Shown: one piece after another, positions 1-64,000 of the stretch | Layout of the letters: each line of letters begins with the position of its first letter | Numbering within the stretch: the stretch's first letter is position 1 | Assembly (NCBI GenBank): GCA_963575655.1 | Contig: CAUYTY010000217.1 | Span: forward strand, 1-64,000 | Origin: Gammaproteobacteria bacterium | Lineage (GTDB): Bacteria; Pseudomonadota; Gammaproteobacteria; CAIRSR01 | DNA: 64,000 bases | Direction: 5' to 3' | Position numbers and translations under genes: made by a program | Notes under the pieces: generated by a model | What the model saw: only the letters and a program-made list of their open reading frames with translations | Told to the model about the DNA's origin: nothing | The model's database searches: none

Positions 1-52
1 AATAATAGATTATTTTTACTTGCTTGTCCCCTAACCAACGCGCAGGTTAGTA
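1..52 (-). mobile_element. terminal end of an IS630-type element lying left of the window
   Basis: Bases 1-50 are the exact reverse complement of 8228-8277, which is the 5' end of an IS630-type element. The end reads inward as CTAACCTGCGCG on the minus strand. It is followed at 51-52 by TA, the dinucleotide that IS630/Tc1-type elements duplicate, and the copy at 8228 is also preceded by TA (8226-8227). The rest of this copy lies outside the window, so whether its transposase is intact is unknown. Confidence 0.7.
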
Positions 53-77
53 GCTTCCGGGATATTTCCGATAATGT

Positions 78-1133
78 CTATGGCGATCTTGGACATTTTC
101 CGCACAGGCAGTATTTCTCGCTTCCCGTAGTCGATTGCCATACATCAAACGCAGGATAGCGTCGACGCTCAGTGTCCAATAATCCCCAACGGCCTTCTAT
201 GGGTAAACCAGTCTTCTCGGCCTTCCACGGCATATTAAATGCCTCGAAGGCCGCTGCATAGGAAATCCAAGGCGCCCCATCAGTGTAGACAAAGTGTGGG
301 CCTTGTCGATATTCCTGCCAAAATAACTGTTGAACCTGGGGCGTATAGTTTAACATTCCGCCGTTAGGTACCCCAGTTTCCTTAACAAAGACTGGTTTCT
401 TTCCGATTATTCTTAGGGCCAAGGCCCGTCTCTTTACCCATTCGGCGGCCAGGAGGGGGTCTACGCTATCCTGATCGACGGCAGGGTGGATATTAGGGGC
501 CAGAAAGTCTCCGAACTCCCGCAGTTCTTTCAAGCCATACTCACTGATCGGCTCCGAGGTCGTAAACGGGACGAAGAGCCCCGCAGGCAATAAAGCCTGG
601 AGTTTTTCTGCAGCGAGCTGGAGGTCCGCAATGGTATAACGGTTATCGATCAACCCCTCGTTACCAATAACCACAGCCAACGCCAAGGTGTAGTGGAACT
701 GCAGAATCATCTCCGCTACACCCTTAATTTCATCGTCCTGTTTTGGGTCCCAGATACCCAAAAGAACGGCGCGAAACCCCAAGGGTTGTGCAGTGGCAAG
801 AATAACGCGAGTTAATTTCTGGTGATATTCGTAAAGCACCAAACCATTGAAGGAAGGCGCCAGTGCCTGTAAATCCGTTCGTAGACTCGCACGTACGACA
901 TCACTCAAAACGAAGGGAGTTCTCGGATCGAAGGTGCTTGGATTAAATGCAATAAGTGCTGGTTCCGGTTTACATCCAGCGAGATAGGCAAAAAAGGAAT
1001 TAGATCGACCTCCTTCTTCGGCATGACCCACGGGGACAATCAAGGTTATCGCCAGTAACAACTTTACTCGAAAGACTCTCCAGTACCATTTCCTTGTTGA
1101 ACTAATCTTCTGCGCCCTGTTATTCCGAAACAT
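78..1133 (-). CDS. exported GH17-like beta-1,3-glucan hydrolase
   Basis: A 351-residue protein resembling glycoside hydrolase family 17, which cleaves or transfers beta-1,3-glucan. The probable acid/base Glu is in the GNEGL motif (about residue 159) and the nucleophile Glu in VKETGVPNGG (about residue 252), both typical of the GH17 barrel. The first 40 residues hold a basic stretch and a hydrophobic segment ending near HAEEGG, consistent with a signal peptide or anchor. I chose the ATG at 1133, which overlaps the stop of the upstream gene by 14 bases; longer starts would overlap further. It forms a minus-strand pair with the exported carbohydrate-binding-like protein. Substrate is inferred from family only. 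Confidence 0.7.
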   Translation of the reverse strand: MFRNNRAQKISSTRKWYWRVFRVKLLLAITLIVPVGHAEEGGRSNSFFAYLAGCKPEPALIAFNPSTFDPRTPFVLSDVVRASLRTDLQALAPSFNGLVLYEYHQKLTRVILATAQPLGFRAVLLGIWDPKQDDEIKGVAEMILQFHYTLALAVVIGNEGLIDNRYTIADLQLAAEKLQALLPAGLFVPFTTSEPISEYGLKELREFGDFLAPNIHPAVDQDSVDPLLAAEWVKRRALALRIIGKKPVFVKETGVPNGGMLNYTPQVQQLFWQEYRQGPHFVYTDGAPWISYAAAFEAFNMPWKAEKTGLPIEGRWGLLDTERRRYPAFDVWQSTTGSEKYCLCGKCPRSP

Positions 1134-1734
1134 CGTAATAGATCTCATCAATGTATACAGTAATGTGGACAGTTGGATTGTGGGCCTTGTTGGCAAGGAT
1201 CGCAAAGGGGGTAACTACCCGTTGCAACTGATTACCCTCGACGGGGATTTCATAACGCTGCCAATCTTTCTCGAGGGAAAGCCAAGCACTGGTAATCGGT
1301 ATCAAGGCCGAATCGCCATAGGGCATATCCGTAGCAATGGCCGCTTTTACCTGGATCTGTTCTCCACCGGTCTCGCCCTTGGCATAGAACACGAGCTTTT
1401 TCGTCTTTGAGAGGTCAAGAGCAGAGGCCGGCCATTCCCCCCAGTAGTTTTCGTGTACGGGTACCACGATCCCGGCCCAATTTGGAGGCTGGGTCAGATC
1501 AAAGGTAACTCGCACCGCCGTCCCCTTTTCTTCCCAACCGAGGGACTGCGCTGTCTTGAAAATTGCACTATTCGTCTCAGCCGCTCGAGCCGGCATAATG
1601 CTACCCCAGACCCCTTGATTTTCCACGGCATGGTAATCCTTATAGACGTAGATCCGTTTTTCGTCGGCGGCCAGAGTCATCATGGAGACTCCGGTGACGA
1701 GAATAGTTAGGGTCAGCAAGAAACGGTTTAACAT
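1120..1734 (-). CDS. exported carbohydrate-binding-module-like protein
   Basis: 204 residues with a clear signal peptide (hydrophobic residues 4-20, cleavage likely near TLA-AD). The mature part is all-beta in character, with alternating hydrophobic residues, aromatic patches (NWAGIVVPVHENYWGEW) and an end in VYIDEIYYD. This pattern is common in galactose-binding-like or CBM modules fused to or beside glycoside hydrolases. The gene sits directly upstream of the GH17-like gene and overlaps it, so the two are probably co-translated and act on the same polysaccharide outside the cytoplasm. I do not recognise the exact family. Confidence 0.55.
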   Translation of the reverse strand: MLNRFLLTLTILVTGVSMMTLAADEKRIYVYKDYHAVENQGVWGSIMPARAAETNSAIFKTAQSLGWEEKGTAVRVTFDLTQPPNWAGIVVPVHENYWGEWPASALDLSKTKKLVFYAKGETGGEQIQVKAAIATDMPYGDSALIPITSAWLSLEKDWQRYEIPVEGNQLQRVVTPFAILANKAHNPTVHITVYIDEIYYDVSE

Positions 1735-1880
1735 GGTTAGGAAACTCGCAAAAGATTACGTGGCTAGGGCCTTGGGTTTTCGGTAATGGTAACTGCTCAG
1801 GTAGCACCAACGGTACGATCTTACACCAGCCTGGGACGCTACCCCAGGCTGGTATAGAGTCGCGCCGTTGCGCTCTTATC

Positions 1881-1971
1881 TAACCCAAGTTGCCACCTAA
1901 CGCGCTTTTCTCCCCTCTTTCCGGGAGAGGGGCTTTTTCGTTTCTCACCGCATAGGTAGCAACTTGGGTTA
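1881..1971. repeat. palindromic repeat (family A, CCCCTC core)
   Basis: A 91-base element bounded by inverted ends TAACCCAAGTTGCCACCTA and TAGGTAGCAACTTGGGTTA. It encloses a second hairpin (CCCCTCTTTCCGGGAGAGGGG) followed by a T-run. An almost identical copy lies in inverse orientation at 40381-40472 and a half copy at 29850. It stands between the 3' end of the adhesin gene and the glucanase pair, where the inner hairpin could also terminate transcription. Confidence 0.8.
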
Positions 1972-2005
1972 TCTACCATTGCACAAGTTATAAAATCCTC
2001 GTTCC

Positions 2006-5000
2006 TTAATAATCCTCCCGCAAATAGATCAGACCGTTCGCTCTAAGACTGCTACCAAAAATACCGAAGGTAGCACGAACTACCGGATCGAAACTATAAG
2101 TACTGCCGCACCATTGACCATGTAAATAGGGTGCCACAAAAGCGAGGGGACTTACTGGATACACAGGAGGAGGCGTCCAGGTGGGGCACATACTTAGCGA
2201 ATTTGCTAGTTTGGCCACTATATCGACACTACCTGCCGCATGGGGGGCAAGTAAGGTAATGGAACCGCTCCCCTGGGAAAATGAGTCAGGAATCATTGCG
2301 GTAGTGGGTAAGTTGCTCAAGGTAACCGAACCTTGGTAATTACCAAGTCCGAAGTTTGCGGCAGTCAAGATTGTGCAATTATCCTCCATATTTCTTACAA
2401 AGGCATAGCCATTCCAGTACTGTGTCTCATATGGTATGGTGATATTGGTTTGGTCAGAACCATAGCCATTACCCATCCACAGACGACCATAACGCAACTC
2501 CGTACCCTGAATACCACTCAGGGTAAATGCCTTGCAAGTCCCAAAAGTCGACAGACCTTCGTAGCAAACGCCGTCGCTATCGGTGAGATCACCAACGGGA
2601 ATAGTCAGATCGACCAAGAGGCTGGTGGCCACGATGGGACTCTCAGGCACGTTAGGTTTTGAGAAGGTTAATCGTTCACCAGAGATTGTGTAGACGCGAT
2701 CCCCATCCTGATTGTTTTGGTCAGAAATCACAATGTTACCCGCCGCAGTTTTGGTGAGGGTAGCCGCAGTGGTAAGGCTAGAATTTTTGGTATAGATGCG
2801 ATTGGTAAAACTGGTATTAAGCCTCCAAAAGGCGCTATCGTAATTTTTGGTTACGACCGAGGCGGCATTCATACCGGTAATGGTGATAGTTGGGTCAGAA
2901 GAAAAACCAAAATCCTGACCAAAATAGGTAAAGTCTACACCACCATTACATTGTGAATTAAACAAGGCGTTTCCCGAGACTTCAAGACGGGCAGGGATGA
3001 ATCTTCCCCAACTAGTTCCATTGCTACCGATATTGCAGCCATATTTGCCGTTGGTTTTTACGTTTGTATTGTTGTCGGGAATACAATCAGCCTTAGCACT
3101 AATACTATCCACTCCCGTCCAGGTAATTGACTTAAGTGCATCACATTGCGCAATGGTTAATCCTGGCGTCGTGCATTCATTGGTCGTATATACGCCATCA
3201 TAGATGGCATTGGCCGCGAGGATAAAATAGCCTACGTCGTCATATCTAAAGGTGGTGCTGGTGGCTTTGCCGGTACTGCTGTTGGCTGCCCCAAAACTGC
3301 CCACCAATAAATTGGCAGTAGTTGAGCCAAGATAATCACTCACCCCACTTGCAAGAATTTTTGGAACACCGGCATAACCTACGGTAGCGGTATCCGCAGA
3401 TAGAGTGAAATTAGCACCAGCCTTAATGGTTGGTGTACCAGTAGAACCACTGCTGGTGCTAGCCATAGCAACACCACCACTGGTTAGGGCAGTAACAGTC
3501 ATTAAATTTTGAGGTCGTACGGAAAAGGCATCGGTTGAGCAAGCATTGGTGGTGCCGTCGCTGATAATTGCCACGAGTTTCTGATAGGCCGTATTGATCG
3601 TAAAATTCGACGACTGTTTTTGTCCATTATTACTAGCGGTGAAGGTTAGCGTTTGGGTGCCACCAGATACTGCCGGTTTAGCGAGGCAGGTGGGGGTACA
3701 GGAAAACGTGCAGTCTAAACTGGAATCGCTGATGCTATCGCTATTGTCCACCAGTTTCACGGTCACTGTCTTGTTACCGGAAATTGCGTAGGTGGTCTGA
3801 ATCTGGCTATTGGTAAGTGCGGCGACATTCAACGCAAAAGGAATGCCCGTCACTTTTGTATAAATGTGGCCGCTCAGATAGTTTTGCACAGCTAATGGCG
3901 GGGTGCCGTAGGCATCATCGATGGCGTTAAAACCATCGGCCGTACCGCCTGAAACGGGTACAGAATACTGGGCGCAGATACGTAGGCCACCGATCTCATG
4001 AATATTAGTATAACTACCGCTGGCCCCTGTAAAAGAAATCTGCCAATTGGTAGGAACCGGGGCCTGGGTAAATCCCAGACTGGTGGCGGTACTGTAGATG
4101 TTGGGAATATTAATAAGCGAAGCATAACCACTACCTGTATTACGATTCACGGCAACCGCCGTACTCGTTGGATAGTTACGGGCATCGACAATGATTTGAT
4201 AGTAGTGTCCGGACGAGGGTGTTGTGGCGGTATGATTATCGATGGTGGGCGTTAAACTGCTGGTGCCACCAATCCAGCGGTAACCACTGCTACCCGAACC
4301 CGAACCACGTGCGCCGACCGATTGCACAATGAACCCCGCTCCACCGAGACGCCCTTCGGTTGGATTTTGGTAGTTGCCATATTCATCCAATGCCACCCCG
4401 ATCCAACCGCCGGCAAAACCATCAACACCGGTGCGTTGGGCATACCCCAGCGATCCACCGTATGCCCCCGGTACAGCGGGAATCGAGAAATCGGACAGGG
4501 TTACGGCGATACCGTCGGCACCGGTACCGTTATAGGCGAAGTGCTGAAACTCAACCGAGATATAGTTACCTGCGGCAGGAAAAATTCCCGGAACGGTTGC
4601 CGCCTTGGCGTTATTAAGGCCATTGCCGGTCAGACGGAGGTAGCCGGGAATTACAATACTGGGCAAAACTCCTGTACCATCACTATTAGACAAGGCCCAG
4701 TTACCACCAGAAATTGAGGAAGGATTCAGACTGGCCCGACCAAAAGTGTCGCATAGGCAGGTCAAACCCGCTGGGGCACCTGTCGGTGCGCTACAAGAAA
4801 ATGGTATGGTAACACTGTAGACCTGACCAGTGAAATTGCCATTACCAGTACCCGTGCCCCCGAGAGGAATACCACCCGCCACGATCGAATCATTATCGAT
4901 TAGATTTAATCCTAGCGTTCCACTGCCCGTACCAGTATTGGCGGTAACTGTCCAGGTGGTACCGCTACCAGTCACTCCAGTAATCGATGCCCCACTAACT

Positions 5001-6052
5001 CCATTTGCCTGTATTAATGAGAAATCAGAAACATCAACCCCGGTGACACTCCCCAGGAAGGTAACCGTCCAGGCAACGGAAGTGGCCGGATTGGTTGGAT
5101 TCGTACTGACCAGATTGATAGAACTTACCGTCGGTGGCACCGTGTAGAGCTGTCCAGTAAAAGTCCCATTACCCGTACCAGCGCCCCCCAGCGGAATACT
5201 TGCCGCCACGATGGAATCATTATCAACCAGATTCAGCCCTAGGGTTCCTCCTCCTGACCCGGTATTCGCTGTAACCGTCCAGGTGGCGCCACTACCACTT
5301 ACTGCCGTAATCGTGGTGCCTGTCATTCCAGCGGTGGGCACCAATACGAAATCCGTACTATCGACCCCCGATACGCTGATGCTGAATACTACGCTCCAGG
5401 AAACCGCAGTATTGGCAGTAGTCGGATTAGTACTGGTTCGGTTGATAGTGGTTACGATAGGAATGACGGTATAATCCACGACAATTTGTATATAGTCCAC
5501 TTTAACATTTACGTTACCACCACTACCCTTGGCGGCAGAGAATACCGCGCCAAAGTTTGTATTATTAATATCCGCTGGTGTCCAGGTTGTTCCCCAAAGA
5601 TCGGTAACACCACCATGGGACTCCACGATATCCGAAGCGGTATACACCGTTGTCGTAGAACGATCCGTGGCACCAATAACACCAGCTTTGACAAGCCGCA
5701 TGACAGCATCACGAGTATTGCCGCGATCGGTTCGATCGACACTCCGCTCTACTTTGACGGTAATGCCGTTAATGATCGCACCGGTAGGAATAGAAAAACC
5801 ATAACTGGTACACTTTAGATAGTTAGTAGTGGTATTGTTAACCTGAGCCGTCGCGTAGCTATTATCACTCACTAGCGCCCTACTTGGATTAGACCACAAG
5901 GCCGTACCGATACCGGTTAGATTTGCGCAAAGTATTGGGCTAGCAGTTGCCGTTAATGCCCTGGTGGGTTTGCTGCCCAGTACTAATCCCCATACCAAAA
6001 TGAAATGAACCAAGTATATCTTCCACATATTTCTTTTTTGGCCATGGTTCAT
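2006..6052 (-). CDS. mshQ: giant exported adhesin, MshQ-like
   Basis: 1348 residues, secreted (hydrophobic segment about residues 12-27). Visible parts in order: an N-terminal beta region (30-195); two tandem repeats of about 100 residues (about 200-410), each with TWTVTANTG and LGLNL(V/I)DNDSIV and resembling bacterial Ig-like modules; a legume-lectin-like region (about 430-700) with GADGIAVTLSD and GGWIGVALDEYGNY; and a long C-terminal region typical of MshQ proteins (DUF6701), with SWGRFIPARLEV and ELRYGRLW. In MSHA loci MshQ is a large pilus-associated protein; the lectin-like domain suggests glycan binding. It is divergent from the msh operon rather than at its end, as in Vibrio. AAGGGG before the ATG at 6052 supports this start. 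Confidence 0.7.
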   Translation of the reverse strand: MNHGQKRNMWKIYLVHFILVWGLVLGSKPTRALTATASPILCANLTGIGTALWSNPSRALVSDNSYATAQVNNTTTNYLKCTSYGFSIPTGAIINGITVKVERSVDRTDRGNTRDAVMRLVKAGVIGATDRSTTTVYTASDIVESHGGVTDLWGTTWTPADINNTNFGAVFSAAKGSGGNVNVKVDYIQIVVDYTVIPIVTTINRTSTNPTTANTAVSWSVVFSISVSGVDSTDFVLVPTAGMTGTTITAVSGSGATWTVTANTGSGGGTLGLNLVDNDSIVAASIPLGGAGTGNGTFTGQLYTVPPTVSSINLVSTNPTNPATSVAWTVTFLGSVTGVDVSDFSLIQANGVSGASITGVTGSGTTWTVTANTGTGSGTLGLNLIDNDSIVAGGIPLGGTGTGNGNFTGQVYSVTIPFSCSAPTGAPAGLTCLCDTFGRASLNPSSISGGNWALSNSDGTGVLPSIVIPGYLRLTGNGLNNAKAATVPGIFPAAGNYISVEFQHFAYNGTGADGIAVTLSDFSIPAVPGAYGGSLGYAQRTGVDGFAGGWIGVALDEYGNYQNPTEGRLGGAGFIVQSVGARGSGSGSSGYRWIGGTSSLTPTIDNHTATTPSSGHYYQIIVDARNYPTSTAVAVNRNTGSGYASLINIPNIYSTATSLGFTQAPVPTNWQISFTGASGSYTNIHEIGGLRICAQYSVPVSGGTADGFNAIDDAYGTPPLAVQNYLSGHIYTKVTGIPFALNVAALTNSQIQTTYAISGNKTVTVKLVDNSDSISDSSLDCTFSCTPTCLAKPAVSGGTQTLTFTASNNGQKQSSNFTINTAYQKLVAIISDGTTNACSTDAFSVRPQNLMTVTALTSGGVAMASTSSGSTGTPTIKAGANFTLSADTATVGYAGVPKILASGVSDYLGSTTANLLVGSFGAANSSTGKATSTTFRYDDVGYFILAANAIYDGVYTTNECTTPGLTIAQCDALKSITWTGVDSISAKADCIPDNNTNVKTNGKYGCNIGSNGTSWGRFIPARLEVSGNALFNSQCNGGVDFTYFGQDFGFSSDPTITITGMNAASVVTKNYDSAFWRLNTSFTNRIYTKNSSLTTAATLTKTAAGNIVISDQNNQDGDRVYTISGERLTFSKPNVPESPIVATSLLVDLTIPVGDLTDSDGVCYEGLSTFGTCKAFTLSGIQGTELRYGRLWMGNGYGSDQTNITIPYETQYWNGYAFVRNMEDNCTILTAANFGLGNYQGSVTLSNLPTTAMIPDSFSQGSGSITLLAPHAAGSVDIVAKLANSLSMCPTWTPPPVYPVSPLAFVAPYLHGQWCGSTYSFDPVVRATFGIFGSSLRANGLIYLREDY

Positions 6053-6411
6053 AGTTGCCCCTTAAGGTAGGATTAGCGAAGACACGATAACGTGATTCAC
6101 GCTCCGGATAGTTGCGTGTGATTTCCTGAGCGATGCTATCGCGGAGACAAAGCAAAGGGCCGTTCTTTGCCGGCAAATAGTGATAAAATCAGATAGTTTG
6201 CGAAGTACACACGGCTGCATGGAACAGCTACAATCCACCAACGGTACGATAATTGGTGATTTGATTGAAGCATGAGTCTCTGACACTGACTTCTGCCGCT
6301 ACGCTACTCGACAAAACATTATCATGCCTAATTTACGTGATTGCACGGAATGTGACGCATAGTAGCTGAGTAGACCCCCAATCGTTTCAACGAGGCAGTT
6401 TATTCCCGGCC
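6053..6411. other. divergent intergenic region between mshQ-like and mshI-like genes
   Basis: About 360 bases separating two divergently transcribed pilus genes, so promoters in both directions are expected here. A minus-strand reading frame (about 6060-6176) exists but has no recognisable product. I could not identify a confident sigma-70 or sigma-54 site by eye. Confidence 0.4.
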
Positions 6412-7047
6412 GTGAGTTATTCGATCAATCTTTATAATCCAGCGCTACGTAAGCGCAAGGCACTATTCTCGGCCCTGTACATGGCGCAAGGGTTGTTGAT
6501 CGTGTTCGTCGGTATCCTCGCACTCTATGCCTACACCATCGACATGGAAGAAAGCCTGCGTCGGCAAGAGGCGGAGATGGGAAAGGTGTTCAACGACAGC
6601 CAAAGTCAGTTTAACCTTTTGGCAAGCAACCTAACGGGGAAGACGAAAAAACGTAATCTATCACCGGAAATAGCGACACAGGAGTCACGACTGCGTAACC
6701 GTCGCCAACTATTCCTTGTTCTTTCAGGGGGAATCTCGCACAACCATGGTTACTCTACGTATCTCCGCGCCTTTGCCCGGCAGAACTTGGAAGGACTATG
6801 GCTTACTGGATTTTCTATCGAAGGTCCGGGGGAATCCCTAAAGATCCGCGGGCGTACCCTACACGCAGAGCTAATACCACGCTATATCAACCGATTAAGT
6901 CACGAATCGGCCCTGCATGGGCAACACTTTGCAACCTTGGACATGACTCGGGGGACGACAGGAACGGCCGCACCTGAAGGGGAGCCAGCTAGGCAGCAGA
7001 CCATCGACTTCACCCTTACCTCGATGGAAGGGGCGAAGCCAGAATGA
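6412..7047 (+). CDS. PilN/MshI2-like pilus inner-membrane protein
   Basis: 211 residues beginning with SINLYNPALR, the usual opening of PilN-type proteins, whose cytoplasmic N-terminal segment contacts PilM-like proteins. It has one membrane helix (about residues 22-42), then a coiled-coil-like stretch and a compact periplasmic domain (LEGLWLTGFSIEG, LKIRGRTL). GTG start at 6412. It overlaps the next gene by four bases. In MSHA loci this position is held by the second MshI gene. The PilM-like partner (MshI) is not seen in the window. Confidence 0.7.
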   Translation: MSYSINLYNPALRKRKALFSALYMAQGLLIVFVGILALYAYTIDMEESLRRQEAEMGKVFNDSQSQFNLLASNLTGKTKKRNLSPEIATQESRLRNRRQLFLVLSGGISHNHGYSTYLRAFARQNLEGLWLTGFSIEGPGESLKIRGRTLHAELIPRYINRLSHESALHGQHFATLDMTRGTTGTAAPEGEPARQQTIDFTLTSMEGAKPE

Positions 7048-7742
7048 AACGTTACTGGACGCTATTCAGCACCTACATCGAAGAACGTAAGCTTAGTGAG
7101 CGGATATTGATGTTCCTTGCCGCTGCGGGGGTATTGATCGCACTATTCAATACCCTTTTCCTCGAACCGTTGTTTGTACGAAGCCACGCCCTACGTGCCA
7201 CGATCGCCCAGCATCAGGCCCAGATTACCGCACTTGCAAACCGAACCGGCGCTCTAATCCGGGCAGCACACGAGCCCCCCGAGACCTCAGACCAGACCCG
7301 CCTACAGGCACTCGAACAAGAACTGACACAGGTCAATGCTTCTCTGGAAGAACTGTTGCAGCGCCAAGTTCCACCCCAGAAGATGGCGTCCTTGCTCGAA
7401 GACGTACTACAACATAACCACCAAGTACGTCTGATTGCACTGAAGACGCTACCCACGACGCCGTTTAGCAACATCCCCCCCCCTCCCCCCAAGGAAAAGC
7501 GGGCGAGTAACCCTCCTTCGCCAGATCCTACCCCACCGGATCCGTCAATCTACCGACACCAGGTGGAGCTTACGATCGAGGGAAATTACGCCGATCTTTT
7601 GACATATCTCAATGAGCTTGAAAAACTGCCCTGGCAACTGTTCTGGGACAATCTACGTTTTTCGGTCGAAGATTACCCACGCGAGCGTATCACCTTGGTG
7701 CTGTATACCCTATCTACGGAACGCACTTGGTTAAGCATGTAA
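7044..7742 (+). CDS. mshJ: MshJ-like (PilO-like) pilus assembly protein
   Basis: 232 residues. A short cytoplasmic N-terminus is followed by one membrane helix (about 20-42), a coiled coil (about 52-110), a Pro-rich linker (about 148-170) and a small C-terminal ferredoxin-like domain (VELTIEGNYADLLTYLNELEKLPWQLFWD). This is the layout of PilO/MshJ, which pairs with PilN-like proteins in the inner-membrane alignment complex. Translationally coupled to the preceding gene (ATGA overlap). The operon is then interrupted by broken insertion sequences before mshK. Confidence 0.75.
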   Translation: MKRYWTLFSTYIEERKLSERILMFLAAAGVLIALFNTLFLEPLFVRSHALRATIAQHQAQITALANRTGALIRAAHEPPETSDQTRLQALEQELTQVNASLEELLQRQVPPQKMASLLEDVLQHNHQVRLIALKTLPTTPFSNIPPPPPKEKRASNPPSPDPTPPDPSIYRHQVELTIEGNYADLLTYLNELEKLPWQLFWDNLRFSVEDYPRERITLVLYTLSTERTWLSM

Positions 7743-7865
7743 ATCTCGAATACTCAATCTCTACGCAGTAAAATAAATTGGCGGAAACCTTTCACAGATT
7801 TCTTGTAGGCCCAGCTAACCTCGTTATAGACTGACACAACGCATATATAGCAAAGCCATTATAAA

Positions 7866-8231
7866 GTGATTAAACCCATGACATATTCAATTGATTTCCG
7901 TCGCAAAGTGCTCGCCATACAAGAACAAGAACAGCTCACCTACGCTGAAATCGCAAGCCGCTTTGGAATTGGGATTGCCACTTTGACGCGTTGGCGTTCA
8001 CGCCTGGAGCCAAAACTAACTCGAGACAAACCCGCCACGAAAATTAATAGGGAATCGCTGGCGCGTGATGCTGAAATGCACCCTGACGCCTATCAATTCG
8101 AGCGAGCTAAACGTTTAGGGGTGAGTAGGAGCGGCATTGGTCAAGCATTAAAACGCATGAGAATCAGCTATAAGAAAAAAACACTATCACACCCAAAAGC
8201 AAATGAAGAGAACAGGGCACTGGTCTACTAA
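7866..8231 (+). pseudogene. IS630-type transposase, N-terminal half only
   Basis: About 120 residues opening with MTYSIDFRRKVLAIQEQEQL and a helix-turn-helix (YAEIASRFGIGIATLTRWR), the DNA-binding half of one IS630 subgroup. A second helix-turn-helix region follows, and the frame stops soon after HPKANEENR. The catalytic DDE domain (normally with a DESGF-like block) is absent. The break coincides with TA at 8226-8227, where a second IS630-type element begins. This is a remnant that cannot transpose on its own. Confidence 0.8.
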
Positions 8232-8540
8232 CCTGCGCGTTGGTTAGGGGACAAGCAAGTAAAAATAATCTATTATTAGTCCAACCAAAAAATAAGACAT
8301 GAAATTGCTAAAATTATGAAAAATTCTGATGGACGTTCTCTCGATCACTCTACCCTTGAGTATATAAGGCTTCAAGCAGTAAAAGCTGTACGTAAAGGAA
8401 TGTCTCCTAGGGAGGTGGGCGAGATTTTCGGTATGCACCGATCGAAGGTGTACGAATGGGTGAAGAAGGCAAAAGAGATGGGTCTAGCTACGTTAAATGC
8501 GAAACCTGTCCCTGGAAGAAAATCCTTCATCAATAGACTT
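8228..8540 (+). mobile_element. 5' end of a second IS630-type element, truncated by an IS5-type element
   Basis: Begins with terminal sequence CTAACCTGCGCGTTGGTTAG next to a TA target. The first 50 bases equal, in reverse, bases 1-50 of the window. The first coding part (8316 onward) encodes about 75 residues with a helix-turn-helix (MSPREVGEIFGMHRSKVYEW) and PGRKSF, the N-terminal domain of an IS630-type transposase. The reading frame is cut near 8540 where IS5-type inverted repeats start. No 3' part of this element is found after 9658. Confidence 0.75.
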
Positions 8541-9658
8541 GCCCCTAAATAACTTTTCTTATATTTTTCAATCCGTTACTCAAGATTGACGAAGATTCTA
8601 AGTTATTTATCAGGGGGTTGGGATTGATTATTTCTGCAATAGCCCCATATATAAATTAATACGGATAAATTTAGGAATTTTCCCATGAAAACGCTTCCAT
8701 TCACTATTCGCAATGAACGCCAATTTATAGCTCTGACAGGGGTATCCCAAGAAGTCTTTGATATTCTCTTATTAGAGTTTACAAAATGTTTGGATCTATC
8801 CCGAAAGCTTCAGGACAGAAAGCGACAAATCCCTCGGAGTAGAAAGCCGGGTGGTGGCCGCAAAGGATCCTTATCTACTCCAGAACAGAAACTTTTCTTT
8901 ACCCTTTTCTACTTAAAGAATTACCCCACCTATGATGTATTGGGTGCTCTATTCGATCTAAGTTCAACAAAAGCAGGTGAGAATATAAATAAATTGCTTC
9001 CAATTTTAAAAAATGCGCAACAACACCTGCACGTTTTACCTCATCGTCATTTAGATTCAAGAAGTAATATTGCGCAGAACGCTAAAAATGTTACAAAAAT
9101 TATTATTGACGCCACTGAAAAGCCTGTTTGTCGGCCCCCATCATGCTCGAAAACAAAAACGCTATTACAGCGGTATAAAGATGCCGTCATACCCTAAAAA
9201 ACACAGTAATCACTGATTCAAATTTAGGGATTTCTGTAATTGGTCCAACCGCGCCCGGCAGTCGACATGATTACTCTTTATTGAAAGAAGAGTTAGATTC
9301 AAAACAACCGGGGCTCTCTTCTATTGAGGTTTGGGTTGATTTTGGGTATCAGGGAATTAAAGATTTGTACCCCACTTTCAAGGATATCCATATTCCACAC
9401 AAGAAGCCAAGAAAGTCGAAAAATAATCCAGATCCCACTCTGACCCCTAAACAAAAAAAGGAAAATCGAGTAGTTAGCCGAGTTCGTGTCGCTGTAGAAC
9501 ATTTGATTGGGGATATGAAAAACTTTCAAATTTTAACCATTAAATTCCGAAACAGAATAAGGAACATGGGCGATCAGGTCATTTTATTGGTCGCAGGCCT
9601 TTGCAACCTAAGGAATCATTATATTGTTCAATAGGTTACCTTTTGATATTTAGGGGCA
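8540..9658 (+). mobile_element. degenerate IS5-type insertion sequence
   Basis: Imperfect terminal inverted repeats TGCCCCTAAATA (8540) and TATTTAGGGGCA (to 9658) bound about 1.1 kb that holds a broken IS5-family transposase. A target duplication is not clear at either end. It has inserted into the IS630-type element that begins at 8228, giving a nested stack of at least three elements between mshJ and mshK. Confidence 0.75.
8685..9634 (+). pseudogene. IS5-family transposase broken by frameshifts
   Basis: The N-terminal part (8685-9150) carries the RKPGGGRKG helix-turn-helix region and the first catalytic Asp in IIIDATE. The C-terminal part (from about 9190) carries DSNLGISVIGPTAPGSRHD, WVDFGYQG and RVRVAVEHLIGDMKNF, that is, the remaining DDE residues of an HARBI1/IS5-like (DDE_Tnp_4) enzyme. 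Between 9150 and 9190 the coding frame changes twice (KQKRYYSG in one frame, HTLKNTVITDSN in the next). Two shifts within 40 bases argue for decay rather than programmed frameshifting. Confidence 0.8.
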
Positions 9659-9979
9659 TATCTAATACATTGCTGTTTGCTTCGTGGATTATCTTGGAGT
9701 CATCAGGAATCTCTGAGTTCAGAGGGATCAAAATTAGCAGAAAGGGCGGATGCTCCCCACATCTATGCAGAAAAATAGTCGCGACTTCAGCGCAATTAAA
9801 CAAAGGCACCTAACAAACCTGATCCAGCCAAGGCTAGATGCTGCGAGAACATCCCTAAGCAAATTTGTGATTTGCACTGATTTGTAGGTTTTAATCGATA
9901 CATCTACGGTACAATGCACATCTGTGGCCTAATGGATGGCAGTTCGGGTTACCTTATAAAAATATTGTTGGCGCCTTCC

Positions 9980-10342
9980 ATGAACGTTTTGATTTCACTA
10001 ACTACCATTTATGTTATTGGCTTATTACTGGTTGGGCATACCGCTCAAGGGGAGAACCTACCCGACCCTACCCGCCCCGCAGTTGGAGCACCCGTTGAGG
10101 TTGAAAGTGGCACAAGCACTCCCAATGCGCCGACACTCCAGTCGATCCTGATTGGTCCGGGTGGACGCTGGGCGATCATCAATGGCCGTACCGTTGCAGT
10201 AGGCGACGCTGTAGGTGAAGCGCGACTGGTCCGCATCGATCCTGATGCAGTAACGTTGATACATAACGATACGCAGGAGACCCTCAAATTGTTCCCAAGT
10301 GTCGATGTCCGCTGGTTGTCCAAACACACGGGAAAGCCATGA
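9980..10342 (+). CDS. mshK: MshK-like pilus biogenesis protein
   Basis: 120 residues with a signal peptide or membrane segment (residues 2-20), then NLPDPTRPA and a small beta domain (LQSILIGPGGRWAIINGRTVAVGD) typical of PilP/MshK-type proteins that link the inner-membrane complex to the secretin. I chose the ATG at 9980; an upstream start at 9914 would add residues unlike the family. It overlaps mshL by four bases. The IS stack upstream separates it from mshJ, so it probably needs its own promoter or read-through from the ISs. Confidence 0.7.
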   Translation: MNVLISLTTIYVIGLLLVGHTAQGENLPDPTRPAVGAPVEVESGTSTPNAPTLQSILIGPGGRWAIINGRTVAVGDAVGEARLVRIDPDAVTLIHNDTQETLKLFPSVDVRWLSKHTGKP

Positions 10343-12060
10343 CGAAACGAGGGTGTCTGTGGTGGCTACGGGGATACGCGCTGCTCCTAATCGGGATGCT
10401 GATCGCGTGTACCCCGCTAGACGACAGACGAAACGCCTTAACCGACCAGATCCAGCACGAACTAGCGATGGCGGCGGTAAAGGGTCCTGATGCGTCACAT
10501 GCTGCCGTGGAAAATGCACTGCCGCCCCCTCCTCTACACGTCCCGCTACCGGCAAGTCGCCCGGAATCAGTGCAACGCTTCAACCTCACCGTCAATAACG
10601 CCCCAGCGAGCGAACTCTTCGTTGGCCTCGCGGCCGGCACCCCCTATAGCATTCTGCTTCATCCCGAGGTCGCAGGAACACTCTCGGTTAGCCTCAAGAA
10701 CGTGACGCTGTTCGAGACCCTAGATGCGCTACGTGACCTCTATGGTTACGATTATCGGGTAACGGGTAACCGTATTTTCGTGCTACCACTAACCCTGCAG
10801 ACCCGGGTATTTCGTGTTAACTATCTAATTGGAAACCGTAAAGGTCTATCGGACCTGCGTGTAATTTCGGGGTCGGTAAGTGATGTTGCCCCGGTAGCCA
10901 ACACTGGCCAACAGGTAGGGTCATCCACTACTACCACCAACACTGGTTCAAATACTACGCGGGGGCAAGAGAACAGCCATATCACCACTACCTCGAACAG
11001 TGATTTCTGGACTGACCTTAGCCGCTCCCTTATCGATTTGGTTGGCCACGAGCCTGGCCGCAACGTAATTACTAATCCACAATCCGGTATCGTAGTGGTG
11101 CGGGCCATGCCGTCTGAATTACGCGATGTTGCCGATTTCCTACGAGCAATGGAACTCTCGGTGGAACGCCAAGTGATTCTGGAGGCGAAGATTATCAATG
11201 TAAGTCTGAAAGATGATTATCAGGCAGGCATCAACTGGGCGGGTGTCGCCAACTCTGACAATTCCTCATTGGTAGCGGGACGTTCCTCCAGCAGCTTCAC
11301 CGCCAATAGTACAGGGGCGACAATTAAGACCGAAAATTCAACGCTGGATAGTAGCGGGGTTACCATCGGCGGCGGGTTATTCGGCATTGCCTTTGTCCAT
11401 AAGGGTTTCAGCGCCCTACTGGAATTCCTTCAAACTCAGGGAAATATCCAGGTACTGTCCAGCCCCCGCATTGCCACACTCAATAACCAGAAGGCGGTGC
11501 TTAAGGTGGGTACCGACGAATTCTTCGTCACCGGGGTTAGCTCTACAACCGTTAGTGGCGGCACAACCTCCGCAACCACACCCAACGTTACGTTGCAACC
11601 ATTCTTCTCCGGTATCACTCTCGATGTAACCCCGCAGATTGACCAAGAAAATAACATCATCCTCCATATCCACCCCTCAGTGAGCGATGTCTCTCAGGCA
11701 AGTCAGCGCATCGATCTCGGCAACAACGGGGTGCTGAATCTACCACTCGCCAAGAGTAACGTGAGTGAGACCGACAGTATCATCCGTACTCACGATGGTC
11801 AGATCGTGGCCCTTGGCGGATTGATGACACAAACAGTGAGCGACGACCGTACCCAATTACCAGGACTCGGCGACCTACCGGTCGTCGGTGGTTTGTTTCG
11901 CAATACTAATCAGTCGCTTGTCAAAAAGGAGTTGGTGATCCTGCTTAAAGCCAGCGTGGTACAAGATGGCGCCGCCTGGAACCAAGCGGCACGGAGCTAC
12001 CAACAAGCCTTCGAGCGCGAAACAATCGTGCCGACCTCAACACCAGCGGTTCTTCCCTGA
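10339..12060 (+). CDS. mshL: MshL-like outer-membrane secretin
   Basis: 573 residues. A lipoprotein signal has its lipobox Cys near residue 24 (LIAC). A secretin N-domain (about 80-150) with FNLTVNNAPASELF is followed by a Ser/Thr/Asn-rich linker (about 193-225), an N1-type domain (RNVITNPQSGIVVVRA) and the secretin core (about 280-545), with the family signature LPGLGDLPVVGGLFR near 511-525. It forms the outer-membrane channel for the pilus. The N-terminus overlaps mshK by four bases, and the downstream gap of about 490 bases is filled with repeats. Confidence 0.9.
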   Translation: MTKRGCLWWLRGYALLLIGMLIACTPLDDRRNALTDQIQHELAMAAVKGPDASHAAVENALPPPPLHVPLPASRPESVQRFNLTVNNAPASELFVGLAAGTPYSILLHPEVAGTLSVSLKNVTLFETLDALRDLYGYDYRVTGNRIFVLPLTLQTRVFRVNYLIGNRKGLSDLRVISGSVSDVAPVANTGQQVGSSTTTTNTGSNTTRGQENSHITTTSNSDFWTDLSRSLIDLVGHEPGRNVITNPQSGIVVVRAMPSELRDVADFLRAMELSVERQVILEAKIINVSLKDDYQAGINWAGVANSDNSSLVAGRSSSSFTANSTGATIKTENSTLDSSGVTIGGGLFGIAFVHKGFSALLEFLQTQGNIQVLSSPRIATLNNQKAVLKVGTDEFFVTGVSSTTVSGGTTSATTPNVTLQPFFSGITLDVTPQIDQENNIILHIHPSVSDVSQASQRIDLGNNGVLNLPLAKSNVSETDSIIRTHDGQIVALGGLMTQTVSDDRTQLPGLGDLPVVGGLFRNTNQSLVKKELVILLKASVVQDGAAWNQAARSYQQAFERETIVPTSTPAVLP

Positions 12061-12077
12061 AGTCGAAGAGGTTAAGT

Positions 12078-12234
12078 AATCCAAGTTGTTAGCTATGGCC
12101 CAGTTCAACCATCATTCCGGCAGAGGTTGCAGGGATCCAGATACCATGGATGGCTTGACCGGTAACTCACGCCCCTGCGTACTGAATTCAGGCAATTCCT
12201 GCCGGAATGACAAATAGATAGCAACTTGAGTTAA
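12078..12234. repeat. palindromic repeat (family A ends, GTCATTCCGGCAG core)
   Basis: Inverted ends AATCCAAGTTGTTAGCTAT and ATAGATAGCAACTTGAGTT enclose a longer spacer with an inner inverted repeat TCATTCCGGCAG / CTGCCGGAATGA. The same outer ends occur with a different core at 1881 and 40381, and the same core occurs after other genes in the window (49804, 53518). Confidence 0.75.
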
Positions 12235-12457
12235 TTAACCCAAGTTGCTACCTACATTGAGTAATTCTTTGATCGCCCTCCCCCCAACCCCCTCCCGCAG
12301 GGAGGGGGAGAAAACAACGCCAGCCATTGATATTGGCCACTAGAGCTGAATATCTTCACTCCCCCTCCCAACGGGAGGAGGTTGGGGTGAGGGCGATTAA
12401 AAAACTACTTGTCTGGAAAGAATTATGGCCTGAAACCGTAAGTGGCAACTTGGGTTA
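12235..12457. repeat. palindromic repeat (family A ends, long CCCCTCCC core)
   Basis: Lies head to tail with the preceding repeat. The outer ends are TTAACCCAAGTTGCTACCTA and GTGGCAACTTGGGTTAA. Inside is a second inverted pair, GATCGCCCTCCCCCCAACC and GGTTGGGGTGAGGGCGAT, each arm itself containing a CTCCC/GGGAG hairpin. No reading frame of note is present between mshL and mshM. Confidence 0.75.
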
Positions 12458-12553
12458 ATTAAGATAACGATCGTTTCCCTTGGGATTATTTTTTTAGTCT
12501 TTGTGAGGTTATAGGTTACTTATTGGTTGCTTTTCTCCTGAGCGGTTACGGTT

Positions 12554-13408
12554 ATGTACAAAACTCATTTTGGTCTGCTCGAAGACCCTTTTAGTATTAC
12601 CCCAGATACCAATTTCCTCATTCCCACTCAGGGCTATCAAGAGGCATTTAACACCTTATCGATTGCCGTGCAAAATGGTGCGGGTTTTATCAAGATCACG
12701 GGAGAAGTAGGCACCGGTAAAACGCTGCTGTGCCGCAAATTTCTCTCGGACCTTGGCCCCGAATACGTTACCGCCTATATTCACAGTCCTTATTTGGAGC
12801 CGCAAACGCTGTTATTGGCGCTTGCTGATGAATTAGCGGTCCCGCTGCCTGATTCCGGGGTCAACAACAACCAGCATCTCTTACTCAAATTGCTCACTCA
12901 GGCCCTGTCTGAGATCGCCTACCAGGGTAAGCGTGCAGTGTTGTGTATTGATGAAGCTCAGGCGATGCCACTCCTGAGCCTGGAGGCATTGCGACTGCTC
13001 TCCAATCTGGAGACCGAAAGATACAAACTTCTACAAGTGGTGCTATTCGGTCAACCGGAACTCGATGGGAAGTTGTCTCACAAATCGGTACGCCAACTAT
13101 TGCAGCGCATCATTTTTCAGTATCACTTGATGCCACTTGCGTATGACGAGGTCGGACACTACCTCTCTCATCGCCTTAGCGTGGCCGGCTACCGGGGAGG
13201 ACCATTGTTTCTTTCGGATGCAGTAGACGTGTTGTATCGTGCCACCCGAGGTACGCCACGCCTAATCAATATTCTGGCGCACAAGTCGCTCCTGTTGGCC
13301 TACGGCGAGGGAAGTAACCAGGTGACGAAGAGCCACATTTTAGCTGCAGTTGCCGACACACCTGCGGCGAGACAACCATTTTGGCGTTTTTGGGGACACC
13401 TGCCGTGA
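12554..13408 (+). CDS. mshM: MshM-like ExeA-type AAA ATPase
   Basis: 284 residues. It opens with HFGLLEDPFSITPDTNFL, as in ExeA/MshM proteins. Walker A is GEVGTGKT (residues 50-57) and Walker B is VLCIDEAQAM (about 129-138). A C-terminal helical lid domain (GTPRLINILAHKSLLLAYGEG) follows. ExeA-type ATPases help assemble the secretin through the cell wall. The stop overlaps the GTG start of mshN, so the pair is translationally coupled, as in other MSHA loci. Confidence 0.85.
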   Translation: MYKTHFGLLEDPFSITPDTNFLIPTQGYQEAFNTLSIAVQNGAGFIKITGEVGTGKTLLCRKFLSDLGPEYVTAYIHSPYLEPQTLLLALADELAVPLPDSGVNNNQHLLLKLLTQALSEIAYQGKRAVLCIDEAQAMPLLSLEALRLLSNLETERYKLLQVVLFGQPELDGKLSHKSVRQLLQRIIFQYHLMPLAYDEVGHYLSHRLSVAGYRGGPLFLSDAVDVLYRATRGTPRLINILAHKSLLLAYGEGSNQVTKSHILAAVADTPAARQPFWRFWGHLP

Positions 13409-15240
13409 GCATTATCAATCGCACGTTGCAGGCTCTGGAACAGCGTCAGCGTGGCCAATCCAGCCCCCCTCCCCCACCAGAAAAGACAGGTTTTCTCTCC
13501 AGGGTGGCGCCTTTGGTGGCGCCTTCGCGACGCTTGATACTATTTCTCGCTGTGTTGTTGGCGGCGTTGACCATCATTGCGTTGGACTGGTTGCAACCAC
13601 CAGCGGTGGTGTCGACGATACCTAATGATGCAGTGGTTTCGGTCGCACCTCCCCCTGCGATAGCCAGCCAAGATCCCGCCGCCACCAGCCAGAATCCTGT
13701 CACTACGGTGACTCCTCCGCCTCAAGTGGTTTCTCAGCCAGCGCAACCCTCGACGCCGCCTGCCGCGATAGAGCTCCCTGCCACAGTCGCCACGGAGGCA
13801 GATGCCGTAACCCCGCCTCAGACCACGACCATTGCAACCGTGGTGGCGACGCCAAAATTTGTCATCGCTAAGTCCAAGATTTCCACCACCCCGACTATCA
13901 ACGCCCCTCCTGGACCAGCATCAAGCATTTTTTCCCAGGCTCGGCGGACAGAACCAGAACCTTCGAAGCAAACCAAGCACGAGTCGGAAGACAGTGCACA
14001 GCATGCTACGCAACCAACCCAAGACCAGGATGCCGCCCCCCTCCACGCCAAGAAAACCAACCCATCGCCCCTCCCACCGTCCAACGGTAGGGAAAGTGCC
14101 AAATTATTCACCGCAAAAACAGCGCCTTCTAACGCGAATGGGTTAGCGGATCGTAGTAATTGGCTCCGCACCCAGGACCCACACGCCTATACGTTGCAAT
14201 TGTTGAGTTCTAGCACGGGGTTGGAAGAATTACGAAGATTCGCACGTAAGCATGGCAATATCGCTGAGCTTGGTTTTTTCCGTAGCCAACGCCAGGGCCA
14301 TGAACTATTCAGCATCGTATACGGTATTTACCCCGATAAGGCCCAGGCTGAAGCGGCGGCACAACGCATTACTGCTCAATGGCCAGATGTTGCAAAGCCC
14401 TGGATACGCACGATTAGATCAATTCAGATTCAAATGGAGACATCGGCAGAGTTAGAACCACCGTCGGCAGAACCATCATCGGTCGGGCAAGATACCCCAC
14501 GTATTACCCAGCCCACTCGGTCCGTCACGATTGGCAATACATCCAAGCTACGCCGCGAATCTGTAGCGAAACACATCGCCGATCCAACAAACGCAGACCT
14601 ACCTCCCTTTACCAAATCGATTGCTTTGCCATATCGTGTTGATGACTATTACAAGACCGCGCTATTGGCGCTACGACAGGGACGGGGCAATGAGGCTCAA
14701 GAAGGATTTGAGCAAATACTACGGCTTGATCCACGTCACCACAATGCACGACTCTCGCTCGCTAATCTCGCGCTGGAGCATAATGATCAACCACGAGCCG
14801 AGCAGGTACTCCGCGAGGGTTTGCAGCTCGATACCCAGGCGGCCGTACTAGCCTTTCCTCTGGCACGGATTATGATCGAACGTGGCGATCTGCATGATGG
14901 TATTGAGATACTACGTAATGCACTACCAGGGGCGGGAGGGGATCCCAACTATTACGCCTTCATTGGTGCCCTGGAGCAGCGCACAGGTAATCATCGTGCG
15001 GCTGTCGGGCAATACCGTATGGCCCTACGTTATCATCCCGGTAATGCTACCTGGTTGATGGGACTGGGTATTTCTCTTGCTGCAGAACACCATAACGCGG
15101 AGGCGCACCAAACTTTCCGTGCCGCACTGAATAGCGGAGATTTAAACACTGATCTGCGTAGCTACGTCGAGCAACAGTTACAGGCATTGGACACTGCTTC
15201 CGCGCTTGCGGACGCAGCAATGGCTGAAGGTCCAAGATAG
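13405..15240 (+). CDS. mshN: MshN-like TPR protein with an internal SPOR-like domain
   Basis: 611 residues from the GTG at 13405 (GTGA overlap with mshM). It opens with SIINRTLQALEQR, has a membrane helix (about 43-62), a very long Pro/Thr/Ala-rich linker (about 62-250), a region of about 80 residues (about 257-340) that reads like a SPOR domain (YTLQLLSSSTGLEELRRFA, FSIVYGIYPDKAQAEAAA), and TPR repeats (about 412-600). MshN proteins have the helix and TPRs. A SPOR-like segment would let it bind peptidoglycan and work with the ExeA-type ATPase MshM. The N-terminal and TPR assignments are firm; SPOR is by motif only. Confidence 0.75.
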   Translation: MSIINRTLQALEQRQRGQSSPPPPPEKTGFLSRVAPLVAPSRRLILFLAVLLAALTIIALDWLQPPAVVSTIPNDAVVSVAPPPAIASQDPAATSQNPVTTVTPPPQVVSQPAQPSTPPAAIELPATVATEADAVTPPQTTTIATVVATPKFVIAKSKISTTPTINAPPGPASSIFSQARRTEPEPSKQTKHESEDSAQHATQPTQDQDAAPLHAKKTNPSPLPPSNGRESAKLFTAKTAPSNANGLADRSNWLRTQDPHAYTLQLLSSSTGLEELRRFARKHGNIAELGFFRSQRQGHELFSIVYGIYPDKAQAEAAAQRITAQWPDVAKPWIRTIRSIQIQMETSAELEPPSAEPSSVGQDTPRITQPTRSVTIGNTSKLRRESVAKHIADPTNADLPPFTKSIALPYRVDDYYKTALLALRQGRGNEAQEGFEQILRLDPRHHNARLSLANLALEHNDQPRAEQVLREGLQLDTQAAVLAFPLARIMIERGDLHDGIEILRNALPGAGGDPNYYAFIGALEQRTGNHRAAVGQYRMALRYHPGNATWLMGLGISLAAEHHNAEAHQTFRAALNSGDLNTDLRSYVEQQLQALDTASALADAAMAEGPR

Positions 15241-15383
15241 AATTCAAGGCAACTATTGGAATAGCTACCTGACAAATTCTTCACCGTAGCGAGTTCTGGT
15301 AGATGCGTCTGCGGAAGCAGATAATTTCTGATCTACCTGGTGGTATTCGCTCTGTCGATTTCTTGGGAAATTGACCCCTTTCA

Positions 15384-16088
15384 CTAACGAAGCCGACCAC
15401 GTTTTGCTTGTTCACGGTCGAGGAATGCGACAAAACTATTGACTTGTTTCTGCGCGTCGCGAGAAATTTCGGTAAAACGCGCCCCCATGGTCATACCAAA
15501 GCTACCACGGCGCACGAAACACACCTTCAGCCCACAGTAGATCGTCTTACCGTCGGGAAACGTAATCGTACTACGGGGGATCTGGAGGCCACTCTCTAGG
15601 ACTTGAGTCCAGCTTGTGAAAGAGACCCCGATCCCGCCCATTGAAACGTCACGGATACGACCACGCATCATAGCTACGCTAGGAATAGAGAAAGTCACGG
15701 TGGCCTGCTGGCTAGGCACGATAGGCGCACGGAAATTGGAACGGCGCTGATAAACATGCACAAACCGTGGGGGCGGAGCCTGGTAATAGACTAATCCTTT
15801 CTCGTCACTGCCCGAACTGGATACCTCCGCCTGAAATTTGATCGCCACACCGTCCAAACGTGTCTCTATCGAGCAGCGTCGCTCCTTGAGCAAAAGACGA
15901 TGATCCTCGGCAGAGGGTAATTCGTCGAATTGCCAGGTGCGGTTTGCGGTGTCCACGGAAATAATCGCGCTGCTCCACGGATTGGACTTCTCTTTGATTC
16001 GAACATGGATGAGGGCGTGATGTTGGCGGATGCGATCGAGTATGCGTAGGACCGGTCCATCACCAGTAACTTCTTGATAATCTGACAT
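15384..16088 (-). CDS. PilZ-domain c-di-GMP-binding protein, YcgR-like
   Basis: 234 residues with an N-terminal YcgR-type beta domain and a C-terminal PilZ domain. The PilZ c-di-GMP motifs are visible: RRSNFR (about 114-119, the RxxxR motif) and DVSMGGIG (about 147-154, the D-x-S-x-x-G motif). YcgR-type proteins bind c-di-GMP and modulate flagellar motors or pili. It is encoded opposite to the flanking pilus genes, between mshN and the minor pilin, where mshE, mshG and mshF stand in Vibrio. A role in regulating pilus function is inferred from this position. Confidence 0.75.
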   Translation of the reverse strand: MSDYQEVTGDGPVLRILDRIRQHHALIHVRIKEKSNPWSSAIISVDTANRTWQFDELPSAEDHRLLLKERRCSIETRLDGVAIKFQAEVSSSGSDEKGLVYYQAPPPRFVHVYQRRSNFRAPIVPSQQATVTFSIPSVAMMRGRIRDVSMGGIGVSFTSWTQVLESGLQIPRSTITFPDGKTIYCGLKVCFVRRGSFGMTMGARFTEISRDAQKQVNSFVAFLDREQAKRGRLR

Positions 16089-16162
16089 AAAGGGATCGAG
16101 GAAGCAGAGAAAAGTGAGTCGCTAAAGCATCATCTCCGAGCGTGTTATTGTCAAGGGGCGAT

Positions 16163-16264
16163 GATTTTGCGTCACCCGAAATGGTGCTGGTGGCTACCAT
16201 CATCTGTTTGCAGGTCTCTGCTATCCTGAACCGGTTTTTGCGTTATCAAACCAAGGCCGGGTGA
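16163..16264 (+). pseudogene. relic of a type IV pilin N-terminus
   Basis: Translating from 16163 gives DFASPEMVLVATIICLQ followed by ILNRFLRYQTKAG and a stop. This aligns residue by residue with the minor pilin starting about 220 bases downstream (GFTLLEMVVVITVISVLG, then ILERFLRY). The Gly at the prepilin cleavage site and the hydrophobic register have decayed, and no start codon precedes it in frame. It is probably the remains of a duplicated pilin gene. Confidence 0.55.
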
Positions 16265-16386
16265 GCAGACGTTTTTTATATGCCACTTTGAAACTGTGTG
16301 TTAGCGCAAGGATAAACGATCCCCAGGGCACCAAATTCGTACCGCCGCCCATATTTTGTAACTAATTGATCGTAAAGAGATGTAGT

Positions 16387-16995
16387 GTGACATTGTCCAG
16401 TTACCCAGCGATCCCAGACACTCGTGGAAGCCATCATCGAGGGAGCAAGGGTTTTACGCTACTCGAAATGGTCGTGGTAATTACCGTCATCAGTGTACTA
16501 GGGGTCGTTATTCTGGAACGATTCTTGCGTTACCGGGAAATGGCCGAGATGACGGCGATGGAGCAGGTTGCGGGGATCGTGCGGAGCGCGATGGTGTTGC
16601 GCGTCTCCTCCCTGTTAGTACACCACCAGATGAGCCGGATTGAGGCAATGCCTCAGGAAAATCCGATGAAATGGCTCGCTGAGAAGCCCAGTAATTATCA
16701 AGGAGAACGCTACGATCCGGATCCGCACGAGTTAGTCGCAGGCTCGTGGTATTACGATCTAAAAAACTCGGAACTGGTTTATCTTCCTGATTGGGGGCGT
16801 TACTTCATTCCTGGCCCGGATGGTCAGAAATGGATACGATTCAAGGTGGAGTTGGTGTATACCGATATCGAAGACGCTACACAACCAGAGGATAACGTTG
16901 ATAAAGAAGGCGAGGCCAAAAAGACCGAGGAAGAGCATAGGAATAGGATCGCTGGAGTTGTCTTGAACCTCACCCGTCCATATCAATGGTTTTGA
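16387..16995 (+). CDS. type IV minor pilin, MshB-like
   Basis: About 202 residues. The prepilin peptidase motif is SKGFTLLEMVVVITVISVLG: cleavage after Gly, N-methyl-Phe at +1, Glu at +5. The GTG at 16387 is my start; a TTG at 16366 or 16393 is possible. The C-terminal part is unusual for a pilin, with a charged stretch (DNVDKEGEAKKTEEEHRNR) and aromatic motifs (GSWYYDLKNSELVYLPDWG). Placed upstream of the major pilin, as mshB is upstream of mshA in Vibrio. Confidence 0.7.
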   Translation: MTLSSYPAIPDTRGSHHRGSKGFTLLEMVVVITVISVLGVVILERFLRYREMAEMTAMEQVAGIVRSAMVLRVSSLLVHHQMSRIEAMPQENPMKWLAEKPSNYQGERYDPDPHELVAGSWYYDLKNSELVYLPDWGRYFIPGPDGQKWIRFKVELVYTDIEDATQPEDNVDKEGEAKKTEEEHRNRIAGVVLNLTRPYQWF

Positions 16996-17408
16996 CTTGC
17001 AAATGGAAATTCTAGGACAATGCGGTCATGCGTCCCTCTCGTGTTAGGTTGATGTATAGTAGAGGTGTGAAATTTTTCGTGTGGCCATAAATTGCATCTA
17101 AGATGTGTGTCCATTTTCCTTTGGATACGACGAAAGTGTTCGTTTCTACTTTTCTGTGCAATAAAACAAGACAAGTCGCATAAAAGTATGCACTTTATGG
17201 TAATTAAGTAATGTTTTTTGTTTTGCGTATGAGAGGCGTGACGTATCTTTGATTGTTGGTCGTACCTTATTGCCGTGCGATGGGTTTGGTGATGGTGATG
17301 GTGATGGTGTATTCCAACAGACTCAGCAATCTAACTTGATACCTGTTGGTTTGAACAAAAACGAGGGCAGATGCCCTCTTACATCTACAAGAGGTTAACG
17401 AGGTTTGT
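16996..17408. other. leader region upstream of the major pilin gene
   Basis: About 410 AT-richer bases without a gene. It holds a triple GGTGAT tandem repeat (17288-17305) and a tight inverted repeat GAGGGCA-GA-TGCCCTC (about 17363-17378) about 30 bases before the pilin start. Such long leaders are common before highly expressed pilin genes. The -35/-10 sites could not be assigned with confidence. Confidence 0.4.
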
Positions 17409-17780
17409 ATGCGTAAAGAAGCTGGTTTTACGTTAATTGAATTGATTATGGTGATCGTGATTTTAGCGGTCCTGGCGGTTACCGCATTGCCGAAGTTTTT
17501 CAACTTGAAAACGGATGCAGAGGCATCAGCATTAGCGGGTGTGGCAGGATCCCTGAGTGCAGCGTCATCAATTAACTATGCGGCGCGAAGCCTCAGTACC
17601 GCAAATGGGACAGCGATCGGTAGCTGCCAAGCCGTGGCAAACGCCTTGGTTGAAGGTGCATTACCTAGCGGCTATTCCATAAGTACGTTAACGTTAACAA
17701 TTTCTGATGGAAGTACCAAGTCCTGCAAACTTACTGGTCCTAATGGAACTGCACACTTCACTGCCATTAAGACTAGCTAA
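17409..17780 (+). CDS. mshA: MshA-like major type IV pilin
   Basis: 123 residues. The short leader MRKEAG is followed by FTLIELIMVIVILAVLAV, the class IV prepilin cleavage site and N-terminal helix with Glu at +5. The helix continues as TALPKFFNLKTDAEASALAGVAGSL, as in MshA. Two Cys residues (about 75 and 107) bound the expected disulfide loop near the C-terminus. The sequence is short and Ser/Thr/Ala-rich, giving many possible O-glycosylation sites. AACGAGG lies before the ATG. The membrane glycosyltransferase-like gene downstream may modify it. Confidence 0.85.
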   Translation: MRKEAGFTLIELIMVIVILAVLAVTALPKFFNLKTDAEASALAGVAGSLSAASSINYAARSLSTANGTAIGSCQAVANALVEGALPSGYSISTLTLTISDGSTKSCKLTGPNGTAHFTAIKTS

Positions 17781-17832
17781 ATTTTGTAAGTTTCATGCTG
17801 CCTTGATATGTTCTGTGTTGATTATGTTGATG

Positions 17833-17954
17833 TGGCTACCTACAAGCCGCGACAAATGTGAACATTGAAGACACCACGCCAACGGCGTGTTGGTATGCCA
17901 AACTGACATACCAACACGCCGTTGGCGTGTGTTGCGGCTAAGCGGGTAGCCAGC
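17833..17954. repeat. nested perfect hairpin after the major pilin gene
   Basis: Perfect 23-base arms at 17875-17897 and 17907-17929 (CACGCCAACGGCGTGTTGG... and its complement) enclose a 9-base loop. Outside these, GGCTACCTACAAGCCGCGACA and its imperfect complement GTTGCGGCTAAGCGGGTAGCC form an outer inverted pair. It could end mshA transcription, though no T-run follows directly. The two-layer design resembles the other palindromic repeats here. Confidence 0.75.
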
Positions 17955-17980
17955 TATTTAAGTCACCAGGTTTCCTTTTT

Positions 17981-19891
17981 ATGCGTTCTGTCAACATCCC
18001 GCCGTACGCCTTGACCATCCTCCAATGGTTGTTTCTTGCCCTCCTCGCTACTCTTGCCTACCTACCTGGACTGGACGGAAGCTTTACCTTCGATGACATT
18101 AGCAACATTGTCTTCAATCCGAAGATACATGCAACCGATCTCTTCTCCACCCTCGATGCATTACACTCACCGTTTTCTTCTAACCGTCCTCTGGCCATGC
18201 TCAGCTTTGCCCTGAATCATTGGCGGGGTGGATTGGATAGTTCCGGTTATCACTTAGTTAATCTGTTACTACACATCGCTAATGCTGTTCTCCTACTACG
18301 GTTGAGCGAGCTATTACTTAATAGTGTTCCCAGCGATGGCGCCAATGTCCTATACCAAAAACGGCAAGTAGCTTTTTGGGGAACCGTGCTGTGGATGTTA
18401 AACCCGGTTCAGGTTCATGCGGTAACCTATGTTGTTCAACGGATGACGGTACTCGCCACGAGTTTCTATCTATTGGCGCTGATTGCCTATGTATCCCATC
18501 GCCAAGGTCGTCTCACGCTACGTGCCACGGTAGTAGCAATTGCTCTTTGTTTCTTTCTGGGTATGGCGAGCAAAGAGATCGTGGCCACTCTGCCCTTTGC
18601 GCTGTTGCTAGTGGAGATCATTTTTTTTGATGGCCTTTCGCGCCAAATAGTTATTTGGCTTGGTGGCAGTGCGTTAGCTATATTCGCAGTACTTGCTTGG
18701 CTTTATCTTCCGAATCAGTGGGCAGGGCTCTTTATTACTCTGCCAGATCGTAATTTCTCACCATGGGAACGGGTGCTAACTGAAGCGCGAGTACTTTGGT
18801 ATTACCTATCGCTGCTCTCTTTTCCATTACCAGGGCGCTTATTGGTTAGTTACGAGAATTATCCGTTGTCTCATTCTTTGCTTAATCCTCCCACTACCTT
18901 ATTGGCTATCGTGGGTCTGATGGGGCTTGGGGTCGGTACATGGCAACTACGCCGTAGGACTCCATTCTTGGCATTTTCCTTACTCTTCTTTCTATTGGCA
19001 TCTTCCTTAGAAGCCTCTTTTGTCAATATCGAAATCGCCTTTCTCCATCGCATCTATCTTCCCTCGCTTTTTCTGACAATCGGTCTGTTGGCCGCCGTAC
19101 CGCTACGTTTTGCTACGCGAATTATGCCGCTTTTATTATTGCTGACGGTGGCATTAGCCATAGGTACGCAACAACGCAACGAAAGCTGGGTCACCGAGGC
19201 CGGCTTGTGGCAGGGAGATTTACGTAACGGCGATAAAACGACACGAACTATTCTTAATCTGGCAATTGGGCTCGGTGATATTGGGCGGGCTGCAGAAGCG
19301 ATACCACTATTAGAGCAAACCCTCTCCCAGACCAATGATCCAGGGAGTCGGTTGCGGACCCTGCTGTTATTGGGACGCTCTAATTATTACACTGGCCATT
19401 GCGATCGAGCGCTTCCTTTTCTGGAGAGGCTACACCAAGAATTTGGCAGTTGGACCGAGGCTCGTTTTTTTGAAGGAATCTGTCTACTAGAAGAAGGACG
19501 GAATGACGAGGCAAGCACAATTGCGAATGAACAGATTACCGACCGACTTGGTCACTATTATGGTATCGTGTTACAGGCGCAACTTGCACAACGTGCCGGC
19601 GATCATGTCCAAGCGCGGACCCTACTTACCGAGGCATTGGTCACTCTCCCGCAAAAACAACTAAGTATCCGTACCCTGTTGCGCCTCCATCTCGCTAATC
19701 TCGAACTGTCGGAGAAACAACCACAGGCGGCCTATCAACTCTATCTTCAGATTATCGAGGACACCCCCGATAACTATTTCGCTTGGACCCAGATCTACCA
19801 TATGCAGATGGCGGCAAACGATCGCGAACACGCCGCGAAGATCAGAATTTTTCTGGAGTCACGGGGGATAAAGATCGAGAAGGAAAGATAA
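17981..19891 (+). CDS. TMTC-like polytopic glycosyltransferase with TPR repeats
   Basis: 636 residues. About ten membrane helices in residues 10-405 are followed by TPR-like helical repeats (about 415-630). The opening YLPGLDGSFTFDDISNIVFN and the motifs NRPLAM, HLVNLLLHIANAVLL and NPVQVHAVTYVVQRMT match GT-C membrane proteins of the TMTC/DUF1736 type, whose animal members transfer mannose from a lipid donor to Ser/Thr. The acidic FDD pair after helix 1 fits a GT-C catalytic position. Placed directly after the major pilin, it is a good candidate for a pilin O-glycosyltransferase. Family membership is from motifs; the substrate is inferred from context. Confidence 0.65.
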   Translation: MRSVNIPPYALTILQWLFLALLATLAYLPGLDGSFTFDDISNIVFNPKIHATDLFSTLDALHSPFSSNRPLAMLSFALNHWRGGLDSSGYHLVNLLLHIANAVLLLRLSELLLNSVPSDGANVLYQKRQVAFWGTVLWMLNPVQVHAVTYVVQRMTVLATSFYLLALIAYVSHRQGRLTLRATVVAIALCFFLGMASKEIVATLPFALLLVEIIFFDGLSRQIVIWLGGSALAIFAVLAWLYLPNQWAGLFITLPDRNFSPWERVLTEARVLWYYLSLLSFPLPGRLLVSYENYPLSHSLLNPPTTLLAIVGLMGLGVGTWQLRRRTPFLAFSLLFFLLASSLEASFVNIEIAFLHRIYLPSLFLTIGLLAAVPLRFATRIMPLLLLLTVALAIGTQQRNESWVTEAGLWQGDLRNGDKTTRTILNLAIGLGDIGRAAEAIPLLEQTLSQTNDPGSRLRTLLLLGRSNYYTGHCDRALPFLERLHQEFGSWTEARFFEGICLLEEGRNDEASTIANEQITDRLGHYYGIVLQAQLAQRAGDHVQARTLLTEALVTLPQKQLSIRTLLRLHLANLELSEKQPQAAYQLYLQIIEDTPDNYFAWTQIYHMQMAANDREHAAKIRIFLESRGIKIEKER

Positions 19892-20081
19892 TCCTACGAA
19901 TTGTCACCGGTTCGTGATTACACAGCTTTTGTCAGTCGCATAAAAATTTGGTTATCTCCTCCATGACAGCAGATTCCCAATACCAAGCAAACGCTGACCT
20001 TTATATGAAAGTCGTTCGAGCGCATGAGATAATCACTAGCTTGGTTCCCTAGCCCCTTGCTCCCCTCTTCAGGTCATCCCC

Positions 20082-20807
20082 ATGCCCACCCTTATTGATA
20101 TTGCTAAAGACTTGGCCGACGCTGTTGAGGACATGACCTTTTCCGCACCAGTGAGCTACGTCTACAACCCATTGCGCTACGCATGGGCGCCACACGCCGA
20201 ATATCTAACACGCTTTGGTGAGGGACGAAAAAACGTGATACTGCTAGGGATGAATCCTGGTCCCTTTGGTATGGCCCAAACCGGCGTACCCTTCGGTGAG
20301 GTGGATTTGGTGCGTGGCTGGTTAGGCATCGAGGCCCCCGTAGAGCGGCCACGACATGAGCACCCCAAGCGACCGGTGGATGGCTTCGCTTGTCGTCGCC
20401 ACGAGGTAAGCGGCCAGCGGCTATGGGGCTGGGCACGAGAACGTTGCAAAACACCGGAACGATTCTTCGCGGATTTCTTCGTGGTGAACTATTGTCCCCT
20501 GGTATTCATGGAGGAATCAGGACGCAATCACACACCAGACAAGCTCCCAACCGCAGAACGCACGGCGCTGTTCGCGTTGTGCGATCGCGCACTCGCCGCT
20601 ACGGTGGAGACTCTGGGAGTACAACAGGTAATCGGGGTGGGACGTTTCGCGGAGGGTCGTGCGAGCGTGGCATTGGCAGGCCGACCAGTAACCGTGGGCG
20701 TGGTACCGCATCCAAGTCCAGCCAATCCCGCCGCCAATCAGGGGTGGGCACGATTAATGGATGCACGTTTGACCGAATTAGGAATTCCGTGTGGCGCCTT
20801 ACGTTGA
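20082..20807 (+). CDS. SMUG1-like uracil-DNA glycosylase
   Basis: 241 residues. The family motifs are GMNPGPFGMAQTGVPFG (residues 56-72; active site and uracil pocket) and HPSPANPAAN (210-219; minor-groove loop). These are diagnostic of single-strand-selective monofunctional uracil-DNA glycosylase, a base-excision repair enzyme removing uracil and oxidised pyrimidines. SMUG1 is best known from animals and occurs in scattered bacteria. It stands alone on the plus strand between the pilus locus and a kinase relic. Confidence 0.85.
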   Translation: MPTLIDIAKDLADAVEDMTFSAPVSYVYNPLRYAWAPHAEYLTRFGEGRKNVILLGMNPGPFGMAQTGVPFGEVDLVRGWLGIEAPVERPRHEHPKRPVDGFACRRHEVSGQRLWGWARERCKTPERFFADFFVVNYCPLVFMEESGRNHTPDKLPTAERTALFALCDRALAATVETLGVQQVIGVGRFAEGRASVALAGRPVTVGVVPHPSPANPAANQGWARLMDARLTELGIPCGALR

Positions 20808-21089
20808 CCTAACCTACGCTACGACAAAAACATTCTATAATTCTGTCAGTTACAAAAAGTAATGCTGTTGTTTTACGAGCGTAGTGCGTATTTTTATTCT
20901 CAATTACTTGAGGTTAAAGTGATAGCTGCACACCCAATTGAGGGATGGATTCAACCTTGAAGTGCAACGGACAAGAAAAGAAACTCCCCGCCAAAAAATA
21001 GCCACATTAATTCCACGGTCCCTTGACACCGCAAGGATTCATCCAACACAGGAGTCACTCAATCGACTATTAATTCAAAAGTTGCACTC

Positions 21090-21321
21090 CGAGTTTGAAT
21101 CCGCGCGACCGCATATTTCAAAAATTTTCCCAGGCCGATTCGTCCGATACCCGGCAGAAGGAGGCACCGGACTGGGGCTCGCCATCTCCAAGGAATTGGT
21201 GGAACGCATGGGGGGCAGAGTTGGGTTCGAGTCAGTGGAGCATGAGGGCACGACCTTCTGGGTTGAATTACCCATGCTCCAATCTACTGAAGCGGATCAG
21301 GACACCGTGGTGGTGCGGTAA
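21090..21321 (+). pseudogene. relic of a sensor histidine kinase ATPase domain
   Basis: The 3' end of a HATPase_c domain: the F-box RIFQKFSQADSSDTRQK is read in one frame and the G2-box GGTGLGLAISKELVERMGGR plus EHEGTTFWVELPM in another. Loss of one base near 21160 would explain the change. No receiver, dimerisation or N-box sequence is found upstream. The flanking stretch 21322-21582 holds nothing recognisable. Confidence 0.75.
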
Positions 21322-21582
21322 GGTGTAGGAAATCAAACCACGCCAAGCCAAGTATGACAGCGGCACGGTATCACTCATATTTCTAATATTCAATGGGTTA
21401 AGTTGGAAGACGAAGTGGTTACACCCAAGGCGGGTCGCCATACCCACGGAATAGGCCGATTCTTCTCCTCCATCCGGATTTCCATTGACGCCATCGTTAG
21501 GCAAGTAGCCTCGCTTGGCTGCGTCACCTCGCCTTTGCCCGTAGTGTAATGGCGAAGGTATTGGAGTTGTCTTTATTTTCCA

Positions 21583-22167
21583 TCAATCCAAATCCGCCGC
21601 CAGGGAGGCGCAAATGACCTCGGGGATCGGATCAAGGGCGTAACAATAGTGAGAGTGATCGATTCCCAACGCAAGGGCCGCCCCAGTTTTGACCGCCGTA
21701 ATCATCAACGGCGTCAGATCAAAACGTAGAAAATGTACCGCAGAGGTTTTTCGCTCCGTTCCACGCGGCACATCCTCATCCGCGATGGCATATACCACCT
21801 CGCAACCAGCGACACGTACCCAGACTCGATGCTCGATATTAATCAACCGCTCCAAATTACGGCGCCGTTCCTCAGCGTCTGGATATTCAATGAAAAAGGT
21901 GGCCCGCCAATCACTCCCCTCTGGGATTAAAGAATTGTAGGTATCCAACTCCCCTTGGATTTCTTCAGGTCGGTAGAGACGCTCTACCCGCAGCATCTCT
22001 TGGACCTGATACTGCATGGTGAGACGATCTTCAAATTGAACAGTAGCGTTAGGACCTATCGGAACCAATCGCGTTTTTTTGTGGACAATAACCCGTTCCC
22101 TAAAAGCAGGACGAGCCACGACATACTGTTCCAAAGAAAAGAGATCGGTGCGGATTAATTTTTTCAA
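21583..22167 (-). CDS. DUF3501 family protein
   Basis: 194 residues from a TTG start at 22167 (LKKLIRTDLFSLEQYV, the usual family opening); upstream codons in frame overlap the preceding gene in an unrelated sequence. Motifs ARPAFRERVIVHKKTRLVPIGPN and SAVHFLRFDL are characteristic of DUF3501. Function unknown. The family is regularly found next to a rubrerythrin and a two-cluster Fe-S oxidoreductase, exactly as here, so a role in oxidative stress or in the electron path to rubrerythrin is plausible. Confidence 0.8.
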   Translation of the reverse strand: MKKLIRTDLFSLEQYVVARPAFRERVIVHKKTRLVPIGPNATVQFEDRLTMQYQVQEMLRVERLYRPEEIQGELDTYNSLIPEGSDWRATFFIEYPDAEERRRNLERLINIEHRVWVRVAGCEVVYAIADEDVPRGTERKTSAVHFLRFDLTPLMITAVKTGAALALGIDHSHYCYALDPIPEVICASLAADLD

Positions 22168-22181
22168 GGAGATATTTAAAT

Positions 22182-23534
22182 TCAGAGTCCGTAGGCCATG
22201 CGTAACAGAGTTATCGGGGCAACCGGTGGTTTGCCGCCACCCAAACCTTTTTCGATCTGGCAGCCAGCCATTGGACAATCGCTGCCATACCAATCTGCCT
22301 CCAATTTTGCTACACGACTGATTAACGGCCTAGCAATCTTCATGGAAATCTCATGAAACTCACGTTTAATCGCATAGGTACCATCGTGACCTGAGCAACG
22401 TTCCACAACCTCCACGTCAGTGTGAGGAACCAGCATAAGACAATCACGAGTCTTCAAGCCGAGATTCTGAACACGTAGATGGCAAGGTATATGGTAAGCC
22501 ACCTTTCCTAATGGCTTTTTAAAATCGGTATTCAGTAATTTATCCTTGTGACGTAGCATTAGATACTCGAAGGGGTCAAACATGGCGGTTTTGACTTTGG
22601 CGACCTCCGGGTCATCAGGAAACATCAAGGGTAGTTCCTGCTTAAACATCAGCACACAAGAAGGGATCGGGGCCACGATATCCCAACCTGCATCCACCAA
22701 CGCGGCAAGGCGAGGGATATTATATTCCTTAGCGGCAACCACCCCAATCAAATCACCAAGTTCCAATTTCGGCATTCCGCAACAACGACTATCTTCCATG
22801 AATTGCACCGGGATCCCGTTATGTTCGAAGACTTTTACCAGATCTTCACCCACCGTGGGTTCGTTATAATTTCCATAGCAAGTACCAAACAGGATCACTT
22901 TACCCTTGTTCGTCGTTCCAGGTCGAACCTCCATTGAAGCGGGCGCGCTATGTTTTCTCAACCGGTGGGCCAATGTATTACTATGATATCTTGGTAAAAC
23001 GGCATCTGGATGGATTTCTAGCGCATTATCCAGAAGTTTACGTCCGGTAGCGGAACAATTGACCGTATTGACTAGCGCACTGACCACCGGAATACTTGCA
23101 AATTTGCCTACCAGATCCGTTCGAGTAATCAGACGATCCCGCAATCGAGTTCCACCTTTACGAAACTTCACCACTTTGGCGCGCAGCATTAGATGCGGAA
23201 AGTCAAGTTCAAGGGGATGTGGTGCGATATACGGGCATTTGATCAGATAGCACACGTCGCACAGGTAGCAATGTTCTACGACCTGCCAATGGACGGTACG
23301 TTCTAAACCCTCCACGTCGCCATCCTCGCTATCATCGATCGCATCGAATAACGTCGGAAAGGCATGGCACAGACTAAAACAACGCCGACAACCATTACAA
23401 ACATCAAAAACCCGTTCCAGTTCTGCGAAAAGCGCACCCTCATCGTAGAAATCTGGGTTGTGCCAATCCAACGGATGGCGAGAAGGGGCCTCCAAACCAC
23501 CTTCGTGGGTCTGCTCTTCACTGGATGCGGACAT
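22182..23534 (-). CDS. two-cluster ferredoxin plus CCG-domain Fe-S oxidoreductase
   Basis: 450 residues. Two [4Fe-4S] ferredoxin motifs lie near the N-terminus: CNGCRRCFSLC (Cys 46, 49, 52, 56) and CYLCDVCYLIKC (Cys 89, 92, 95, 100). Two cysteine-rich CCG-type domains follow (SRCCGMPKLE; ERCSGHDGTY with SDCPMAGCQIEKG). This is the layout of GlpC/HdrD-like proteins. No flavin dehydrogenase neighbour is present; instead it lies between a rubrerythrin and DUF3501. It probably passes electrons to the rubrerythrin; that link is inferred from the recurring gene trio. Confidence 0.8.
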   Translation of the reverse strand: MSASSEEQTHEGGLEAPSRHPLDWHNPDFYDEGALFAELERVFDVCNGCRRCFSLCHAFPTLFDAIDDSEDGDVEGLERTVHWQVVEHCYLCDVCYLIKCPYIAPHPLELDFPHLMLRAKVVKFRKGGTRLRDRLITRTDLVGKFASIPVVSALVNTVNCSATGRKLLDNALEIHPDAVLPRYHSNTLAHRLRKHSAPASMEVRPGTTNKGKVILFGTCYGNYNEPTVGEDLVKVFEHNGIPVQFMEDSRCCGMPKLELGDLIGVVAAKEYNIPRLAALVDAGWDIVAPIPSCVLMFKQELPLMFPDDPEVAKVKTAMFDPFEYLMLRHKDKLLNTDFKKPLGKVAYHIPCHLRVQNLGLKTRDCLMLVPHTDVEVVERCSGHDGTYAIKREFHEISMKIARPLISRVAKLEADWYGSDCPMAGCQIEKGLGGGKPPVAPITLLRMAYGL

Positions 23535-23577
23535 ATCTACTCCAAATTGTAGCTACCAACAGGACCGAATTTTTAAC

Positions 23578-23670
23578 AACTCAAGCGGCCACCAAATAGG
23601 CCGCTCAGTCGTCATTCCGGCAGGGACTACCGAAATGATGATTGAATTGGGTCACAGGTAACAACTTGGT
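23578..23670. repeat. degenerate palindromic repeat (family A, CATTCCGGCAG core)
   Basis: Between the rubrerythrin and Fe-S genes. It shows AACTCAAGCGGCCACC at one side, GTCATTCCGGCAGGGACTACCG in the centre and GGTAACAACTTGG at the other side. It matches the repeats at 12078, 49804 and 53518 but is more diverged. Confidence 0.55.
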
Positions 23671-23771
23671 TTTCAATAAATCGATGGGATACTAACAAAT
23701 CAATAATCGTTGACACTCTACTCTGCGACTCTTTTCATTTCATGAGGAGGGCGCGAGGTAAACGATTATCT

Positions 23772-24188
23772 TTATTCCAAGTTATCCAACGCTCTTTGAA
23801 AACGGTTGGCATGAGAGCGTTCGGCCTTGGCAAGGGTTTCGAACCAATCGGCAATCTCTTCAAAACCTTCATCGCGGGCAGACTTTGCCATGCCGGGATA
23901 CATATCGGCATATTCATAGGTCTCACCAGCAATGGCCGCCCGCAGATTATCCACCGTTCCCCCAATCGGCATACCCGTCGCAGGATCACCAACCTCTTCC
24001 AGATATTCCAGATGACCGTGGGCATGGCCGGTCTCACCCTCAGCGGTCGAGCGAAATACTACAGATACGTCGTTGTAGCCCTCGATATCTGCCTTCGTCG
24101 CGAAATACAGATAACGACGATTGGCCTGAGCTTCCTCCGCAAAGGCCACCTTCAAATTTTCATAGGTTTTACTACCCTTCAGACTCAT
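23772..24188 (-). CDS. rubrerythrin lacking a rubredoxin domain
   Basis: 138 residues forming a ferritin-like four-helix bundle. The di-iron ligands are visible in [46 protein letters not shown] and [16 protein letters not shown]. The C-terminal rubredoxin domain of classical rubrerythrin is absent. It is probably a peroxidase or iron protein protecting against peroxide and receiving electrons from another Fe-S protein, perhaps the downstream two-cluster oxidoreductase. First gene of the trio; AGGGAGAG precedes the start. Confidence 0.85.
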
Positions 24189-24259
24189 AAATAACTCTCC
24201 CTAAAATTTTAGGTGACTTAGTGACCACGTCTATATTACGATTTACTTGGACTTAGTCT

Positions 24260-24294
24260 AAAAGGATGAAAAAGTCTATAGTTCTCATCCTTTT
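24260..24294. promoter_or_regulatory. inverted repeat in the rubrerythrin/xseB divergent region
   Basis: AAAAGGATGA and its complement TCATCCTTTT are 15 bases apart, about 70 bases upstream of the rubrerythrin start and in front of xseB. It may be an operator for the stress operon or a transcript hairpin. I cannot tell which, and no known regulator consensus was recognised. Confidence 0.35.
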
Positions 24295-24403
24295 GCTGTC
24301 AATAATCATTTCTGAGCGGGTAGATTCAATAATCCCCACATTGACCCTCGGCTCCCCCCTGGTTTAGCGTAACACTCCATCCCATCTCATCGACCACCCT
24401 CCC

Positions 24404-24655
24404 ATGACCCTACCCACCGCCCCCCCCAATTTTGAACAAACCCTCAAAACCCTGGAGACTCTCGTAGAACGCATGGAGCGCGGGGAACTCAGCCTCGAGC
24501 AATCGCTTCAGGATTTTGAACAGGGTGTCGAGCTAGTCCGCACCTGTCGCAACGCCCTGGACACAGCTGAGCAACGAGTCCAAATTTTGATCGAGAAGGA
24601 GGGCGCACTCACGCTAGTGGACACAGATTTTGAGGCGCAACGCCATGGCAATTGA
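24404..24655 (+). CDS. xseB: exodeoxyribonuclease VII small subunit
   Basis: 83 residues matching Xse[24 protein letters not shown], then [28 protein letters not shown]. With XseA it forms the single-strand-specific exonuclease VII of repair. The large subunit is not in the window, which is normal. The stop overlaps the start of ispA by 11 bases, the common XseB-IspA arrangement of Proteobacteria. Confidence 0.9.
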
Positions 24656-25544
24656 TCTTTCGGTGGTAGATAGCTTTGTTGCTCACTGTCAGATCCGGGT
24701 CGAGAGCACGCTCCAGCATTGGCTCCCTCCTCCCCAGACCGCCCCCACGGAACTGCACCAAGCCATGCGCTACGCGGTCCTCGGAGGTGGTAAGCGGGTA
24801 CGTCCGCTGTTGGCCTACGCTACCGGTCGTACTTTAGGGGTCTCCGTTGAAACCTTGGACGCTGCCGCCTGTGCCGTCGAGCTAATCCACGCCTATTCCC
24901 TGGTCCATGACGACCTACCGTTGATGGACAACGACGATTTACGCCGTGGTAAGCCCACTTGTCACCGGGCCTACAGTGAAGTCACCGCACTGTTGGCGGG
25001 AGATGCCCTACAGACCCTGGCCTTCTATGTCCTGGCCCATGCACCCCAGGCACCCGGCGAGAATCGCCTACGCATAGTCGAGACCCTGGCCCTTGCTGCA
25101 GGTTCGCGCGGCATGGCCGGCGGTCAGGCCATGGACCTATCTGCCGAGGGACAGGACCTCACCCTGCCCGAATTGGAACTCATTCATATCCATAAAACCG
25201 GCGCGCTCATCCGCGCCAGTGTACTATCTGGCCTCTATGCCGGTTCATCTGTTAATACCCAATACCATGAGCGACTCGACCACTATGCCAAATGCATCGG
25301 GCTCGCCTTTCAGATCCAGGATGATGTGCTAGATGTCGAGGGAGATACCAAGACCCTCGGAAAACGACAAGGGGCCGATGCCGCCCTTGAAAAGTCTACC
25401 TATCCAGCCATCATGGGTCTTGCCGCAGCTAAAAAACGGGCAGCCGAACTCCATGAGGATGCACTGGAAAGTCTCGCCACCTTCGATAGCTCTGCCGACG
25501 TGTTACGCTGGCTTGCCAATTACATCGTGCGTCGCCGCCATTGA
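24645..25544 (+). CDS. ispA: farnesyl diphosphate synthase
   Basis: 299 residues. It joins isopentenyl and allylic diphosphates to make C15 farnesyl diphosphate for quinones, undecaprenyl phosphate and haem O/A side chains. The first Asp-rich motif [10 protein letters not shown] and the second DDVLDVEGD both bind Mg-diphosphate, with GGKRVRP near the N-terminus. The ATG at 24645 inside the 3' end of xseB is preferred over one 15 bases upstream because MAIDLSVVD fits family length. dxs, often third in this operon, is absent. Confidence 0.9.
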
Positions 25545-25689
25545 GAGAAATGGATGAGGTCGTCATTTCAGGTGATTTTCTTCTATCCCTGTCACCTCCC
25601 CCACCATAAGGGAGAGGATTTGTGCCGACACCGCATTCAATCTCCGGGAAGAAATGAGTTGGAATAGTTTCATTCCCGGTCTATATACT

Positions 25690-25795
25690 AGACATTACTG
25701 GAGAGTGGTAACCGTATTCTTCTCGCCTTGAGCAGAAGTGTAACCATTCACTCCCATCTTCCCGTTGGAAGGCGGTGAGGTTTCCCAGGGTGTCT
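25690..25795. repeat. decayed copy of the TAGACCTTATCGGAAACC element
   Basis: Ends read TAGACATTACTGGAGAG on the left and GGTTTCCCAGGGTGTCTA on the right, diverged forms of the inverted ends at 29743 and 40208. The interior has the same CTCCC...GGTGAGG layout. It lies in the 283-base gap between ispA and the zinc-ribbon gene, which otherwise shows nothing. Confidence 0.45.
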
Positions 25796-25827
25796 ACTGA
25801 AACTCTAACAACCTAAGGATTCCGCCC

Positions 25828-26382
25828 ATGACTCCCACAAAACAGCCCAACGAACACCTGCTTCACGGTTATAACCGCATGATAGAGCGGGTTAAAACGG
25901 TCCTGGATCACAGCGCAAAAAGGGAGGGTATTGCCCCCTCTCTGGCTCATGCCATCGCGGCTGGCAAGGATACGGCGGTAACGCTTCAGGAACTTTCCCG
26001 AGAAGAAGCGGAGCGTATTGGAAAATTCCTACGTCGTGATATTGAAGACGCAGCGGAATATCTCGCCACCTCCCAGGGTGACTTGGCGAATTGGATGCGG
26101 TTCGATCTGGAACTCATTGAAGAACGCCTGGCAGAGGCATTTCTCAGCGTGGCAGATCGGACTCGTGTGGAACTTTCTCAACTGGCCGAAGATGCCCGCC
26201 ACGCCGACGAATATCTCACCGATGAGGTAACCGGTCCGGGTAGTCTGCAATGCACCTCGTGCAATAATATTCTCTGCTTCCAGGAAACCTCTCACATCCC
26301 CGCTTGCCCAGTATGTCAGGCAACCCTCTTCAAACGCCTCACCAGCGAATCAGATTCTCCCCTCGATTCGCAGGCAGCATAA
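25828..26382 (+). CDS. DUF1451 zinc-ribbon protein
   Basis: 184 residues. The helical N-terminal part is rich in Glu and Arg (ERVKTVLDHSAKREG, REEAERIGKFLRRDIEDAAEYLA). A C-terminal zinc ribbon has the two pairs CTSCNNILC and CPVCQ (about residues 148-172). This matches the DUF1451 family of small zinc-ribbon proteins, whose function is unknown. It is monocistronic; the gap downstream is filled by a large compound palindrome. Confidence 0.8.
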   Translation: MTPTKQPNEHLLHGYNRMIERVKTVLDHSAKREGIAPSLAHAIAAGKDTAVTLQELSREEAERIGKFLRRDIEDAAEYLATSQGDLANWMRFDLELIEERLAEAFLSVADRTRVELSQLAEDARHADEYLTDEVTGPGSLQCTSCNNILCFQETSHIPACPVCQATLFKRLTSESDSPLDSQAA

Positions 26383-26394
26383 ATCAAAAGTAAT

Positions 26395-26757
26395 CGTTCA
26401 TCCCCTCCCAACGGGAGGGGGCAGGGGGACACTGCCATTAAGTTAAGGAATTCTGTTTTCTAACAAACAGTTACCAATTCTGTTACATCGTTCCCACGCT
26501 CCGCGTGGGAACGCATCCCGCGACGCTCCTGCGTCGCGTATTGGTGGGGATCACGGACAAGCCGGAAGTCATTGTTGTATATGACCGCATGGAACGGAAT
26601 CACCACAATGGATGTGCCGTGTTTCGAGACACGCGACGCAGGAGCGTCGCGGGATGCATTCCCACGCGGAGCGTGGGAACGATGTAACTATTTGTTTTAT
26701 GGGAGATTCCCTTAACTTAATGGCAGTGCCCCCCAACCCCCTCCCGTTGGGAGGGGG
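26395..26757. repeat. large compound palindrome upstream of valS
   Basis: Outer arms 26401-26446 and 26709-26757 share GGCAGTG, CTTAACTTAATGGCAGTG and CCCTCCCGTTGGGAGGG-type sequence in inverse order. Inner arms 26485-26538 and 26632-26686 are near-perfect complements containing CGTTCCCACGCTCCGCGTGG and CGCGACGCTCCTGCGTCGCG, each itself a hairpin. About 90 bases of single-copy DNA form the centre. There is no transposase, so this is a MITE-like or REP-cluster structure of about 360 bases. Confidence 0.8.
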
Positions 26758-26794
26758 AGTAAACAATTACCTTTTTATTGCACACTCGACCTCC

Positions 26795-29566
26795 ATGGAC
26801 AAAACCTACAATCCGCACAGCATCGAACAACACTGGTACCAGATCTGGGAAGACCGCGGCCATTTTCGCCCCAGTGGTCAAGGCGTTCCTTATTGCATCA
26901 TGATCCCGCCGCCCAATGTTACGGGTAGCCTGCACATGGGACATGCCTTTCAGGACACCCTGATGGATGCCCTGACTCGTTACCACCGCATGGTGGGAAA
27001 CAATACGCTGTGGCAGGCGGGCACCGACCATGCCGGTATTGCAACCCAAATGGTGGTTGAGCGCAAACTCAATAACGAAGACAAGAAAACCCGTCACGAC
27101 CTTGGTCGTGAGGAATTTCTGCGGCGTATCTGGGCATGGAAGGCCCATTCCGGGGGCACGATTACCTCCCAATTGCGGCGCATGGGGGCCTCGTTGGATT
27201 GGTCGCGGGAGCGTTTTACCATGGATGAGGGGCTTTCTACGGCGGTGACCGAGGTTTTCGTCCGACTTTATGACGAGGGGCTGATCTACCGTGGTCAACG
27301 ATTAGTGAATTGGGACCCGGTATTGCACACCGCAGTATCCGACCTTGAGGTTGTTTCTCAGGAAGAGGACGGGTTCCTGTGGCATATTCGCTACCCGTTA
27401 GCAAATGGGAGCGGGCATGTGGTGGTCGCCACTACCCGACCGGAGACCCTACTCGGCGATAGCGCCGTGGCAGTTCACCCCGAGGACGAACGCTACCGTC
27501 ACCTGATTGGGGAACAGGTAGTGCTGCCACTGACCGGGCGCACCATCCCGGTCATCGCCGATAGCTACGTAGACCCAGCCTTCGGTACTGGCTGCCTTAA
27601 GATCACCCCCGCCCACGACTTCAATGACTACGCCGTAGGACAACGCCACGGCCTCCCCATCATCAATGTCCTGACCGGCGACGCCCGCATCAATGACCAG
27701 GCCCCACCAGCCTATCGTGGCCTCGACCGTTTTGAGGCGCGTCAGCGGGTAGTGGCGGACCTGGAGGCGGCGCTGCTGTTGGAAAAAGTCCAACCCCACA
27801 AACTCATGGTCCCGCGCGGCGACCGTACCCAGGCCGTCATCGAGCCCTTTCTGACCGACCAGTGGTACGTGCGGGTTGCCCCACTCGCCGAACCGGCGGT
27901 GCGCGTCGTGGAAGAAAGGCGTATCCGTTTTATCCCGGAGAATTGGGCCAAAACCTATTTCGAATGGATGCGCAATATTCAGGATTGGTGCATCAGTCGC
28001 CAGATCTGGTGGGGCCATCGAATTCCTGCATGGTACGGCCCCAACGGCAAGATCTATGTTGCCGCCTCGGAGGAAGCGGTGCGCGCTAAATACGGCCTGG
28101 CCACGGACATTCCTTTACGTCAAGACGATGATGTTCTCGATACCTGGTTTTCCTCCGCCTTGTGGCCATTTTCGACACTAGGCTGGCCCGAGGCTACTCC
28201 AGAATTGGCTACCTTTTACCCGACCTCGGTCCTAGTTACGGGATTCGATATCATTTTCTTCTGGGTTGCCAGGATGATCATGATGGGTTTGAAATTCACG
28301 GGCGATGTACCCTTCCGTGAGGTTTATATCCACGGCCTGGTACGTGATGCCCATGGCCAGAAGATGTCCAAGTCGAAGGGAAATGTCCTAGACCCTATCG
28401 ATTTGATCGATGGCATCAATCTGGAAACCCTCGTTGCTAAACGTACTGCTGGCCTGATGCAGCCGGAGATGGCACGCCGGATAGAACAGGCAACCCGTCA
28501 AGAGTATCCCGAGGGGATTCCTTCTTTCGGTACGGACGCGCTACGTTTTACCTTTGCGGCGCTCGCCACGACCGGTCGCGATATTAACTTTGAATTAGGG
28601 AGGATCGGTGGTTATCGTAATTATTGCAATAAACTCTGGAACGCCGCGCGCTATGTCCTAATGAACACTGAGGACCGCGATACTGGATTAGGAGACGATC
28701 CGGTTGAATTAGGTCTAGCCGACTGTTGGATCCTCTCTCGCTTGGAGCGCACCATTGCGACGGTTACCGAGGCCAACGATGGCTACCGTTTCGATCTGGC
28801 CGCCAATGCCCTCTATGAATTTACTTGGAGCGAATACTGCGATTGGTATCTGGAACTCTCCAAACCCGTTCTCACCAGTTCTGCTTCAGCCGCCGCGCAA
28901 CGCGGTACGCGGCGTACCCTGGTCCAGGTCCTAGAAACTCTTTTGCGTCTCGCCCATCCCATCATTCCTTTTATCACGGAAGAGATTTGGCAGCGCATCG
29001 CCCCCCTGGCCGGCCACACCGGTCCAACGCTAATGAGGGAATCCTATCCACGCACCGATACCAGCAAGCTCGACCCCGAGGCCGAGACGGAAATGCGTTG
29101 GGTCATGGATTTCATTTTGGGTGTGAGAAATATCCGTGGCGAGATGAATCTTTCCCCTGCGAAACCTCTCACCGTCTTGCTTCAGCACGGTGATGCCCAA
29201 AATCGAGAACGCGCAACCCGCAATCATGCTTTCCTGTGCGCTTTGGCACGTATCGAGTCAATCACCTGGCTTCCAGACGAAACCAAGGCCCCACTTTCCG
29301 CTACTGCCTTGGTTGGTCAGACTCACCTTTTTATTCCAATGGCAGGCCTCATCGACGCTACCGCCGAACTCAAACGCCTCGACAAGGAAATGGATCGGTT
29401 GCGTAAAGATCTGGATCGTACCCGTGTGAAACTGACCAATCCGAATTTTGTAGACCGCGCCCCAACCGAAGTGGTCGAGAAAGAACGTGAACGGCTAAAT
29501 CAAATGAGTAGCGCATGGGAAAAACTAGAGGCACAACGGGCGCGAATAGCCGAGCTGGAGAATTAG
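26795..29566 (+). CDS. valS: valyl-tRNA synthetase
   Basis: 923 residues; charges tRNA-Val in the cytoplasm. The class I signatures are seen: [14 protein letters not shown] (HIGH motif, about residue 45) and KMSKSKGN (about 523). The editing domain lies between them ([28 protein letters not shown]). A C-terminal coiled coil ([22 protein letters not shown]) ends the protein as in other ValS. The ATG at 26795 ([15 protein letters not shown]) is the true start; an in-frame extension to 26612 only translates repeat DNA. Confidence 0.97.
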
Positions 29567-29742
29567 AAAACAAAGAATTATCATCTAGTACGTTTTTCTC
29601 CTGTCTTTCTTCGGGAGAGGAGTCCTACTTTTTGTCCAACCAGCCTGCTGATGAACGGTATTGAGGTAGTACCGGGCCGTGCTATCCACTCGAATGGCAG
29701 TTATTATTAAGACACTTGGAGTGTATGGGACTTTACGGTACA

Positions 29743-29845
29743 TTAGACCTTATCGGAAACCCCCTACCTAGCTCTGCCGGACAACGCAACCTCATGATTT
29801 ATATTGACTGTGATGGGTGATGAGGAGGTTTCCGATAAGGTCTAT
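29743..29845. repeat. MITE-like element with TAGACCTTATCGGAAACC ends
   Basis: About 103 bases with near-perfect terminal inverted repeats TTAGACCTTATCGGAAACC and GGTTTCCGATAAGGTCTAT, without coding capacity. The interior differs from that of the copy at 40208, while the ends are nearly the same. This is the pattern of a non-autonomous transposon family mobilised by a transposase elsewhere. Confidence 0.8.
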
Positions 29846-29849
29846 TGTC

Positions 29850-29935
29850 TAACCCAGGTTACCACCTAGCGCGCTTTTCTCCCCTCTCCCTCCGAATCTA
29901 TACACCGGGAGAGGGGCCGGAGGTGAGGGCGTGGT
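29850..29935. repeat. half copy of the family A palindrome
   Basis: Starts directly after the preceding MITE with CTAACCCAGGTTACCACCTA followed by the GCGCGCTTTTCTCCCCTCTC core found at 1881 and 40381. The right-hand end with AACTTGGGTTA is missing. The rest of the gap between valS and hsdM (29567-30007) holds no gene. Confidence 0.7.
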
Positions 29936-30007
29936 GCTTCCAAGGGTAATCGTTCTCCCCCACCACCCCAGGTATCGAGCCGAAAGGCTTATCAACCATA
30001 GAATGCC

Positions 30008-31666
30008 ATGCACTGGATCGCCCCCTCTGAAAAAGATGTAGCCACCACCACGCTGGAAAAACGGCTGTGGGACGCCGCCGATCAGTTCCGCGCCAACTCC
30101 GGGCTCAAGGCACAGGAGTACTCCGGGCCAATCCTTGGTCTCATCTTTTTACGCTTCGCCGAGGTCCGCTTTGCTGTTCAGCGCGCCAAGCTGGAAAAGG
30201 CGGCCTCCTCCTCCCGGCGCGGTTCACGGGTGAACGAGCCGGCGGCTTATCACGCCGAGGGTATCCTGTATCTTTCGGAGGAGGCGCGGTTTGATTTCTT
30301 GCTCAAACAACCCGAGGGGGCGGATATCGGCGCGAGAATTAACGACGCCATGCGCGACATCGAGAATCTTAATTTCCAACTCGATGGTGTCCTGCCCAAA
30401 ACCTATCATCTCTTTACCAGCACCCTCCTCAAGGAACTGCTCAAGAAAATCTCCGAGATTCCCGCTACCGTCGATTACGACGCCTTCGGGCGGATTTATG
30501 AGTATTTCCTTGGTGGGTTTGCCCGTACCGAGGGACAAAAGGGCGGCGAGTTTTACACACCGAGTTGCATCGTTCGCCTGCTGACCGAGGTGATCGAGCC
30601 ATATCACGGGCGCATCCTTGACCCCGCGTGCGGTTCGGGTGGCATGTTTGTCCAGTCCGCGCGTTTCGTGGCGGAACACAAGAAGAATCCCGGCGAGGAG
30701 CTGGCCATTCATGGCGTGGAGAAGACTGACGAAACCGGGCGACTCTGTCGGATGAATCTCGCGGTGCATGGGCTAGAGGGCGAGATTCAGCATGGCGGCC
30801 AAGTCAACAGCTACTACGACGATCCGCACGATGCCACGGGACGCTTTGATTTCGTACTCGCCAATCCGCCCTTCAATGTCAACGCCGTGGACAAGGAGCG
30901 GTTGAAGGATTCTGTTGGGCCGCGCCGCCGTTTTCCTTTTGGCCTGCCGCGCACGGACAACGCGAATTATCTCTGGATTCAGCTTTTCTATTCCGCGCTC
31001 AACGACCATGGCCGTGTCGGGTTTGTCATGGCCAATTCCGCTTCCGATGCTCGCAGTTCCGAGCAGGAAATCCGGCAGAAGCTTATCGAAAGCCGCGCCG
31101 TGGATGTCATGGTCGCCGTTGGCCCCAACATGTTCTACACCGTCACGCTGCCCTGCACGCTGTGGTTTTTCGACAAGGGCAAGGCATCGCTCCCCTCGCC
31201 CTCCGGGAGAGGGGCTGGGGGTGAGGGCGGCAATCGCCGTGATACCGTGTTGTTCATCGATGCCCGCCACATCTACCGACAGGTTGATCGCGCCCACCGC
31301 GACTGGTCACCGGCGCAGATCGGCTTTATCGCCAACCTCGTCCGCCTCTATCGCGGCGAAGCGCTTGATGCCCCGAAAGTTAGCGCTGGCGAGACGATGG
31401 CCAAACTCATCGAAGTTTTTGGCGAAACGTCGATCTATCGTGACGTGCCCGGACTGTGCAAGGCAGCGACGCTGGCCGAGATCGAAGCGCAGGGCTGGTC
31501 GCTCAACCCCGGGCGCTATGTGGGCGTGGCACCGGGCGAAGAGGTGAGCGACGCGGACTTCAAGGTGCAGCTCGAAACGCTCAACGAGGAACTGGAAACC
31601 CTGAATGCCCAGGCACGGGAACTGGAGCAGGTCATCGCCGATAATATTTCACGGCTACTCGAATAA
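30008..31666 (+). CDS. hsdM: type I restriction-modification methyltransferase subunit
   Basis: 552 residues; adenine-N6 methyltransferase of a type I R-M complex. It has the N-terminal helical domain ([20 protein letters not shown]), [14 protein letters not shown], the SAM-binding motif [10 protein letters not shown] (about 205-214), the catalytic NPPF (about 287-290), and a C-terminal coiled coil contacting HsdS ([20 protein letters not shown]). Oddly, residues about 395-409 ([15 protein letters not shown]) derive from a palindromic repeat inserted in frame. The gene is separated from hsdS and hsdR by toxin-antitoxin modules. Confidence 0.92.
31190..31230 (+). repeat. palindromic repeat inside hsdM, in frame
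   Basis: CCCCTCGCCCTCCGGGAGAG followed by GGGCTGGGGGTGAGGGCGG matches intergenic repeat cores such as the one near 29910-29930. It falls between the LWFFDKGK and [13 protein letters not shown] segments, which are normally close together in HsdM. The length keeps the frame open, adding about 13-15 residues on what is likely a surface loop. Confidence 0.7.
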
Positions 31667-31667
31667 A

Positions 31668-31955
31668 ATGAATGCAATCCTCATCCAAAAAATCAAGCGA
31701 CAATATGCACATGGAATCGTGGAAGTGAATATTTGGCAAGTTCCTGGATCGGTGCCGCCATGTCGGCATCATTACAAGTATCGGTTAGTGTATGTAGTAA
31801 ATAATCAGCGTGTGATTGGCTTCGATAACGAACGCGGCAAAGGAGATCATTGGCATTATGAAAATAAAGAATTTTCCTATCAATTCGTTAATGTAGAGAC
31901 ATTGCTTGCGGATTTTTGGAAGGCTTTAGAACTCCATACAGGAGATAAAAAATGA
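31668..31955 (+). CDS. TumE-like (DUF6516) toxin
   Basis: 95 residues with HHYKYRLVYVVNNQRVIGFDNERGKGDH typical of DUF6516, the toxin half of the proposed TumE/TumA module. I chose the ATG at 31668 directly after the hsdM stop. It overlaps the next gene by four bases, which fits a toxin-antitoxin pair. Biochemical activity is not deducible from the sequence. Lower GC than hsdM suggests separate acquisition. Confidence 0.65.
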   Translation: MNAILIQKIKRQYAHGIVEVNIWQVPGSVPPCRHHYKYRLVYVVNNQRVIGFDNERGKGDHWHYENKEFSYQFVNVETLLADFWKALELHTGDKK

Positions 31956-32311
31956 AACTCACGATCAGAATTGCCGAACCATTTGAAACCATGAAAAAGC
32001 GGATGAATTTACATGCTCGGCAAGCGGACGCTGGCCAAAATATTGAGCCACTTTGTGAAATAGGATTTGAAAATATCGCGCAATTTAGCGAAATATTCAC
32101 CACGCAACGCTGGAAACTGGTCGAAATATTAAAAAACAAAGGACCATTCACAATTCATGAACTTGACAAACAGATGAAACGCCATGGCGTTCAGGAAGAT
32201 GTACAGATATTAATGGAATGGATGCTGGTAGAACAGGACGACTCAGGACAAATCTTTATTCCTTGGGACGAAATCGATATACATTGGCCGCTCCTGAAAA
32301 AAGCAGCCTGA
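31952..32311 (+). CDS. TumA-like winged-helix antitoxin/regulator
   Basis: 119 residues. The C-terminal half reads as a winged helix (RWKLVEILKNKGPFTIHELDKQMKRHG, DVQILMEWMLVEQDDSG), like the HVO_A0114/MarR-like DNA-binding partner usually encoded after DUF6516 toxins. The overlapping ATGA start couples it to the toxin gene. It presumably neutralises the toxin and represses the pair, by analogy. Confidence 0.65.
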   Translation: MKLTIRIAEPFETMKKRMNLHARQADAGQNIEPLCEIGFENIAQFSEIFTTQRWKLVEILKNKGPFTIHELDKQMKRHGVQEDVQILMEWMLVEQDDSGQIFIPWDEIDIHWPLLKKAA

Positions 32312-32321
32312 GAATATAGCC

Positions 32322-32609
32322 ATGAACGCACAATTAGAAACTAGAATTATTGAACAACTCCATCAATTAGATGAACGCCGTTTGGGTAAGGTATTGGATT
32401 TCGTCAGGCGTCAACTTCATGAAAAGGAAAAAACCCCGCAATTTGGAAATTGTAAAGGGATGTTGACTATACTAGTTGAAGATAAGAAACATTGTGAGTG
32501 GCCGTTGCTAGACCCTGCCCGCGACTTTCCACGTTTTGCTGGAACAGAACCCATTACTGAAGATGGAGTTGCCTTTCAACGTCATATCCGAGATACCGAA
32601 TGGTCATGA
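32322..32609 (+). CDS. VapB-like antitoxin (DUF2281-like)
   Basis: 95 residues opening LETRIIEQLHQLDERRLGKVLDFVRRQLHEKE, as in DUF2281/VapB-type antitoxins that precede PIN toxins. It ends with four-base overlap on the PIN gene. Probably binds the PIN toxin and the promoter. No ribbon-helix-helix or AbrB fold can be confirmed by eye. Confidence 0.65.
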   Translation: MNAQLETRIIEQLHQLDERRLGKVLDFVRRQLHEKEKTPQFGNCKGMLTILVEDKKHCEWPLLDPARDFPRFAGTEPITEDGVAFQRHIRDTEWS

Positions 32610-32968
32610 AATATCTGCTGGATACCAATATCCTAATTGATATTCACGCAGGCAAGATGTTCCTTGGGGTAAAGGAAGGCCATTACTCCTATTCAATCAT
32701 CAGCGAAATCGAGTTACTTTCCTGGCCAAATATCAAGCCATTGCAAGAACAGGAACTACGCTATCTGTTGGGACATTTCCAGCGTGTGGAGCTAGACGCA
32801 AGCGTGCGTGATGCCTCTATCCATTTGCGCCGTCAACATCGGTTGAAATTGCCGGATGCTGTCATTGCCGCCAGCGCACTCGTCCATGACGCCATCCTGC
32901 TGACCAACGACCAGCGCTTGCTGACGATTCCCAATGTCCGCGCTCACTCTGTTGAGATTAAGCAATGA
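32606..32968 (+). CDS. vapC: VapC-type PIN-domain ribonuclease toxin
   Basis: 120 residues. It starts MKYLLDTNILIDIH with the first catalytic Asp. Conserved acidic residues continue in SIISEIELLSWP, KLPDAVIAASALVHDAILLTNDQRL (the second and third acidic sites). PIN toxins cleave tRNA or other RNAs. All key acids are present, so it looks functional. It follows its antitoxin by ATGA overlap and lies between hsdM and hsdS. Confidence 0.85.
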   Translation: MKYLLDTNILIDIHAGKMFLGVKEGHYSYSIISEIELLSWPNIKPLQEQELRYLLGHFQRVELDASVRDASIHLRRQHRLKLPDAVIAASALVHDAILLTNDQRLLTIPNVRAHSVEIKQ

Positions 32969-33020
32969 TTAATTTCATGACCATCGCCCACAATGTGGCT
33001 GAGATTTTTGAGGTGTGAGG

Positions 33021-34250
33021 ATGGAGAAGTGGCAGCAACATAGCCTTGGAGAATGCCTGACTTTGATGTCGGGTGGAACACCATCGAAAGCCAGAAATGA
33101 TTTCTGGGGCGGTGATATTCCTTGGGTTTCTTGCAAGGACATGAAGACCGAGAGAATTCATGATGCCCAAGACCACCTAACGCCACTTGGTGCCAAAAAT
33201 GGAACAAGGCTTGTTCCTACGAACACAATTCTTTTTGTCGTGCGGGGCATGATTCTGGCCCGCGAGTTCCCCATTGCAATGACAAAGCACCTCGTCGCGT
33301 TCAATCAGGACTTGAAGGCTGCAAAACCTGCTGCCTTTATCGATAACGAGTTCTTATTTCAATGGCTCCGCGCCAACACCTATGAAATTCTTGGTCGCGT
33401 TGATGAAGCTGGGCACGGAACGACGCGCATTCAAACTGATCGTTTGCTGTCGCTCCCGATTTCCGTTCCACCGCTCCCCGTCCAACAACGCATCGCGGGT
33501 ATCCTCTCCGCCTACGACGACCTCATCGAAAACAGCCAGCGGCGCATCAAGATTCTGGAGAAGATGGCGCGTTCCCTCTACCGCGAGTGGTTCGTCCACT
33601 TTCGTTTTCCCGGACATGAGAATGTGCCGCACGTTTCCTCACCACTGGGGGAGATTCCAAGGGGGTGGGAGGTAAAATCCATTCAGCAGTTCGGCACGGT
33701 CATCACGGGAAAGACCCCGAGCAAAGCCAACGCAGATTTCTACGGTGACGACATGCCGTTCGTAAAGACGCCGGACATGCACGGGAATATATTCATCCTC
33801 GGCACGAGTGACTGCCTATCGACGGCCGGCGCAGAATCGCAGGCGAACAAGACGCTGCCCGCCGGTTCAATCTGCGTGAGTTGCATCGGCACGATTGGCG
33901 TTGTCTCCATCACGACCGAGGACTGCCAGACGAATCAGCAAATCAACTCCGTGGTGTTGGCGAACACGATCAGCCGGGAGTTCCTGTTTCTCCGTCTCCA
34001 AGATTCAAAGCAGACGCTGGAGAATCTCGGCGCGAACGGCGCGACGATGGGCAACGTTAACAAGGGCAAGTTTGAGGCGATGGAAATTATCTGCCCCTCG
34101 GATGACGTGCTCGCCCATTATCATCGGCTCGTTAAGCCGATATTCTCAGAGATTCTCAGCCTGTTCCGCCAAATCCAAAACCTCCGCCGCACCCGCGACC
34201 TTCTCCTCCCCCGCCTGCTGTCTGGCCAGATCGACGTGGGAAGTTCGTGA
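33021..34250 (+). CDS. hsdS: type I restriction-modification specificity subunit
   Basis: 409 residues with two target recognition domains (about 5-150 and 215-380), each followed by a conserved helix (LPVQQRIAGILSAYDDLIENSQRRIKILEKMARSLY and LFRQIQNLRRTRDLLLPRLLSGQIDV) that spaces the two half-sites. The first TRD opens GECLTLMSGGTPSKARNDFW and the second GTVITGKTPSKANADFYGDD, showing internal duplication. It defines the bipartite DNA site. ATG at 33021 after GTGTGAGG. Confidence 0.92.
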   Translation: MEKWQQHSLGECLTLMSGGTPSKARNDFWGGDIPWVSCKDMKTERIHDAQDHLTPLGAKNGTRLVPTNTILFVVRGMILAREFPIAMTKHLVAFNQDLKAAKPAAFIDNEFLFQWLRANTYEILGRVDEAGHGTTRIQTDRLLSLPISVPPLPVQQRIAGILSAYDDLIENSQRRIKILEKMARSLYREWFVHFRFPGHENVPHVSSPLGEIPRGWEVKSIQQFGTVITGKTPSKANADFYGDDMPFVKTPDMHGNIFILGTSDCLSTAGAESQANKTLPAGSICVSCIGTIGVVSITTEDCQTNQQINSVVLANTISREFLFLRLQDSKQTLENLGANGATMGNVNKGKFEAMEIICPSDDVLAHYHRLVKPIFSEILSLFRQIQNLRRTRDLLLPRLLSGQIDVGSS

Positions 34251-34266
34251 CCCATGGGAGCGTTAA

Positions 34267-34824
34267 ATGCCGATTCCTGATTTTGACCACAACCTTGTGC
34301 TACCACCGCATCTTGGCGAACCAACAAAACCTGAGCACTTATCACCGTATCCATGTACAACGGTGGATTTATGTCGGCGGTTCGGAAATACGCCTGACCG
34401 ACGGTTATTACTCAAAAAATTTTTGGATTTCCGAAAACGGTTAAACGATGAAGGACTTATTAATGGTTTTCATTGGCTTGACGGAAGTTTCTTGGAAGAT
34501 ATTGAAACGAGAGAAAACCGATCACCTAAGGATATCGACGTGGTAACGATTTATTGGGGGTATCATCTTGATTTTCAATCCAACCTAATAATAAAGTTTC
34601 CATAGTTTGCAAACCCAACCCTTTCAAAATCAACTTATTCATTAGATCATTATCCATTTGATGCCGGATATAGCCAAATATTGACCTTGGAACAAGCACG
34701 TTATTGGATCTTGCTCTTTTCGCACAATCGGCTTGGGGTGTGGAAGGGAATGCTAAAAATTGACTTGAATACCCCGAAAGAAGATGAATTAGCCCGCCAA
34801 CAACTGGGAGAAACCAAGCTATGA
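34267..34824 (+). pseudogene. DUF6932-like gene with one in-frame amber codon
   Basis: Opens PIPDFDHNLVLPPHLGEPTK and has WLDGSFLEDIETRENRSPKDIDVVTIYWG, a G-S...D-x-D arrangement like a nucleotidyltransferase core in DUF6932 proteins. A TAG at 34603-34605 interrupts it, but the same frame continues with FANPTLSKSTYSLDHYPFDA, RYWILLFSHNRLGVWKGML and IDLNTP to a stop at 34824, all conserved-looking. A single base change could explain the stop. It overlaps the next gene by four bases (ATGA), so translation of the partner may be coupled to it. Confidence 0.65.
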
Positions 34825-35768
34825 GTATGCGAACTCAGCGGGACTTCCTAAAAATACAACTGCTAGAGATTCAAAGAGTAAAGGAACTGGTTGCTGACCA
34901 TCCAATTATGTCGATCTCATTCAGGGAACAAGAACAAGCAATCATCGAACAACTCGCCGTTTTGCCTATTGTAGCCAAGGAGGCAAAGGTAATTCTGCTT
35001 TTCTCTGGTGATCCTGTTCATGGTTCACTCGGTATTGATGCGATTTTTACCGCGCATGTCTTGGAACCTTTCCAAAATATGGTGATGGCTGATTATGCGG
35101 ATCGCTGGCATGGCGTGGTTGGAAGTCGAGGTCGTCATCGTGGAGAAGAAGTTTCTCGCCTTTTGCTGACCGGATTACCTCATGGTTCGTTCGGGTTGGA
35201 ATTGAGCCGGGCTAATACTACAACCGATGATTTATTTGAAGAAGACCAGCTTGCGGACACACTGAGCCATATCACAAAACTGGTCGAGTCCTCTGGGAAA
35301 AGCGATGAGGACTTCTCCACGGAACTTGATCAGACCGCGCCACGGGTCATCCAAAATTTGAAGCAGTTCTTGGAAATTATTATGAAAGGAAAATCTGGAC
35401 TTACTTTAGTAAGTGGTAACTTTCGATGCTCAATGAATCAACATCAGCTTAGTGAAGCCTTTAATCGCGTGGCGGGAACAACGACAAATGATGAAATAGT
35501 CGAACTTTCAGGTATCTTAAAAGGAGTTTTGTTGGAATCCTGGAAGTTTGATTTTCTGACAGATGATAAGGTGAGGATTGCCGGCAAGATTGATGATGAT
35601 TTAACCGAGGACGAGGTTATAGCTATGAACACTATTTTTTTCAATAATCGGTGCCTGGCAACCATATTGAAGACAACCGTATTATTCAAAAATGGCCGCG
35701 TCCGTACCACCCATATACTCAAGAAAATTGCGGCGGTAGTTGACCAGCGCGTCGGCACGACCGTTTAA
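34821..35768 (+). CDS. unknown protein paired with the DUF6932-like gene
   Basis: 315 residues, not recognised. There is a helical N-terminus (LKIQLLEIQRVKELV, SFREQEQAIIEQLAVLP), a beta-rich middle with VILLFSGDPVHGSLGIDAIFTAHVLEPF, and a C-terminal part (KVRIAGKIDDDLTEDEV). Coupled by ATGA to the upstream DUF6932-like frame. The last 28 or so codons overlap, in antisense, a PIN-domain relic, so the C-terminus (VVDQRVGTTV) may not be native. Could be the partner of a nucleotidyltransferase-based module; no function assigned. Confidence 0.55.
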   Translation: MSMRTQRDFLKIQLLEIQRVKELVADHPIMSISFREQEQAIIEQLAVLPIVAKEAKVILLFSGDPVHGSLGIDAIFTAHVLEPFQNMVMADYADRWHGVVGSRGRHRGEEVSRLLLTGLPHGSFGLELSRANTTTDDLFEEDQLADTLSHITKLVESSGKSDEDFSTELDQTAPRVIQNLKQFLEIIMKGKSGLTLVSGNFRCSMNQHQLSEAFNRVAGTTTNDEIVELSGILKGVLLESWKFDFLTDDKVRIAGKIDDDLTEDEVIAMNTIFFNNRCLATILKTTVLFKNGRVRTTHILKKIAAVVDQRVGTTV

Positions 35769-35920
35769 CGCGGCTTCCAGAACCATCTCGTCGGCTGGAT
35801 CGCGCAGTTGCGGCCGCCACAGGTAATACAGATGCACCGGCTCGACGAACAAACACAAGGCGTCGAGAAAGGCTTGAGTCTGCGCTACGCCGCGCCCGCT
35901 GGTCAGATCGACGTGGCTGT
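35682..35920 (-). pseudogene. PIN-domain toxin relic
   Basis: Minus-strand translation gives SGRGVAQTQAFLDALCLFVE, then PVHLYYLWRPQLRDPADEMV and LEAALNGRADALVNY, the C-terminal half of a common PIN-family toxin; DPADEMVLE holds catalytic acids. No start codon or N-terminal Asp region is found, and the end after NYRRNF diverges. It is a fragment overlapping, in antisense, the 3' end of the preceding gene. Confidence 0.65.
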
Positions 35921-35923
35921 CAT

Positions 35924-35952
35924 CTGACTGTTTCGTTTATTTCGTTTATAAT
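35924..35952 (+). promoter_or_regulatory. promoter with tandem repeat for the antitoxin-PIN pair
   Basis: CTGACT (35924-35929), 17 bases, then TATAAT (35947-35952): a good sigma-70 promoter 40 bases upstream of the antitoxin start. A direct repeat TTTCGTTTAT TTCGTTTATA fills the spacer and -10 region, a plausible operator for autoregulation by the helix-turn-helix antitoxin. Confidence 0.6.
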
Positions 35953-35991
35953 AGGTTTTGCTCCAGATTCGATGAAACAGTGAGGGATGCC

Positions 35992-36444
35992 ATGAATGCC
36001 GTAAAGCTCGCCCATATACCAACACCACAAGATATTGAAGAAGCAAGGGATTCCAGCCGGACCCTATCAAAATACGCTCATGCTAACCGGGTGCGGATGT
36101 CTCTGCGGGCCAGCAATGGAGAGTCGGATGATTTGATCTTGCCAGGTCATGTACTTCAGATTTTGTTGGGTGTGCTGGCGGAGATGGCGAAGGGTAATGC
36201 CATCAATCTAATACCGATTCACCAGGAAATCAGCACGCAAGAAGCAGCGGATCTGCTCAATATCAGCCGACCTTTTCTGGTGGGTTTGCTGGAAAAGGGC
36301 GAGATGCCGTTCCGCAAGGTCGGTTCACATCGCCGTATTTTTTTCAAGGATGTGCTGGACTACAAGGAACGCATCGACGCGCAACGGAACCAGGCCCTAA
36401 ACGAACTGACGGCACTCTCGCAGGAAGAACAGATGGGGTATTAA
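35992..36444 (+). CDS. antitoxin with excisionase-type helix-turn-helix
   Basis: 150 residues. The N-terminal part (MNAVKLAHIPTPQDIEEARD, SRTLSKYAHANRV) is typical of antitoxins of PIN toxins. The C-terminal half has an excisionase/MerR-like DNA-binding motif (ISTQEAADLLNISRPFLVGLLEKGEMPFRKVGSHRR). Start at ATG 35992 rather than GTG 35980. It precedes the PIN gene by two bases. Presumably represses the promoter at 35924. Confidence 0.75.
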   Translation: MNAVKLAHIPTPQDIEEARDSSRTLSKYAHANRVRMSLRASNGESDDLILPGHVLQILLGVLAEMAKGNAINLIPIHQEISTQEAADLLNISRPFLVGLLEKGEMPFRKVGSHRRIFFKDVLDYKERIDAQRNQALNELTALSQEEQMGY

Positions 36445-36446
36445 AC

Positions 36447-37013
36447 ATGGGCAAATTTTCAGTTATCTAGGATGCCTGTGTTCTCTACCCAGCGCCACTA
36501 CGTGATTGTCTGGTGCGTTTGGCATTGACCGATCTCTTCAATGCACATTGGACTGATGACATCCATGCGGAATGGATGGGCGCATTACTGAGAGAAGGCA
36601 AATTCTCAGAGGAAAAGTTGCTCCGCGTTCGTGATCTGATGGATGCCCATGTACGCGACGCCAAAGTCACGGGTTATGAGTTATTGATCAATAATTTACA
36701 GCTTCCCGACCCTAATGACAGGCATGTGCTGGCTGCCGCCATACGTTGTAACGCCGACGCAATCGTGACTTTTAATTTGAAAGACTTTCCATCTGACGCA
36801 TTGGAGCCTTTCAATATAGATGTCATCCACCCGGACGATTTTATTTATTATCAGATCGAGTTAGCTCCGGCGCTATGTTGCCAAGCCTTGCGTGATCAAC
36901 GACTGGCATTAAAAAGACCAAGTTTGTCCGTTGATGAATTTCTATCCGTATTGTTAAAACAACAATTGCCACAAACGATCTCCAAGCTCCGCGAGTTCAT
37001 CGAATTCCTTTAA
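36447..37013 (+). pseudogene. PIN-domain toxin with an in-frame amber codon
   Basis: Frame from ATG 36447 reads MGKFSVI, then TAG (36468-36470), then DACVLYPAPLRDCLVRLALT and on to the stop at 37013. In homologues this residue is usually Tyr (VxYDACVLYP), so one base change made the stop. The rest is intact: DIHAEWM, LPDPNDRHVLAAAIRCNADAIVTFNLKDFP with the acidic residues. A shorter product could start at GTG 36513 but would lose the first catalytic Asp. Likely an inactivated toxin with its antitoxin kept. Confidence 0.75.
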
Positions 37014-37018
37014 GCCCA

Positions 37019-40000
37019 ATGACCCACCCCTACACCGAAAGCCAACTGGTCGAACAGCCCGCTATTGAGTTATTCGCGGCGCTGGGCTGGCAAACGTTCG
37101 CAGCGGGAGACGAGGCTTTCGGGAAGGGAGGCATCCTGTCCCGCGAGACGAGCGGCGAGGTGGTCTTGGTGGAGCGCTTGCGCACCGCCTTGGTGCGCTT
37201 GAATCCTGCCCTGCCGGGGGAAGCCATTACCACCGCCGTGGACGAATTGACCCGTGACCGTTCGGCGATGAGCCTTGCGGCGGCCAACCGGGAGACCTAC
37301 CTCTTGCTCAAGGAAGGCCTCCAGGTTGCCGTGCCGGATCGGCGTCATGGCGGACAGAAGATCGAGCGGTTGCGGGTGTTCGATTGGGAACGCGCGGAAA
37401 ACAACGAGTTCCTACTGATTAGCCAGTTCAGTGTCACCGGCGTGCTGTATACCTGCCGTCCGGATTTGGTGGGATTCGTGAATGGCCTGCCGGTGGTGGT
37501 CATTGAACTGAAAAAGCCCGGCGTTCCCACGCGTACCGCCTTCGACGAGAACCTCAAGCACTACCAGCAACAGATCCCGCAACTCTTTTGGTTCAACGCA
37601 CTGCTCATCGCCAGCAACGGCACGGACAGCCGCGTTGGCTCGCTCACCGCCGATTGGGAGCGGTTTTTCGAGTGGAAGCGCATCGAACGCGAGGACGAGC
37701 CGCGCCGGGTATCGCTGGAGGTGATGATCCGGGGAACGTGCGACAAGACCCGGCTGCTCGACCTGCTGGAGAACTTCACCCTGTTTTCGGAACACAAGGC
37801 GGGGCTGGTGAAAATCATCGGGCAGAATCACCAGTTCCTGGGGGTGAACAACGCCATTGCCTCGATGCTCGCGGCGCGCCAGTCCGGCCATGGCCGAGGC
37901 GGGGTGTTCTGGCAGACCCAAGGCAGCGGCAAGAGCTTTTCGATGGTGTTCTTCGCGCAAAAGGTCTTGCGGAAGTTGCCGGGCAACTGGACGTTCGTGA
38001 TCGCGACCGACCGCGTCGAACTGGACGACCAGATCGCCAAGACCTTCAAGGCGTGCGGCGCGGTTAGCGCGGCCGAGGGCGACACCTGCCATGCCACGAG
38101 CGGCGCGCACCTGCGGGAGTTGTTACGCGGCAATCATCGCTACGTCTTCACGCTCATCCACAAGTTCCAGACCCAGGAGATGCTTTGCGACCGGCCCGAC
38201 GTGATTGTGCTCTCCGACGAGGCGCACCGCAGCCAATACGACACCCTGGCCGTGAACATGCGCGCCGCCTTGCCCAAGGCGCTGTTCCTGGCCTTCACCG
38301 GCACCCCGCTGATCGCCGGAGAGGAGCGGACCAAGGAGGTGTTCGGCGCTTACGTCTCCATTTACGACTTCCAGCAATCCGTCGAGGACGGGGCTACCGT
38401 TCCGTTGTTCTACGAGAACCGCACGCCGGAATTGCGGCTGGTGAATCCAGACTTGAACGAGGATATTTACCGGCTGGTCGAGGAGGCGGAACTTGACTCG
38501 GAACAGGAAGCCAAGCTGGAGCGGGAACTAGGGCGGCAGTACCACATCCTCACCCGCGACGACCGGCTGGAAAGCGTGGCGCGGGACATCGTGCGGCATT
38601 TCCTTGGGCGCGGCTTCATCGGCAAGGCGATGGTGGTTGCCATCGACAAGGCGACCGCGCTCAGGATGCACGACAAGGTGCGGAAGCACTGGGCGGCGGA
38701 GACCCAACGGGTGCGGGAGGAATTGGGGCGTCATATTCTCCCCCGCGAGATGAGAGAGGAGCTTCAAGAGCGTCTGCAATTGCTACAGACCACCGACATG
38801 GCGCTCATTGTATCGCCCGGCCAAAACGAGGTAGAGCAGATGAAAAAACTCGGCCTCGATATTGGGCAGCACCGGCAGCGGATGAAGGATTCCGATCCAG
38901 GACTGGATGAAAGATTCAAGGACAGCAACGATCCCTTGCGGATCGTGTTTCTCTGCGCCATGTGGCTGACCGGTTTCGACGCGCCAAGCTGTTCCACGGT
39001 GTATCTCGACAAGCCGATGCGCAATCACACGTTGATGCAGACCATCGCGCGGGCCAACCGGGTGTTTCCCGGCAAGCACAGCGGCGTGATCGTGGATTAC
39101 GCCAATGTCTTTCTGTCCCTCGAAAAAGCGCTGGCCATCTACGGCAAGGGGAAAGGGGGAGAGAATCCCGTCAAGAATAAACAACAACTCGTTGCCGAGT
39201 TGCGCGATGCCGTCGAGAAGGCGACGGCGTTCTGCGCAAGTCAGCGGGTCATGCTCGGCGCTATCGAACAATTGCCGACGGGAGATTTGGAACGATTGAA
39301 TCTCGTGAATGACGCGGTGGATGCACTGATCTCTCCCGACCCGTTACGACGCGAGTTTCTGGGGCATGAGCGCCTCGTCGTGACGCTCTACCATGCGGTG
39401 AAGCCGGAACCGGTGGTATTGGCGTTTTTTGCCCGCATTGCCTGCCTATCCGCCATTGCGGATGCCATCCGCGCCAAACTGAATCCAGGCCCGGCGGACA
39501 TTTCCGCGGTGATGGCGAGCATCAATCAATTACTGGATGCCTCGATCACCGGCGTGGATATGCCCACCGAATCGGCCAGAGCGATCGATTTATCGAAGAT
39601 TGACTTCGAGGCGCTTGATCGGCGTTTCAAGAAATCCAGGCACAAGAATACGGATTTGGAGGTTCTCAAGGCCGCCATTCGCGCGAAACTTGAGGAGATG
39701 ATCCGGGTAAACAGGACGCGCATTGATTTTCTGGAAAAATTCGAAGCGTTGCTTGGATCCTACAACTCTGGCAGCCGCAACATTGATGATTTATTCGAGG
39801 AGCTATTGCAGCTCAGCCGTACCTTGAGCGAGGAACAGCATCGTCACATCCGCGAAAACATGAGCGAGGAAGAATTGGTCATTTTCGATATTCTGACCCG
39901 CCCTGTCCCCGAATTAAGCAGTGAGGAACGTGTGGAAGTCAAGAAAATTGCCCGTGAACTTCTGGAAAAGATTAAACAGCTACTCGTTATCAACTGGCGT

Positions 40001-40150
40001 CAAAAATCGGCAGCCCGTGCGAGGCTCAGGCTCGTTATCGAGAATACGCTGGATGAAGGCTTGCCAAGGGCTTACTCGCCACCACTGTATCAACAGAAGT
40101 GTGGCACGTTATTCGAGCATTTCTATGAGCATTACGCGGAGGCGGCTTAG
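37019..40150 (+). CDS. hsdR: type I restriction endonuclease/translocase subunit
   Basis: 1043 residues. Nuclease motif PDLVGFVNGLPVVVIELKKP (Asp near 148, E-x-K near 162-164), then SF2 helicase motifs: Walker A QGSGKS (about 300-305), DEAH (about 400-403), FTGTPL, and motif VI MQTIARANRV. A helical C-terminal region binds HsdM. It translocates DNA and cleaves far from unmodified sites. All key motifs are intact, so the R-M system appears functional in spite of accessory insertions between its genes. Confidence 0.93.
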   Translation: MTHPYTESQLVEQPAIELFAALGWQTFAAGDEAFGKGGILSRETSGEVVLVERLRTALVRLNPALPGEAITTAVDELTRDRSAMSLAAANRETYLLLKEGLQVAVPDRRHGGQKIERLRVFDWERAENNEFLLISQFSVTGVLYTCRPDLVGFVNGLPVVVIELKKPGVPTRTAFDENLKHYQQQIPQLFWFNALLIASNGTDSRVGSLTADWERFFEWKRIEREDEPRRVSLEVMIRGTCDKTRLLDLLENFTLFSEHKAGLVKIIGQNHQFLGVNNAIASMLAARQSGHGRGGVFWQTQGSGKSFSMVFFAQKVLRKLPGNWTFVIATDRVELDDQIAKTFKACGAVSAAEGDTCHATSGAHLRELLRGNHRYVFTLIHKFQTQEMLCDRPDVIVLSDEAHRSQYDTLAVNMRAALPKALFLAFTGTPLIAGEERTKEVFGAYVSIYDFQQSVEDGATVPLFYENRTPELRLVNPDLNEDIYRLVEEAELDSEQEAKLERELGRQYHILTRDDRLESVARDIVRHFLGRGFIGKAMVVAIDKATALRMHDKVRKHWAAETQRVREELGRHILPREMREELQERLQLLQTTDMALIVSPGQNEVEQMKKLGLDIGQHRQRMKDSDPGLDERFKDSNDPLRIVFLCAMWLTGFDAPSCSTVYLDKPMRNHTLMQTIARANRVFPGKHSGVIVDYANVFLSLEKALAIYGKGKGGENPVKNKQQLVAELRDAVEKATAFCASQRVMLGAIEQLPTGDLERLNLVNDAVDALISPDPLRREFLGHERLVVTLYHAVKPEPVVLAFFARIACLSAIADAIRAKLNPGPADISAVMASINQLLDASITGVDMPTESARAIDLSKIDFEALDRRFKKSRHKNTDLEVLKAAIRAKLEEMIRVNRTRIDFLEKFEALLGSYNSGSRNIDDLFEELLQLSRTLSEEQHRHIRENMSEEELVIFDILTRPVPELSSEERVEVKKIARELLEKIKQLLVINWRQKSAARARLRLVIENTLDEGLPRAYSPPLYQQKCGTLFEHFYEHYAEAA

Positions 40151-40207
40151 GATTACGGACATAATGCGATTTTCAGGAAATTTGAGCGTTTCCAATGATG
40201 TTTCTAT

Positions 40208-40381
40208 ATTAGACATTATCGGAAACCCAAAACCTCACCCCCCGCCCCCCTCTCCTTAACAGGAGAGGGGGAGATTTTTTGCCTGTTCCGTCCAGGAGTT
40301 AAGCATAACAACGGAATAATTCTCCCCCTCTCCTGTTAAGGAGAGGGGGTTGGGGGGTGAGGTTTCCGATAAGGTCTATTA
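40208..40381. repeat. MITE-like element with TAGACCTTATCGGAAACC ends
   Basis: About 174 bases. The left end is ATTAGACATTATCGGAAACC and the right end GGTTTCCGATAAGGTCTATT, with TA at both outer edges. The inside is a large inverted repeat of CCTCACCCCCC and CCCCTCTCCTTAACAGGAG with its complement. There is no coding frame. Shares only its ends with the copy at 29743. Confidence 0.8.
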
Positions 40382-40472
40382 ATTCAAGTTGCTACCTATG
40401 CGGCTGAGAAACGAAAAAGCCCCTTTCCCGGAGGGCGAGAGGAGAAAAGCGCGCCAGGTGGTAACTTGGGTT
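40381..40472. repeat. family A palindrome, inverse copy of that at 1881
   Basis: AATTCAAGTTGCTACCTATG at the left, GGTGGTAACTTGGGTTA at the right, and the inner GCCCCTTTCCCGGAGGGCGA hairpin. It is close to the reverse complement of 1881-1971. It abuts the preceding MITE, as the half copy does at 29845-29850, so the two families are found side by side twice. Confidence 0.8.
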
Positions 40473-40522
40473 AAGTATCACAGTTTGACCGGGTAACCGA
40501 GAATGCTAATTGGAGTAACACA

Positions 40523-40777
40523 ATGGGCATCGATAGTGTAGTTTTGTATTCATATGAAACCATGTTTGGTTCAGTTATTAAGAATCAAAGAATGATCTAT
40601 TTGACGCAGCACGCTTATTTAGCAGGATCCAGTGAGAATTCTTGCTACCAAGCGGCGGCGGTTGACTCCGACGGAAATAATTACCGGGTAACTTGGATTC
40701 CGTACCCTAATTATGCGAATATTGCAGACAAAAATAAACGTTTCGATAGAAACGAATATCAGGTGGTTGAGCTGTAA
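40523..40777 (+). CDS. small hypothetical protein upstream of hydrogenase genes
   Basis: 84 residues, GGAG eight bases before the ATG. No signal peptide or membrane helix. Polar and Tyr/Asn-rich (SVVLYSYETMFGSVIK, YRVTWIPYPNYANIADKNKR). I do not recognise it. It ends 33 bases before the hydrogenase large subunit and may be its first co-transcribed gene; a possible promoter (TTGACC, 17 bases, TAATTG) lies upstream around 40487-40515. Confidence 0.55.
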   Translation: MGIDSVVLYSYETMFGSVIKNQRMIYLTQHAYLAGSSENSCYQAAAVDSDGNNYRVTWIPYPNYANIADKNKRFDRNEYQVVEL

Positions 40778-40810
40778 TTTACGCTAGTACCGTTTTCAGA
40801 CATAGACGAT

Positions 40811-42361
40811 ATGACCAAGCACGTTGTTGTTGATCCGATGACTCGTATCGAGGGTCACCTCCGTTTTGTTACTCGCATCAAGGATCAGATAGTCACCGAC
40901 GCCCACTGTACTGGCGATATGTTCCGCGGCATTGAAAAGGCATTAATCGGACACGATGCCCGCGTCGCCCAACAGGTAACACAGCGGGTGTGTGGAGTGT
41001 GTCCCAATGGACACGCTGAGGCCGCCTCCCTAGCCTTGGAAAATGCAATGGGCCTTAAGCCTAATGCCAACGGCCAACGCTTGCGCAATCTTATTGTTGG
41101 TTCCTACCAATTGCAGGATTACTTGCTGCACTTCTATACCCTGTGCGCCTTAGATTTTATTGATATTGCTGCCGTATTGAATTACCAAGGTAGCGATGCT
41201 GCTCTACTCAAGGTTCGCGATTGGGTTGCCGGGGAGACGAAGAGCGCCAAGGTATTTCCCGCCGCACCATTTCTGCCACGCTACGAGGCAGCCTACAGCA
41301 CTAATCAGGAACTCAATTTCAGCGCCATTCGTCACTATCTTCAGGCGCTGCCGGTAATGGCCAACCTTCACAAGATGGTGGCCCTATTTGGCGCCAAGGC
41401 CCCGCACCCGGTGGCTATTGAGGCGGGTGGTGTCACCACGATGCCGACTCTGGAAAAGATTACCCAATTTCGTTCTTGGCTGAAGGGGGCCGCCGCTTTT
41501 ATTCGCGGACCTTTTCGCGACGATGTAGTGGCGGTGGCCCAAGCCTTTCCTAGTTACTTTAAGGAGGGGCGGGGCTACGGCAATTTTCTTTCCTATCCGT
41601 TTCTCCCCGACGTGAATGGTGAGCATCACAGCTTTGTGGGCGGCGTCACCATTGGCGGAAAGTACAGCCCACTGGATATCAACAAAATCACCGAAGATAC
41701 GCTCTATTCCTACTACAAGGACAGCCCGGATCGGAACGTAAAGCCACTGAGTAGCACCATCCTCACTCCCATTGATTGGAACGAATATCAAGCGGAGCGG
41801 AAAAGAACTGATGGCAAATACAGTTGGACGCGGTCACCGCGCTACGGCGGTGAGGTAATGGAGGTGGGACCCATGGCGCGAGTGGTAAATACCTACCACG
41901 CGGGGACCAATCCACAGCTCACCTCGCTGGTGGACGGATTCAATCAAGCGCTGGGGGTCACCCTGGAGGACTACAACTCGGTGATGGGCCGTCATCTGGC
42001 CCGACTGGTCAACGCCCTGCTGATTCTGGAACGGGTGGAGCGCGACATCGACGAGCTAGAGCCCGGCGTACTCGGCTTCGTGGAGCGTGAAGTACCCCGT
42101 AATGCCCGTGGTGTTGGACTCACCGAGGCCACCCGAGGCGCCCTCGGCCATTGGATCGAGACCGACGACAAGGGTTATATCCGCAACTATGAGCTAATCG
42201 TCCCCACCACCTGGAACATCTCACCGCGTGACGCAAGCGGCAGACCCGGCGCGGTAGAGCGGATGCTAATCGGCACCCATATCAGCGACCCGGAAAATCC
42301 CATCGAGCTGGCCCGCATTGTTCGTTCCGCAGACCCCTGCATTGCCTGCTCCGTCCACTAA
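40811..42361 (+). CDS. [NiFe]-hydrogenase large subunit without C-terminal extension
   Basis: 516 residues; holds the Ni-Fe active site. It opens with VVVDPMTRIEGHLR. The N-terminal metal motif is RVCGVCPNGH (Cys 61, Cys 64), with MFRGIEKALIGHD before it. The C-terminal motif is DPCIACSVH (Cys 510, Cys 513), and the stop follows His 516 directly. Nearly all periplasmic uptake hydrogenases are made with a C-terminal peptide that an endopeptidase removes after this His; sensory group 2b enzymes lack it. The large subunit precedes the small one, the reverse of usual order. No hyp maturation genes or protease are in the window. Confidence 0.92.
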   Translation: MTKHVVVDPMTRIEGHLRFVTRIKDQIVTDAHCTGDMFRGIEKALIGHDARVAQQVTQRVCGVCPNGHAEAASLALENAMGLKPNANGQRLRNLIVGSYQLQDYLLHFYTLCALDFIDIAAVLNYQGSDAALLKVRDWVAGETKSAKVFPAAPFLPRYEAAYSTNQELNFSAIRHYLQALPVMANLHKMVALFGAKAPHPVAIEAGGVTTMPTLEKITQFRSWLKGAAAFIRGPFRDDVVAVAQAFPSYFKEGRGYGNFLSYPFLPDVNGEHHSFVGGVTIGGKYSPLDINKITEDTLYSYYKDSPDRNVKPLSSTILTPIDWNEYQAERKRTDGKYSWTRSPRYGGEVMEVGPMARVVNTYHAGTNPQLTSLVDGFNQALGVTLEDYNSVMGRHLARLVNALLILERVERDIDELEPGVLGFVEREVPRNARGVGLTEATRGALGHWIETDDKGYIRNYELIVPTTWNISPRDASGRPGAVERMLIGTHISDPENPIELARIVRSADPCIACSVH

Positions 42362-42373
42362 AGAAACGCCGCC

Positions 42374-43300
42374 ATGAATCCCTCCCGTCGCGAATTCCTC
42401 CAACGCTTATGGCAGGTGATCGTTGCTACCGGCGCCTCCCAGTTTTTTAGCTTTGAGGAACTGCTGGCCGCTCCACTAGCCTCTAACCGACCCAAGGTCC
42501 TGTGGCTGCACGGTACCTCCTGCTCCGGTTGTTCGACCTCCTTCCTCGACATTGAACAGGTATCGGTGCCGGAGATCCTTACAGAGTTCGTAGACCTGGT
42601 ATTCCACCCGGATATCTCCCTGGCCACCGGTGAACAGGCAATGCAGATACTCGAACACATGGCCAGCAAGGAGGAGGGTTTCATCTTCGTGTTAGAGGGC
42701 GGCATCCCCGTGGAAATGCCGCACGCCTGCATCATGGGCGAACGACCGATGACAGAATGGGTGGACCGTATGGCCCGTCGTGCCGGAGTGGTGGTGGCGG
42801 CGGGTACCTGCGCCGCTTTGGGCGGCGTCCCGCGCATGAATGGTACCGTCACCGGTTCGATGACCTTACGTGAGTTCCTGATCCACCAGGGAATTAAAAA
42901 ACCGCTGGTGGCATTGCCCAACTGTCCGATGAAACCCGAACATTTCCTCTACGTTCTGCTGCACCAACTCAAGATGGGACGACTGCCCGAATTGGATGAA
43001 TTGCTCCGGCCCCACAAATTTTTCAATCACACCATTCACGAGCGCTGTATCTATTACGCAGATTTCCAGGAGCGACGCTACGCCGAACGCATTGGTGACG
43101 AGGGTTGTCTGCTTAAACTCGGCTGCCAGGGACCAGTAACTCGCAACGACTGCATGCTCTTTGGCCACAACAACAATACCAATACCTGCATCCGCGCCGG
43201 TCATCCGTGCGTGGGTTGTGCTGGTGAGCCTTTCCCGCGCCAGATTATGTTCCACGCCTACGGTGACCGTCGGGCAATCCAGAAAGATTTCTCGATCTAG
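42374..43300 (+). CDS. [NiFe]-hydrogenase small subunit with Tat signal
   Basis: 308 residues. A twin-arginine signal ([20 protein letters not shown]) indicates folded export to the periplasm with the large subunit. Proximal cluster ligands: Cys 50, 53, 146, 184 ([28 protein letters not shown]). Distal: His 222, Cys 225, 245, 251. Medial: Cys 260, 272, 279, 282 ([15 protein letters not shown]); Cys 272 stands where common uptake enzymes have Pro, predicting [4Fe-4S] rather than [3Fe-4S]. There is no C-terminal membrane anchor, and no cytochrome b partner follows; instead a chemoreceptor does. Confidence 0.9.
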
Positions 43301-43314
43301 GAAAACCATGTGCT

Positions 43315-45129
43315 ATGTACAATGCGCACGCCCCGAGGCAATTCGATAGTAATGTAGTTAAGGTCAGTCACTCTATTTTGTTTCGTACCTTGCTATTTTT
43401 GATAGCAGGCGTTTTGGTGGTGGCTGCTTTAGTGTTGGTGGTCGCTTGGGGCTATTTGGATGCCCAGGCGCATCGACGCGCCCACAGTACCGGGGATGGT
43501 TTACTTACCACCTCGATCAAAAACACGCAGGAATCCATCAATAAGGGACAACGTCACAGCTTCCAACGCGCTATCGATGATTTTGCCCAACTTGATGGGG
43601 TGATCGATGTTGCTCTATTTTCTCGTTTCAACTTCATGGTGTATCGCTCTGGGCTGGTCAGTGTTGGTATGCCGTTTGTACATGATGAGAAAGGGCAGCT
43701 CAAGCGCAATCCTAATGAAGAACGATTTATTAAGAGCAATGGGCGTTTTCAGCGTGAGGATTGGAATCTGCGCGACGCAATTGATCAGCCAGCGGCGCAA
43801 AAGCACGTTCAGGAAAAAAAGACCGCTGGCGAATTATGTAGCAATTGCCACTACCCAATGCCCGAAGGCGCCGATTTCAATACGCCCTCACGGCGATTTA
43901 TCTACGAGAGCCCGGACTACACGGATTTCTATTACGCTATGCCGGTGGAGGGCGAGTGTGTGGTCTGCCATACCCATTGGCGCGCGGGGGAGAGTAGCGG
44001 TTATCTGCGGGTGCGCCTGAATACTCGCCCTTTTACTCATCAGCGCAACGAGACTCTACTAGGAATGGCTGGGGCCATTGTCGGGGTATTAGCGCCAGTA
44101 ATTTTGATTGTGGTGCTGATCTTTCGTTTCGTGGTGTTTAAGCCGCTTGGTATATTGGACGCCAATATCACCGACCTTACCCGTGGCGAGGGCGACCTAA
44201 CCCATCGTCTGGTAGTACGGCAGCACAACGAGATGGGACGAATCGCCGGGAGCCTCAACGGTTTCATCGAAAAGGTGCAAACCATCGTAATTGCCATCAA
44301 GGAACGTATGGCCCCTTTGGGGGGACATGCCGACGAATTATTTCAGCGTAGTGAGATCCTGTTGAATAACAGCACGCGCATCGCGGATGCCCTCGGCCAG
44401 ATCAGTACCGAAACCGGACACCTGCGCGACTCGGCCGGGCAAGTAACATCATCGGTGGAGGAAGTCCACGCTAGTCTGAATTGGGTGGTGCGGACCGTAA
44501 CCACGGGTGAACAGATCTCCCGCGACAACCGCCGCCTAAGCCAGGAGGCCATGACCCGCATGGACACCTTCGGGGGCAAGATGGCGAACGTAACCACCAC
44601 CTCCCGCGAAGTGGTGAATCTGCTCGACCAGATCAAACGCATTGCCGATCAGACCAATCTATTGGCCCTCAATGCGGCGATTGAAGCCGCACGGGCTGGT
44701 GAATCAGGTCGAGGCTTTGCGGTAGTAGCGGAGGAGGTACGTACGCTGGCCGGTAAGACCACCACGCTGACCGACACCATCGACCGCTCCTTGGCCTCGT
44801 TTACCAGCGAGATTGGCAGTGCCGAATCGATCATGCGTGAGACTACCGAGGTTATGCACCAAGTTTCCTCGGTCTCGACCCAAGGTGAGCAGGAATTGGC
44901 CAGTGCCGTGCAGCGTATCCACGCCCTGGAACAGGCATTTGCCAGCGTGCAGACCGCCACCAATGAGCAGCACCAAATCACCAGCAAGATGGTGCAACGC
45001 ATTGACAATACCACCGCCCAAGCCACCGACATCCGCGACATCAGCAACGCCATTGCCAATCTCGCCCGTAGCGTACAGGAGGCGGTGAATAGAGTGGAAA
45101 CGGAGACCTCCAAATTTCATACTGGCTAA
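43315..45129 (+). CDS. methyl-accepting chemotaxis protein with periplasmic dihaem c sensor
   Basis: 604 residues. TM1 is about 22-47, the periplasmic domain about 48-247, TM2 about 248-275, then HAMP (about 275-330) and the cytoplasmic signalling hairpin with the invariant tip [20 protein letters not shown]. The periplasmic domain carries two CxxCH haem c motifs: CSNCH (175-179) and CVVCH (215-219). Haem-c chemoreceptors sense redox state or gases. The gene starts 14 bases after the hydrogenase small subunit, so it is almost certainly co-transcribed. The hydrogenase could reduce these haems when hydrogen is present. No C-terminal CheR-binding pentapeptide is seen. Confidence 0.9.
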
Positions 45130-45180
45130 AAGAATCCCGAAGGGTTGCAAAACCAAGATGGTTTCCGGTCAGATACAAAT
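44858..45180 (+). repeat. duplicated segment, first copy (3' end of chemoreceptor)
   Basis: This stretch, starting at ACCAAGTTTCCTCGGTCTCG and running about 50 bases past the chemoreceptor stop, is repeated with about 5% change at 46469-46791. The copies are in direct orientation with an IS91-type relic and a DUF29 gene between them. Confidence 0.85.
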
Positions 45181-45640
45181 CATCAATGATCATATCCATT
45201 TTCATTGCGTGGTGTTCGATGGCGTATTTGACGTGTCAACGGATGGGAATACCATTGTGCGTTTTCACGAAGCGGCAATCACTAATGCCGATATTGAGAA
45301 GGTCCAGGAAACAGTACGGAAACGTATTTTTCGTACCTTTGTCAGACGTGGATTCATCGATCGTAGTGACACCAGGGAAATGCTCTCATGGGAGCATGGG
45401 GCGGGTTTTCACTTCATGCCTCGGTTCGGATCGAGGAGAATAATCGAAAAGGGCTTGAGCGACTTTTACGTTATTGACAATGGGGTAAAACACGATATTC
45501 TCTCCATTTCATTGACAAGTCAAGGAGGTAAATGTCGCATAATCATTATGCAAACAAACAATTATAAAAAACATAAAGATGTCTTATCTTTAACGGGTCT
45601 GACCCCTTATTTCTTTTTATTTTCAAATTTAACTCGTTGA
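45158..45640 (+). pseudogene. IS91-type (Y2) transposase fragment
   Basis: From about 45190: NDHIHFHCVVFDGVF, then IEKVQETVRKRIFRTFVRRG and REMLSWEHGAGFHF, the IS91-family rolling-circle transposase core with its His-x-His metal motif. The frame shifts near 45427, after which another frame gives RIEENNRKGLERLLRY followed by a stop. The catalytic Tyr region is absent. The first residues of the open frame come from the duplicated chemoreceptor flank, showing that the fragment joined there later. Confidence 0.8.
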
Positions 45641-45806
45641 ATACTCAACACATGAGTGGTATCGTGCCGGCCGTACTTGGCTAGACGCGGTTGGATTTCC
45701 TATCCATCGGCGTTGGCCCTCGGACATTTAAATAACGTTACGGTACATCGCCTTCAGGATTTGCATCGGTAGGCGACTGCACGAAATTGATTGAGGAGAG
45801 AAAGCT

Positions 45807-46268
45807 ATGGCGGCGTTGTCGTGTATTGACGAACTGACAAACCTTTACGAAGTCGATTACGACGCTTGGCTTCAACGTAATTTAGAATTGCTGCGTCAGT
45901 TCCGTTTCCCCGAATTAGATGTTGAACATCTAATCGAGGAGATGGAAGACTTGGGTAGAAAAGATCGTGGCGAATTGATCAGCCGATTGGTAATTCTGAT
46001 TGCCCACTTACTCAAATGGCAATTCCAACCGGCGCATCGTTCCTCCAGTTGGCGTGGCTCCATTGCCGAGCAGCGGGTAAGGGTGACACGGCAACTGAAA
46101 TTAAGCCCAAGTCTTCATTCATTCCTGCCGCAAGCCATACGTGAAGCTTACAATGATGCTGTGGAATTGGCGTGCGAGGAAACTGGACTATCGCTGGATG
46201 CATTTCCGCGAGACTGTCCCTATCTACCCACGCAACTATTAGACAAAGGATTCTGGTCGGAGCTATAA
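45807..46268 (+). CDS. DUF29 family protein
   Basis: 153 residues: LYEVDYDAWLQRNLELLRQF, LDVEHLIEEMEDLGRKDRGELISRLVILIAHLLKWQFQP, then FPRDCPYLPTQLLDKGFW. This is a full-length DUF29 protein, a helical family of unknown function common in cyanobacteria and Gammaproteobacteria and often multicopy near mobile DNA. It lies between the two direct copies of the chemoreceptor end, so it probably arrived with the rearrangement. Confidence 0.85.
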   Translation: MAALSCIDELTNLYEVDYDAWLQRNLELLRQFRFPELDVEHLIEEMEDLGRKDRGELISRLVILIAHLLKWQFQPAHRSSSWRGSIAEQRVRVTRQLKLSPSLHSFLPQAIREAYNDAVELACEETGLSLDAFPRDCPYLPTQLLDKGFWSEL

Positions 46269-46468
46269 AATTTCCTACAGCAACAATCGAAAAATTGAGA
46301 AGGACAAAATCGGTTTATGAGCCAAGATAATGAGGCATTTTCCCGTATTGTTATAAAATATGGATTCAAACTCGAAGTGCAACTCTTGAATTAACAGTTG
46401 GTTGCGTGAGCAAGGTACTCTAGTTTCTGTATCAGACGAATCTTCGCGGCATCAAGGGACCATAAAAA

Positions 46469-46740
46469 ACCAAGTTTCCTCGGTCTCGACCCAAGGTGGG
46501 CAGGAATTGGCCAGCGCCGTGCAGCGTATCCACGCGCTGGAACAGGCATTTGCCAGCGTACAGACCGCCACCAACGAACAGTACCAAATCACCAGCAAGA
46601 TGGTGCAGCGCATTGACAATACCACCGCCCAAGCCGCCAATATCCGCGACATCAGCAACGCCATTGCCAATCTCGCACGTAGCGTACAGGAGGCGGTGAA
46701 TAGAGTGAAAACGGAGACCTCTAAATTTCATACTGGCTAA
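46469..46740 (+). pseudogene. second copy of the chemoreceptor 3' end
   Basis: Encodes the last 85 or so residues of the chemoreceptor ([20 protein letters not shown] to ETSKFHTG) with a few substitutions. No membrane, HAMP or signalling-tip sequence precedes it. An ATG-less extension to 46402 opens the frame but adds unrelated residues. It cannot function as a receptor. Confidence 0.85.
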
Positions 46741-46814
46741 AAGAACCCCGAAGGATTGCAAAATCAAGACGGTTTTCGACCAGACACAAACTATAATTTA
46801 TTGTGGAGCACACC

Positions 46815-47852
46815 ATGGATATTCTCTACCTAACCCGCCCTGACGATTGGCATCTACACCTACGTGACGGCGTCCAACTTTCCGCAGTATTGCTGCACAC
46901 TGCTGCGCGTTTTGCCCGTGCGATGGTAATGCCCAACCTCAAACCACCGCTAATTACCACCGCCGCTGCATTAGCCTACCGCGAACGTATCCGTGCTGCT
47001 TTACCAGCAGATGCGAATTTCACCCCGCTGATGACGTTATACCTCACGGAAAATACCTCCCCCGAAGAGATTGCTCGTGCTCGCGAGAGTGGGGCGGTCT
47101 ACGGCGTAAAACTATATCCGGCGGGGGCTACCACCCATTCGGAAGCGGGGGTGCGCGATCTTGGGCGTATCTATCCGGTATTGGAGGCAATGGTCGAATA
47201 CGGCCTACCGCTTTTGGTCCACGGTGAAGTAACCGACCCGAAGGTAGATATCTTTGATCGAGAGAGGATCTTCATAGAGCGTTACCTAGTCCCATTGGTT
47301 GAGCGTCTGCCGAATCTCAAATTGGTATTAGAGCACATTACCACCCGTGAGGCGGTAGTGTTTGTGCGTGAGGCCTCTCCACAGGTAGCGGCCACAATTA
47401 CACCTCACCACTTGCTATTCAACCGCAATGCTTTATTCCAGGGCGGACTATGCCCTCACTACTATTGTCTACCGGTACTCAAGCGAGAGGTCCATCGACG
47501 TGCCGTATTGGAGGCCGCCCTCAGTGGTAACCCCAAATTCTTTTTAGGCACCGATAGCGCCCCCCATCCCCGGACCAGCAAGGAAAGTGGTTGTGGTTGT
47601 GCCGGTATCTATAGCGCCCACGCCGCATTGGAACTCTACGCGGAAATTTTCGCGGAGGAAGGATTGCTAGATCGTCTGGAGGGATTCGCCAGCCACCATG
47701 GGGCGGATTTCCACGGCTTGCCTCGTAACCAAGATCAGATCGTTTTGGAACGGATCCCCTGGACGGTACCACAGGAGTTTTCCTTCGGAAATGATCGGTT
47801 AATACCGTTACGGGCAGGTGAAAAGGTGGCGTGGCGTCTGCGGAGTAATTGA
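46815..47852 (+). CDS. pyrC: dihydroorotase
   Basis: 345 residues; converts carbamoyl-aspartate to dihydroorotate in pyrimidine synthesis. Zn ligands: DDWHLHLRDG (His 13, 15), the carbamylated Lys in GVKLYPAGATTHS, LLVHGE, LVLEHITT and the Asp in FLGTDSAPH. Typical PyrC type II length. The ATG at 46815 has GGAG nine bases upstream; a GTG at 46803 is less likely. Stand-alone gene directly after the duplicated segment. Confidence 0.95.
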   Translation: MDILYLTRPDDWHLHLRDGVQLSAVLLHTAARFARAMVMPNLKPPLITTAAALAYRERIRAALPADANFTPLMTLYLTENTSPEEIARARESGAVYGVKLYPAGATTHSEAGVRDLGRIYPVLEAMVEYGLPLLVHGEVTDPKVDIFDRERIFIERYLVPLVERLPNLKLVLEHITTREAVVFVREASPQVAATITPHHLLFNRNALFQGGLCPHYYCLPVLKREVHRRAVLEAALSGNPKFFLGTDSAPHPRTSKESGCGCAGIYSAHAALELYAEIFAEEGLLDRLEGFASHHGADFHGLPRNQDQIVLERIPWTVPQEFSFGNDRLIPLRAGEKVAWRLRSN

Positions 47853-47951
47853 TGCCCTGCGTTACTGTTATTCGGGGACGAGAATTTTAATAACTTACGC
47901 AGGACATAGAGACGTGAATCACCGACTAAGCCATCCATGGCATTTGATTTC

Positions 47952-48383
47952 TCAGCATTGTTCCCAAGGCAGATTATGAAAACGCCAGCCACCGATGGTG
48001 CTGCGCTGGTGTTTCTCGTTAAGGTCGCCTTCAAAACCCTCGGCCACGTTGTATACCGCGTTAAAACCCGCTTGGAGTAGAACCTTTCCCGCCTCCAAGG
48101 AGCGTTTGCCGCTCCGGCAGATGAGTAGTACTGGGGTAACATCCGCGTTTGAAGCGGGCGAAACGCCACCTAGTACCACCTTGCGTACCTCTGTGACAAA
48201 ATTGGGGTTAATGTCCCAGCTTGGCTCGTCGATCCAGGCCACGTGGATAGCCCCTACCGGGTGACCGACGAAGAGGAATTCCATGGAAGAGCGGCAGTCA
48301 ATTAACACTGCGCGGGGATTGTTCTGCAAAAACTCGTAGGATTGTTTTGGGTTGAGACTTTCTATTGTCATCTTATGAACCAT
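47952..48383 (-). CDS. rhodanese-like sulfurtransferase
   Basis: 143 residues, single rhodanese domain: AVLIDCRSSMEFLFVGHPVGAIHVAW and the active-site loop LICRSGKRSLEAGKVL with Cys as persulfide carrier. It ends with YNVAEGFEGDLN, GGWRFHNLPWEQC. ATG 48383 is supported by GGAG six bases upstream; longer starts overlap argA's upstream region. Divergent from argA. Probably moves sulfane sulfur in the cytoplasm; the substrate is unknown. Confidence 0.85.
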   Translation of the reverse strand: MVHKMTIESLNPKQSYEFLQNNPRAVLIDCRSSMEFLFVGHPVGAIHVAWIDEPSWDINPNFVTEVRKVVLGGVSPASNADVTPVLLICRSGKRSLEAGKVLLQAGFNAVYNVAEGFEGDLNEKHQRSTIGGWRFHNLPWEQC

Positions 48384-48462
48384 ACATATCTCCGGGGTCT
48401 GTGGCGCCGTGACTGCGCCGAGTACCAGCGCGTCGCAGTATAGAATAACAGAGACCGATTTC

Positions 48463-49797
48463 ATGCCTAGTCTTCCCGTGTATTCTCAGCCCGAAACGAT
48501 CGTGGCCTCTCTGCGTAGTGCCCTGCCCTACATCAATGCCCACCGTGGCCGTACTTTCGTGGTAGTACTGAGTGGCGAGACGATCCAGGACGATACATTC
48601 CCCCACCTGATCCAGGATCTGGCCCTGTTGGGCAGCCTCGGGGTACGTTTAGTACTGGTTCACGGGGCGCGACCGCAGATCGAGGCACGGCTACGTGCTC
48701 GCGGGGTGGAGTTGCACTATGAGCATGGGTTGCGCGTCACAGATGAGGTCGCTCTGGCCTGCGTGTTGGAGGCCACGGGTAGTGTGCGGGCGCGGGTTGA
48801 GGCCCTGTTCTCACTCGGGCTTGCCAACTCCCCCATGGCAGGGGCGCGGATCCGCGTGACCTCGGGCAATTTTGTCACTGCCCGTCCGCTGGGAGTACGC
48901 AACGGTATCGATTATCGGCACACCGGTGAGGTACGCCGGGTCGATATCGAGTCCTTGAACCGACACCTAGACGGACAAGACATCGTACTACTCCCGCCTA
49001 TTGGCTATTCCCCTACCGGTGAGATCTTCAATCTGAGTGCCGAAGAGGTGGCCACTACCACGGCCGCACAACTCTCCGCCGATAAGCTGGTGCTACTGGT
49101 GGAGGGTCCCGGCGTGACCGATCAGAACGGGAAACTTATCCCCCAGTTGACTCTCGAAGAAGCCGAGGAATTGCTACGCCACCCAGAAGGTTTGACGGAA
49201 CACCTGACGGGTCAGATCGCGGGAGCGGCCTATGCCCTGCGTCATGGCGTAGGTCGGATCCACCTGGTGAGTCGTCACACGGACGGGGCACTACTGCTGG
49301 AACTTTTTACCCGTGATGGCCACGGAACCCTCATCGATCGTGGCGGTTATGACGACCTCCGTGCCGCTACGGTCGATGACGTGGGGGGGATCTTGGAACT
49401 CATTGCCCCCCTGGAGGCCCAGGGGGTGCTAGTACGCCGCACCCGAGAACGGCTGGAGACCGAGGTGGACCAATTCGTGGTAGCGGAACGCGACGGGACC
49501 ATCATCGGTTGCGCTACCCTCTATCCCTTTCCCGAAGAACGGTTGGGAGAGCTTGCCTGTCTGGCGGTACACCCCGATTACCGTCGCCAGCGACGGGGTG
49601 ACCTCCTGCTCACCTACCTCGAACGTCTAGCCATGGCCCAAGGCATCCGACGTCTCTTCGTACTCACCACTCACACCGCCCACTGGTTTCAAGAGCGAGG
49701 CTTCGAACCCGCCTCGGTCGAGGATCTGCCCGTGGCACGTCAGGCACTGTACAACTGGCAGCGCAATTCCAAGGTGTTTCTCAAAGAATTGGTCTGA
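48463..49797 (+). CDS. argA: N-acetylglutamate synthase
   Basis: 444 residues; first step of arginine synthesis. An N-terminal amino-acid-kinase domain (FVVVLSGETIQDD, LVLVHGARPQIEARL, VEGPGVTD) and a C-terminal GNAT acetyltransferase (about 300-444; GELACLAVHPDYRRQRRGDLLL, FVLTTHTAHWFQERGF) are the classical gammaproteobacterial ArgA fusion. The ATG at 48463 (MPSLPVYSQPE) gives the usual length. Arginine feedback is expected from the kinase domain. Confidence 0.95.
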   Translation: MPSLPVYSQPETIVASLRSALPYINAHRGRTFVVVLSGETIQDDTFPHLIQDLALLGSLGVRLVLVHGARPQIEARLRARGVELHYEHGLRVTDEVALACVLEATGSVRARVEALFSLGLANSPMAGARIRVTSGNFVTARPLGVRNGIDYRHTGEVRRVDIESLNRHLDGQDIVLLPPIGYSPTGEIFNLSAEEVATTTAAQLSADKLVLLVEGPGVTDQNGKLIPQLTLEEAEELLRHPEGLTEHLTGQIAGAAYALRHGVGRIHLVSRHTDGALLLELFTRDGHGTLIDRGGYDDLRAATVDDVGGILELIAPLEAQGVLVRRTRERLETEVDQFVVAERDGTIIGCATLYPFPEERLGELACLAVHPDYRRQRRGDLLLTYLERLAMAQGIRRLFVLTTHTAHWFQERGFEPASVEDLPVARQALYNWQRNSKVFLKELV

Positions 49798-49803
49798 AAT
49801 GGA

Positions 49804-49866
49804 TAACTCAAACTGCTAGCTATAACCCGTTAGGTCGTCATTCCGGCAGAGACTGCCGGAATGACA
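49804..49866. repeat. palindromic repeat (GTCATTCCGGCAG core) after argA
   Basis: TAACTCAAACTGCTAGCTAT precedes GTCATTCCGGCAG-AGA-CTGCCGGAATGAC, a perfect 13-base hairpin. Same core and left flank as copies at 12078 and 53518. Possibly acts as a transcript end for argA. Confidence 0.75.
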
Positions 49867-49930
49867 AGACGATAATCAACACCCAGGAGTTTCGATCATC
49901 CATGTATCCCCCCCCTGCAAACCAGCAACA

Positions 49931-50578
49931 TCAATTCTTTCCCAATATGCCCATCAGATCGCCAGTAATTACCTCGGGTTGGTGGGGTGCGCTAAAGACA
50001 GCTTTGAGGCGCGCCTGCGAGTCCAATAATAGGATTGTCGCCGAGTGATCAACTAAATATCCCGCGTCTTGACCTACCCGCTGATAAAGAATACCAAGCT
50101 GACTGGTAATCTTTTGCAACGCGGGATGGGGACCGGTAGCACCGAGAAAAGTCGGGCTGAAATAATTCAAATACCCTTTTAGACGTACCAAGTCGTCCCG
50201 TTCTGGGTCTACCGAAACGAAGACGAAGCGCGGCATCGCATCACTAAGTTTCATCCCCTGCAAACGCTTTTGGATGTCAACGAAAGTATGGAGCATCGTT
50301 GGGCAGACATCGGGGCAAGTGGTATAGCCAAACGCCAACAAAGTCCAATGTCCGCGCAGTGATTGACGGGTAAACGGCGCGCCTTCAGTATCGGTGAGCG
50401 CAAAATCGCCCAATTCTCGCGGAGGCACCAGCATCGTCCCAGCATGAGAAGGCGTAGGAAGGGCTCGCGGGGCAGCAGGTGTTTGCTCCTGCGTCATTAA
50501 CCGGGTACTGCTCAACCAGATACCCGCTACCAGGGCCAATCCTGCTACTACTATGGGTAACCATCTCATCCCCTTCAT
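49931..50578 (-). CDS. SCO1/SenC copper chaperone
   Basis: 215 residues with an N-terminal membrane anchor (about 8-24) and a thioredoxin-like domain. Copper ligands are CPDVCP (Cys 88, Cys 92) and the His in GYLVDHSATILLLD. It delivers copper to the CuA centre of subunit II. The start overlaps the end of ctaA by four bases, forming ctaA-sco. Confidence 0.92.
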   Translation of the reverse strand: MKGMRWLPIVVAGLALVAGIWLSSTRLMTQEQTPAAPRALPTPSHAGTMLVPPRELGDFALTDTEGAPFTRQSLRGHWTLLAFGYTTCPDVCPTMLHTFVDIQKRLQGMKLSDAMPRFVFVSVDPERDDLVRLKGYLNYFSPTFLGATGPHPALQKITSQLGILYQRVGQDAGYLVDHSATILLLDSQARLKAVFSAPHQPEVITGDLMGILGKN

Positions 50579-51621
50579 TGAGACCTCCCCTCTTCGTCGT
50601 GAGAATTAGCGCGTGACACAAGGTGAAGCAGGCTAACTACCGCCAAGAGTAATAACGCCGCACCACCATTGTGTGCAACCGCCACCATCAACGGCAACTG
50701 TGCAAGCACATTGGTAATACCTAGCCCAATCTGCACCAAGAGAATTACCAGGACCGCTCCCCCAAGACGCCGATGCACCGCTAAACGGGCAACCCGGATG
50801 AATACAACGGCGAGCGTCGCCACATAAAGTAGTACCGTTAACGCACCGAGACGATGTGCAAGATGGATAGCTGTCCGCGCCGGACTATCCAAAATACCGA
50901 ATTCGTAATTAACCCCAAACGGCCGCCATAGGACAAACCCCTCACTGAAATTTGCCGCAGGCCACCACGAATTGCTGTGACAGGTCGGGAATTCAGGACA
51001 AGCCATCGCCGCATAATTGGTACTGGTCCACCCTCCCAAAAGTATCTGAAGAACAACCAATCCCAAGCCAATAACTACCCAGGGACGTAGGCGAGAAAAC
51101 TGAATTGGCGATGGCACGAACCACCGTCCTTGGCGAAGACTCAACCACCAAGACAACGCCAAAGTAGTCATCCCTCCAGCCAGGTGAAGGGTAACAATAG
51201 CGGGATTGACCAATAACGTTACGGTCCACATCCCGAGTAGCGCCTGAAAAACAACAATGGCAACAAGCATCGTCGGCAGAACAACGGGAAGACCACGCCG
51301 CCGTCCTCTCCAAGCCATAACGGCCACCGTGCAGATGGCCAACCCCAGGCTACCGGCAAGATAGCGATGCACCATCTCCTTCCACGCCTTGGCAGTGTGG
51401 ACTGGGCGTGCCGGGTGTACCTCATTCGCCTTATCAATCGCGCTCTGCGAGGTCGGTGCAACCAGTTGGCCGTAACAACCGGGCCAATCTGGGCACCCTA
51501 GCCCAGCATCGGACAGCCGAACATAGGCGCCAAAAACAATTACACACAACGCCAATGCGGTAACAAAGGCCGTGAAACGGGCAAAAGTAATTCGGTTCAA
51601 AATTTGAATACTCCTAATCAA
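50575..51621 (-). CDS. ctaA: haem A synthase
   Basis: 348 residues, eight membrane helices in two four-helix halves, as in Cox15/CtaA. DAGLGCPDWPGCYGQL and MACPEFPTCHSNSWWP mark the two Cys-pair loops; the haem-ligating His residues are in EMVHRYLAGSLG, ALHLAGG-type and AIHLAHRLGAL segments. It oxidises the C8 methyl of haem O for the aa3 oxidase. Upstream 51622-52113 contains nothing recognised apart from a short GGGAG hairpin near 51985. Confidence 0.92.
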   Translation of the reverse strand: MIRSIQILNRITFARFTAFVTALALCVIVFGAYVRLSDAGLGCPDWPGCYGQLVAPTSQSAIDKANEVHPARPVHTAKAWKEMVHRYLAGSLGLAICTVAVMAWRGRRRGLPVVLPTMLVAIVVFQALLGMWTVTLLVNPAIVTLHLAGGMTTLALSWWLSLRQGRWFVPSPIQFSRLRPWVVIGLGLVVLQILLGGWTSTNYAAMACPEFPTCHSNSWWPAANFSEGFVLWRPFGVNYEFGILDSPARTAIHLAHRLGALTVLLYVATLAVVFIRVARLAVHRRLGGAVLVILLVQIGLGITNVLAQLPLMVAVAHNGGAALLLLAVVSLLHLVSRANSHDEEGRSQ

Positions 51622-52113
51622 AGAACTGCCCCTGGTGTCTTATCCGAAAAACTGAACCAAGGTTGTCAGTTTCATGTATCGAAATTTATCAAAACAGTAG
51701 GAAATGATTTCTGAATCTTCTACTCAGGTGAATCGGCAACTATCGTAGCGTTCTCTCGACTTTTTTGTCAAACCATTGTCGCTGAAAACTTCTTGTAACC
51801 CCAGAGGTCAATCTCGCATCAAGATTCTAACCATTGACAGTAACCTAAAAAATCACGAAACATTGGACACTTGTTTTAGTTTTCAAATCACTAAAGGATA
51901 TCTTTCGACTGGAGCAGTACGCAATATTTCGAGTTATCTTAGAAAAATGGTAAAATGAGGCAGGTGTGTTGTCTTGTAATCATTATCCCTCCCTCGTAAT
52001 GGGAGTGGGATAAACGATTTTGCCCACCACTGCTGCTCCGTGTCACCCAAGATGAGTCCCGCTCATCGTTTACGACTCCGACGAACAATGTGACCTCCGA
52101 CCGGAACCAACCC

Positions 52114-53511
52114 ATGAAAATAGAACCTGAGAATTCTCCACTGGCCGCCTCTACCCATCCAGCGAACCTACGGATAGTAACGATCTCCCCTCCCGCCCGT
52201 GAGCTGGCACTTGGCTGGTTAATCCTCGGTATCACCGCCCTGGCCATCGCCGGACTGTTCGCCATTCTCTTGGTTTTTGCTCGTACACCGGGGCTCTTAA
52301 CCTTTATTCCTGCCGTAGATCTCTTTCGTACCACGTTGATTGTGCATGTTGATCAATCAGTACTTATCTGGTTTCTCGCCTTCGGCGGCGTACTCTGGAG
52401 CCTAGGGGAGCGCGAAATTACCTTCCCTCACCGTTTGGCACTGGTATTCGCTACTCTTGGCTGCCTTGCCATCGCACTCACCCCGTTCGTCGGATTTAGT
52501 GAGCCGTATCTCAACAATTACGTGCCGGTATTACGTCATCCTCTATTCTTTGGCGGGATATTACTCTTCGGAACAGGGGTGTTGCTCCAAGTGCTACTCG
52601 CCCTACGCCAAGCAACCACACACGCCTCCCACTGGACTCGACCTGACCGACTGGCGGCTCTTACCGCTGCGGTGGCAACACTTATCGCGCTTCTCGCGCT
52701 GGCCTGGACTTGGTTTCACCTTACGCGCTGGGAAGGCCAAGCCTATTTTGAGTACCTATTCTGGGGGGGCGGTCACACCATCCAATTTGCCTATACCCAA
52801 CTCATGGTCGCGGCTTGGCTTGGTCTGGCCGCCGGATTAGGGTTGAAGTTACGGCTATCCGTTCGGGTACTTCAGGGATTGCTCGTCCTTGGCACACTGC
52901 CGATCCTGATTGTCCCCGTGCTCTATGCACGCTACGCGGTTGATTCCCCGGAGGCACACAATGCCTTTATGATTCTGATGCGACATGGGGGAGGTCTCGC
53001 GGCCATTCCTATTGGGCTCATGGTCGCCCACGGATTAGTAAAACGACGCGGAGAGATGTCTAGCGACGAACGTCCGTTGTATTCGGCCCTCACCGCATCG
53101 CTGCTCTTGTTTGTCATTGGTGGCGTACTAGGTTGGTTAATCTCCGGCCTCAATACCATCATTCCCGCGCATTACCACGGTTCTATCGTCGGGGTGACAC
53201 TGGCGCTCATGGGACTCACCTACTACCTACTTCCCCTGTTGGGATTTGCACCTCCACCTTCACGATTGGCAACCATCCAACCATGGGTCTACGCGTCGGG
53301 ACAATTGCTGCACATTGCGGGGCTCGCCGTCTCTGGGGCGATGGGGATTCAACGTAAAACTCCAGGAACCGCCCAAGGACTGGACACGCTGGGCGCCAAA
53401 ATAGCAATGGGAGTTATGGGAATCGGTGGCCTTCTGGCCATTATCGGCGGGATTTTATTCGTGGTGGCTGTTGTCTATGCCCTACGCCACCCACGCACAC
53501 CACGCTGGTAG
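52114..53511 (+). CDS. orphan haem-copper-oxidase subunit I-like protein
   Basis: 465 residues with about 12 membrane helices. HVDQSVLIWFLAFGG (helix II His), GGGHTIQFAY (helix VI, CuB His position), IPAHYHGSIVGVTLALMG (helix X His pair, cf. [10 protein letters not shown] in the true subunit I here), and GLAVSGAMGIQRKTPG. A clear His-His pair for helix VII CuB ligands is not seen (only one His, MRHGGG). It is usually annotated as a cbb3-type subunit I. No CcoO/CcoP partner is present. It is convergent with ctaB and divergent from ctaA, among assembly genes, so a role in haem handling or assembly is possible. ATG 52114 chosen over GTG 52090. Confidence 0.7.
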   Translation: MKIEPENSPLAASTHPANLRIVTISPPARELALGWLILGITALAIAGLFAILLVFARTPGLLTFIPAVDLFRTTLIVHVDQSVLIWFLAFGGVLWSLGEREITFPHRLALVFATLGCLAIALTPFVGFSEPYLNNYVPVLRHPLFFGGILLFGTGVLLQVLLALRQATTHASHWTRPDRLAALTAAVATLIALLALAWTWFHLTRWEGQAYFEYLFWGGGHTIQFAYTQLMVAAWLGLAAGLGLKLRLSVRVLQGLLVLGTLPILIVPVLYARYAVDSPEAHNAFMILMRHGGGLAAIPIGLMVAHGLVKRRGEMSSDERPLYSALTASLLLFVIGGVLGWLISGLNTIIPAHYHGSIVGVTLALMGLTYYLLPLLGFAPPPSRLATIQPWVYASGQLLHIAGLAVSGAMGIQRKTPGTAQGLDTLGAKIAMGVMGIGGLLAIIGGILFVVAVVYALRHPRTPRW

Positions 53512-53517
53512 GTAACA

Positions 53518-53583
53518 AACTCAAATCGCTAGCTATCACTCAAGTCAATCGTCATTCCGGCAGGGATCGCCGGAATAACGACC
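53518..53583. repeat. palindromic repeat (GTCATTCCGGCAG core) between convergent genes
   Basis: AACTCAAATCGCTAGCTAT followed by CGTCATTCCGGCAGGGATCG and its near complement CGCCGGAATAACG. It sits between the ends of the orphan oxidase-like gene and ctaB, a position fit for bidirectional termination. Confidence 0.7.
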
Positions 53584-53674
53584 TAATGGTTTAGAGGAAG
53601 TCCGATTAGGTGAATGAAGAAAAGATCCCCAGCGACATCGCCGCCGTTGGAGATCTCCTGATGAAGGGGGAAGA

Positions 53675-54580
53675 CTACAGATAGTGATCGATCAACAACA
53701 CGGCAAAGATTGAGGTGAGATAGATAATCGAGTAAGCGAAGGTACGCATCGCCCAACCATCCTCGTCGCTACGTAGCAAACGCCAGGCGTGATAGACGAA
53801 ACCCAATCCTAATACCACGGCCACCACCAGATACAACAATCCGCTCATGCGCGTTATAAATGGCATCAGCGACACCGCCAGCAACATCAGCGTATAGAGA
53901 AGAATCTGTTGTTTGGTAAAAAGAACACCATGCGTTACTGGCAACATGGGAATATTCGCCCGCGCATACTCCTCACGACGCTTGATCGCCAGCGCCCAAA
54001 AGTGAGGCGGCGTCCAAACAAAGATCAGCAGCACCAATAACAGCCCATGAATATTTATTTCACCGGTGACCGCAGTCCAGCCCAATAAAGGCGGCAACGC
54101 CCCCGCCAAACCTCCCCAAACAATATTCTGGGGGGTGTGACGCTTGAGAAATACGGTGTAGATCACGGCGTAACCGATAAAGGCACTGAAGGTGAGTATC
54201 GCAGTCAAAAGGTTCACCCACACCATCAAGATTGCCATCGCGACTAACGCCAACAACACCGCAAAGCTAATGGCATGGGGAGTATCCATCCGTCCACTCG
54301 GTAGAGGACGCCCGCGCGTCCGTTCCATTACCGCATCAATATATTGGTCCACAACCTGATTCACCACCGCCCCCGCCGCCGCCGACATCCCGATCCCGAG
54401 AAGACCAAGGAACAGCAATGGCCACGGCACAATTCCCGGAGTGGAGAGCAACATCCCCACCAAGGCGGTAAACAGAATCAACATAACAACCTTCGGCTTG
54501 GTCAACTCATAATAACGCCGCCAAGACAGGAATACGGTTTTCTGTTCGGTCTTTGTCAAGGAAATCTCGATGGTAGCCAT
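53675..54580 (-). CDS. ctaB: haem O synthase (protohaem IX farnesyltransferase)
   Basis: 301 residues, nine membrane helices of the UbiA prenyltransferase fold. Asp-rich substrate motif NQVVDQYIDAVMERTRGRPLP, and YELTKPKVVML near the N-terminus typical of CyoE/CtaB. It adds farnesyl from farnesyl diphosphate (made by IspA) to haem B; CtaA then makes haem A. Confidence 0.94.
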   Translation of the reverse strand: MATIEISLTKTEQKTVFLSWRRYYELTKPKVVMLILFTALVGMLLSTPGIVPWPLLFLGLLGIGMSAAAGAVVNQVVDQYIDAVMERTRGRPLPSGRMDTPHAISFAVLLALVAMAILMVWVNLLTAILTFSAFIGYAVIYTVFLKRHTPQNIVWGGLAGALPPLLGWTAVTGEINIHGLLLVLLIFVWTPPHFWALAIKRREEYARANIPMLPVTHGVLFTKQQILLYTLMLLAVSLMPFITRMSGLLYLVVAVVLGLGFVYHAWRLLRSDEDGWAMRTFAYSIIYLTSIFAVLLIDHYL

Positions 54581-54711
54581 AGGGGGTTTTTCTGACCTAG
54601 GAAAATTATCCTAGCCTACTAAGTTCAGGGATGGGTATCTATCACCAGACAACCACCCTAGGAGAATCAACAAAACCACAAAAATATTTTTTGACAAACC
54701 ACGCAACACCT

Positions 54712-55338
54712 TTAGTGCTTTGAGGATCTCAACAGATGCTCCAGGTCCTTGAGTACGTCTTTCGACGGGGCATCGACAGGATAACGCATCATTAAATTCC
54801 CTGCGGGGTCCATGATGTAGAGATGATTCCAAAAATCGGTATTAGGGCCAAAAAACTCACGCAAAACTGGCAATGCGGAGGTGTCTGCCACCACCCCCCG
54901 CGCCCCCTCAAAATTGAAAGCAGCATCCTCCGTTCCGAGGGGTCCTACCAAGAGCACCATTCGCTCTACCTCAAATTGGCTCTCACCCAATGCCCGTCTG
55001 ATTTGTAGCATCTGTGACAACTTGGCACGGCAAGCCTCAGCACAGGGCAGTTGCTCCACCGTCAGTAGAGTCCAGTGACGCCCCAACACCTCTGGTCCCA
55101 TAAACGAAGTCCCGTTATTACTATGAACTAACTTGAGCCCCTGGGGCCAAGGATGCGCTGGCGAGATCAATTCGCCGTGATTGCTTCGGGTAGCCGGCAA
55201 CCATTGCGGATTGAAATAGAAGAACCAAGAGGCAACTACCGGTAGGGCAAAAATCACCACCATCAACCACAACTGCCACAGACTGCGACGCGGCGTTCCG
55301 GCGAAATCATCTACACCTATCTGTTCAGCTTCTTTCAT
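54712..55338 (-). CDS. membrane-anchored SCO-like protein of the oxidase locus
   Basis: 208 residues: one membrane helix (about 21-42) and a thioredoxin-like domain. HWTLLTVEQLPCAEACRAKL contains a Cys-x3-Cys (Cys 99, 103) at the place of the SCO copper motif, and the C-terminal part (NHLYIMDPAGNLMMRYPVDA) is SCO-like, but the His ligand is not evident (WNHLYIMD may hold it). Probably a copper or thiol-handling assembly factor for the oxidase. The start overlaps surf1 by 14 bases. Confidence 0.65.
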   Translation of the reverse strand: MKEAEQIGVDDFAGTPRRSLWQLWLMVVIFALPVVASWFFYFNPQWLPATRSNHGELISPAHPWPQGLKLVHSNNGTSFMGPEVLGRHWTLLTVEQLPCAEACRAKLSQMLQIRRALGESQFEVERMVLLVGPLGTEDAAFNFEGARGVVADTSALPVLREFFGPNTDFWNHLYIMDPAGNLMMRYPVDAPSKDVLKDLEHLLRSSKH

Positions 55339-56050
55339 CTGCCAACTCTACGTGGTTAACCAATGACGAGCGCACAAACAACACCAACGCGATGAGCGCA
55401 AAGGCAAACCATTGGATGGCATAGCCGATATGCGTGACATCACTGGGAAGGTCATGCGGCCAATTACGTACGAAACCATGAGGATCCGCCGAATCTTGGA
55501 GGACAATTACTGACTGTAATGGATAGGAGGTTGTGGCCTGATATAAGGGGAGCGTCAGATATGGCCAGCGTTTACCCCATGCTTTAGCCGCATCATCGCT
55601 GCCGTGCAACACCAACGCTGGTGGGGAGGGAACCTCGACCACACCACTCACTGTCACTAGCTCGACCGGAACAGAGGCGGAATCCATCGTGGCCACCCAA
55701 CCTCGATTCACTAATATGCGCCGCTCTGAACCAATAATGTGCAGTGGCGTGATGGCATAGAAACCGATCTTGTCATTGTAACGACGATTTTCGATAAAGA
55801 CCTGGCCCGCCTCTTCAAAATAACCGCGCACCTGAACCTTACGATGATAGATATTCGTCACATCGACTAGATTATCACCAACCTCCAAGACCGAGGCTTG
55901 GGCACGAGAGGAAAGTTCAGCGGCCAATTGGCGCTTCTGCTCGGCCCGATCCAATTGCCAGAGACCCAAAGCTACACAGACACAGGCTGGCAACAACAGA
56001 AAAAAGACGGGCGCAACCCTCAATCTAAAATGAAACTTGCCAAGAGCCAT
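55325..56050 (-). CDS. Surf1-family oxidase assembly protein
   Basis: 241 residues with two membrane helices near the ends (about 14-30 and 212-230) and a periplasmic domain between. Surf1 signatures: LGLWQLDRAEQKRQL, RKVQVRGYFEE, FYAITPLHI, ILVNRGWV and HIGYAIQWFAFA. It helps insert haem A into subunit I. First gene of surf1-SCO-like-ctaB on the minus strand. Confidence 0.9.
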   Translation of the reverse strand: MALGKFHFRLRVAPVFFLLLPACVCVALGLWQLDRAEQKRQLAAELSSRAQASVLEVGDNLVDVTNIYHRKVQVRGYFEEAGQVFIENRRYNDKIGFYAITPLHIIGSERRILVNRGWVATMDSASVPVELVTVSGVVEVPSPPALVLHGSDDAAKAWGKRWPYLTLPLYQATTSYPLQSVIVLQDSADPHGFVRNWPHDLPSDVTHIGYAIQWFAFALIALVLFVRSSLVNHVELADERS

Positions 56051-56158
56051 GGATTGACTATGCTTACGTGAGGTGCGGTATAGTTGCCGTGCTACTCCCC
56101 GCTCCGGCGGGAAAAAACCAGTTTTCCTTACTCACTTGAATAGCAGACGAGGAATCCC

Positions 56159-56377
56159 ATGAACATCATTGTCAAACTACCGGTCCTGCTTCTACTCGGT
56201 TTCATCGTCGTATCCCTCATTGAGGGAATGTACTTTCTTGCCAAGGACGACGGTGCCGTTGATCGCACTCGTGTCGTCAAGGCCCTGACGATCCGCATCA
56301 CACTCTCCTTATTGTTGTTCTTGTTACTCATCCTGGGCTACTTCACAGGGCTAATCCAGCCCCACGAACTAGGCTAA
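56159..56377 (+). CDS. DUF2909 twin-helix membrane protein
   Basis: 72 residues with two membrane helices (about 6-28 and 44-64) and a short basic loop. DUF2909 proteins of this shape recur beside aa3 oxidase assembly genes; function unknown. Divergent from surf1 and convergent with the ctaE terminator. Confidence 0.8.
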   Translation: MNIIVKLPVLLLLGFIVVSLIEGMYFLAKDDGAVDRTRVVKALTIRITLSLLLFLLLILGYFTGLIQPHELG

Positions 56378-56423
56378 ACACCAACCCCGATGGCCATAAT
56401 GATCCTTAATATGGCGCACTAAA

Positions 56424-56487
56424 CCCCCCCTTTCTTTCTACCCCCGACATTGCTTGAACGGGGGTAAGAAAAAAGGGGGGATTTTTC
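56424..56487. terminator. bidirectional rho-independent terminator
   Basis: Arms CCCCCCCTTTCTTTCTACCC and GGGGTAAGAAAAAAGGGGGG pair over more than 20 bases with a 12-base loop, followed by ATTTTTCT on the plus strand. It separates the DUF2909 gene from the convergent end of ctaE. Confidence 0.85.
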
Positions 56488-56509
56488 TGTGTACAAAAGA
56501 TCTCTCGTA

Positions 56510-57382
56510 CTACATCCAGTATACGAAAATAAAGAGTCCTAACCACACCACGTCCACGAAATGCCAATACCAGGCAACCGCCTCAAAGGCAAAGTGATTG
56601 TGAATAGTAAAGTGACCCTTGATGGAACGTCCTAGGATTGCCATCAGCATAATGGCACCAATCGTCACATGAAGGCCGTGAAAACCGGTCAGCATATAGA
56701 AAGTTGAACCATAGACTCCGGAGTGCAGCGTCAGATTCATCTCTTCGTAGGCATGATGATACTCAAACGCCTGAAGACAGACGAAGAGGAGACCCAGGGC
56801 AACCGTCGCGATTAATCCCATTACCAACTGATTATTTTTTCCTATCTTCAATCCCCAGTGCGCCCAGGTGACTGTCGCGCCGGAAGTCAACAGGATCAGG
56901 GTATTGATTGCCGGGATTCCCCATGCCTCCATGGGATGGAATTCCCCGCCCAACTGCCCGGGACCTGCCGTAGGCCAGTGAGGTACAAATTGGCTATAGA
57001 GCATCTTGGTAGCTCCCATAAAGCCCTCTCCCCCCAACCACGGCACAGCAACGGCGCGAATGTAATAAAGCGATCCGAAAAAGCTCGCAAAAAAGAACAC
57101 CTCCGAGGCGATAAACCACAACATCCCCTGGCGGAACGAACGATCCACCTGTTTGTTATAACTGCCCGCAAGATTTTCCTTCACAACATCGCCAAACCAA
57201 CTAAACAGCAGGTAGGCAAACAATAAGAAACCACCCAATATTACGAACGGTCCTACCCCAACGCCGTTAACTGTCAGAGCCACACCGATCAGTATTGTAA
57301 ACACCGAAAGCATGGCAACCACCGGCCATGGACTCGGCTCAGGAATGAAATATTGATTAGATCCGGGTTGCGTACTCGCCAT
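56510..57382 (-). CDS. ctaE: cytochrome c oxidase subunit III
   Basis: 290 residues from ATG 57382 (MASTQPGSNQYFIPEPSPWP), a better start than the one 60 bases upstream. Seven helices; family motifs MLWFIASEVFFFASFF, HHAYEEMNLTLHSGVYGSTF, GFHGLHVTIGAIML and AVAWYWHFVDVVWLGLF. Stabilises the aa3 oxidase core. The 270-base gap to ctaG shows nothing recognised. Confidence 0.95.
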   Translation of the reverse strand: MASTQPGSNQYFIPEPSPWPVVAMLSVFTILIGVALTVNGVGVGPFVILGGFLLFAYLLFSWFGDVVKENLAGSYNKQVDRSFRQGMLWFIASEVFFFASFFGSLYYIRAVAVPWLGGEGFMGATKMLYSQFVPHWPTAGPGQLGGEFHPMEAWGIPAINTLILLTSGATVTWAHWGLKIGKNNQLVMGLIATVALGLLFVCLQAFEYHHAYEEMNLTLHSGVYGSTFYMLTGFHGLHVTIGAIMLMAILGRSIKGHFTIHNHFAFEAVAWYWHFVDVVWLGLFIFVYWM

Positions 57383-57653
57383 ACCATTCCCCCCAGGGAT
57401 TACATATAAAAAGGATTTTGGGTTAGAACCCTCAACACTCACATCAGCCCCAACCGACCAGCCTGTTCGGTATCTATCAACAGGGTAGTAGCTGAAAGAT
57501 GAGAATCAAAAGGTTTGGTTAAAAACTTCGTTACGTAACTCAGCCATCAGGTCTTAACGATGAGATCACTACGGAAGTAATCCATCAGAACCTTACCGGG
57601 TTATGCCTTTCCTCGGAAAAGGTCGGCCTCATTGCGGTCAACCACCGGGAATA

Positions 57654-58220
57654 TCATTGCGTCACACGGACATCCGGTCCAGTTTCGATGCGCATGAAGG
57701 TATACAGAAGCATCACCGCATCGATTTCCTTCGGCAAATCGGGCGACACCGTAAATCGCAATGGCATCTCCACGCGCTCATCTCCCTCAAGCGTTTGCTT
57801 CTGGAAACAAAAACATTCCAGTTTGTGAAAAAAGTTGGTCGCCTGCCAAGGCACGATGGCGGGTATGGCCTGCCCCGTCACTCGTTGATGGGATCGGTTG
57901 ACCGCAGAAAAGCGGACCTCGTAGGTCTCACCCACTTGCACACTGAGCGTGCGCGGCTCCGGCGGCTGAAAATCCCACGGCAGGTTCGGCTGCACTGCAC
58001 CATCAAACTTGACAGTGACCCAACGTGGCGCTGCCGATATCCCTACGGTAGCGCCCGTCCGGGCAGTCTCCGCACTCGGCGAAATCCCTATCGCACTGCA
58101 GAAGAGTCCATACAACGGCACCAACGCGAAACCTAAGCCGAACATCCCGACCGCCAGAACAGCCAGTAACCACATAACGCGACGCTGCCGCGCCTGGCGG
58201 TCGGTGGGAACTTGGGTCAT
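57654..58220 (-). CDS. ctaG: CtaG/Cox11 copper chaperone
   Basis: 188 residues, one membrane helix (about 14-38) and an Ig-like periplasmic domain. The copper motif is KLECFCFQKQ. It delivers copper to CuB of subunit I. ATG at 58220 overlaps the stop of the 44-residue gene upstream (ATGA), settling the start. Confidence 0.94.
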   Translation of the reverse strand: MTQVPTDRQARQRRVMWLLAVLAVGMFGLGFALVPLYGLFCSAIGISPSAETARTGATVGISAAPRWVTVKFDGAVQPNLPWDFQPPEPRTLSVQVGETYEVRFSAVNRSHQRVTGQAIPAIVPWQATNFFHKLECFCFQKQTLEGDERVEMPLRFTVSPDLPKEIDAVMLLYTFMRIETGPDVRVTQ

Positions 58221-58351
58221 CCCCCGGTCATTCCCGCGATAAGTTTGGCCATCCCCTTCCAGAAAAATAGAGAGGATCCCAGGATTGCAAACACCAATCC
58301 CCCGAGCATCCAAGCGACACGAACATTTTTGCGGTGGAGCACGGGATCCAT
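58217..58351 (-). CDS. 44-residue single-helix protein of the oxidase operon
   Basis: Translation: MDPVLHRKNVRVAWMLGG, then a hydrophobic helix (LVFAILGSSLFFWKGM) and a short tail ending MTGG. It starts two bases after the ctaD stop and overlaps ctaG by four bases. Small one-helix proteins at this position, between subunit I and CtaG, are annotated as oxidase assembly or CoxF-like proteins. Easily missed because of its size; tight coupling on both sides supports it. Confidence 0.8.
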   Translation of the reverse strand: MDPVLHRKNVRVAWMLGGLVFAILGSSLFFWKGMAKLIAGMTGG

Positions 58352-58353
58352 GG

Positions 58354-59946
58354 TTAAGCTACCTTGGGCGCAGTGGTCCAGCTATGGAACGGCGGTGGCG
58401 ACGACAATTCCCACTCCAGCCCCTTCGCCCCTTCCCATGGCTTTGCCCCTGCAGGCTTACCACCACGGACGGTCTTGATGATGATGTACAGCAACAGAAG
58501 GTGACTTAGGCCAAAGACGAAAGACGCGACGCTCGACAACATATTGAATTCAGTGAACATCGGGTTGTAATCAACAATACGCCGTGGCATACCCGCCAGT
58601 CCCTGGAAGTGCTGCGGGAAGAACGTCACGTTAAAGCTGATGACATTGATCCAGAAGAAAATCTTGCCAAGACGTTCGTCATACATATGGCCTGTCCACT
58701 TAGGTAGCCAATAGAAAACTGCGGCGAATAGCGCGAACACTGCCCCTGGCATCAGCACGTAGTGGAAATGTGCCACCACGAACATACTGTCCTGATATTG
58801 CAGGTCAGCCGGGACTACTGCGAGCATTACCCCAGTCAAGCCACCAAAAGTAAACATCAACAAGATTGCCACGGCAAACAACATTGGTGTTTCAAAAGTC
58901 ATCGCACCACGCCACATCGTCGCCATGTAATTGAAGACCATCAAACCGACTGGAATGGAGATGAGAATCGTACCAATCATAAAGTACTTCACCGCCCCCA
59001 GCGACATACCAATGCTGTACTGGTGGTGTGCCCATACTCCCATACCAATGCTCCCTAGGAGAATCATGGCGCCAACCAACGACTTGTACCCAAACAGCGG
59101 CTTGCGGGAGAAAGTCGGAATCACGGAGGAAAGCACGCCCATTGACGGCAGAAGCAGAACATAGACTTCGGGATGCCCAAAGAACCAGAACAGATGCTGG
59201 AAGAGCACCGGATCGCCGCCGCCGGCGGCATTGAAGAAGCTCGTCCCGAAGTGGCGATCAAACAACAGCATTGTTACGCCCCCCGCCAGCACCGGCAGGA
59301 TCAGTATCAACAGGAAGGCAGTGATCAGCCAAGTCCAGACAAAGATCGGCATTTTCATCATGGTCATGCCTGGGGCACGCATATTGAAAATGGTAACGAT
59401 AATGTTGATCGAGGCAAGGATCGAGGAGACACCGAGGATATGGACGGTAAAAATAAGGAAGTCCATCGACATACCGACCTGCACCGACAGGGGTGGATAG
59501 ATAGTCCAGCCAGTATTGATCTGACTGCCACCACCGGGAAAGAACGGTACGATGAAGGACAGAACCAACATCACCGCTGCGGCAGGCAACAACCAGAAAG
59601 AGAGATTGTTGAGTCGTGGCAGGGCCATGTCAGGCGCCCCAATCATCAGAGGGATCATCCAGTTGGCAAGTCCTGCCGCAGCCGGCATGACAGCGCCAAA
59701 TACCATCACAAGGGCGTGGTTAGTGACTATATTGTTGTAAAGGTCCGGTTGTAGTAACTGAATTCCGGGCATAAACAACTCCGCCCGGATTGCCATGGCA
59801 CTCAGTCCGCCCAAAAACAGCATAATCAGGGCGAAGATCAGATACATCGTGCCGATGTCTTTGTGGTTGGTCGAGAACACCCACCGCTTCCAACCGGTAG
59901 GTGCGCCGTGCTCATGGTCGTCGTGATGCATGGTTGCTGTGGTCAT
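58354..59946 (-). CDS. ctaD: cytochrome c oxidase subunit I (aa3 type)
   Basis: 530 residues, 12 membrane helices, catalytic core. [15 protein letters not shown] (CuB His and cross-linked Tyr), GVWAHHQYS (CuB His pair), [10 protein letters not shown] (haem a3 and a ligands), and [13 protein letters not shown]- and K-channel segments look intact. ATG 59946 chosen; a TTG three codons upstream also fits. It receives electrons from the CuA subunit and pumps protons at the inner membrane. Confidence 0.97.
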
Positions 59947-59982
59947 ATCTATCAAATCTCGTTAGCGTGATTCAGGTCTCGG

Positions 59983-61095
59983 TTAGCGGGCGGCCTTCAC
60001 CTGGGCGGGTTGAACAACATCTCCCGTATTGTTACCCCAAGCATTGCGCTCGTAGGTCACGATAGCGGCGATTTCAAGGTCGTTGAGCATGTTCCAGGCG
60101 GGCATGGCCGTGCCAGTTTTGCCATTCAGGACCCGATCTAGGTGACCAGCAAGGGGACCGGTAGCGATCTTGCTACCCTTGAGGGCTGGAAAGGCGGGCG
60201 GTAGACCTTGACCGTTAAGCTGGTGGCAGGCACCACACTTGGTGTTGTAGAGGTCCATCCCCTTCTCCATAAGCGCCTCTTTGGTCCAAACCTTGGCGCT
60301 GGTAGCCTCTGCTGCTGCAGCAACTTTGAGGGCTTTCTGCTCCCCCACCCAAGCAGCAAACTTCTGAGGAGACACCGCATCCACTACGATGGGCATCCGT
60401 GAATGCCACGTGCCGCACAACTCCGCACACTGTCCACGGAAAGTTCCTTCCTTGGTAATCTCCGCCCAGCTTTCACTAACGTAACCAACGATAGCGTCAC
60501 GCTTGAAACCAAACTCCGGCACCCACCAGGCATGATTAACGTCAACCGCAGCATTAAGGAAGCGAATCTTGGTGTTGGTAGGTAACACCACATGATTATC
60601 GACCTCACGCAGATAGAGGTCTCCCGCCTTATCTGCGGGAAGGAATCGACTCTCTATCTTGATGCCCTGGTCAATATATTCATACTCCCACCACCATTGA
60701 TGACCAGTAATCTTGACATCCATCATCTTCTCTTTGGGGACATCCCAAATTCTCTCAAGAGTTTTATCAGCCGATCCTGCAATAGTAAAGTCAACACCGA
60801 GCACGATAGCCGGGACAAGAATCCACGACCACTTGCCAAACCAGCTTTCATGGAAATGCTGGTCAGGCTGATAGCCACGACTCTTACGGTGAAAGATAAG
60901 TGAATAGATGACCATCGAAAAGACAATGACGAGGATTATCGTAGCGATACGCGCCGTCATCATATGGACATCGTAGATCTCCTGCCCTATCGTCGTTGCT
61001 GGCGGTGGGAAGTTCACCCCCAACTCGGCATGGGCCGCACCGACTCCAAGCAGAGAGAGCAGCAAGGGCGTTGTGGTTGTGCGCAGTCTAGGCAT
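59983..61095 (-). CDS. ctaC: cytochrome c oxidase subunit II fused to cytochrome c
   Basis: 370 residues: signal peptide (1-23), two membrane helices (about 48-68 and 90-110), the CuA cupredoxin domain (TKIRFLNAAVDVNHAWWVPEF; CAELCGTWHSRMP) and a C-terminal class I cytochrome c (CGACH near 287-291, with Met in TAMPAWNML). This is a caa3-type subunit II. The fused haem takes electrons directly from periplasmic cytochrome c. First gene of ctaC-ctaD-44aa-ctaG-ctaE. Confidence 0.96.
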   Translation of the reverse strand: MPRLRTTTTPLLLSLLGVGAAHAELGVNFPPPATTIGQEIYDVHMMTARIATIILVIVFSMVIYSLIFHRKSRGYQPDQHFHESWFGKWSWILVPAIVLGVDFTIAGSADKTLERIWDVPKEKMMDVKITGHQWWWEYEYIDQGIKIESRFLPADKAGDLYLREVDNHVVLPTNTKIRFLNAAVDVNHAWWVPEFGFKRDAIVGYVSESWAEITKEGTFRGQCAELCGTWHSRMPIVVDAVSPQKFAAWVGEQKALKVAAAAEATSAKVWTKEALMEKGMDLYNTKCGACHQLNGQGLPPAFPALKGSKIATGPLAGHLDRVLNGKTGTAMPAWNMLNDLEIAAIVTYERNAWGNNTGDVVQPAQVKAAR

Positions 61096-61645
61096 ACGTC
61101 TTCATACTCTCCAAGGCGAGTGTGAGAGGCCCTCTGGGGCCAATTCTAGGCTTAAGGTATCCGGGTGGTAGTACCCACAGGTAATGCACACCCACCCGGC
61201 CACCGTACGGCGCGGATCATGCTCAATACTATTGGGAAATGCAATACACCACCCCCATAAATGTCACGGGGGGTTAGCAGGAGAGAGCCTGATATTTTTT
61301 GTGAAATTACGATCGAATCGTCGATTAGGTCCATCGGTCCGCGAATATCACACGCAACCTACGACAACTCATTAGCCGTCCCAATGAGACTAGAAAAGGG
61401 GTGAAACGGGGATCAAGCGACTAGCGACGAACAAACGATTAGTCAACCGTTTATCATCTGGGGTTGGGGCTCTGCAACAAACTAACGAGAACCGAGAACC
61501 CGGGTTGTCACCTATTCGTCATCTCGGTAGGGAATACCTGAATGACAAATAAGCGACAATTCGAGTAATCAACGCCATCGCCACGCCACTATCTATCAAC
61601 AACCAAGATCGAAACGAATGAACGATGGATGCGAGTTACCCAGTA
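61096..61645. other. intergenic region upstream of ctaC
   Basis: 550 bases with no convincing gene. It must hold the oxidase operon promoter (minus strand), but I could not pick a clear site. A degenerate family A repeat lies at 61497-61568. Confidence 0.4.
61497..61568. repeat. degenerate palindromic repeat (family A ends)
   Basis: AACCCGGGTTGTCACCTATT at the left, CGTCATCTCGGTAGGGAATACC with ATGAC in the centre, and GCGACAATTCGAGTAATC at the right: diverged versions of the AACCCAAGTTGCTACCT ends and the GTCATTCCGGCAG core. Confidence 0.55.
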
Positions 61646-62557
61646 TCAATCGTCGGATTGAAAACGTAAGGTGTGGGGGTTATCAGGGCCAGGGACACGC
61701 CCCAAACCGATGAGACCACTGCCCTGTAAGAGCAGCTCTTCGCGGTGGAGCACCACCTCGCGGCCGTCCTCGGTTCGCACAAAGGTCCCGTTGGTGCTTT
61801 GGTCTTGGATAATGAACTTGCCATGCCGACTCTCGATGCGGGCATGGGTCCGCGAGGCCAAGGGTTCTGCGGTAACCAAATCGCTGTTTTGCCCTCGCCC
61901 CAAAGTTACACATTGGCGCTGTTGACCAATCTCCAGCTTCTTCTCACCTAGCTCCAGGTGCAACAGCCTCACACGCACCGAGGGACTAGGAAGGGAACTC
62001 ACCATCACACTGGTCAAGTCCTCCTGCTTCCAGATGACCTCGTAGATGTCGATCTCTTCCAGCTTCCCCTTGACCGTGGTACGTCCCAGACAACGGGTAT
62101 CAAAGGAACTCTGCCCGCCGAGAGATTCGATGGTCTGCCCGGTACACAGGGTCTGATGGACTTTGGTCAGACTGACCACGCGCGCCGCTAGATTGACCGC
62201 ATCGCCGAAGATATCCCCATCTTCCATCAGGGTTGGACCGTAGTTAATCCCAATCCGTACGCCGAGCTGCGGTTGCGATAGCGGGTCCTTGTTGTTATGG
62301 GTAAGGTCCGGATCTAACGCCTCGTGCATGGCTGCACTGGCCTCGACGGCTGCTCGAGCAGAGGGGAAGATACATAGCAACTCGTCACCGATGGACTTAA
62401 CGACGGTCCCCTGATTCCGAAGAGTTATCTCGGTAAGCGTGGCAAGACAGCCGGCCACTATGCGACGAGCAACGACATCCCCCAAAGACTCATAAAGGGC
62501 TGTACTGCCGCTAATATCGGCAAACATGATAGCTAACGAATGAACCTGAGCCGCCAT
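61646..62557 (-). CDS. class III adenylate/guanylate cyclase with C-terminal FHA domain
   Basis: 303 residues. Cyclase domain about 1-165: FADISGST (metal Asp 14), KSIGDELL (Asp 58), GVRIGINYGP, FGDAVNLAARV; FHA domain about 205-290: LGRGQNSDL, SRTHARIES, and STNGTFV. The cyclase domain would make a cyclic nucleotide, and the FHA domain would bind phosphothreonine proteins, linking it to Ser/Thr kinase signalling. No membrane helix; cytoplasmic. Single gene. Confidence 0.88.
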   Translation of the reverse strand: MAAQVHSLAIMFADISGSTALYESLGDVVARRIVAGCLATLTEITLRNQGTVVKSIGDELLCIFPSARAAVEASAAMHEALDPDLTHNNKDPLSQPQLGVRIGINYGPTLMEDGDIFGDAVNLAARVVSLTKVHQTLCTGQTIESLGGQSSFDTRCLGRTTVKGKLEEIDIYEVIWKQEDLTSVMVSSLPSPSVRVRLLHLELGEKKLEIGQQRQCVTLGRGQNSDLVTAEPLASRTHARIESRHGKFIIQDQSTNGTFVRTEDGREVVLHREELLLQGSGLIGLGRVPGPDNPHTLRFQSDD

Positions 62558-63336
62558 GATAGGTAGACACTCTCGCCGGGTGCTATGGACCGCCCGCTAA
62601 CAAGTTACCTAACCTCGCGTGGCCCAGGCATATCTTAGATCAAACCTATGGAAAAACAACGTGGCGCTCTTGCTTAGTCGTTGATGAACCGCGTAGTGCC
62701 TCACTAAGGGGATACATTCATCCCAACGACTGTCATCCGGCACACCAGAAGCGCCCCAAGCTCCGTTCTCCAAAACTTACCCATCTATCACGATGACAAA
62801 CGGTGTTCGGCTCCTGCTTCATCGAGGCTGGCCAGGGAATGGCTTGGTTTTCGCCAGTAAGACTCCCCTTAGCGGGGAGTCTTACGCGGATTGCGCCGCA
62901 GCCGACAACTCCCCCAGGTCTCACGACCTCTCCACAGGCTCAAGATTCCGTGGAACTCACGGTACGTTGATATTGTTGACTATCCAGTTTGGTTTAGCAA
63001 ATGAGCCAAAGTGGATAAAAACATCCAGTAATCCTATGTCGAGGGGTGTATTTGTGAATGTATATCCATAAAAGAGCATATACCTGACACCAGTCGATTA
63101 CCCTCGTAGAGATAGCCTTACAACCGCCCCCCCCCCTGAACACCAGATAAATCACATATTTGACAAGAAATTCCGCAAACACAATCGCTTTTTCACAGAC
63201 AAAAGACAGACGTTCAGCGTGTCATTCATACCCAATTTCCTTTTAAGAAGCGTATTACCCTCCCCGTCGCCCCATAGCCCTGGTATCCTCCCGTCGCTTG
63301 GCGCCAACACAATAGGCATTGCGACAGGAGTATTCC
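62558..63336. other. 780-base gap with a probable tnpB relic only
   Basis: Between the cyclase and the exported protein at the edge. Apart from the relic at 62733-62960, I see a C9 homopolymer run near 63130 and no gene. GACAGGAG at its end is the ribosome-binding site of the next gene. Confidence 0.4.
62733..62960 (-). pseudogene. probable tnpB (IS200/IS605) 3'-end relic with hairpin
   Basis: Minus-strand frame reads ACGEVVRPGGVVGCGAIRVR and later WPASMKQEPNTVCH, resembling the C-terminal tail of TnpB proteins (CGExVRP ... KQEP). A perfect 12-base hairpin, GTAAGACTCCCC-GCTAA-GGGGAGTCTTAC, lies at 62857-62885 inside this tail, where omega-RNA is often encoded. The catalytic domain is missing. 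Identification rests on short motifs only. Confidence 0.4.
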
Positions 63337-64000
63337 GTGCCCTTTAGCAAAGACATCTGTCTCTTCGCTCTCCTCGGATTTATCCTAGGGATGGGGGGGG
63401 TGGTACGCCCTGCTCTTGCTGTGGTTACTAATCACGGGGAGTTCGTAGCCTCCGATCAATGCCCTGCAACTCTTACGTTACAAGAGGTAAATCCCGGCCG
63501 AGTACAGTTGGAACCTGGGCGGGCCTACCGTGCCCTGGCCCTGAACCGACGGGGCGGAAATTGGGTACGCATCATCATACCGGAGGCCCGACCACGTGTG
63601 CGCTGGGCCGACCTGGACTGTGGGGAGTATCGCGCAGACGAGGGAACACTACGTTTCGCTCCTTTTTTTGACCAGCGGAACAATCCGGTCTATGTCGACT
63701 ATCCCCGAGAAAATCGCCAGGACATCACCCCGCAACCACCGCCGGTCAGCCCCCTGGAGGAGCGTTTACTCGCTCTCTGCGGTCACCCAGGAGACTACCC
63801 AGAACCGGGTGCCTTTCGTGCCCTAATAGAATCAGAGCCCCACCTCCTGGCGGATCTGACCGAGGCATTAGGCTGCCAAGTAGGGGCAACGGACTGCGGA
63901 CACGAGGCCATTCTCGACCGTATTACCGATCTATGGTTTCTCGCGGACGGTTTCCGACGTGTTTTCTGTGGAGAGGCAGGTCCGACACGCCTGGACGGAC
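63337..64000 (+). CDS. exported protein of unknown function, cut by the window end
   Basis: GTG start at 63337 with GACAGGAG upstream; 221 codons before the edge. Signal peptide (hydrophobic 8-27, cleavage near ALA-VV). The mature part begins GEFVASDQCPATLTLQEVNP, then EPGRAYRALALNRRGGNWVR, and contains several Cys (WADLDCGEY, LALCGHPGDY, LGCQVGATDCGH, RVFCGEAG), suggesting disulfides. Possibly a periplasmic nuclease-like protein; the family is not recognised with certainty and the C-terminal half is missing. Confidence 0.6.
   Translation, partial: MPFSKDICLFALLGFILGMGGVVRPALAVVTNHGEFVASDQCPATLTLQEVNPGRVQLEPGRAYRALALNRRGGNWVRIIIPEARPRVRWADLDCGEYRADEGTLRFAPFFDQRNNPVYVDYPRENRQDITPQPPPVSPLEERLLALCGHPGDYPEPGAFRALIESEPHLLADLTEALGCQVGATDCGHEAILDRITDLWFLADGFRRVFCGEAGPTRLDG

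Follow-up and report, generated by a model that had tools for sequence, protein, structure and literature searches.

In the regulatory hydrogenases of [NiFe] group 2b (RH; HoxBC or HupUV with the kinase HoxJ), a hydrogenase with a tail-less large subunit serves as input to a signalling protein. These enzymes are cytoplasmic, have no Tat signal and work with a haem-free cytoplasmic kinase. The unit described here was found in the window, i.e. the whole analysed stretch of 64,000 nucleotides. It resembles RH in the tail-less large subunit and in the apparent use of a hydrogenase as signalling input, but it is Tat-exported, contains a transmembrane receptor with c-type haems and has mostly chemotaxis as output. 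We do not assign it to group 2b: the Tat motif is present, and HoxC, which is also tail-less, falls outside the receptor-linked clade in the large subunit tree, on a long branch that makes its placement unsure.

HydDB labels [FeFe] group C2 'chemotactic, putative', and the hydrogenase of this group is thought to sense H2 and to act via a methyl-accepting chemotaxis protein (MCP), a likeness to the present unit (PMC5037454). The catalytic protein of C2 is unrelated to that of the window, which is a [NiFe] enzyme and hence not a member, and the passage on C2 describes no periplasmic haem receptor (PMC5037454). A first-pass annotation of this DNA had described the known hydrogen sensors (HupUV/HoxBC) as cytoplasmic proteins that control gene expression, a statement that leaves out [FeFe] C2 and [NiFe] 2c (PMC5037454).

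The Desulfovibrio [NiFe] and [NiFeSe] enzymes of groups 1a/1b (HynAB, HysAB) are similar to the window hydrogenase in fold, Tat signal and FeS relay and in being soluble and anchor-free. The NiFeSe enzyme moreover has Cys at the medial-cluster position. HynAB and HysAB have a C-terminal extension, a small-large gene order and soluble cytochrome partners, whereas the window unit has no extension, a large-small order and a receptor as partner. The receptor itself is comparable to GSU0582/GSU0935, DcrA and sCache_heme (DUF3365/Tll0287), where a periplasmic Cache/PAS-like c-haem domain is part of an MCP. Those chemoreceptors have one haem motif, in contrast to two here, and the hydrogenase partner is dedicated here. 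In the open-access literature searched, we found no description of this unit and next to nothing on bacterial steering by H2; an earlier account in subscription journals is possible.

Results

Positions 40811-45129 of the window contain the genes for a [NiFe]-hydrogenase large subunit (LSU), a small subunit (SSU) and an MCP in the order large-small-MCP, with gaps of 12 and 14 nt (Table 1). Pfam matches and coordinates agree with the first-pass annotation, which had described a complete large and small subunit followed after 14 bases by a chemoreceptor. Its Tat signal was likewise recovered, as an RREFL motif on the SSU. The catalytic Cys pairs (RVCGVC, DPCIAC) and the FeS ligands are all intact. 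The host is a purple-sulfur-type bacterium with CheA in its genome, which also encodes a second, separate hydrogenase, tailed and of the Isp type, together with a maturation protease. A survey of gene order, suggested by the annotation, found the same LSU-SSU-MCP unit in a congener (LSU identity 82%) and in other families, which indicates that the adjacency is not due to chance. The operon has no cytochrome b or quinone-subunit gene, as had been pointed out, but this absence alone is weak evidence, since periplasmic group 1a/1b enzymes pass electrons to soluble c-type cytochromes, and soluble partners of this kind may be encoded elsewhere. Three features had been overlooked: the LSU lacks a maturation peptide, its gene stands before that of the SSU, and Cys272 of the SSU replaces the medial-cluster Pro.

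Table 1. Features of the hydrogenase-receptor operon (window positions)
Feature	Position	Strand	Basis
Large subunit of the [NiFe] hydrogenase, 516 aa, lacking a C-terminal maturation extension	40811..42361	+	Pfam PF00374 (NiFeSe_Hases) 448 bits
N-terminal active-site CGVC, residues 61-64	40991..41002	+	Sequence, alignment to PDB relatives
C-terminal DPCIACSVH, stop codon directly after	42332..42361	+	Sequence; tail-less end invariant in family
Hydrogenase small subunit, 308 aa, Tat signal, no C-terminal membrane anchor	42374..43300	+	SSU Pfam domains, PDB alignment
Tat twin-arginine motif RREFL, residues 5-9	42386..42400	+	Aligns with Desulfovibrio Tat leaders; RR invariant in set A3
12-residue candidate docking face: distal-cluster His/Cys ligands and a stretch conserved among receptor-linked SSUs	43037..43072	+	Conservation
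Cys272 replacing medial-cluster Pro; predicted [4Fe-4S] medial cluster	43187..43189	+	Cys in Desulfovibrio NiFeSe and Pro in NiFe by alignment; invariant in A3
Methyl-accepting chemotaxis protein, 604 aa	43315..45129	+	Pfam MCPsignal 108 bits, residues 405-563
Receptor TM1, approximate, about residues 20-50	43372..43449	+	Hydropathy
Periplasmic two-haem sensor domain, Cache/PAS-like fold	43444..44052	+	AlphaFold2 pLDDT 84, pTM 0.82; Foldseek
First haem c motif CSNCH, residues 175-179, the extra one	43837..43851	+	C175, C178, H179 invariant
Second haem c motif CVVCH, residues 215-219, common to one-haem receptors	43957..43971	+	C215, C218, H219 invariant
Receptor TM2, approximate, about residues 248-275	44056..44139	+	Hydropathy
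Cytoplasmic MCP signalling domain	44527..45003	+	Pfam PF00015

Both CxxCH motifs of the receptor lie between TM1 and TM2, which places them on the periplasmic side, in line with the earlier claim of two periplasmic haem c motifs. Weak matches to one-haem receptors span the second-motif part of the sensor domain. In the structural model the second CxxCH is situated between strands 159-167 and 184-193, i.e. between the last core strands. Foldseek found resemblance of this model to WalK, CitA and GSU0935, at modest global TM-scores of about 0.25-0.6. A Pfam search of the sensor domain gave no family above the cut-off; below it, PF11845 (Tll0287) matched 5 of 17 sensor-domain members (best E 0.013). 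Homology to multihaem cytochromes (MtrC, c7) was rejected because the Pfam and PDB matches are limited to the CxxCH stretch and fall below the cut-offs.

The closest PDB relatives of the LSU are Desulfovibrio [NiFe]/[NiFeSe] enzymes. The cleavable extension after DPCxxCxxH is absent, with the stop codon directly following the His. Receptor-linked LSUs are tail-less in 34 of 34 cases (the window LSU and 33 others), and the other group-1 LSUs compared are all tailed (27/27), by 14-20 residues. In the LSU tree, the sequences from two-haem genomes (n=25) form a single clade with 100/100 support. Absence of the tail is a trait of H2-sensing hydrogenases (2b, 2d) and, to our knowledge, is unreported for group 1. 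The H2-sensing RH is without a maturation tail, and tail-less hydrogenases include the non-sensory groups 4c, 4e and 4g (PMC7294309). HycI-family proteases are present in 16 of 18 genomes, presumably serving other hydrogenases. Among these 18, none was detected in Sulfurimonas (G380) and Thiospirillum (G369); with the proteases so common in the rest, we regard the missing HycI as weak proof of protease-free maturation.

All 18 genomes of the genome_contigs set that the SSU search retrieved contain a single two-haem sensor domain of full length (>200 bits). In the host's own class, the sensor domain and the SSU (≥60%) occur in the same 3 genomes out of 369 (3/3), and the next SSU is at 37%. In 249 Campylobacterota genomes, five of six such SSUs co-occur with the sensor domain. 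The single exception, G447, has a tail-less pair adjoining a molybdopterin oxidoreductase and no haem receptor; the hydrogenase is thus able to work with a different partner. Y228, Q232 and E233 of the candidate docking segment are changed in the SSU of this genome. The first-pass annotation had named homologues consistently lacking the receptor and accompanied by cytochrome b as contrary evidence; the comparison did not show this pattern, and G447 is the one receptor-less case that we found. Weak sensor matches in Campylobacterota (20-32 bits) are one-haem MCPs with no hydrogenase near and were rejected as members.

In Thiospirillum, LSU, SSU and receptor are located at three separate loci and all are retained. 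The spread is patchy, covering Gammaproteobacteria, Campylobacterota, Desulfobacterota and SAR324, and gene orders are rearranged. The sensor domain stays constant while the output varies between several MCP types, a CheA-like kinase and a hybrid histidine kinase. A sister version with one-haem receptors occurs at 13 Desulfobacterota loci, all with tail-less LSUs. CheA is present in 20 of 20 genomes tested. In three genomes (G336, G380 and G383) the receptor-type SSU is the only one detected, which leaves no evident group-1 uptake enzyme for H2 sensing to serve there.

Discussion

We consider it probable, at roughly three in four, that the unit is a periplasmic H2 sensor in which the distal FeS cluster reduces the receptor haems and these control the signalling output. 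The first-pass annotation had arrived at a hydrogen-sensing unit as well, and near-strict co-occurrence, co-retention when unlinked, output swapping and tail loss, all read from sequence, speak for it. The Tat-exported hydrogenase would bind and oxidise H2 in the periplasm. Electrons would pass the three FeS clusters to the distal one and then move on to the neighbouring membrane receptor with its pair of c-type haems. Haem reduction (or a ligand change) may alter the Cache-like sensor domain, and the signal would travel through TM2 and the helices below to act on CheA and on the rotation of the flagella. Among relatives, the same domain would drive a CheA-like kinase or a hybrid histidine kinase instead. 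Chemoreceptor domains with c-haem have low potentials, −156 and −251 mV (PMC8396549), within reach of reduction by H2. The components, their compartment and their conservation likewise come from the sequences; that H2 is the signal, that electrons reach the haems and in which direction the cells respond are inferences.

Alternatively, the enzyme could be a periplasmic uptake hydrogenase feeding a pool of soluble c-type cytochromes that serves respiration or photosynthesis, with the receptor reading the redox state of this pool in an indirect energy taxis. The Desulfovibrio enzymes closest to the LSU are periplasmic users of soluble cytochromes, and a Nautilia enzyme, probably of the family described here, was termed a soluble periplasmic uptake hydrogenase by Campbell 2009 (PMC2628731). 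The pairing with a molybdopterin oxidoreductase in G447 and the genomes with the receptor-type SSU as their only one also point in this direction. We nevertheless find it unlikely: there is one sensor domain per genome and it is tied to the tail-less clade, not to tailed hydrogenases; hydrogenase and receptor are co-retained though unlinked; the LSU tail is lost; and the host has its separate Isp-type enzyme with a protease.

It is still less probable that the receptor senses NO or O2 and that the hydrogenase is merely a reductase keeping the haems ferrous for gas binding. NO binding has been reported for related one-haem sCache_heme domains that are fused with signalling modules (PMC12889525), and DcrA is described as a redox and O2 sensor (PMC8396549). 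However, dozens of one-haem MCPs have no hydrogenase nearby, which means that receptors of this kind can do without a reductase of their own, and the coupling to a specific tail-less hydrogenase suggests that H2 is the natural signal. Independent action of genes that are adjacent merely through chance or common descent is very improbable: a conserved gene order by itself can stem from vertical inheritance, but co-occurrence, co-retention of separated loci, the LSU tree, the patchy spread over four lineages with rearranged orders and the sister hydrogenase-receptor pairing make it unlikely.

Returning to the H2 sensor, the enzyme-receptor pair recurs in distantly related bacteria and its signalling ends are exchangeable, so it most likely represents a mode of H2 sensing and H2-guided steering that had gone unrecognised. 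We also lean towards a widespread class of periplasmic sensory [NiFe] hydrogenases, spread over four or more bacterial lineages, that would inject electrons into one- or two-haem transmembrane receptors and so control taxis and kinases. If this is true, the sensory [NiFe] enzymes include a periplasmic class that signals to its receptor by handing over electrons, and the annotation as a soluble periplasmic uptake hydrogenase has in some cases been given to a sensor. Gradients of H2 structure vents, sediments and microbial mats. The receptor system is concrete and testable in cultivated organisms; carriers in culture are Thiocystis, Sedimenticola selenatireducens and Desulfurivibrio. The SSU that would deliver the electrons has no TM segment by hydropathy.

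Organization of the hydrogenase and receptor genes

The genes for the large subunit (LSU), the small subunit (SSU) and the chemoreceptor (MCP) are separated by 12 nt (LSU/SSU) and 14 nt (SSU/MCP). Both active-site Cys pairs are present in the LSU, and the SSU carries a twin-arginine (Tat) leader and a complete set of cluster ligands; transmembrane prediction gave no membrane anchor in the SSU. In the MCP, two transmembrane segments enclose a stretch of about 200 residues that contains two CxxCH motifs. Genes, gaps, Pfam matches and motifs agree with the first-pass annotation, which described a hydrogenase followed after 14 bases by a two-haem chemoreceptor, and the Tat signal it claimed was found on the SSU. 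Alignment places Cys272 of the SSU at a medial-cluster position that is Pro in Desulfovibrio [NiFe] and Cys in NiFeSe enzymes; it is invariant in the 10 family members compared. Because Cys replaces Pro here, as in the NiFeSe enzyme, the medial cluster is predicted to be [4Fe-4S].

Features of the window and of compared loci
Feature	Position	Remarks	Basis
LSU gene	40811-42361	co-directional with SSU, MCP	Pfam
SSU gene	42374-43300	co-directional with LSU, MCP	Pfam
MCP gene	43315-45129	co-directional with LSU, SSU	Pfam
MCP 3' end	44858-45157	duplicated, 94% identity	
Second copy of MCP 3' end	46469-46768	1611 bp downstream	
Detached MCP-tail ORF	46402-46740	yielded by the duplication	
Type I restriction-modification-like genes	33015-40150	upstream of unit; specificity and motor subunits	sequence alone
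Thiospirillum L028, region with lone SSU gene	5669-8927	SSU gene downstream of GAF/HisKA_3 histidine kinase and LuxR-type response regulator	
Uncultured Chromatium L053	103-4039	gene for 789-aa membrane multi-PAS protein after separated LSU	
Sulfurimonas L037	3156-5847	HypE-like and HypX/HoxX-like maturation genes adjoin unit	
Sulfurimonas L042	3254-6249	HypE-like and HypX/HoxX-like maturation genes adjoin unit	
G447 (Campylobacterota) LSU-SSU, L188	5316-7803	tail-less, same clade; in line with molybdopterin oxidoreductase genes	
One-haem loci		L158, L159, L160, L165, L166, L172, L173, L175, L176, L117, L118, L120, L124	

Group 1 hydrogenases end in a tail of about 15 residues, which a protease cleaves off once nickel is inserted. 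In the window LSU the stop codon stands immediately 3' of DPCIACSVH; this tail-less end had been overlooked in the first-pass annotation. Among the LSUs collected for comparison, the tail is absent from all 34 linked to haem receptors and present in all 27 other group-1 sequences. The H2-sensing HoxC also lacks it, and tail-less large subunits are listed for groups 2b, 2d, 4c, 4e and 4g, not group 1 (PMC7294309). HoxBC and the window unit would both use a tail-less hydrogenase as signalling input. Membership in group 2b was rejected, as the unit is Tat-exported and separate from HoxC in the tree, where the long branch of HoxC makes its placement unsure.

Distribution and co-occurrence

The small-subunit alignment, used as query against 84,980 species genomes, found 18 loci. 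Gammaproteobacterial hosts are Thiocystis (two species), Thiospirillum, an uncultured Chromatium, Sedimenticola, a Halorhodospira MAG and others including a Methylococcaceae MAG; the remaining hosts are SAR324, Sulfurimonas and other Campylobacterota, and Desulfurivibrio. The genome search proposed by the first-pass annotation found the order LSU-SSU-receptor in most of these loci; elsewhere the receptor is upstream or on the opposite strand. Each of the 18 genomes has the two-haem domain once at full length (203-299 bits; next matches at most 53 bits). In the window's own class (369 genomes) the domain and an SSU of at least 60% identity share the same three genomes; the next best SSU has 37-38% identity, and 77 genomes have some hydrogenase SSU. 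Six of 249 Campylobacterota genomes have an SSU above 490 bits (next match 195 bits), five of them with the two-haem domain. In genome G511 the domain lies at a contig end, with any neighbouring partner beyond view.

The genes also occur unlinked: Thiospirillum jenense has LSU, SSU and two-haem MCP at three separate loci, and in the uncultured Chromatium the LSU is away from SSU and MCP. The neighbours of the Thiospirillum SSU are a possible further signalling link. Several unlike MCP outputs carry the two-haem domain (the window type; HAMP types in Thiocystis violacea, L032 and L035). Desulfurivibrio and two relatives have it on a CheA-like kinase (Hpt-HATPase), Halorhodospira on a hybrid kinase (PAS-HisKA-HATPase-REC-REC-Hpt), and SAR324 on an output of no assigned type. 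As the input is constant and the outputs vary, the arrangement resembles a sensor module. All 20 genomes in which CheA was sought have it; the window's own genome gave 11 matches.

The only clear exception to the pairing is G447, which has a tail-less LSU-SSU pair and no haem receptor. Upstream are genes that, by eye and from their sequence, were named molybdopterin oxidoreductase, ferredoxin-like subunit and TorD-like chaperone, and the hydrogenase is perhaps a periplasmic enzyme serving this oxidoreductase. Of the SSU positions conserved across the 25 receptor-linked two-haem SSUs, only six are different in G447. Three of them, Y228, Q232 and E233, are placed just after the distal-cluster ligands and are, from this single comparison, a predicted lead for the SSU-receptor contact site.

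One-haem version and the sensor domain

In Desulfobacterota, an LSU search (59 genomes) and weaker sensor-domain matches (297 genomes) gave 13 loci in which a tail-less LSU and an SSU adjoin a membrane receptor that has a single CxxCH. Where such a receptor was examined and had significant Pfam matches, it is an MCP. Since most loci were found via the receptor, they give no rate of receptor-less tail-less LSUs; a receptor is present beside all four found through the LSU search alone. G386, G828 and G914 have both versions. In a midpoint-rooted tree with the nine one-haem-locus LSUs available at full length, two-haem LSUs form one clade (100/100), five one-haem LSUs are its sister (99/96), four more branch nearby, and tailed group-1 LSUs make up a clade by themselves (100/98).

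The AlphaFold2 model of the two-haem domain is confident (pLDDT 84, pTM 0.82); no Pfam family scored above cut-off. Foldseek matched, with modest scores, the extracytoplasmic Cache/PAS domains of WalK and CitA and the c-haem chemoreceptor domain of GSU0935. Because weak similarity to one-haem MCPs spans the second CxxCH, the first is taken as the addition. One-haem DUF3365/Tll0287 domains have been placed in the Cache superfamily as sCache_heme, with NO binding reported, in a 2026 preprint from which the word hydrogenase is absent (PMC12889525).

Possible role in hydrogen sensing

The economical reading is a periplasmic H2 sensor, as first proposed, in which the steps beyond the parts list are inferred. 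H2 would react at the NiFe site of the exported hydrogenase, electrons would pass through three FeS clusters to the receptor haems, and a conformational change of the Cache domain would control the kinase. Haem potentials of -156 mV (GSU0582) and -251 mV (GSU0935) have been reported (PMC8396549); H2 could reduce haems at either value.

A metabolic role has also to be considered. Campbell et al. (2009, PMC2628731) called Nautilia profundicola GAmH_0978-0979 an uptake hydrogenase, NiFeSe-like and soluble in the periplasm. This enzyme may belong to the family described here. In G336, G380 and G383 the receptor-linked SSU is the sole SSU detected; the enzyme may be metabolic there, or other hydrogenase classes may be present. 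The window organism has a conventional H2 enzyme too, since contig C186 of its genome encodes another hydrogenase, which is tailed and of Isp type, together with a maturation protease.

The first-pass annotation regarded known hydrogen sensors as cytoplasmic and acting on gene expression. The difference from HoxBC stands, the window unit being Tat-exported, but the generalization was too broad: HydDB lists [FeFe] class C2 as putatively chemotactic (PMC5037454). The idea that MCPs can report H2 therefore has a precedent. Within the open-access literature searched, a periplasmic [NiFe] enzyme paired with a haem receptor is a new design.

Downstream of the unit, the two copies of the MCP end are separated by a fragment of a Y2-type transposase and by a DUF29 gene.

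Follow-up and report, generated by a model that had tools for sequence, protein, structure and literature searches.

The window, which is the whole 64,000-nucleotide stretch of gammaproteobacterial DNA analysed here, contains an operon encoding a [NiFe] hydrogenase that lacks a C-terminal extension, its Tat-type small subunit and a methyl-accepting chemotaxis protein (MCP) with two c-type haem motifs (Table 1). Because the operon is conserved and its chemoreceptor has two CxxCH motifs, the tail-less hydrogenase is probably a sensory enzyme. We consider it quite likely that the locus is a dedicated H2-sensing chemoreceptor, in which electrons from the hydrogenase would reduce the receptor haems and steer motility. 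The observations behind this reading are the gene order, the missing tail, the Tat motif, the conserved CxxCH motifs, the co-occurrence of enzyme and receptor, the CheA-type kinases and a tailed hydrogenase in the same genome.

Table 1. Coordinates of the hydrogenase and chemoreceptor features in the window
Feature	Position	Strand	Evidence
[NiFe] hydrogenase large subunit, 516 aa, no C-terminal extension	40811..42361	+	PF00374, E 5.8e-134; ends on H516
C-terminal metal-binding motif DPCIACSVH and stop codon TAA	42332..42361	+	sequence
Hydrogenase small subunit (308 aa) with ligands for three predicted [4Fe-4S] clusters and without an apparent C-terminal membrane anchor	42374..43300	+	PF14720, PF01058; alignment
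Small-subunit Tat signal region (SRREFLQ)	42374..42472	+	sequence; twin Arg in all six
Methyl-accepting chemotaxis protein, 604 aa, TM-periplasmic domain-TM-HAMP-like-signalling domain	43315..45129	+	PF00015, E 4.4e-31; HAMP sub-threshold; model
First c-type haem motif CSNCH, residues 175-179	43837..43851	+	C, C, H invariant in receptors of both classes
Second c-type haem motif CVVCH, residues 215-219	43957..43971	+	C, C, H invariant, with W222, G225, G229
MCP signalling domain (CheA-coupling part), residues 405-563	44527..45003	+	PF00015

The first-pass annotation had claimed that the large subunit ends at the metal-binding His with no cleavable peptide, and this was confirmed by the end of the open reading frame (ORF) and by the relatives. 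The ORF (40811-42361, + strand) closes with ARIVRSADPCIACSVH, followed by TAA. The [NiFe] cysteines are C61, C64, C510 and C513, the final residue is H516, and the Pfam hydrogenase model aligned up to its final position (508/508). An assembly error or frameshift at 42359 had been raised as a possible cause, but it is not one, because five complete relatives in other genomes share the same end. Close homologues with an extension had also been anticipated; G116, G336, SKYL01000273, G424 and G494 are all tail-less. The large-subunit stop and the small-subunit start are separated by 12 nt in the window, 13 nt in G116, 15 nt in G336 and 28 nt in L004, and therefore there is no room in these four genomes for a hidden 15-codon tail, which rules out a tail concealed beyond the stop. 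Between the window and G116, the large-subunit gene gave pN 0.10 and pS 0.75, and purifying selection acts on it as judged from this one pair of sequences. Removal of a C-terminal extension by a HyaD/HupD-type protease is the usual trait of group 1 enzymes and not a strict definition of the group. The tail length here was 0 in all six genomes.

Natural tail-less [NiFe] hydrogenases have been listed for groups 2b, 2d, 4c, 4e and 4g only (PMC7294309), and a second list is the same minus 4g (PMC12134894). Groups 2b and 2d are H2-sensing (PMC7294309). Neither list has an entry from group 1, in agreement with the earlier claim that tail absence is known for sensory 2b and some energy-converting enzymes and is unexpected with Tat export. 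The effects of removing a tail by genetic means have also been described: in Escherichia coli Hyd-2, the cofactor-free enzyme can then be exported (Thomas et al. 2015, as cited in PMC12134894), and R. eutropha MBH still matures without its tail at a lower yield (PMC7294309). The combination of a missing tail with a Tat small subunit had been called unusual, and it is real; the likely reason for it, the chemoreceptor operon, had been missed.

The small subunit had been assigned to the Tat-exported type, which is borne out by the SRREFLQ motif in the 42374-43300 gene and by a twin Arg common to all six small subunits in the alignment. Where classical [3Fe-4S] enzymes have Pro, all six small subunits have Cys, as in NiFeSe enzymes. 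With Cys at the medial-cluster position, three [4Fe-4S] clusters are therefore predicted. A maximum-likelihood phylogeny of 21 large-subunit sequences placed the tail-less lineage inside group 1, among the 1a-1e references and apart from HoxC/HupV (support 97/98). Both the group 1 branch and the Tat signal on the small subunit are features of that group. The nearest reference was the Desulfovibrio NiFeSe enzyme HysA (support 88/88), a placement that is not firm because it depends on a single reference. Desulfovibrio HysAB ([NiFeSe], group 1a-type) shares the Tat small subunit and the Cys at the medial-cluster position, and the NCBIfam NiFeSe models score best here. In contrast, one PDB chain of HysA (5jsu_B) runs 15 residues beyond the His, the match ending at 492 of 507, while the window enzyme has Cys rather than Sec and a large-small-MCP gene order. 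HoxBC/HupUV (group 2b) are tail-less like the window enzyme and have an H2-sensing role. However, they have no Tat signal, a small-large gene order, a histidine kinase partner and a separate branch. Their large subunits also have Ile/Phe at the positions where the window enzyme has Val/Leu, as in catalytic enzymes; we take these positions to be the gas-channel bottleneck. Membership in HupUV/HoxBC was ruled out by the tree, the Tat signal and the gas-channel residues.

The genome searches covered samples drawn from one phylum. The order of tail-less large subunit, Tat small subunit and MCP was found in the window, G116, G336, L004, G424 and G494, which belong to two classes. The large subunit of G116, from the same genus as the window, is 82% identical and ends in DPCMACSIH. 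Those of G336, from another family, and of L004, the Halorhodospira-labelled MAG SKYL01000273, are each 67% identical and tail-less. Those of G424 and G494 are 44-45% identical and end in DPCLACAVH. The gene order is thus kept across an enzyme divergence of about 55%. The Methylomonas-labelled relative L005 is not among the five complete relatives; its contig stops before the large-subunit C-terminus. When 398 genomes of the phylum were scanned for DPCxxCxxH-stop, four true hydrogenases were found: the window enzyme, a HupUV-like pair in G531, and G424 and G494, both of which turned out to have the large-small-MCP order. The G531 pair has the small-large order, and its HupU, used as a control, has no Tat motif, unlike the window small subunit. 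In a sample of 369 gammaproteobacterial genomes, three contained the large subunit (E<=1e-100); these same three, and no others, matched the sensor-domain model, with the two genes adjacent each time. This co-occurrence is descriptive and not a probability because two of the three share a genus. The sensor domain was never seen without the tail-less hydrogenase in the 369 genomes. The large subunit was not found at E<=1e-95 in 337 genomes of the class of G531, a set without a positive control. Among the matches listed from plasmid records, hydrogenases occurred only at about 34% identity or less. As named from translations, hypA, hypB and hypF lie upstream of the operon in G336, with a HupE-like ORF downstream, and hypB, hypD, hypE and hypF lie upstream in G494. 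CheA-type kinases were present in every genome tested.

The five searchable operon genomes (the window genome, G116, G336, G424 and G494) each carry another [NiFe] large subunit besides the tail-less one. The tails that were read measured 15 aa in the window genome and G116 (Isp-type) and in G424, 8 aa in the second enzyme of G116 and in G494, and 9 aa in G336. On contig C186 of the window genome (L007 6542-12512), an Isp-type cluster encodes a protease, a Tat small subunit, a membrane subunit, an Fe-S subunit and the large subunit with the 15-aa tail. A check for the absence of a cognate protease had been proposed at first pass. The genome does contain one HycI/HyaD-type protease, so that absence did not hold; the gene is the only one of its type there and lies inside the operon of the tailed enzyme on C186, not beside the tail-less one. 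The proteases of G116, G336 and G424 likewise adjoin tailed enzymes. In G494, the sole HycI-like protease ORF (L031 about 4659-4946, - strand) lies between hypF and the tail-less large-subunit gene, on the opposite strand. Because G494 is 78% complete and also encodes a tailed hydrogenase, the protease may serve that second enzyme.

Receptor identity between the two classes is only 23-25%, but the two CxxCH motifs and residues W222, G225 and G229 do not vary. Both motifs lie between the two predicted membrane helices, in the periplasmic part (the long helices of the model). AlphaFold2 models of the sensor domain, built with five sequences, reached a mean pLDDT of 68 and 60. They place a PAS/Cache-like sheet between two long helices, with the CxxCH motifs in or beside low-confidence loops. 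The best fold neighbours were WalK, CitA and chemoreceptor sensor domains (4ywz_B, Z 12.7, rmsd 2.8 over 132 residues), and the second model gave fold matches at Z of about 9. A Pfam search with the sensor domain found no named domain, with cytochrome c7/MtrC-like matches below threshold only. When PDB sequences were searched with a profile, only weak similarity to MtrC appeared, near the CxxCH motifs. No relatives of the sensor domain were found in the viral contigs searched.

A second, fragmentary copy of the 3' end of the chemoreceptor gene (ORF 46402-46740) lies 1.6 kb downstream; the duplication is a 300-nt direct repeat that is 94% identical between 44858-45157 and 46469-46768. The stretch separating the repeat copies contains an ORF (45158-45640) that fits the Y2_Tnp transposase model, followed by a DUF29 gene (45807-46268). 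Directly before the operon, at 30008-40150, ORFs resembling the M, S and R genes of type I restriction-modification, as read from translations, are interspersed with small ORFs, some of them PIN-like. These restriction-like genes are separated from the hydrogenase operon by a region with a 51-nt inverted repeat (40230-40365; 92% complementary, 34-nt loop), which may be a mobile intergenic element. Immediately before the hydrogenase, an 84-aa ORF (40523-40777) matched nothing in Pfam or NCBIfam. An Rfam search of the window found no element.

Haem-bearing chemoreceptors and hydrogenase-linked chemoreceptors have been described separately. DcrA, GSU0582 and GSU0935 are haem c redox chemoreceptors (PMC8396549) and resemble the window receptor in having a haem c motif in a periplasmic MCP sensor domain and in the redox sensing proposed for it. 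They differ in having one haem c per sensor domain and no dedicated hydrogenase, whereas the window receptor carries a pair of CxxCH motifs and does not significantly match any named domain. GSU0582 and GSU0935 were not among the listed fold matches of the middling-confidence sensor model, an absence compatible with kinship. [FeFe] group C2 enzymes were proposed by HydDB as MCP-linked H2 sensors (PMC5037454); they are alike in that a hydrogenase is proposed to pass H2 signals to MCPs. C2 is an unrelated enzyme family, whereas the window enzyme is [NiFe] and exported and its receptor has two CxxCH motifs. Membership in C2 was rejected, as its catalytic domain is absent and only the [NiFe] family PF00374 matches. 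A 2025 neighbourhood survey recorded an 87-member MCP-domain cluster near [NiFe] large subunits and made no comment on it (PMC12727194). In the open-licence literature, we found no description of an operon that pairs an exported [NiFe] hydrogenase with a c-type haem chemoreceptor, and no [NiFe] receptor for movement toward H2. The evidence for the novelty of the [NiFe] hydrogenase-chemoreceptor operon is limited. H2-directed movement of microbes has already been discussed.

For the proposed sensor, we infer that haem is attached, that the enzyme touches its receptor (an assumption based on gene order), that electrons flow between them, and that a signal and a behaviour follow. Both hydrogenase subunits would mature in the cytoplasm, presumably via the Hyp factors of the cell, with no tail-and-protease checkpoint, and would be exported together through the Tat signal of the small subunit. 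The periplasmic dimer would oxidise H2, and electrons would pass along the three predicted [4Fe-4S] clusters and on to the PAS/Cache-like domain of the receptor with its two predicted c-type haems. A redox-driven change in this domain, of the kind described for GSU0582 and GSU0935 (PMC8396549), could then alter CheA signalling, which would bias swimming in response to H2. On balance, and with less assurance than we have in the function of the locus itself, these enzymes more likely than not form a new [NiFe] class of periplasmic H2 sensors that mature and pass Tat without a C-terminal checkpoint and send electrons into a di-haem chemoreceptor.

The catalytic-type Val/Leu gas channel would fit signalling by electron output, but it also counts against the sensor reading, as it may mark an efficient catalyst with an energy role. 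A respiratory uptake hydrogenase could feed soluble periplasmic cytochromes, with the receptor reading the redox state of the pool (energy taxis) and H2 being one of several inputs. Besides the gas channel, the group 1 placement near periplasmic uptake enzymes, the small subunit without a membrane anchor and the operon without a cytochrome b gene would suit such an enzyme. We nevertheless judge it unlikely, since the receptor is the only partner kept across two classes, its sensor domain is never without this enzyme in the 369 genomes and a second, tailed hydrogenase in the genome is already paired with a membrane subunit. Other points counted against the sensor reading are the protease ORF beside the tail-less gene in G494, the gap between the small-subunit and receptor genes, which is 14 nt in the window versus about 280-300 nt in G116 and G424, and the modest confidence of the sensor models at the CxxCH motifs.

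Signalling could also be conformational, as proposed for HoxBC-type sensors, with the H2-loaded enzyme docking on the receptor and the CxxCH haems doing another job, such as oxygen or NO sensing with a veto on the response. There are sensory tail-less precedents in groups 2b and 2d (PMC7294309) and c-type haem oxygen/redox sensors (PMC8396549), and an NO-binding c-type haem sensor is reported (PMC12889525). The catalytic-type gas channel and the complete set of [4Fe-4S] relay ligands fit electron output better, which makes docking improbable. It is very hard to believe that the genes are chance neighbours, with a receptor for something unrelated and a tail loss that has no tie to sensing. That idea was already disfavoured by the same order in six genomes of two classes at the enzyme divergence given above, and the identical distribution in 369 genomes also speaks against it.

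The operon is a concrete candidate for a system in which an enzyme supplies a receptor with electrons drawn from a gas. It is also relevant to hydrogenase maturation, as a natural exported tail-less lineage stands beside a tailed enzyme in the same cell. If these enzymes do form such a new class of sensors, the operon would provide a molecular basis for H2 taxis and a case of sensory tail loss separate from group 2b.
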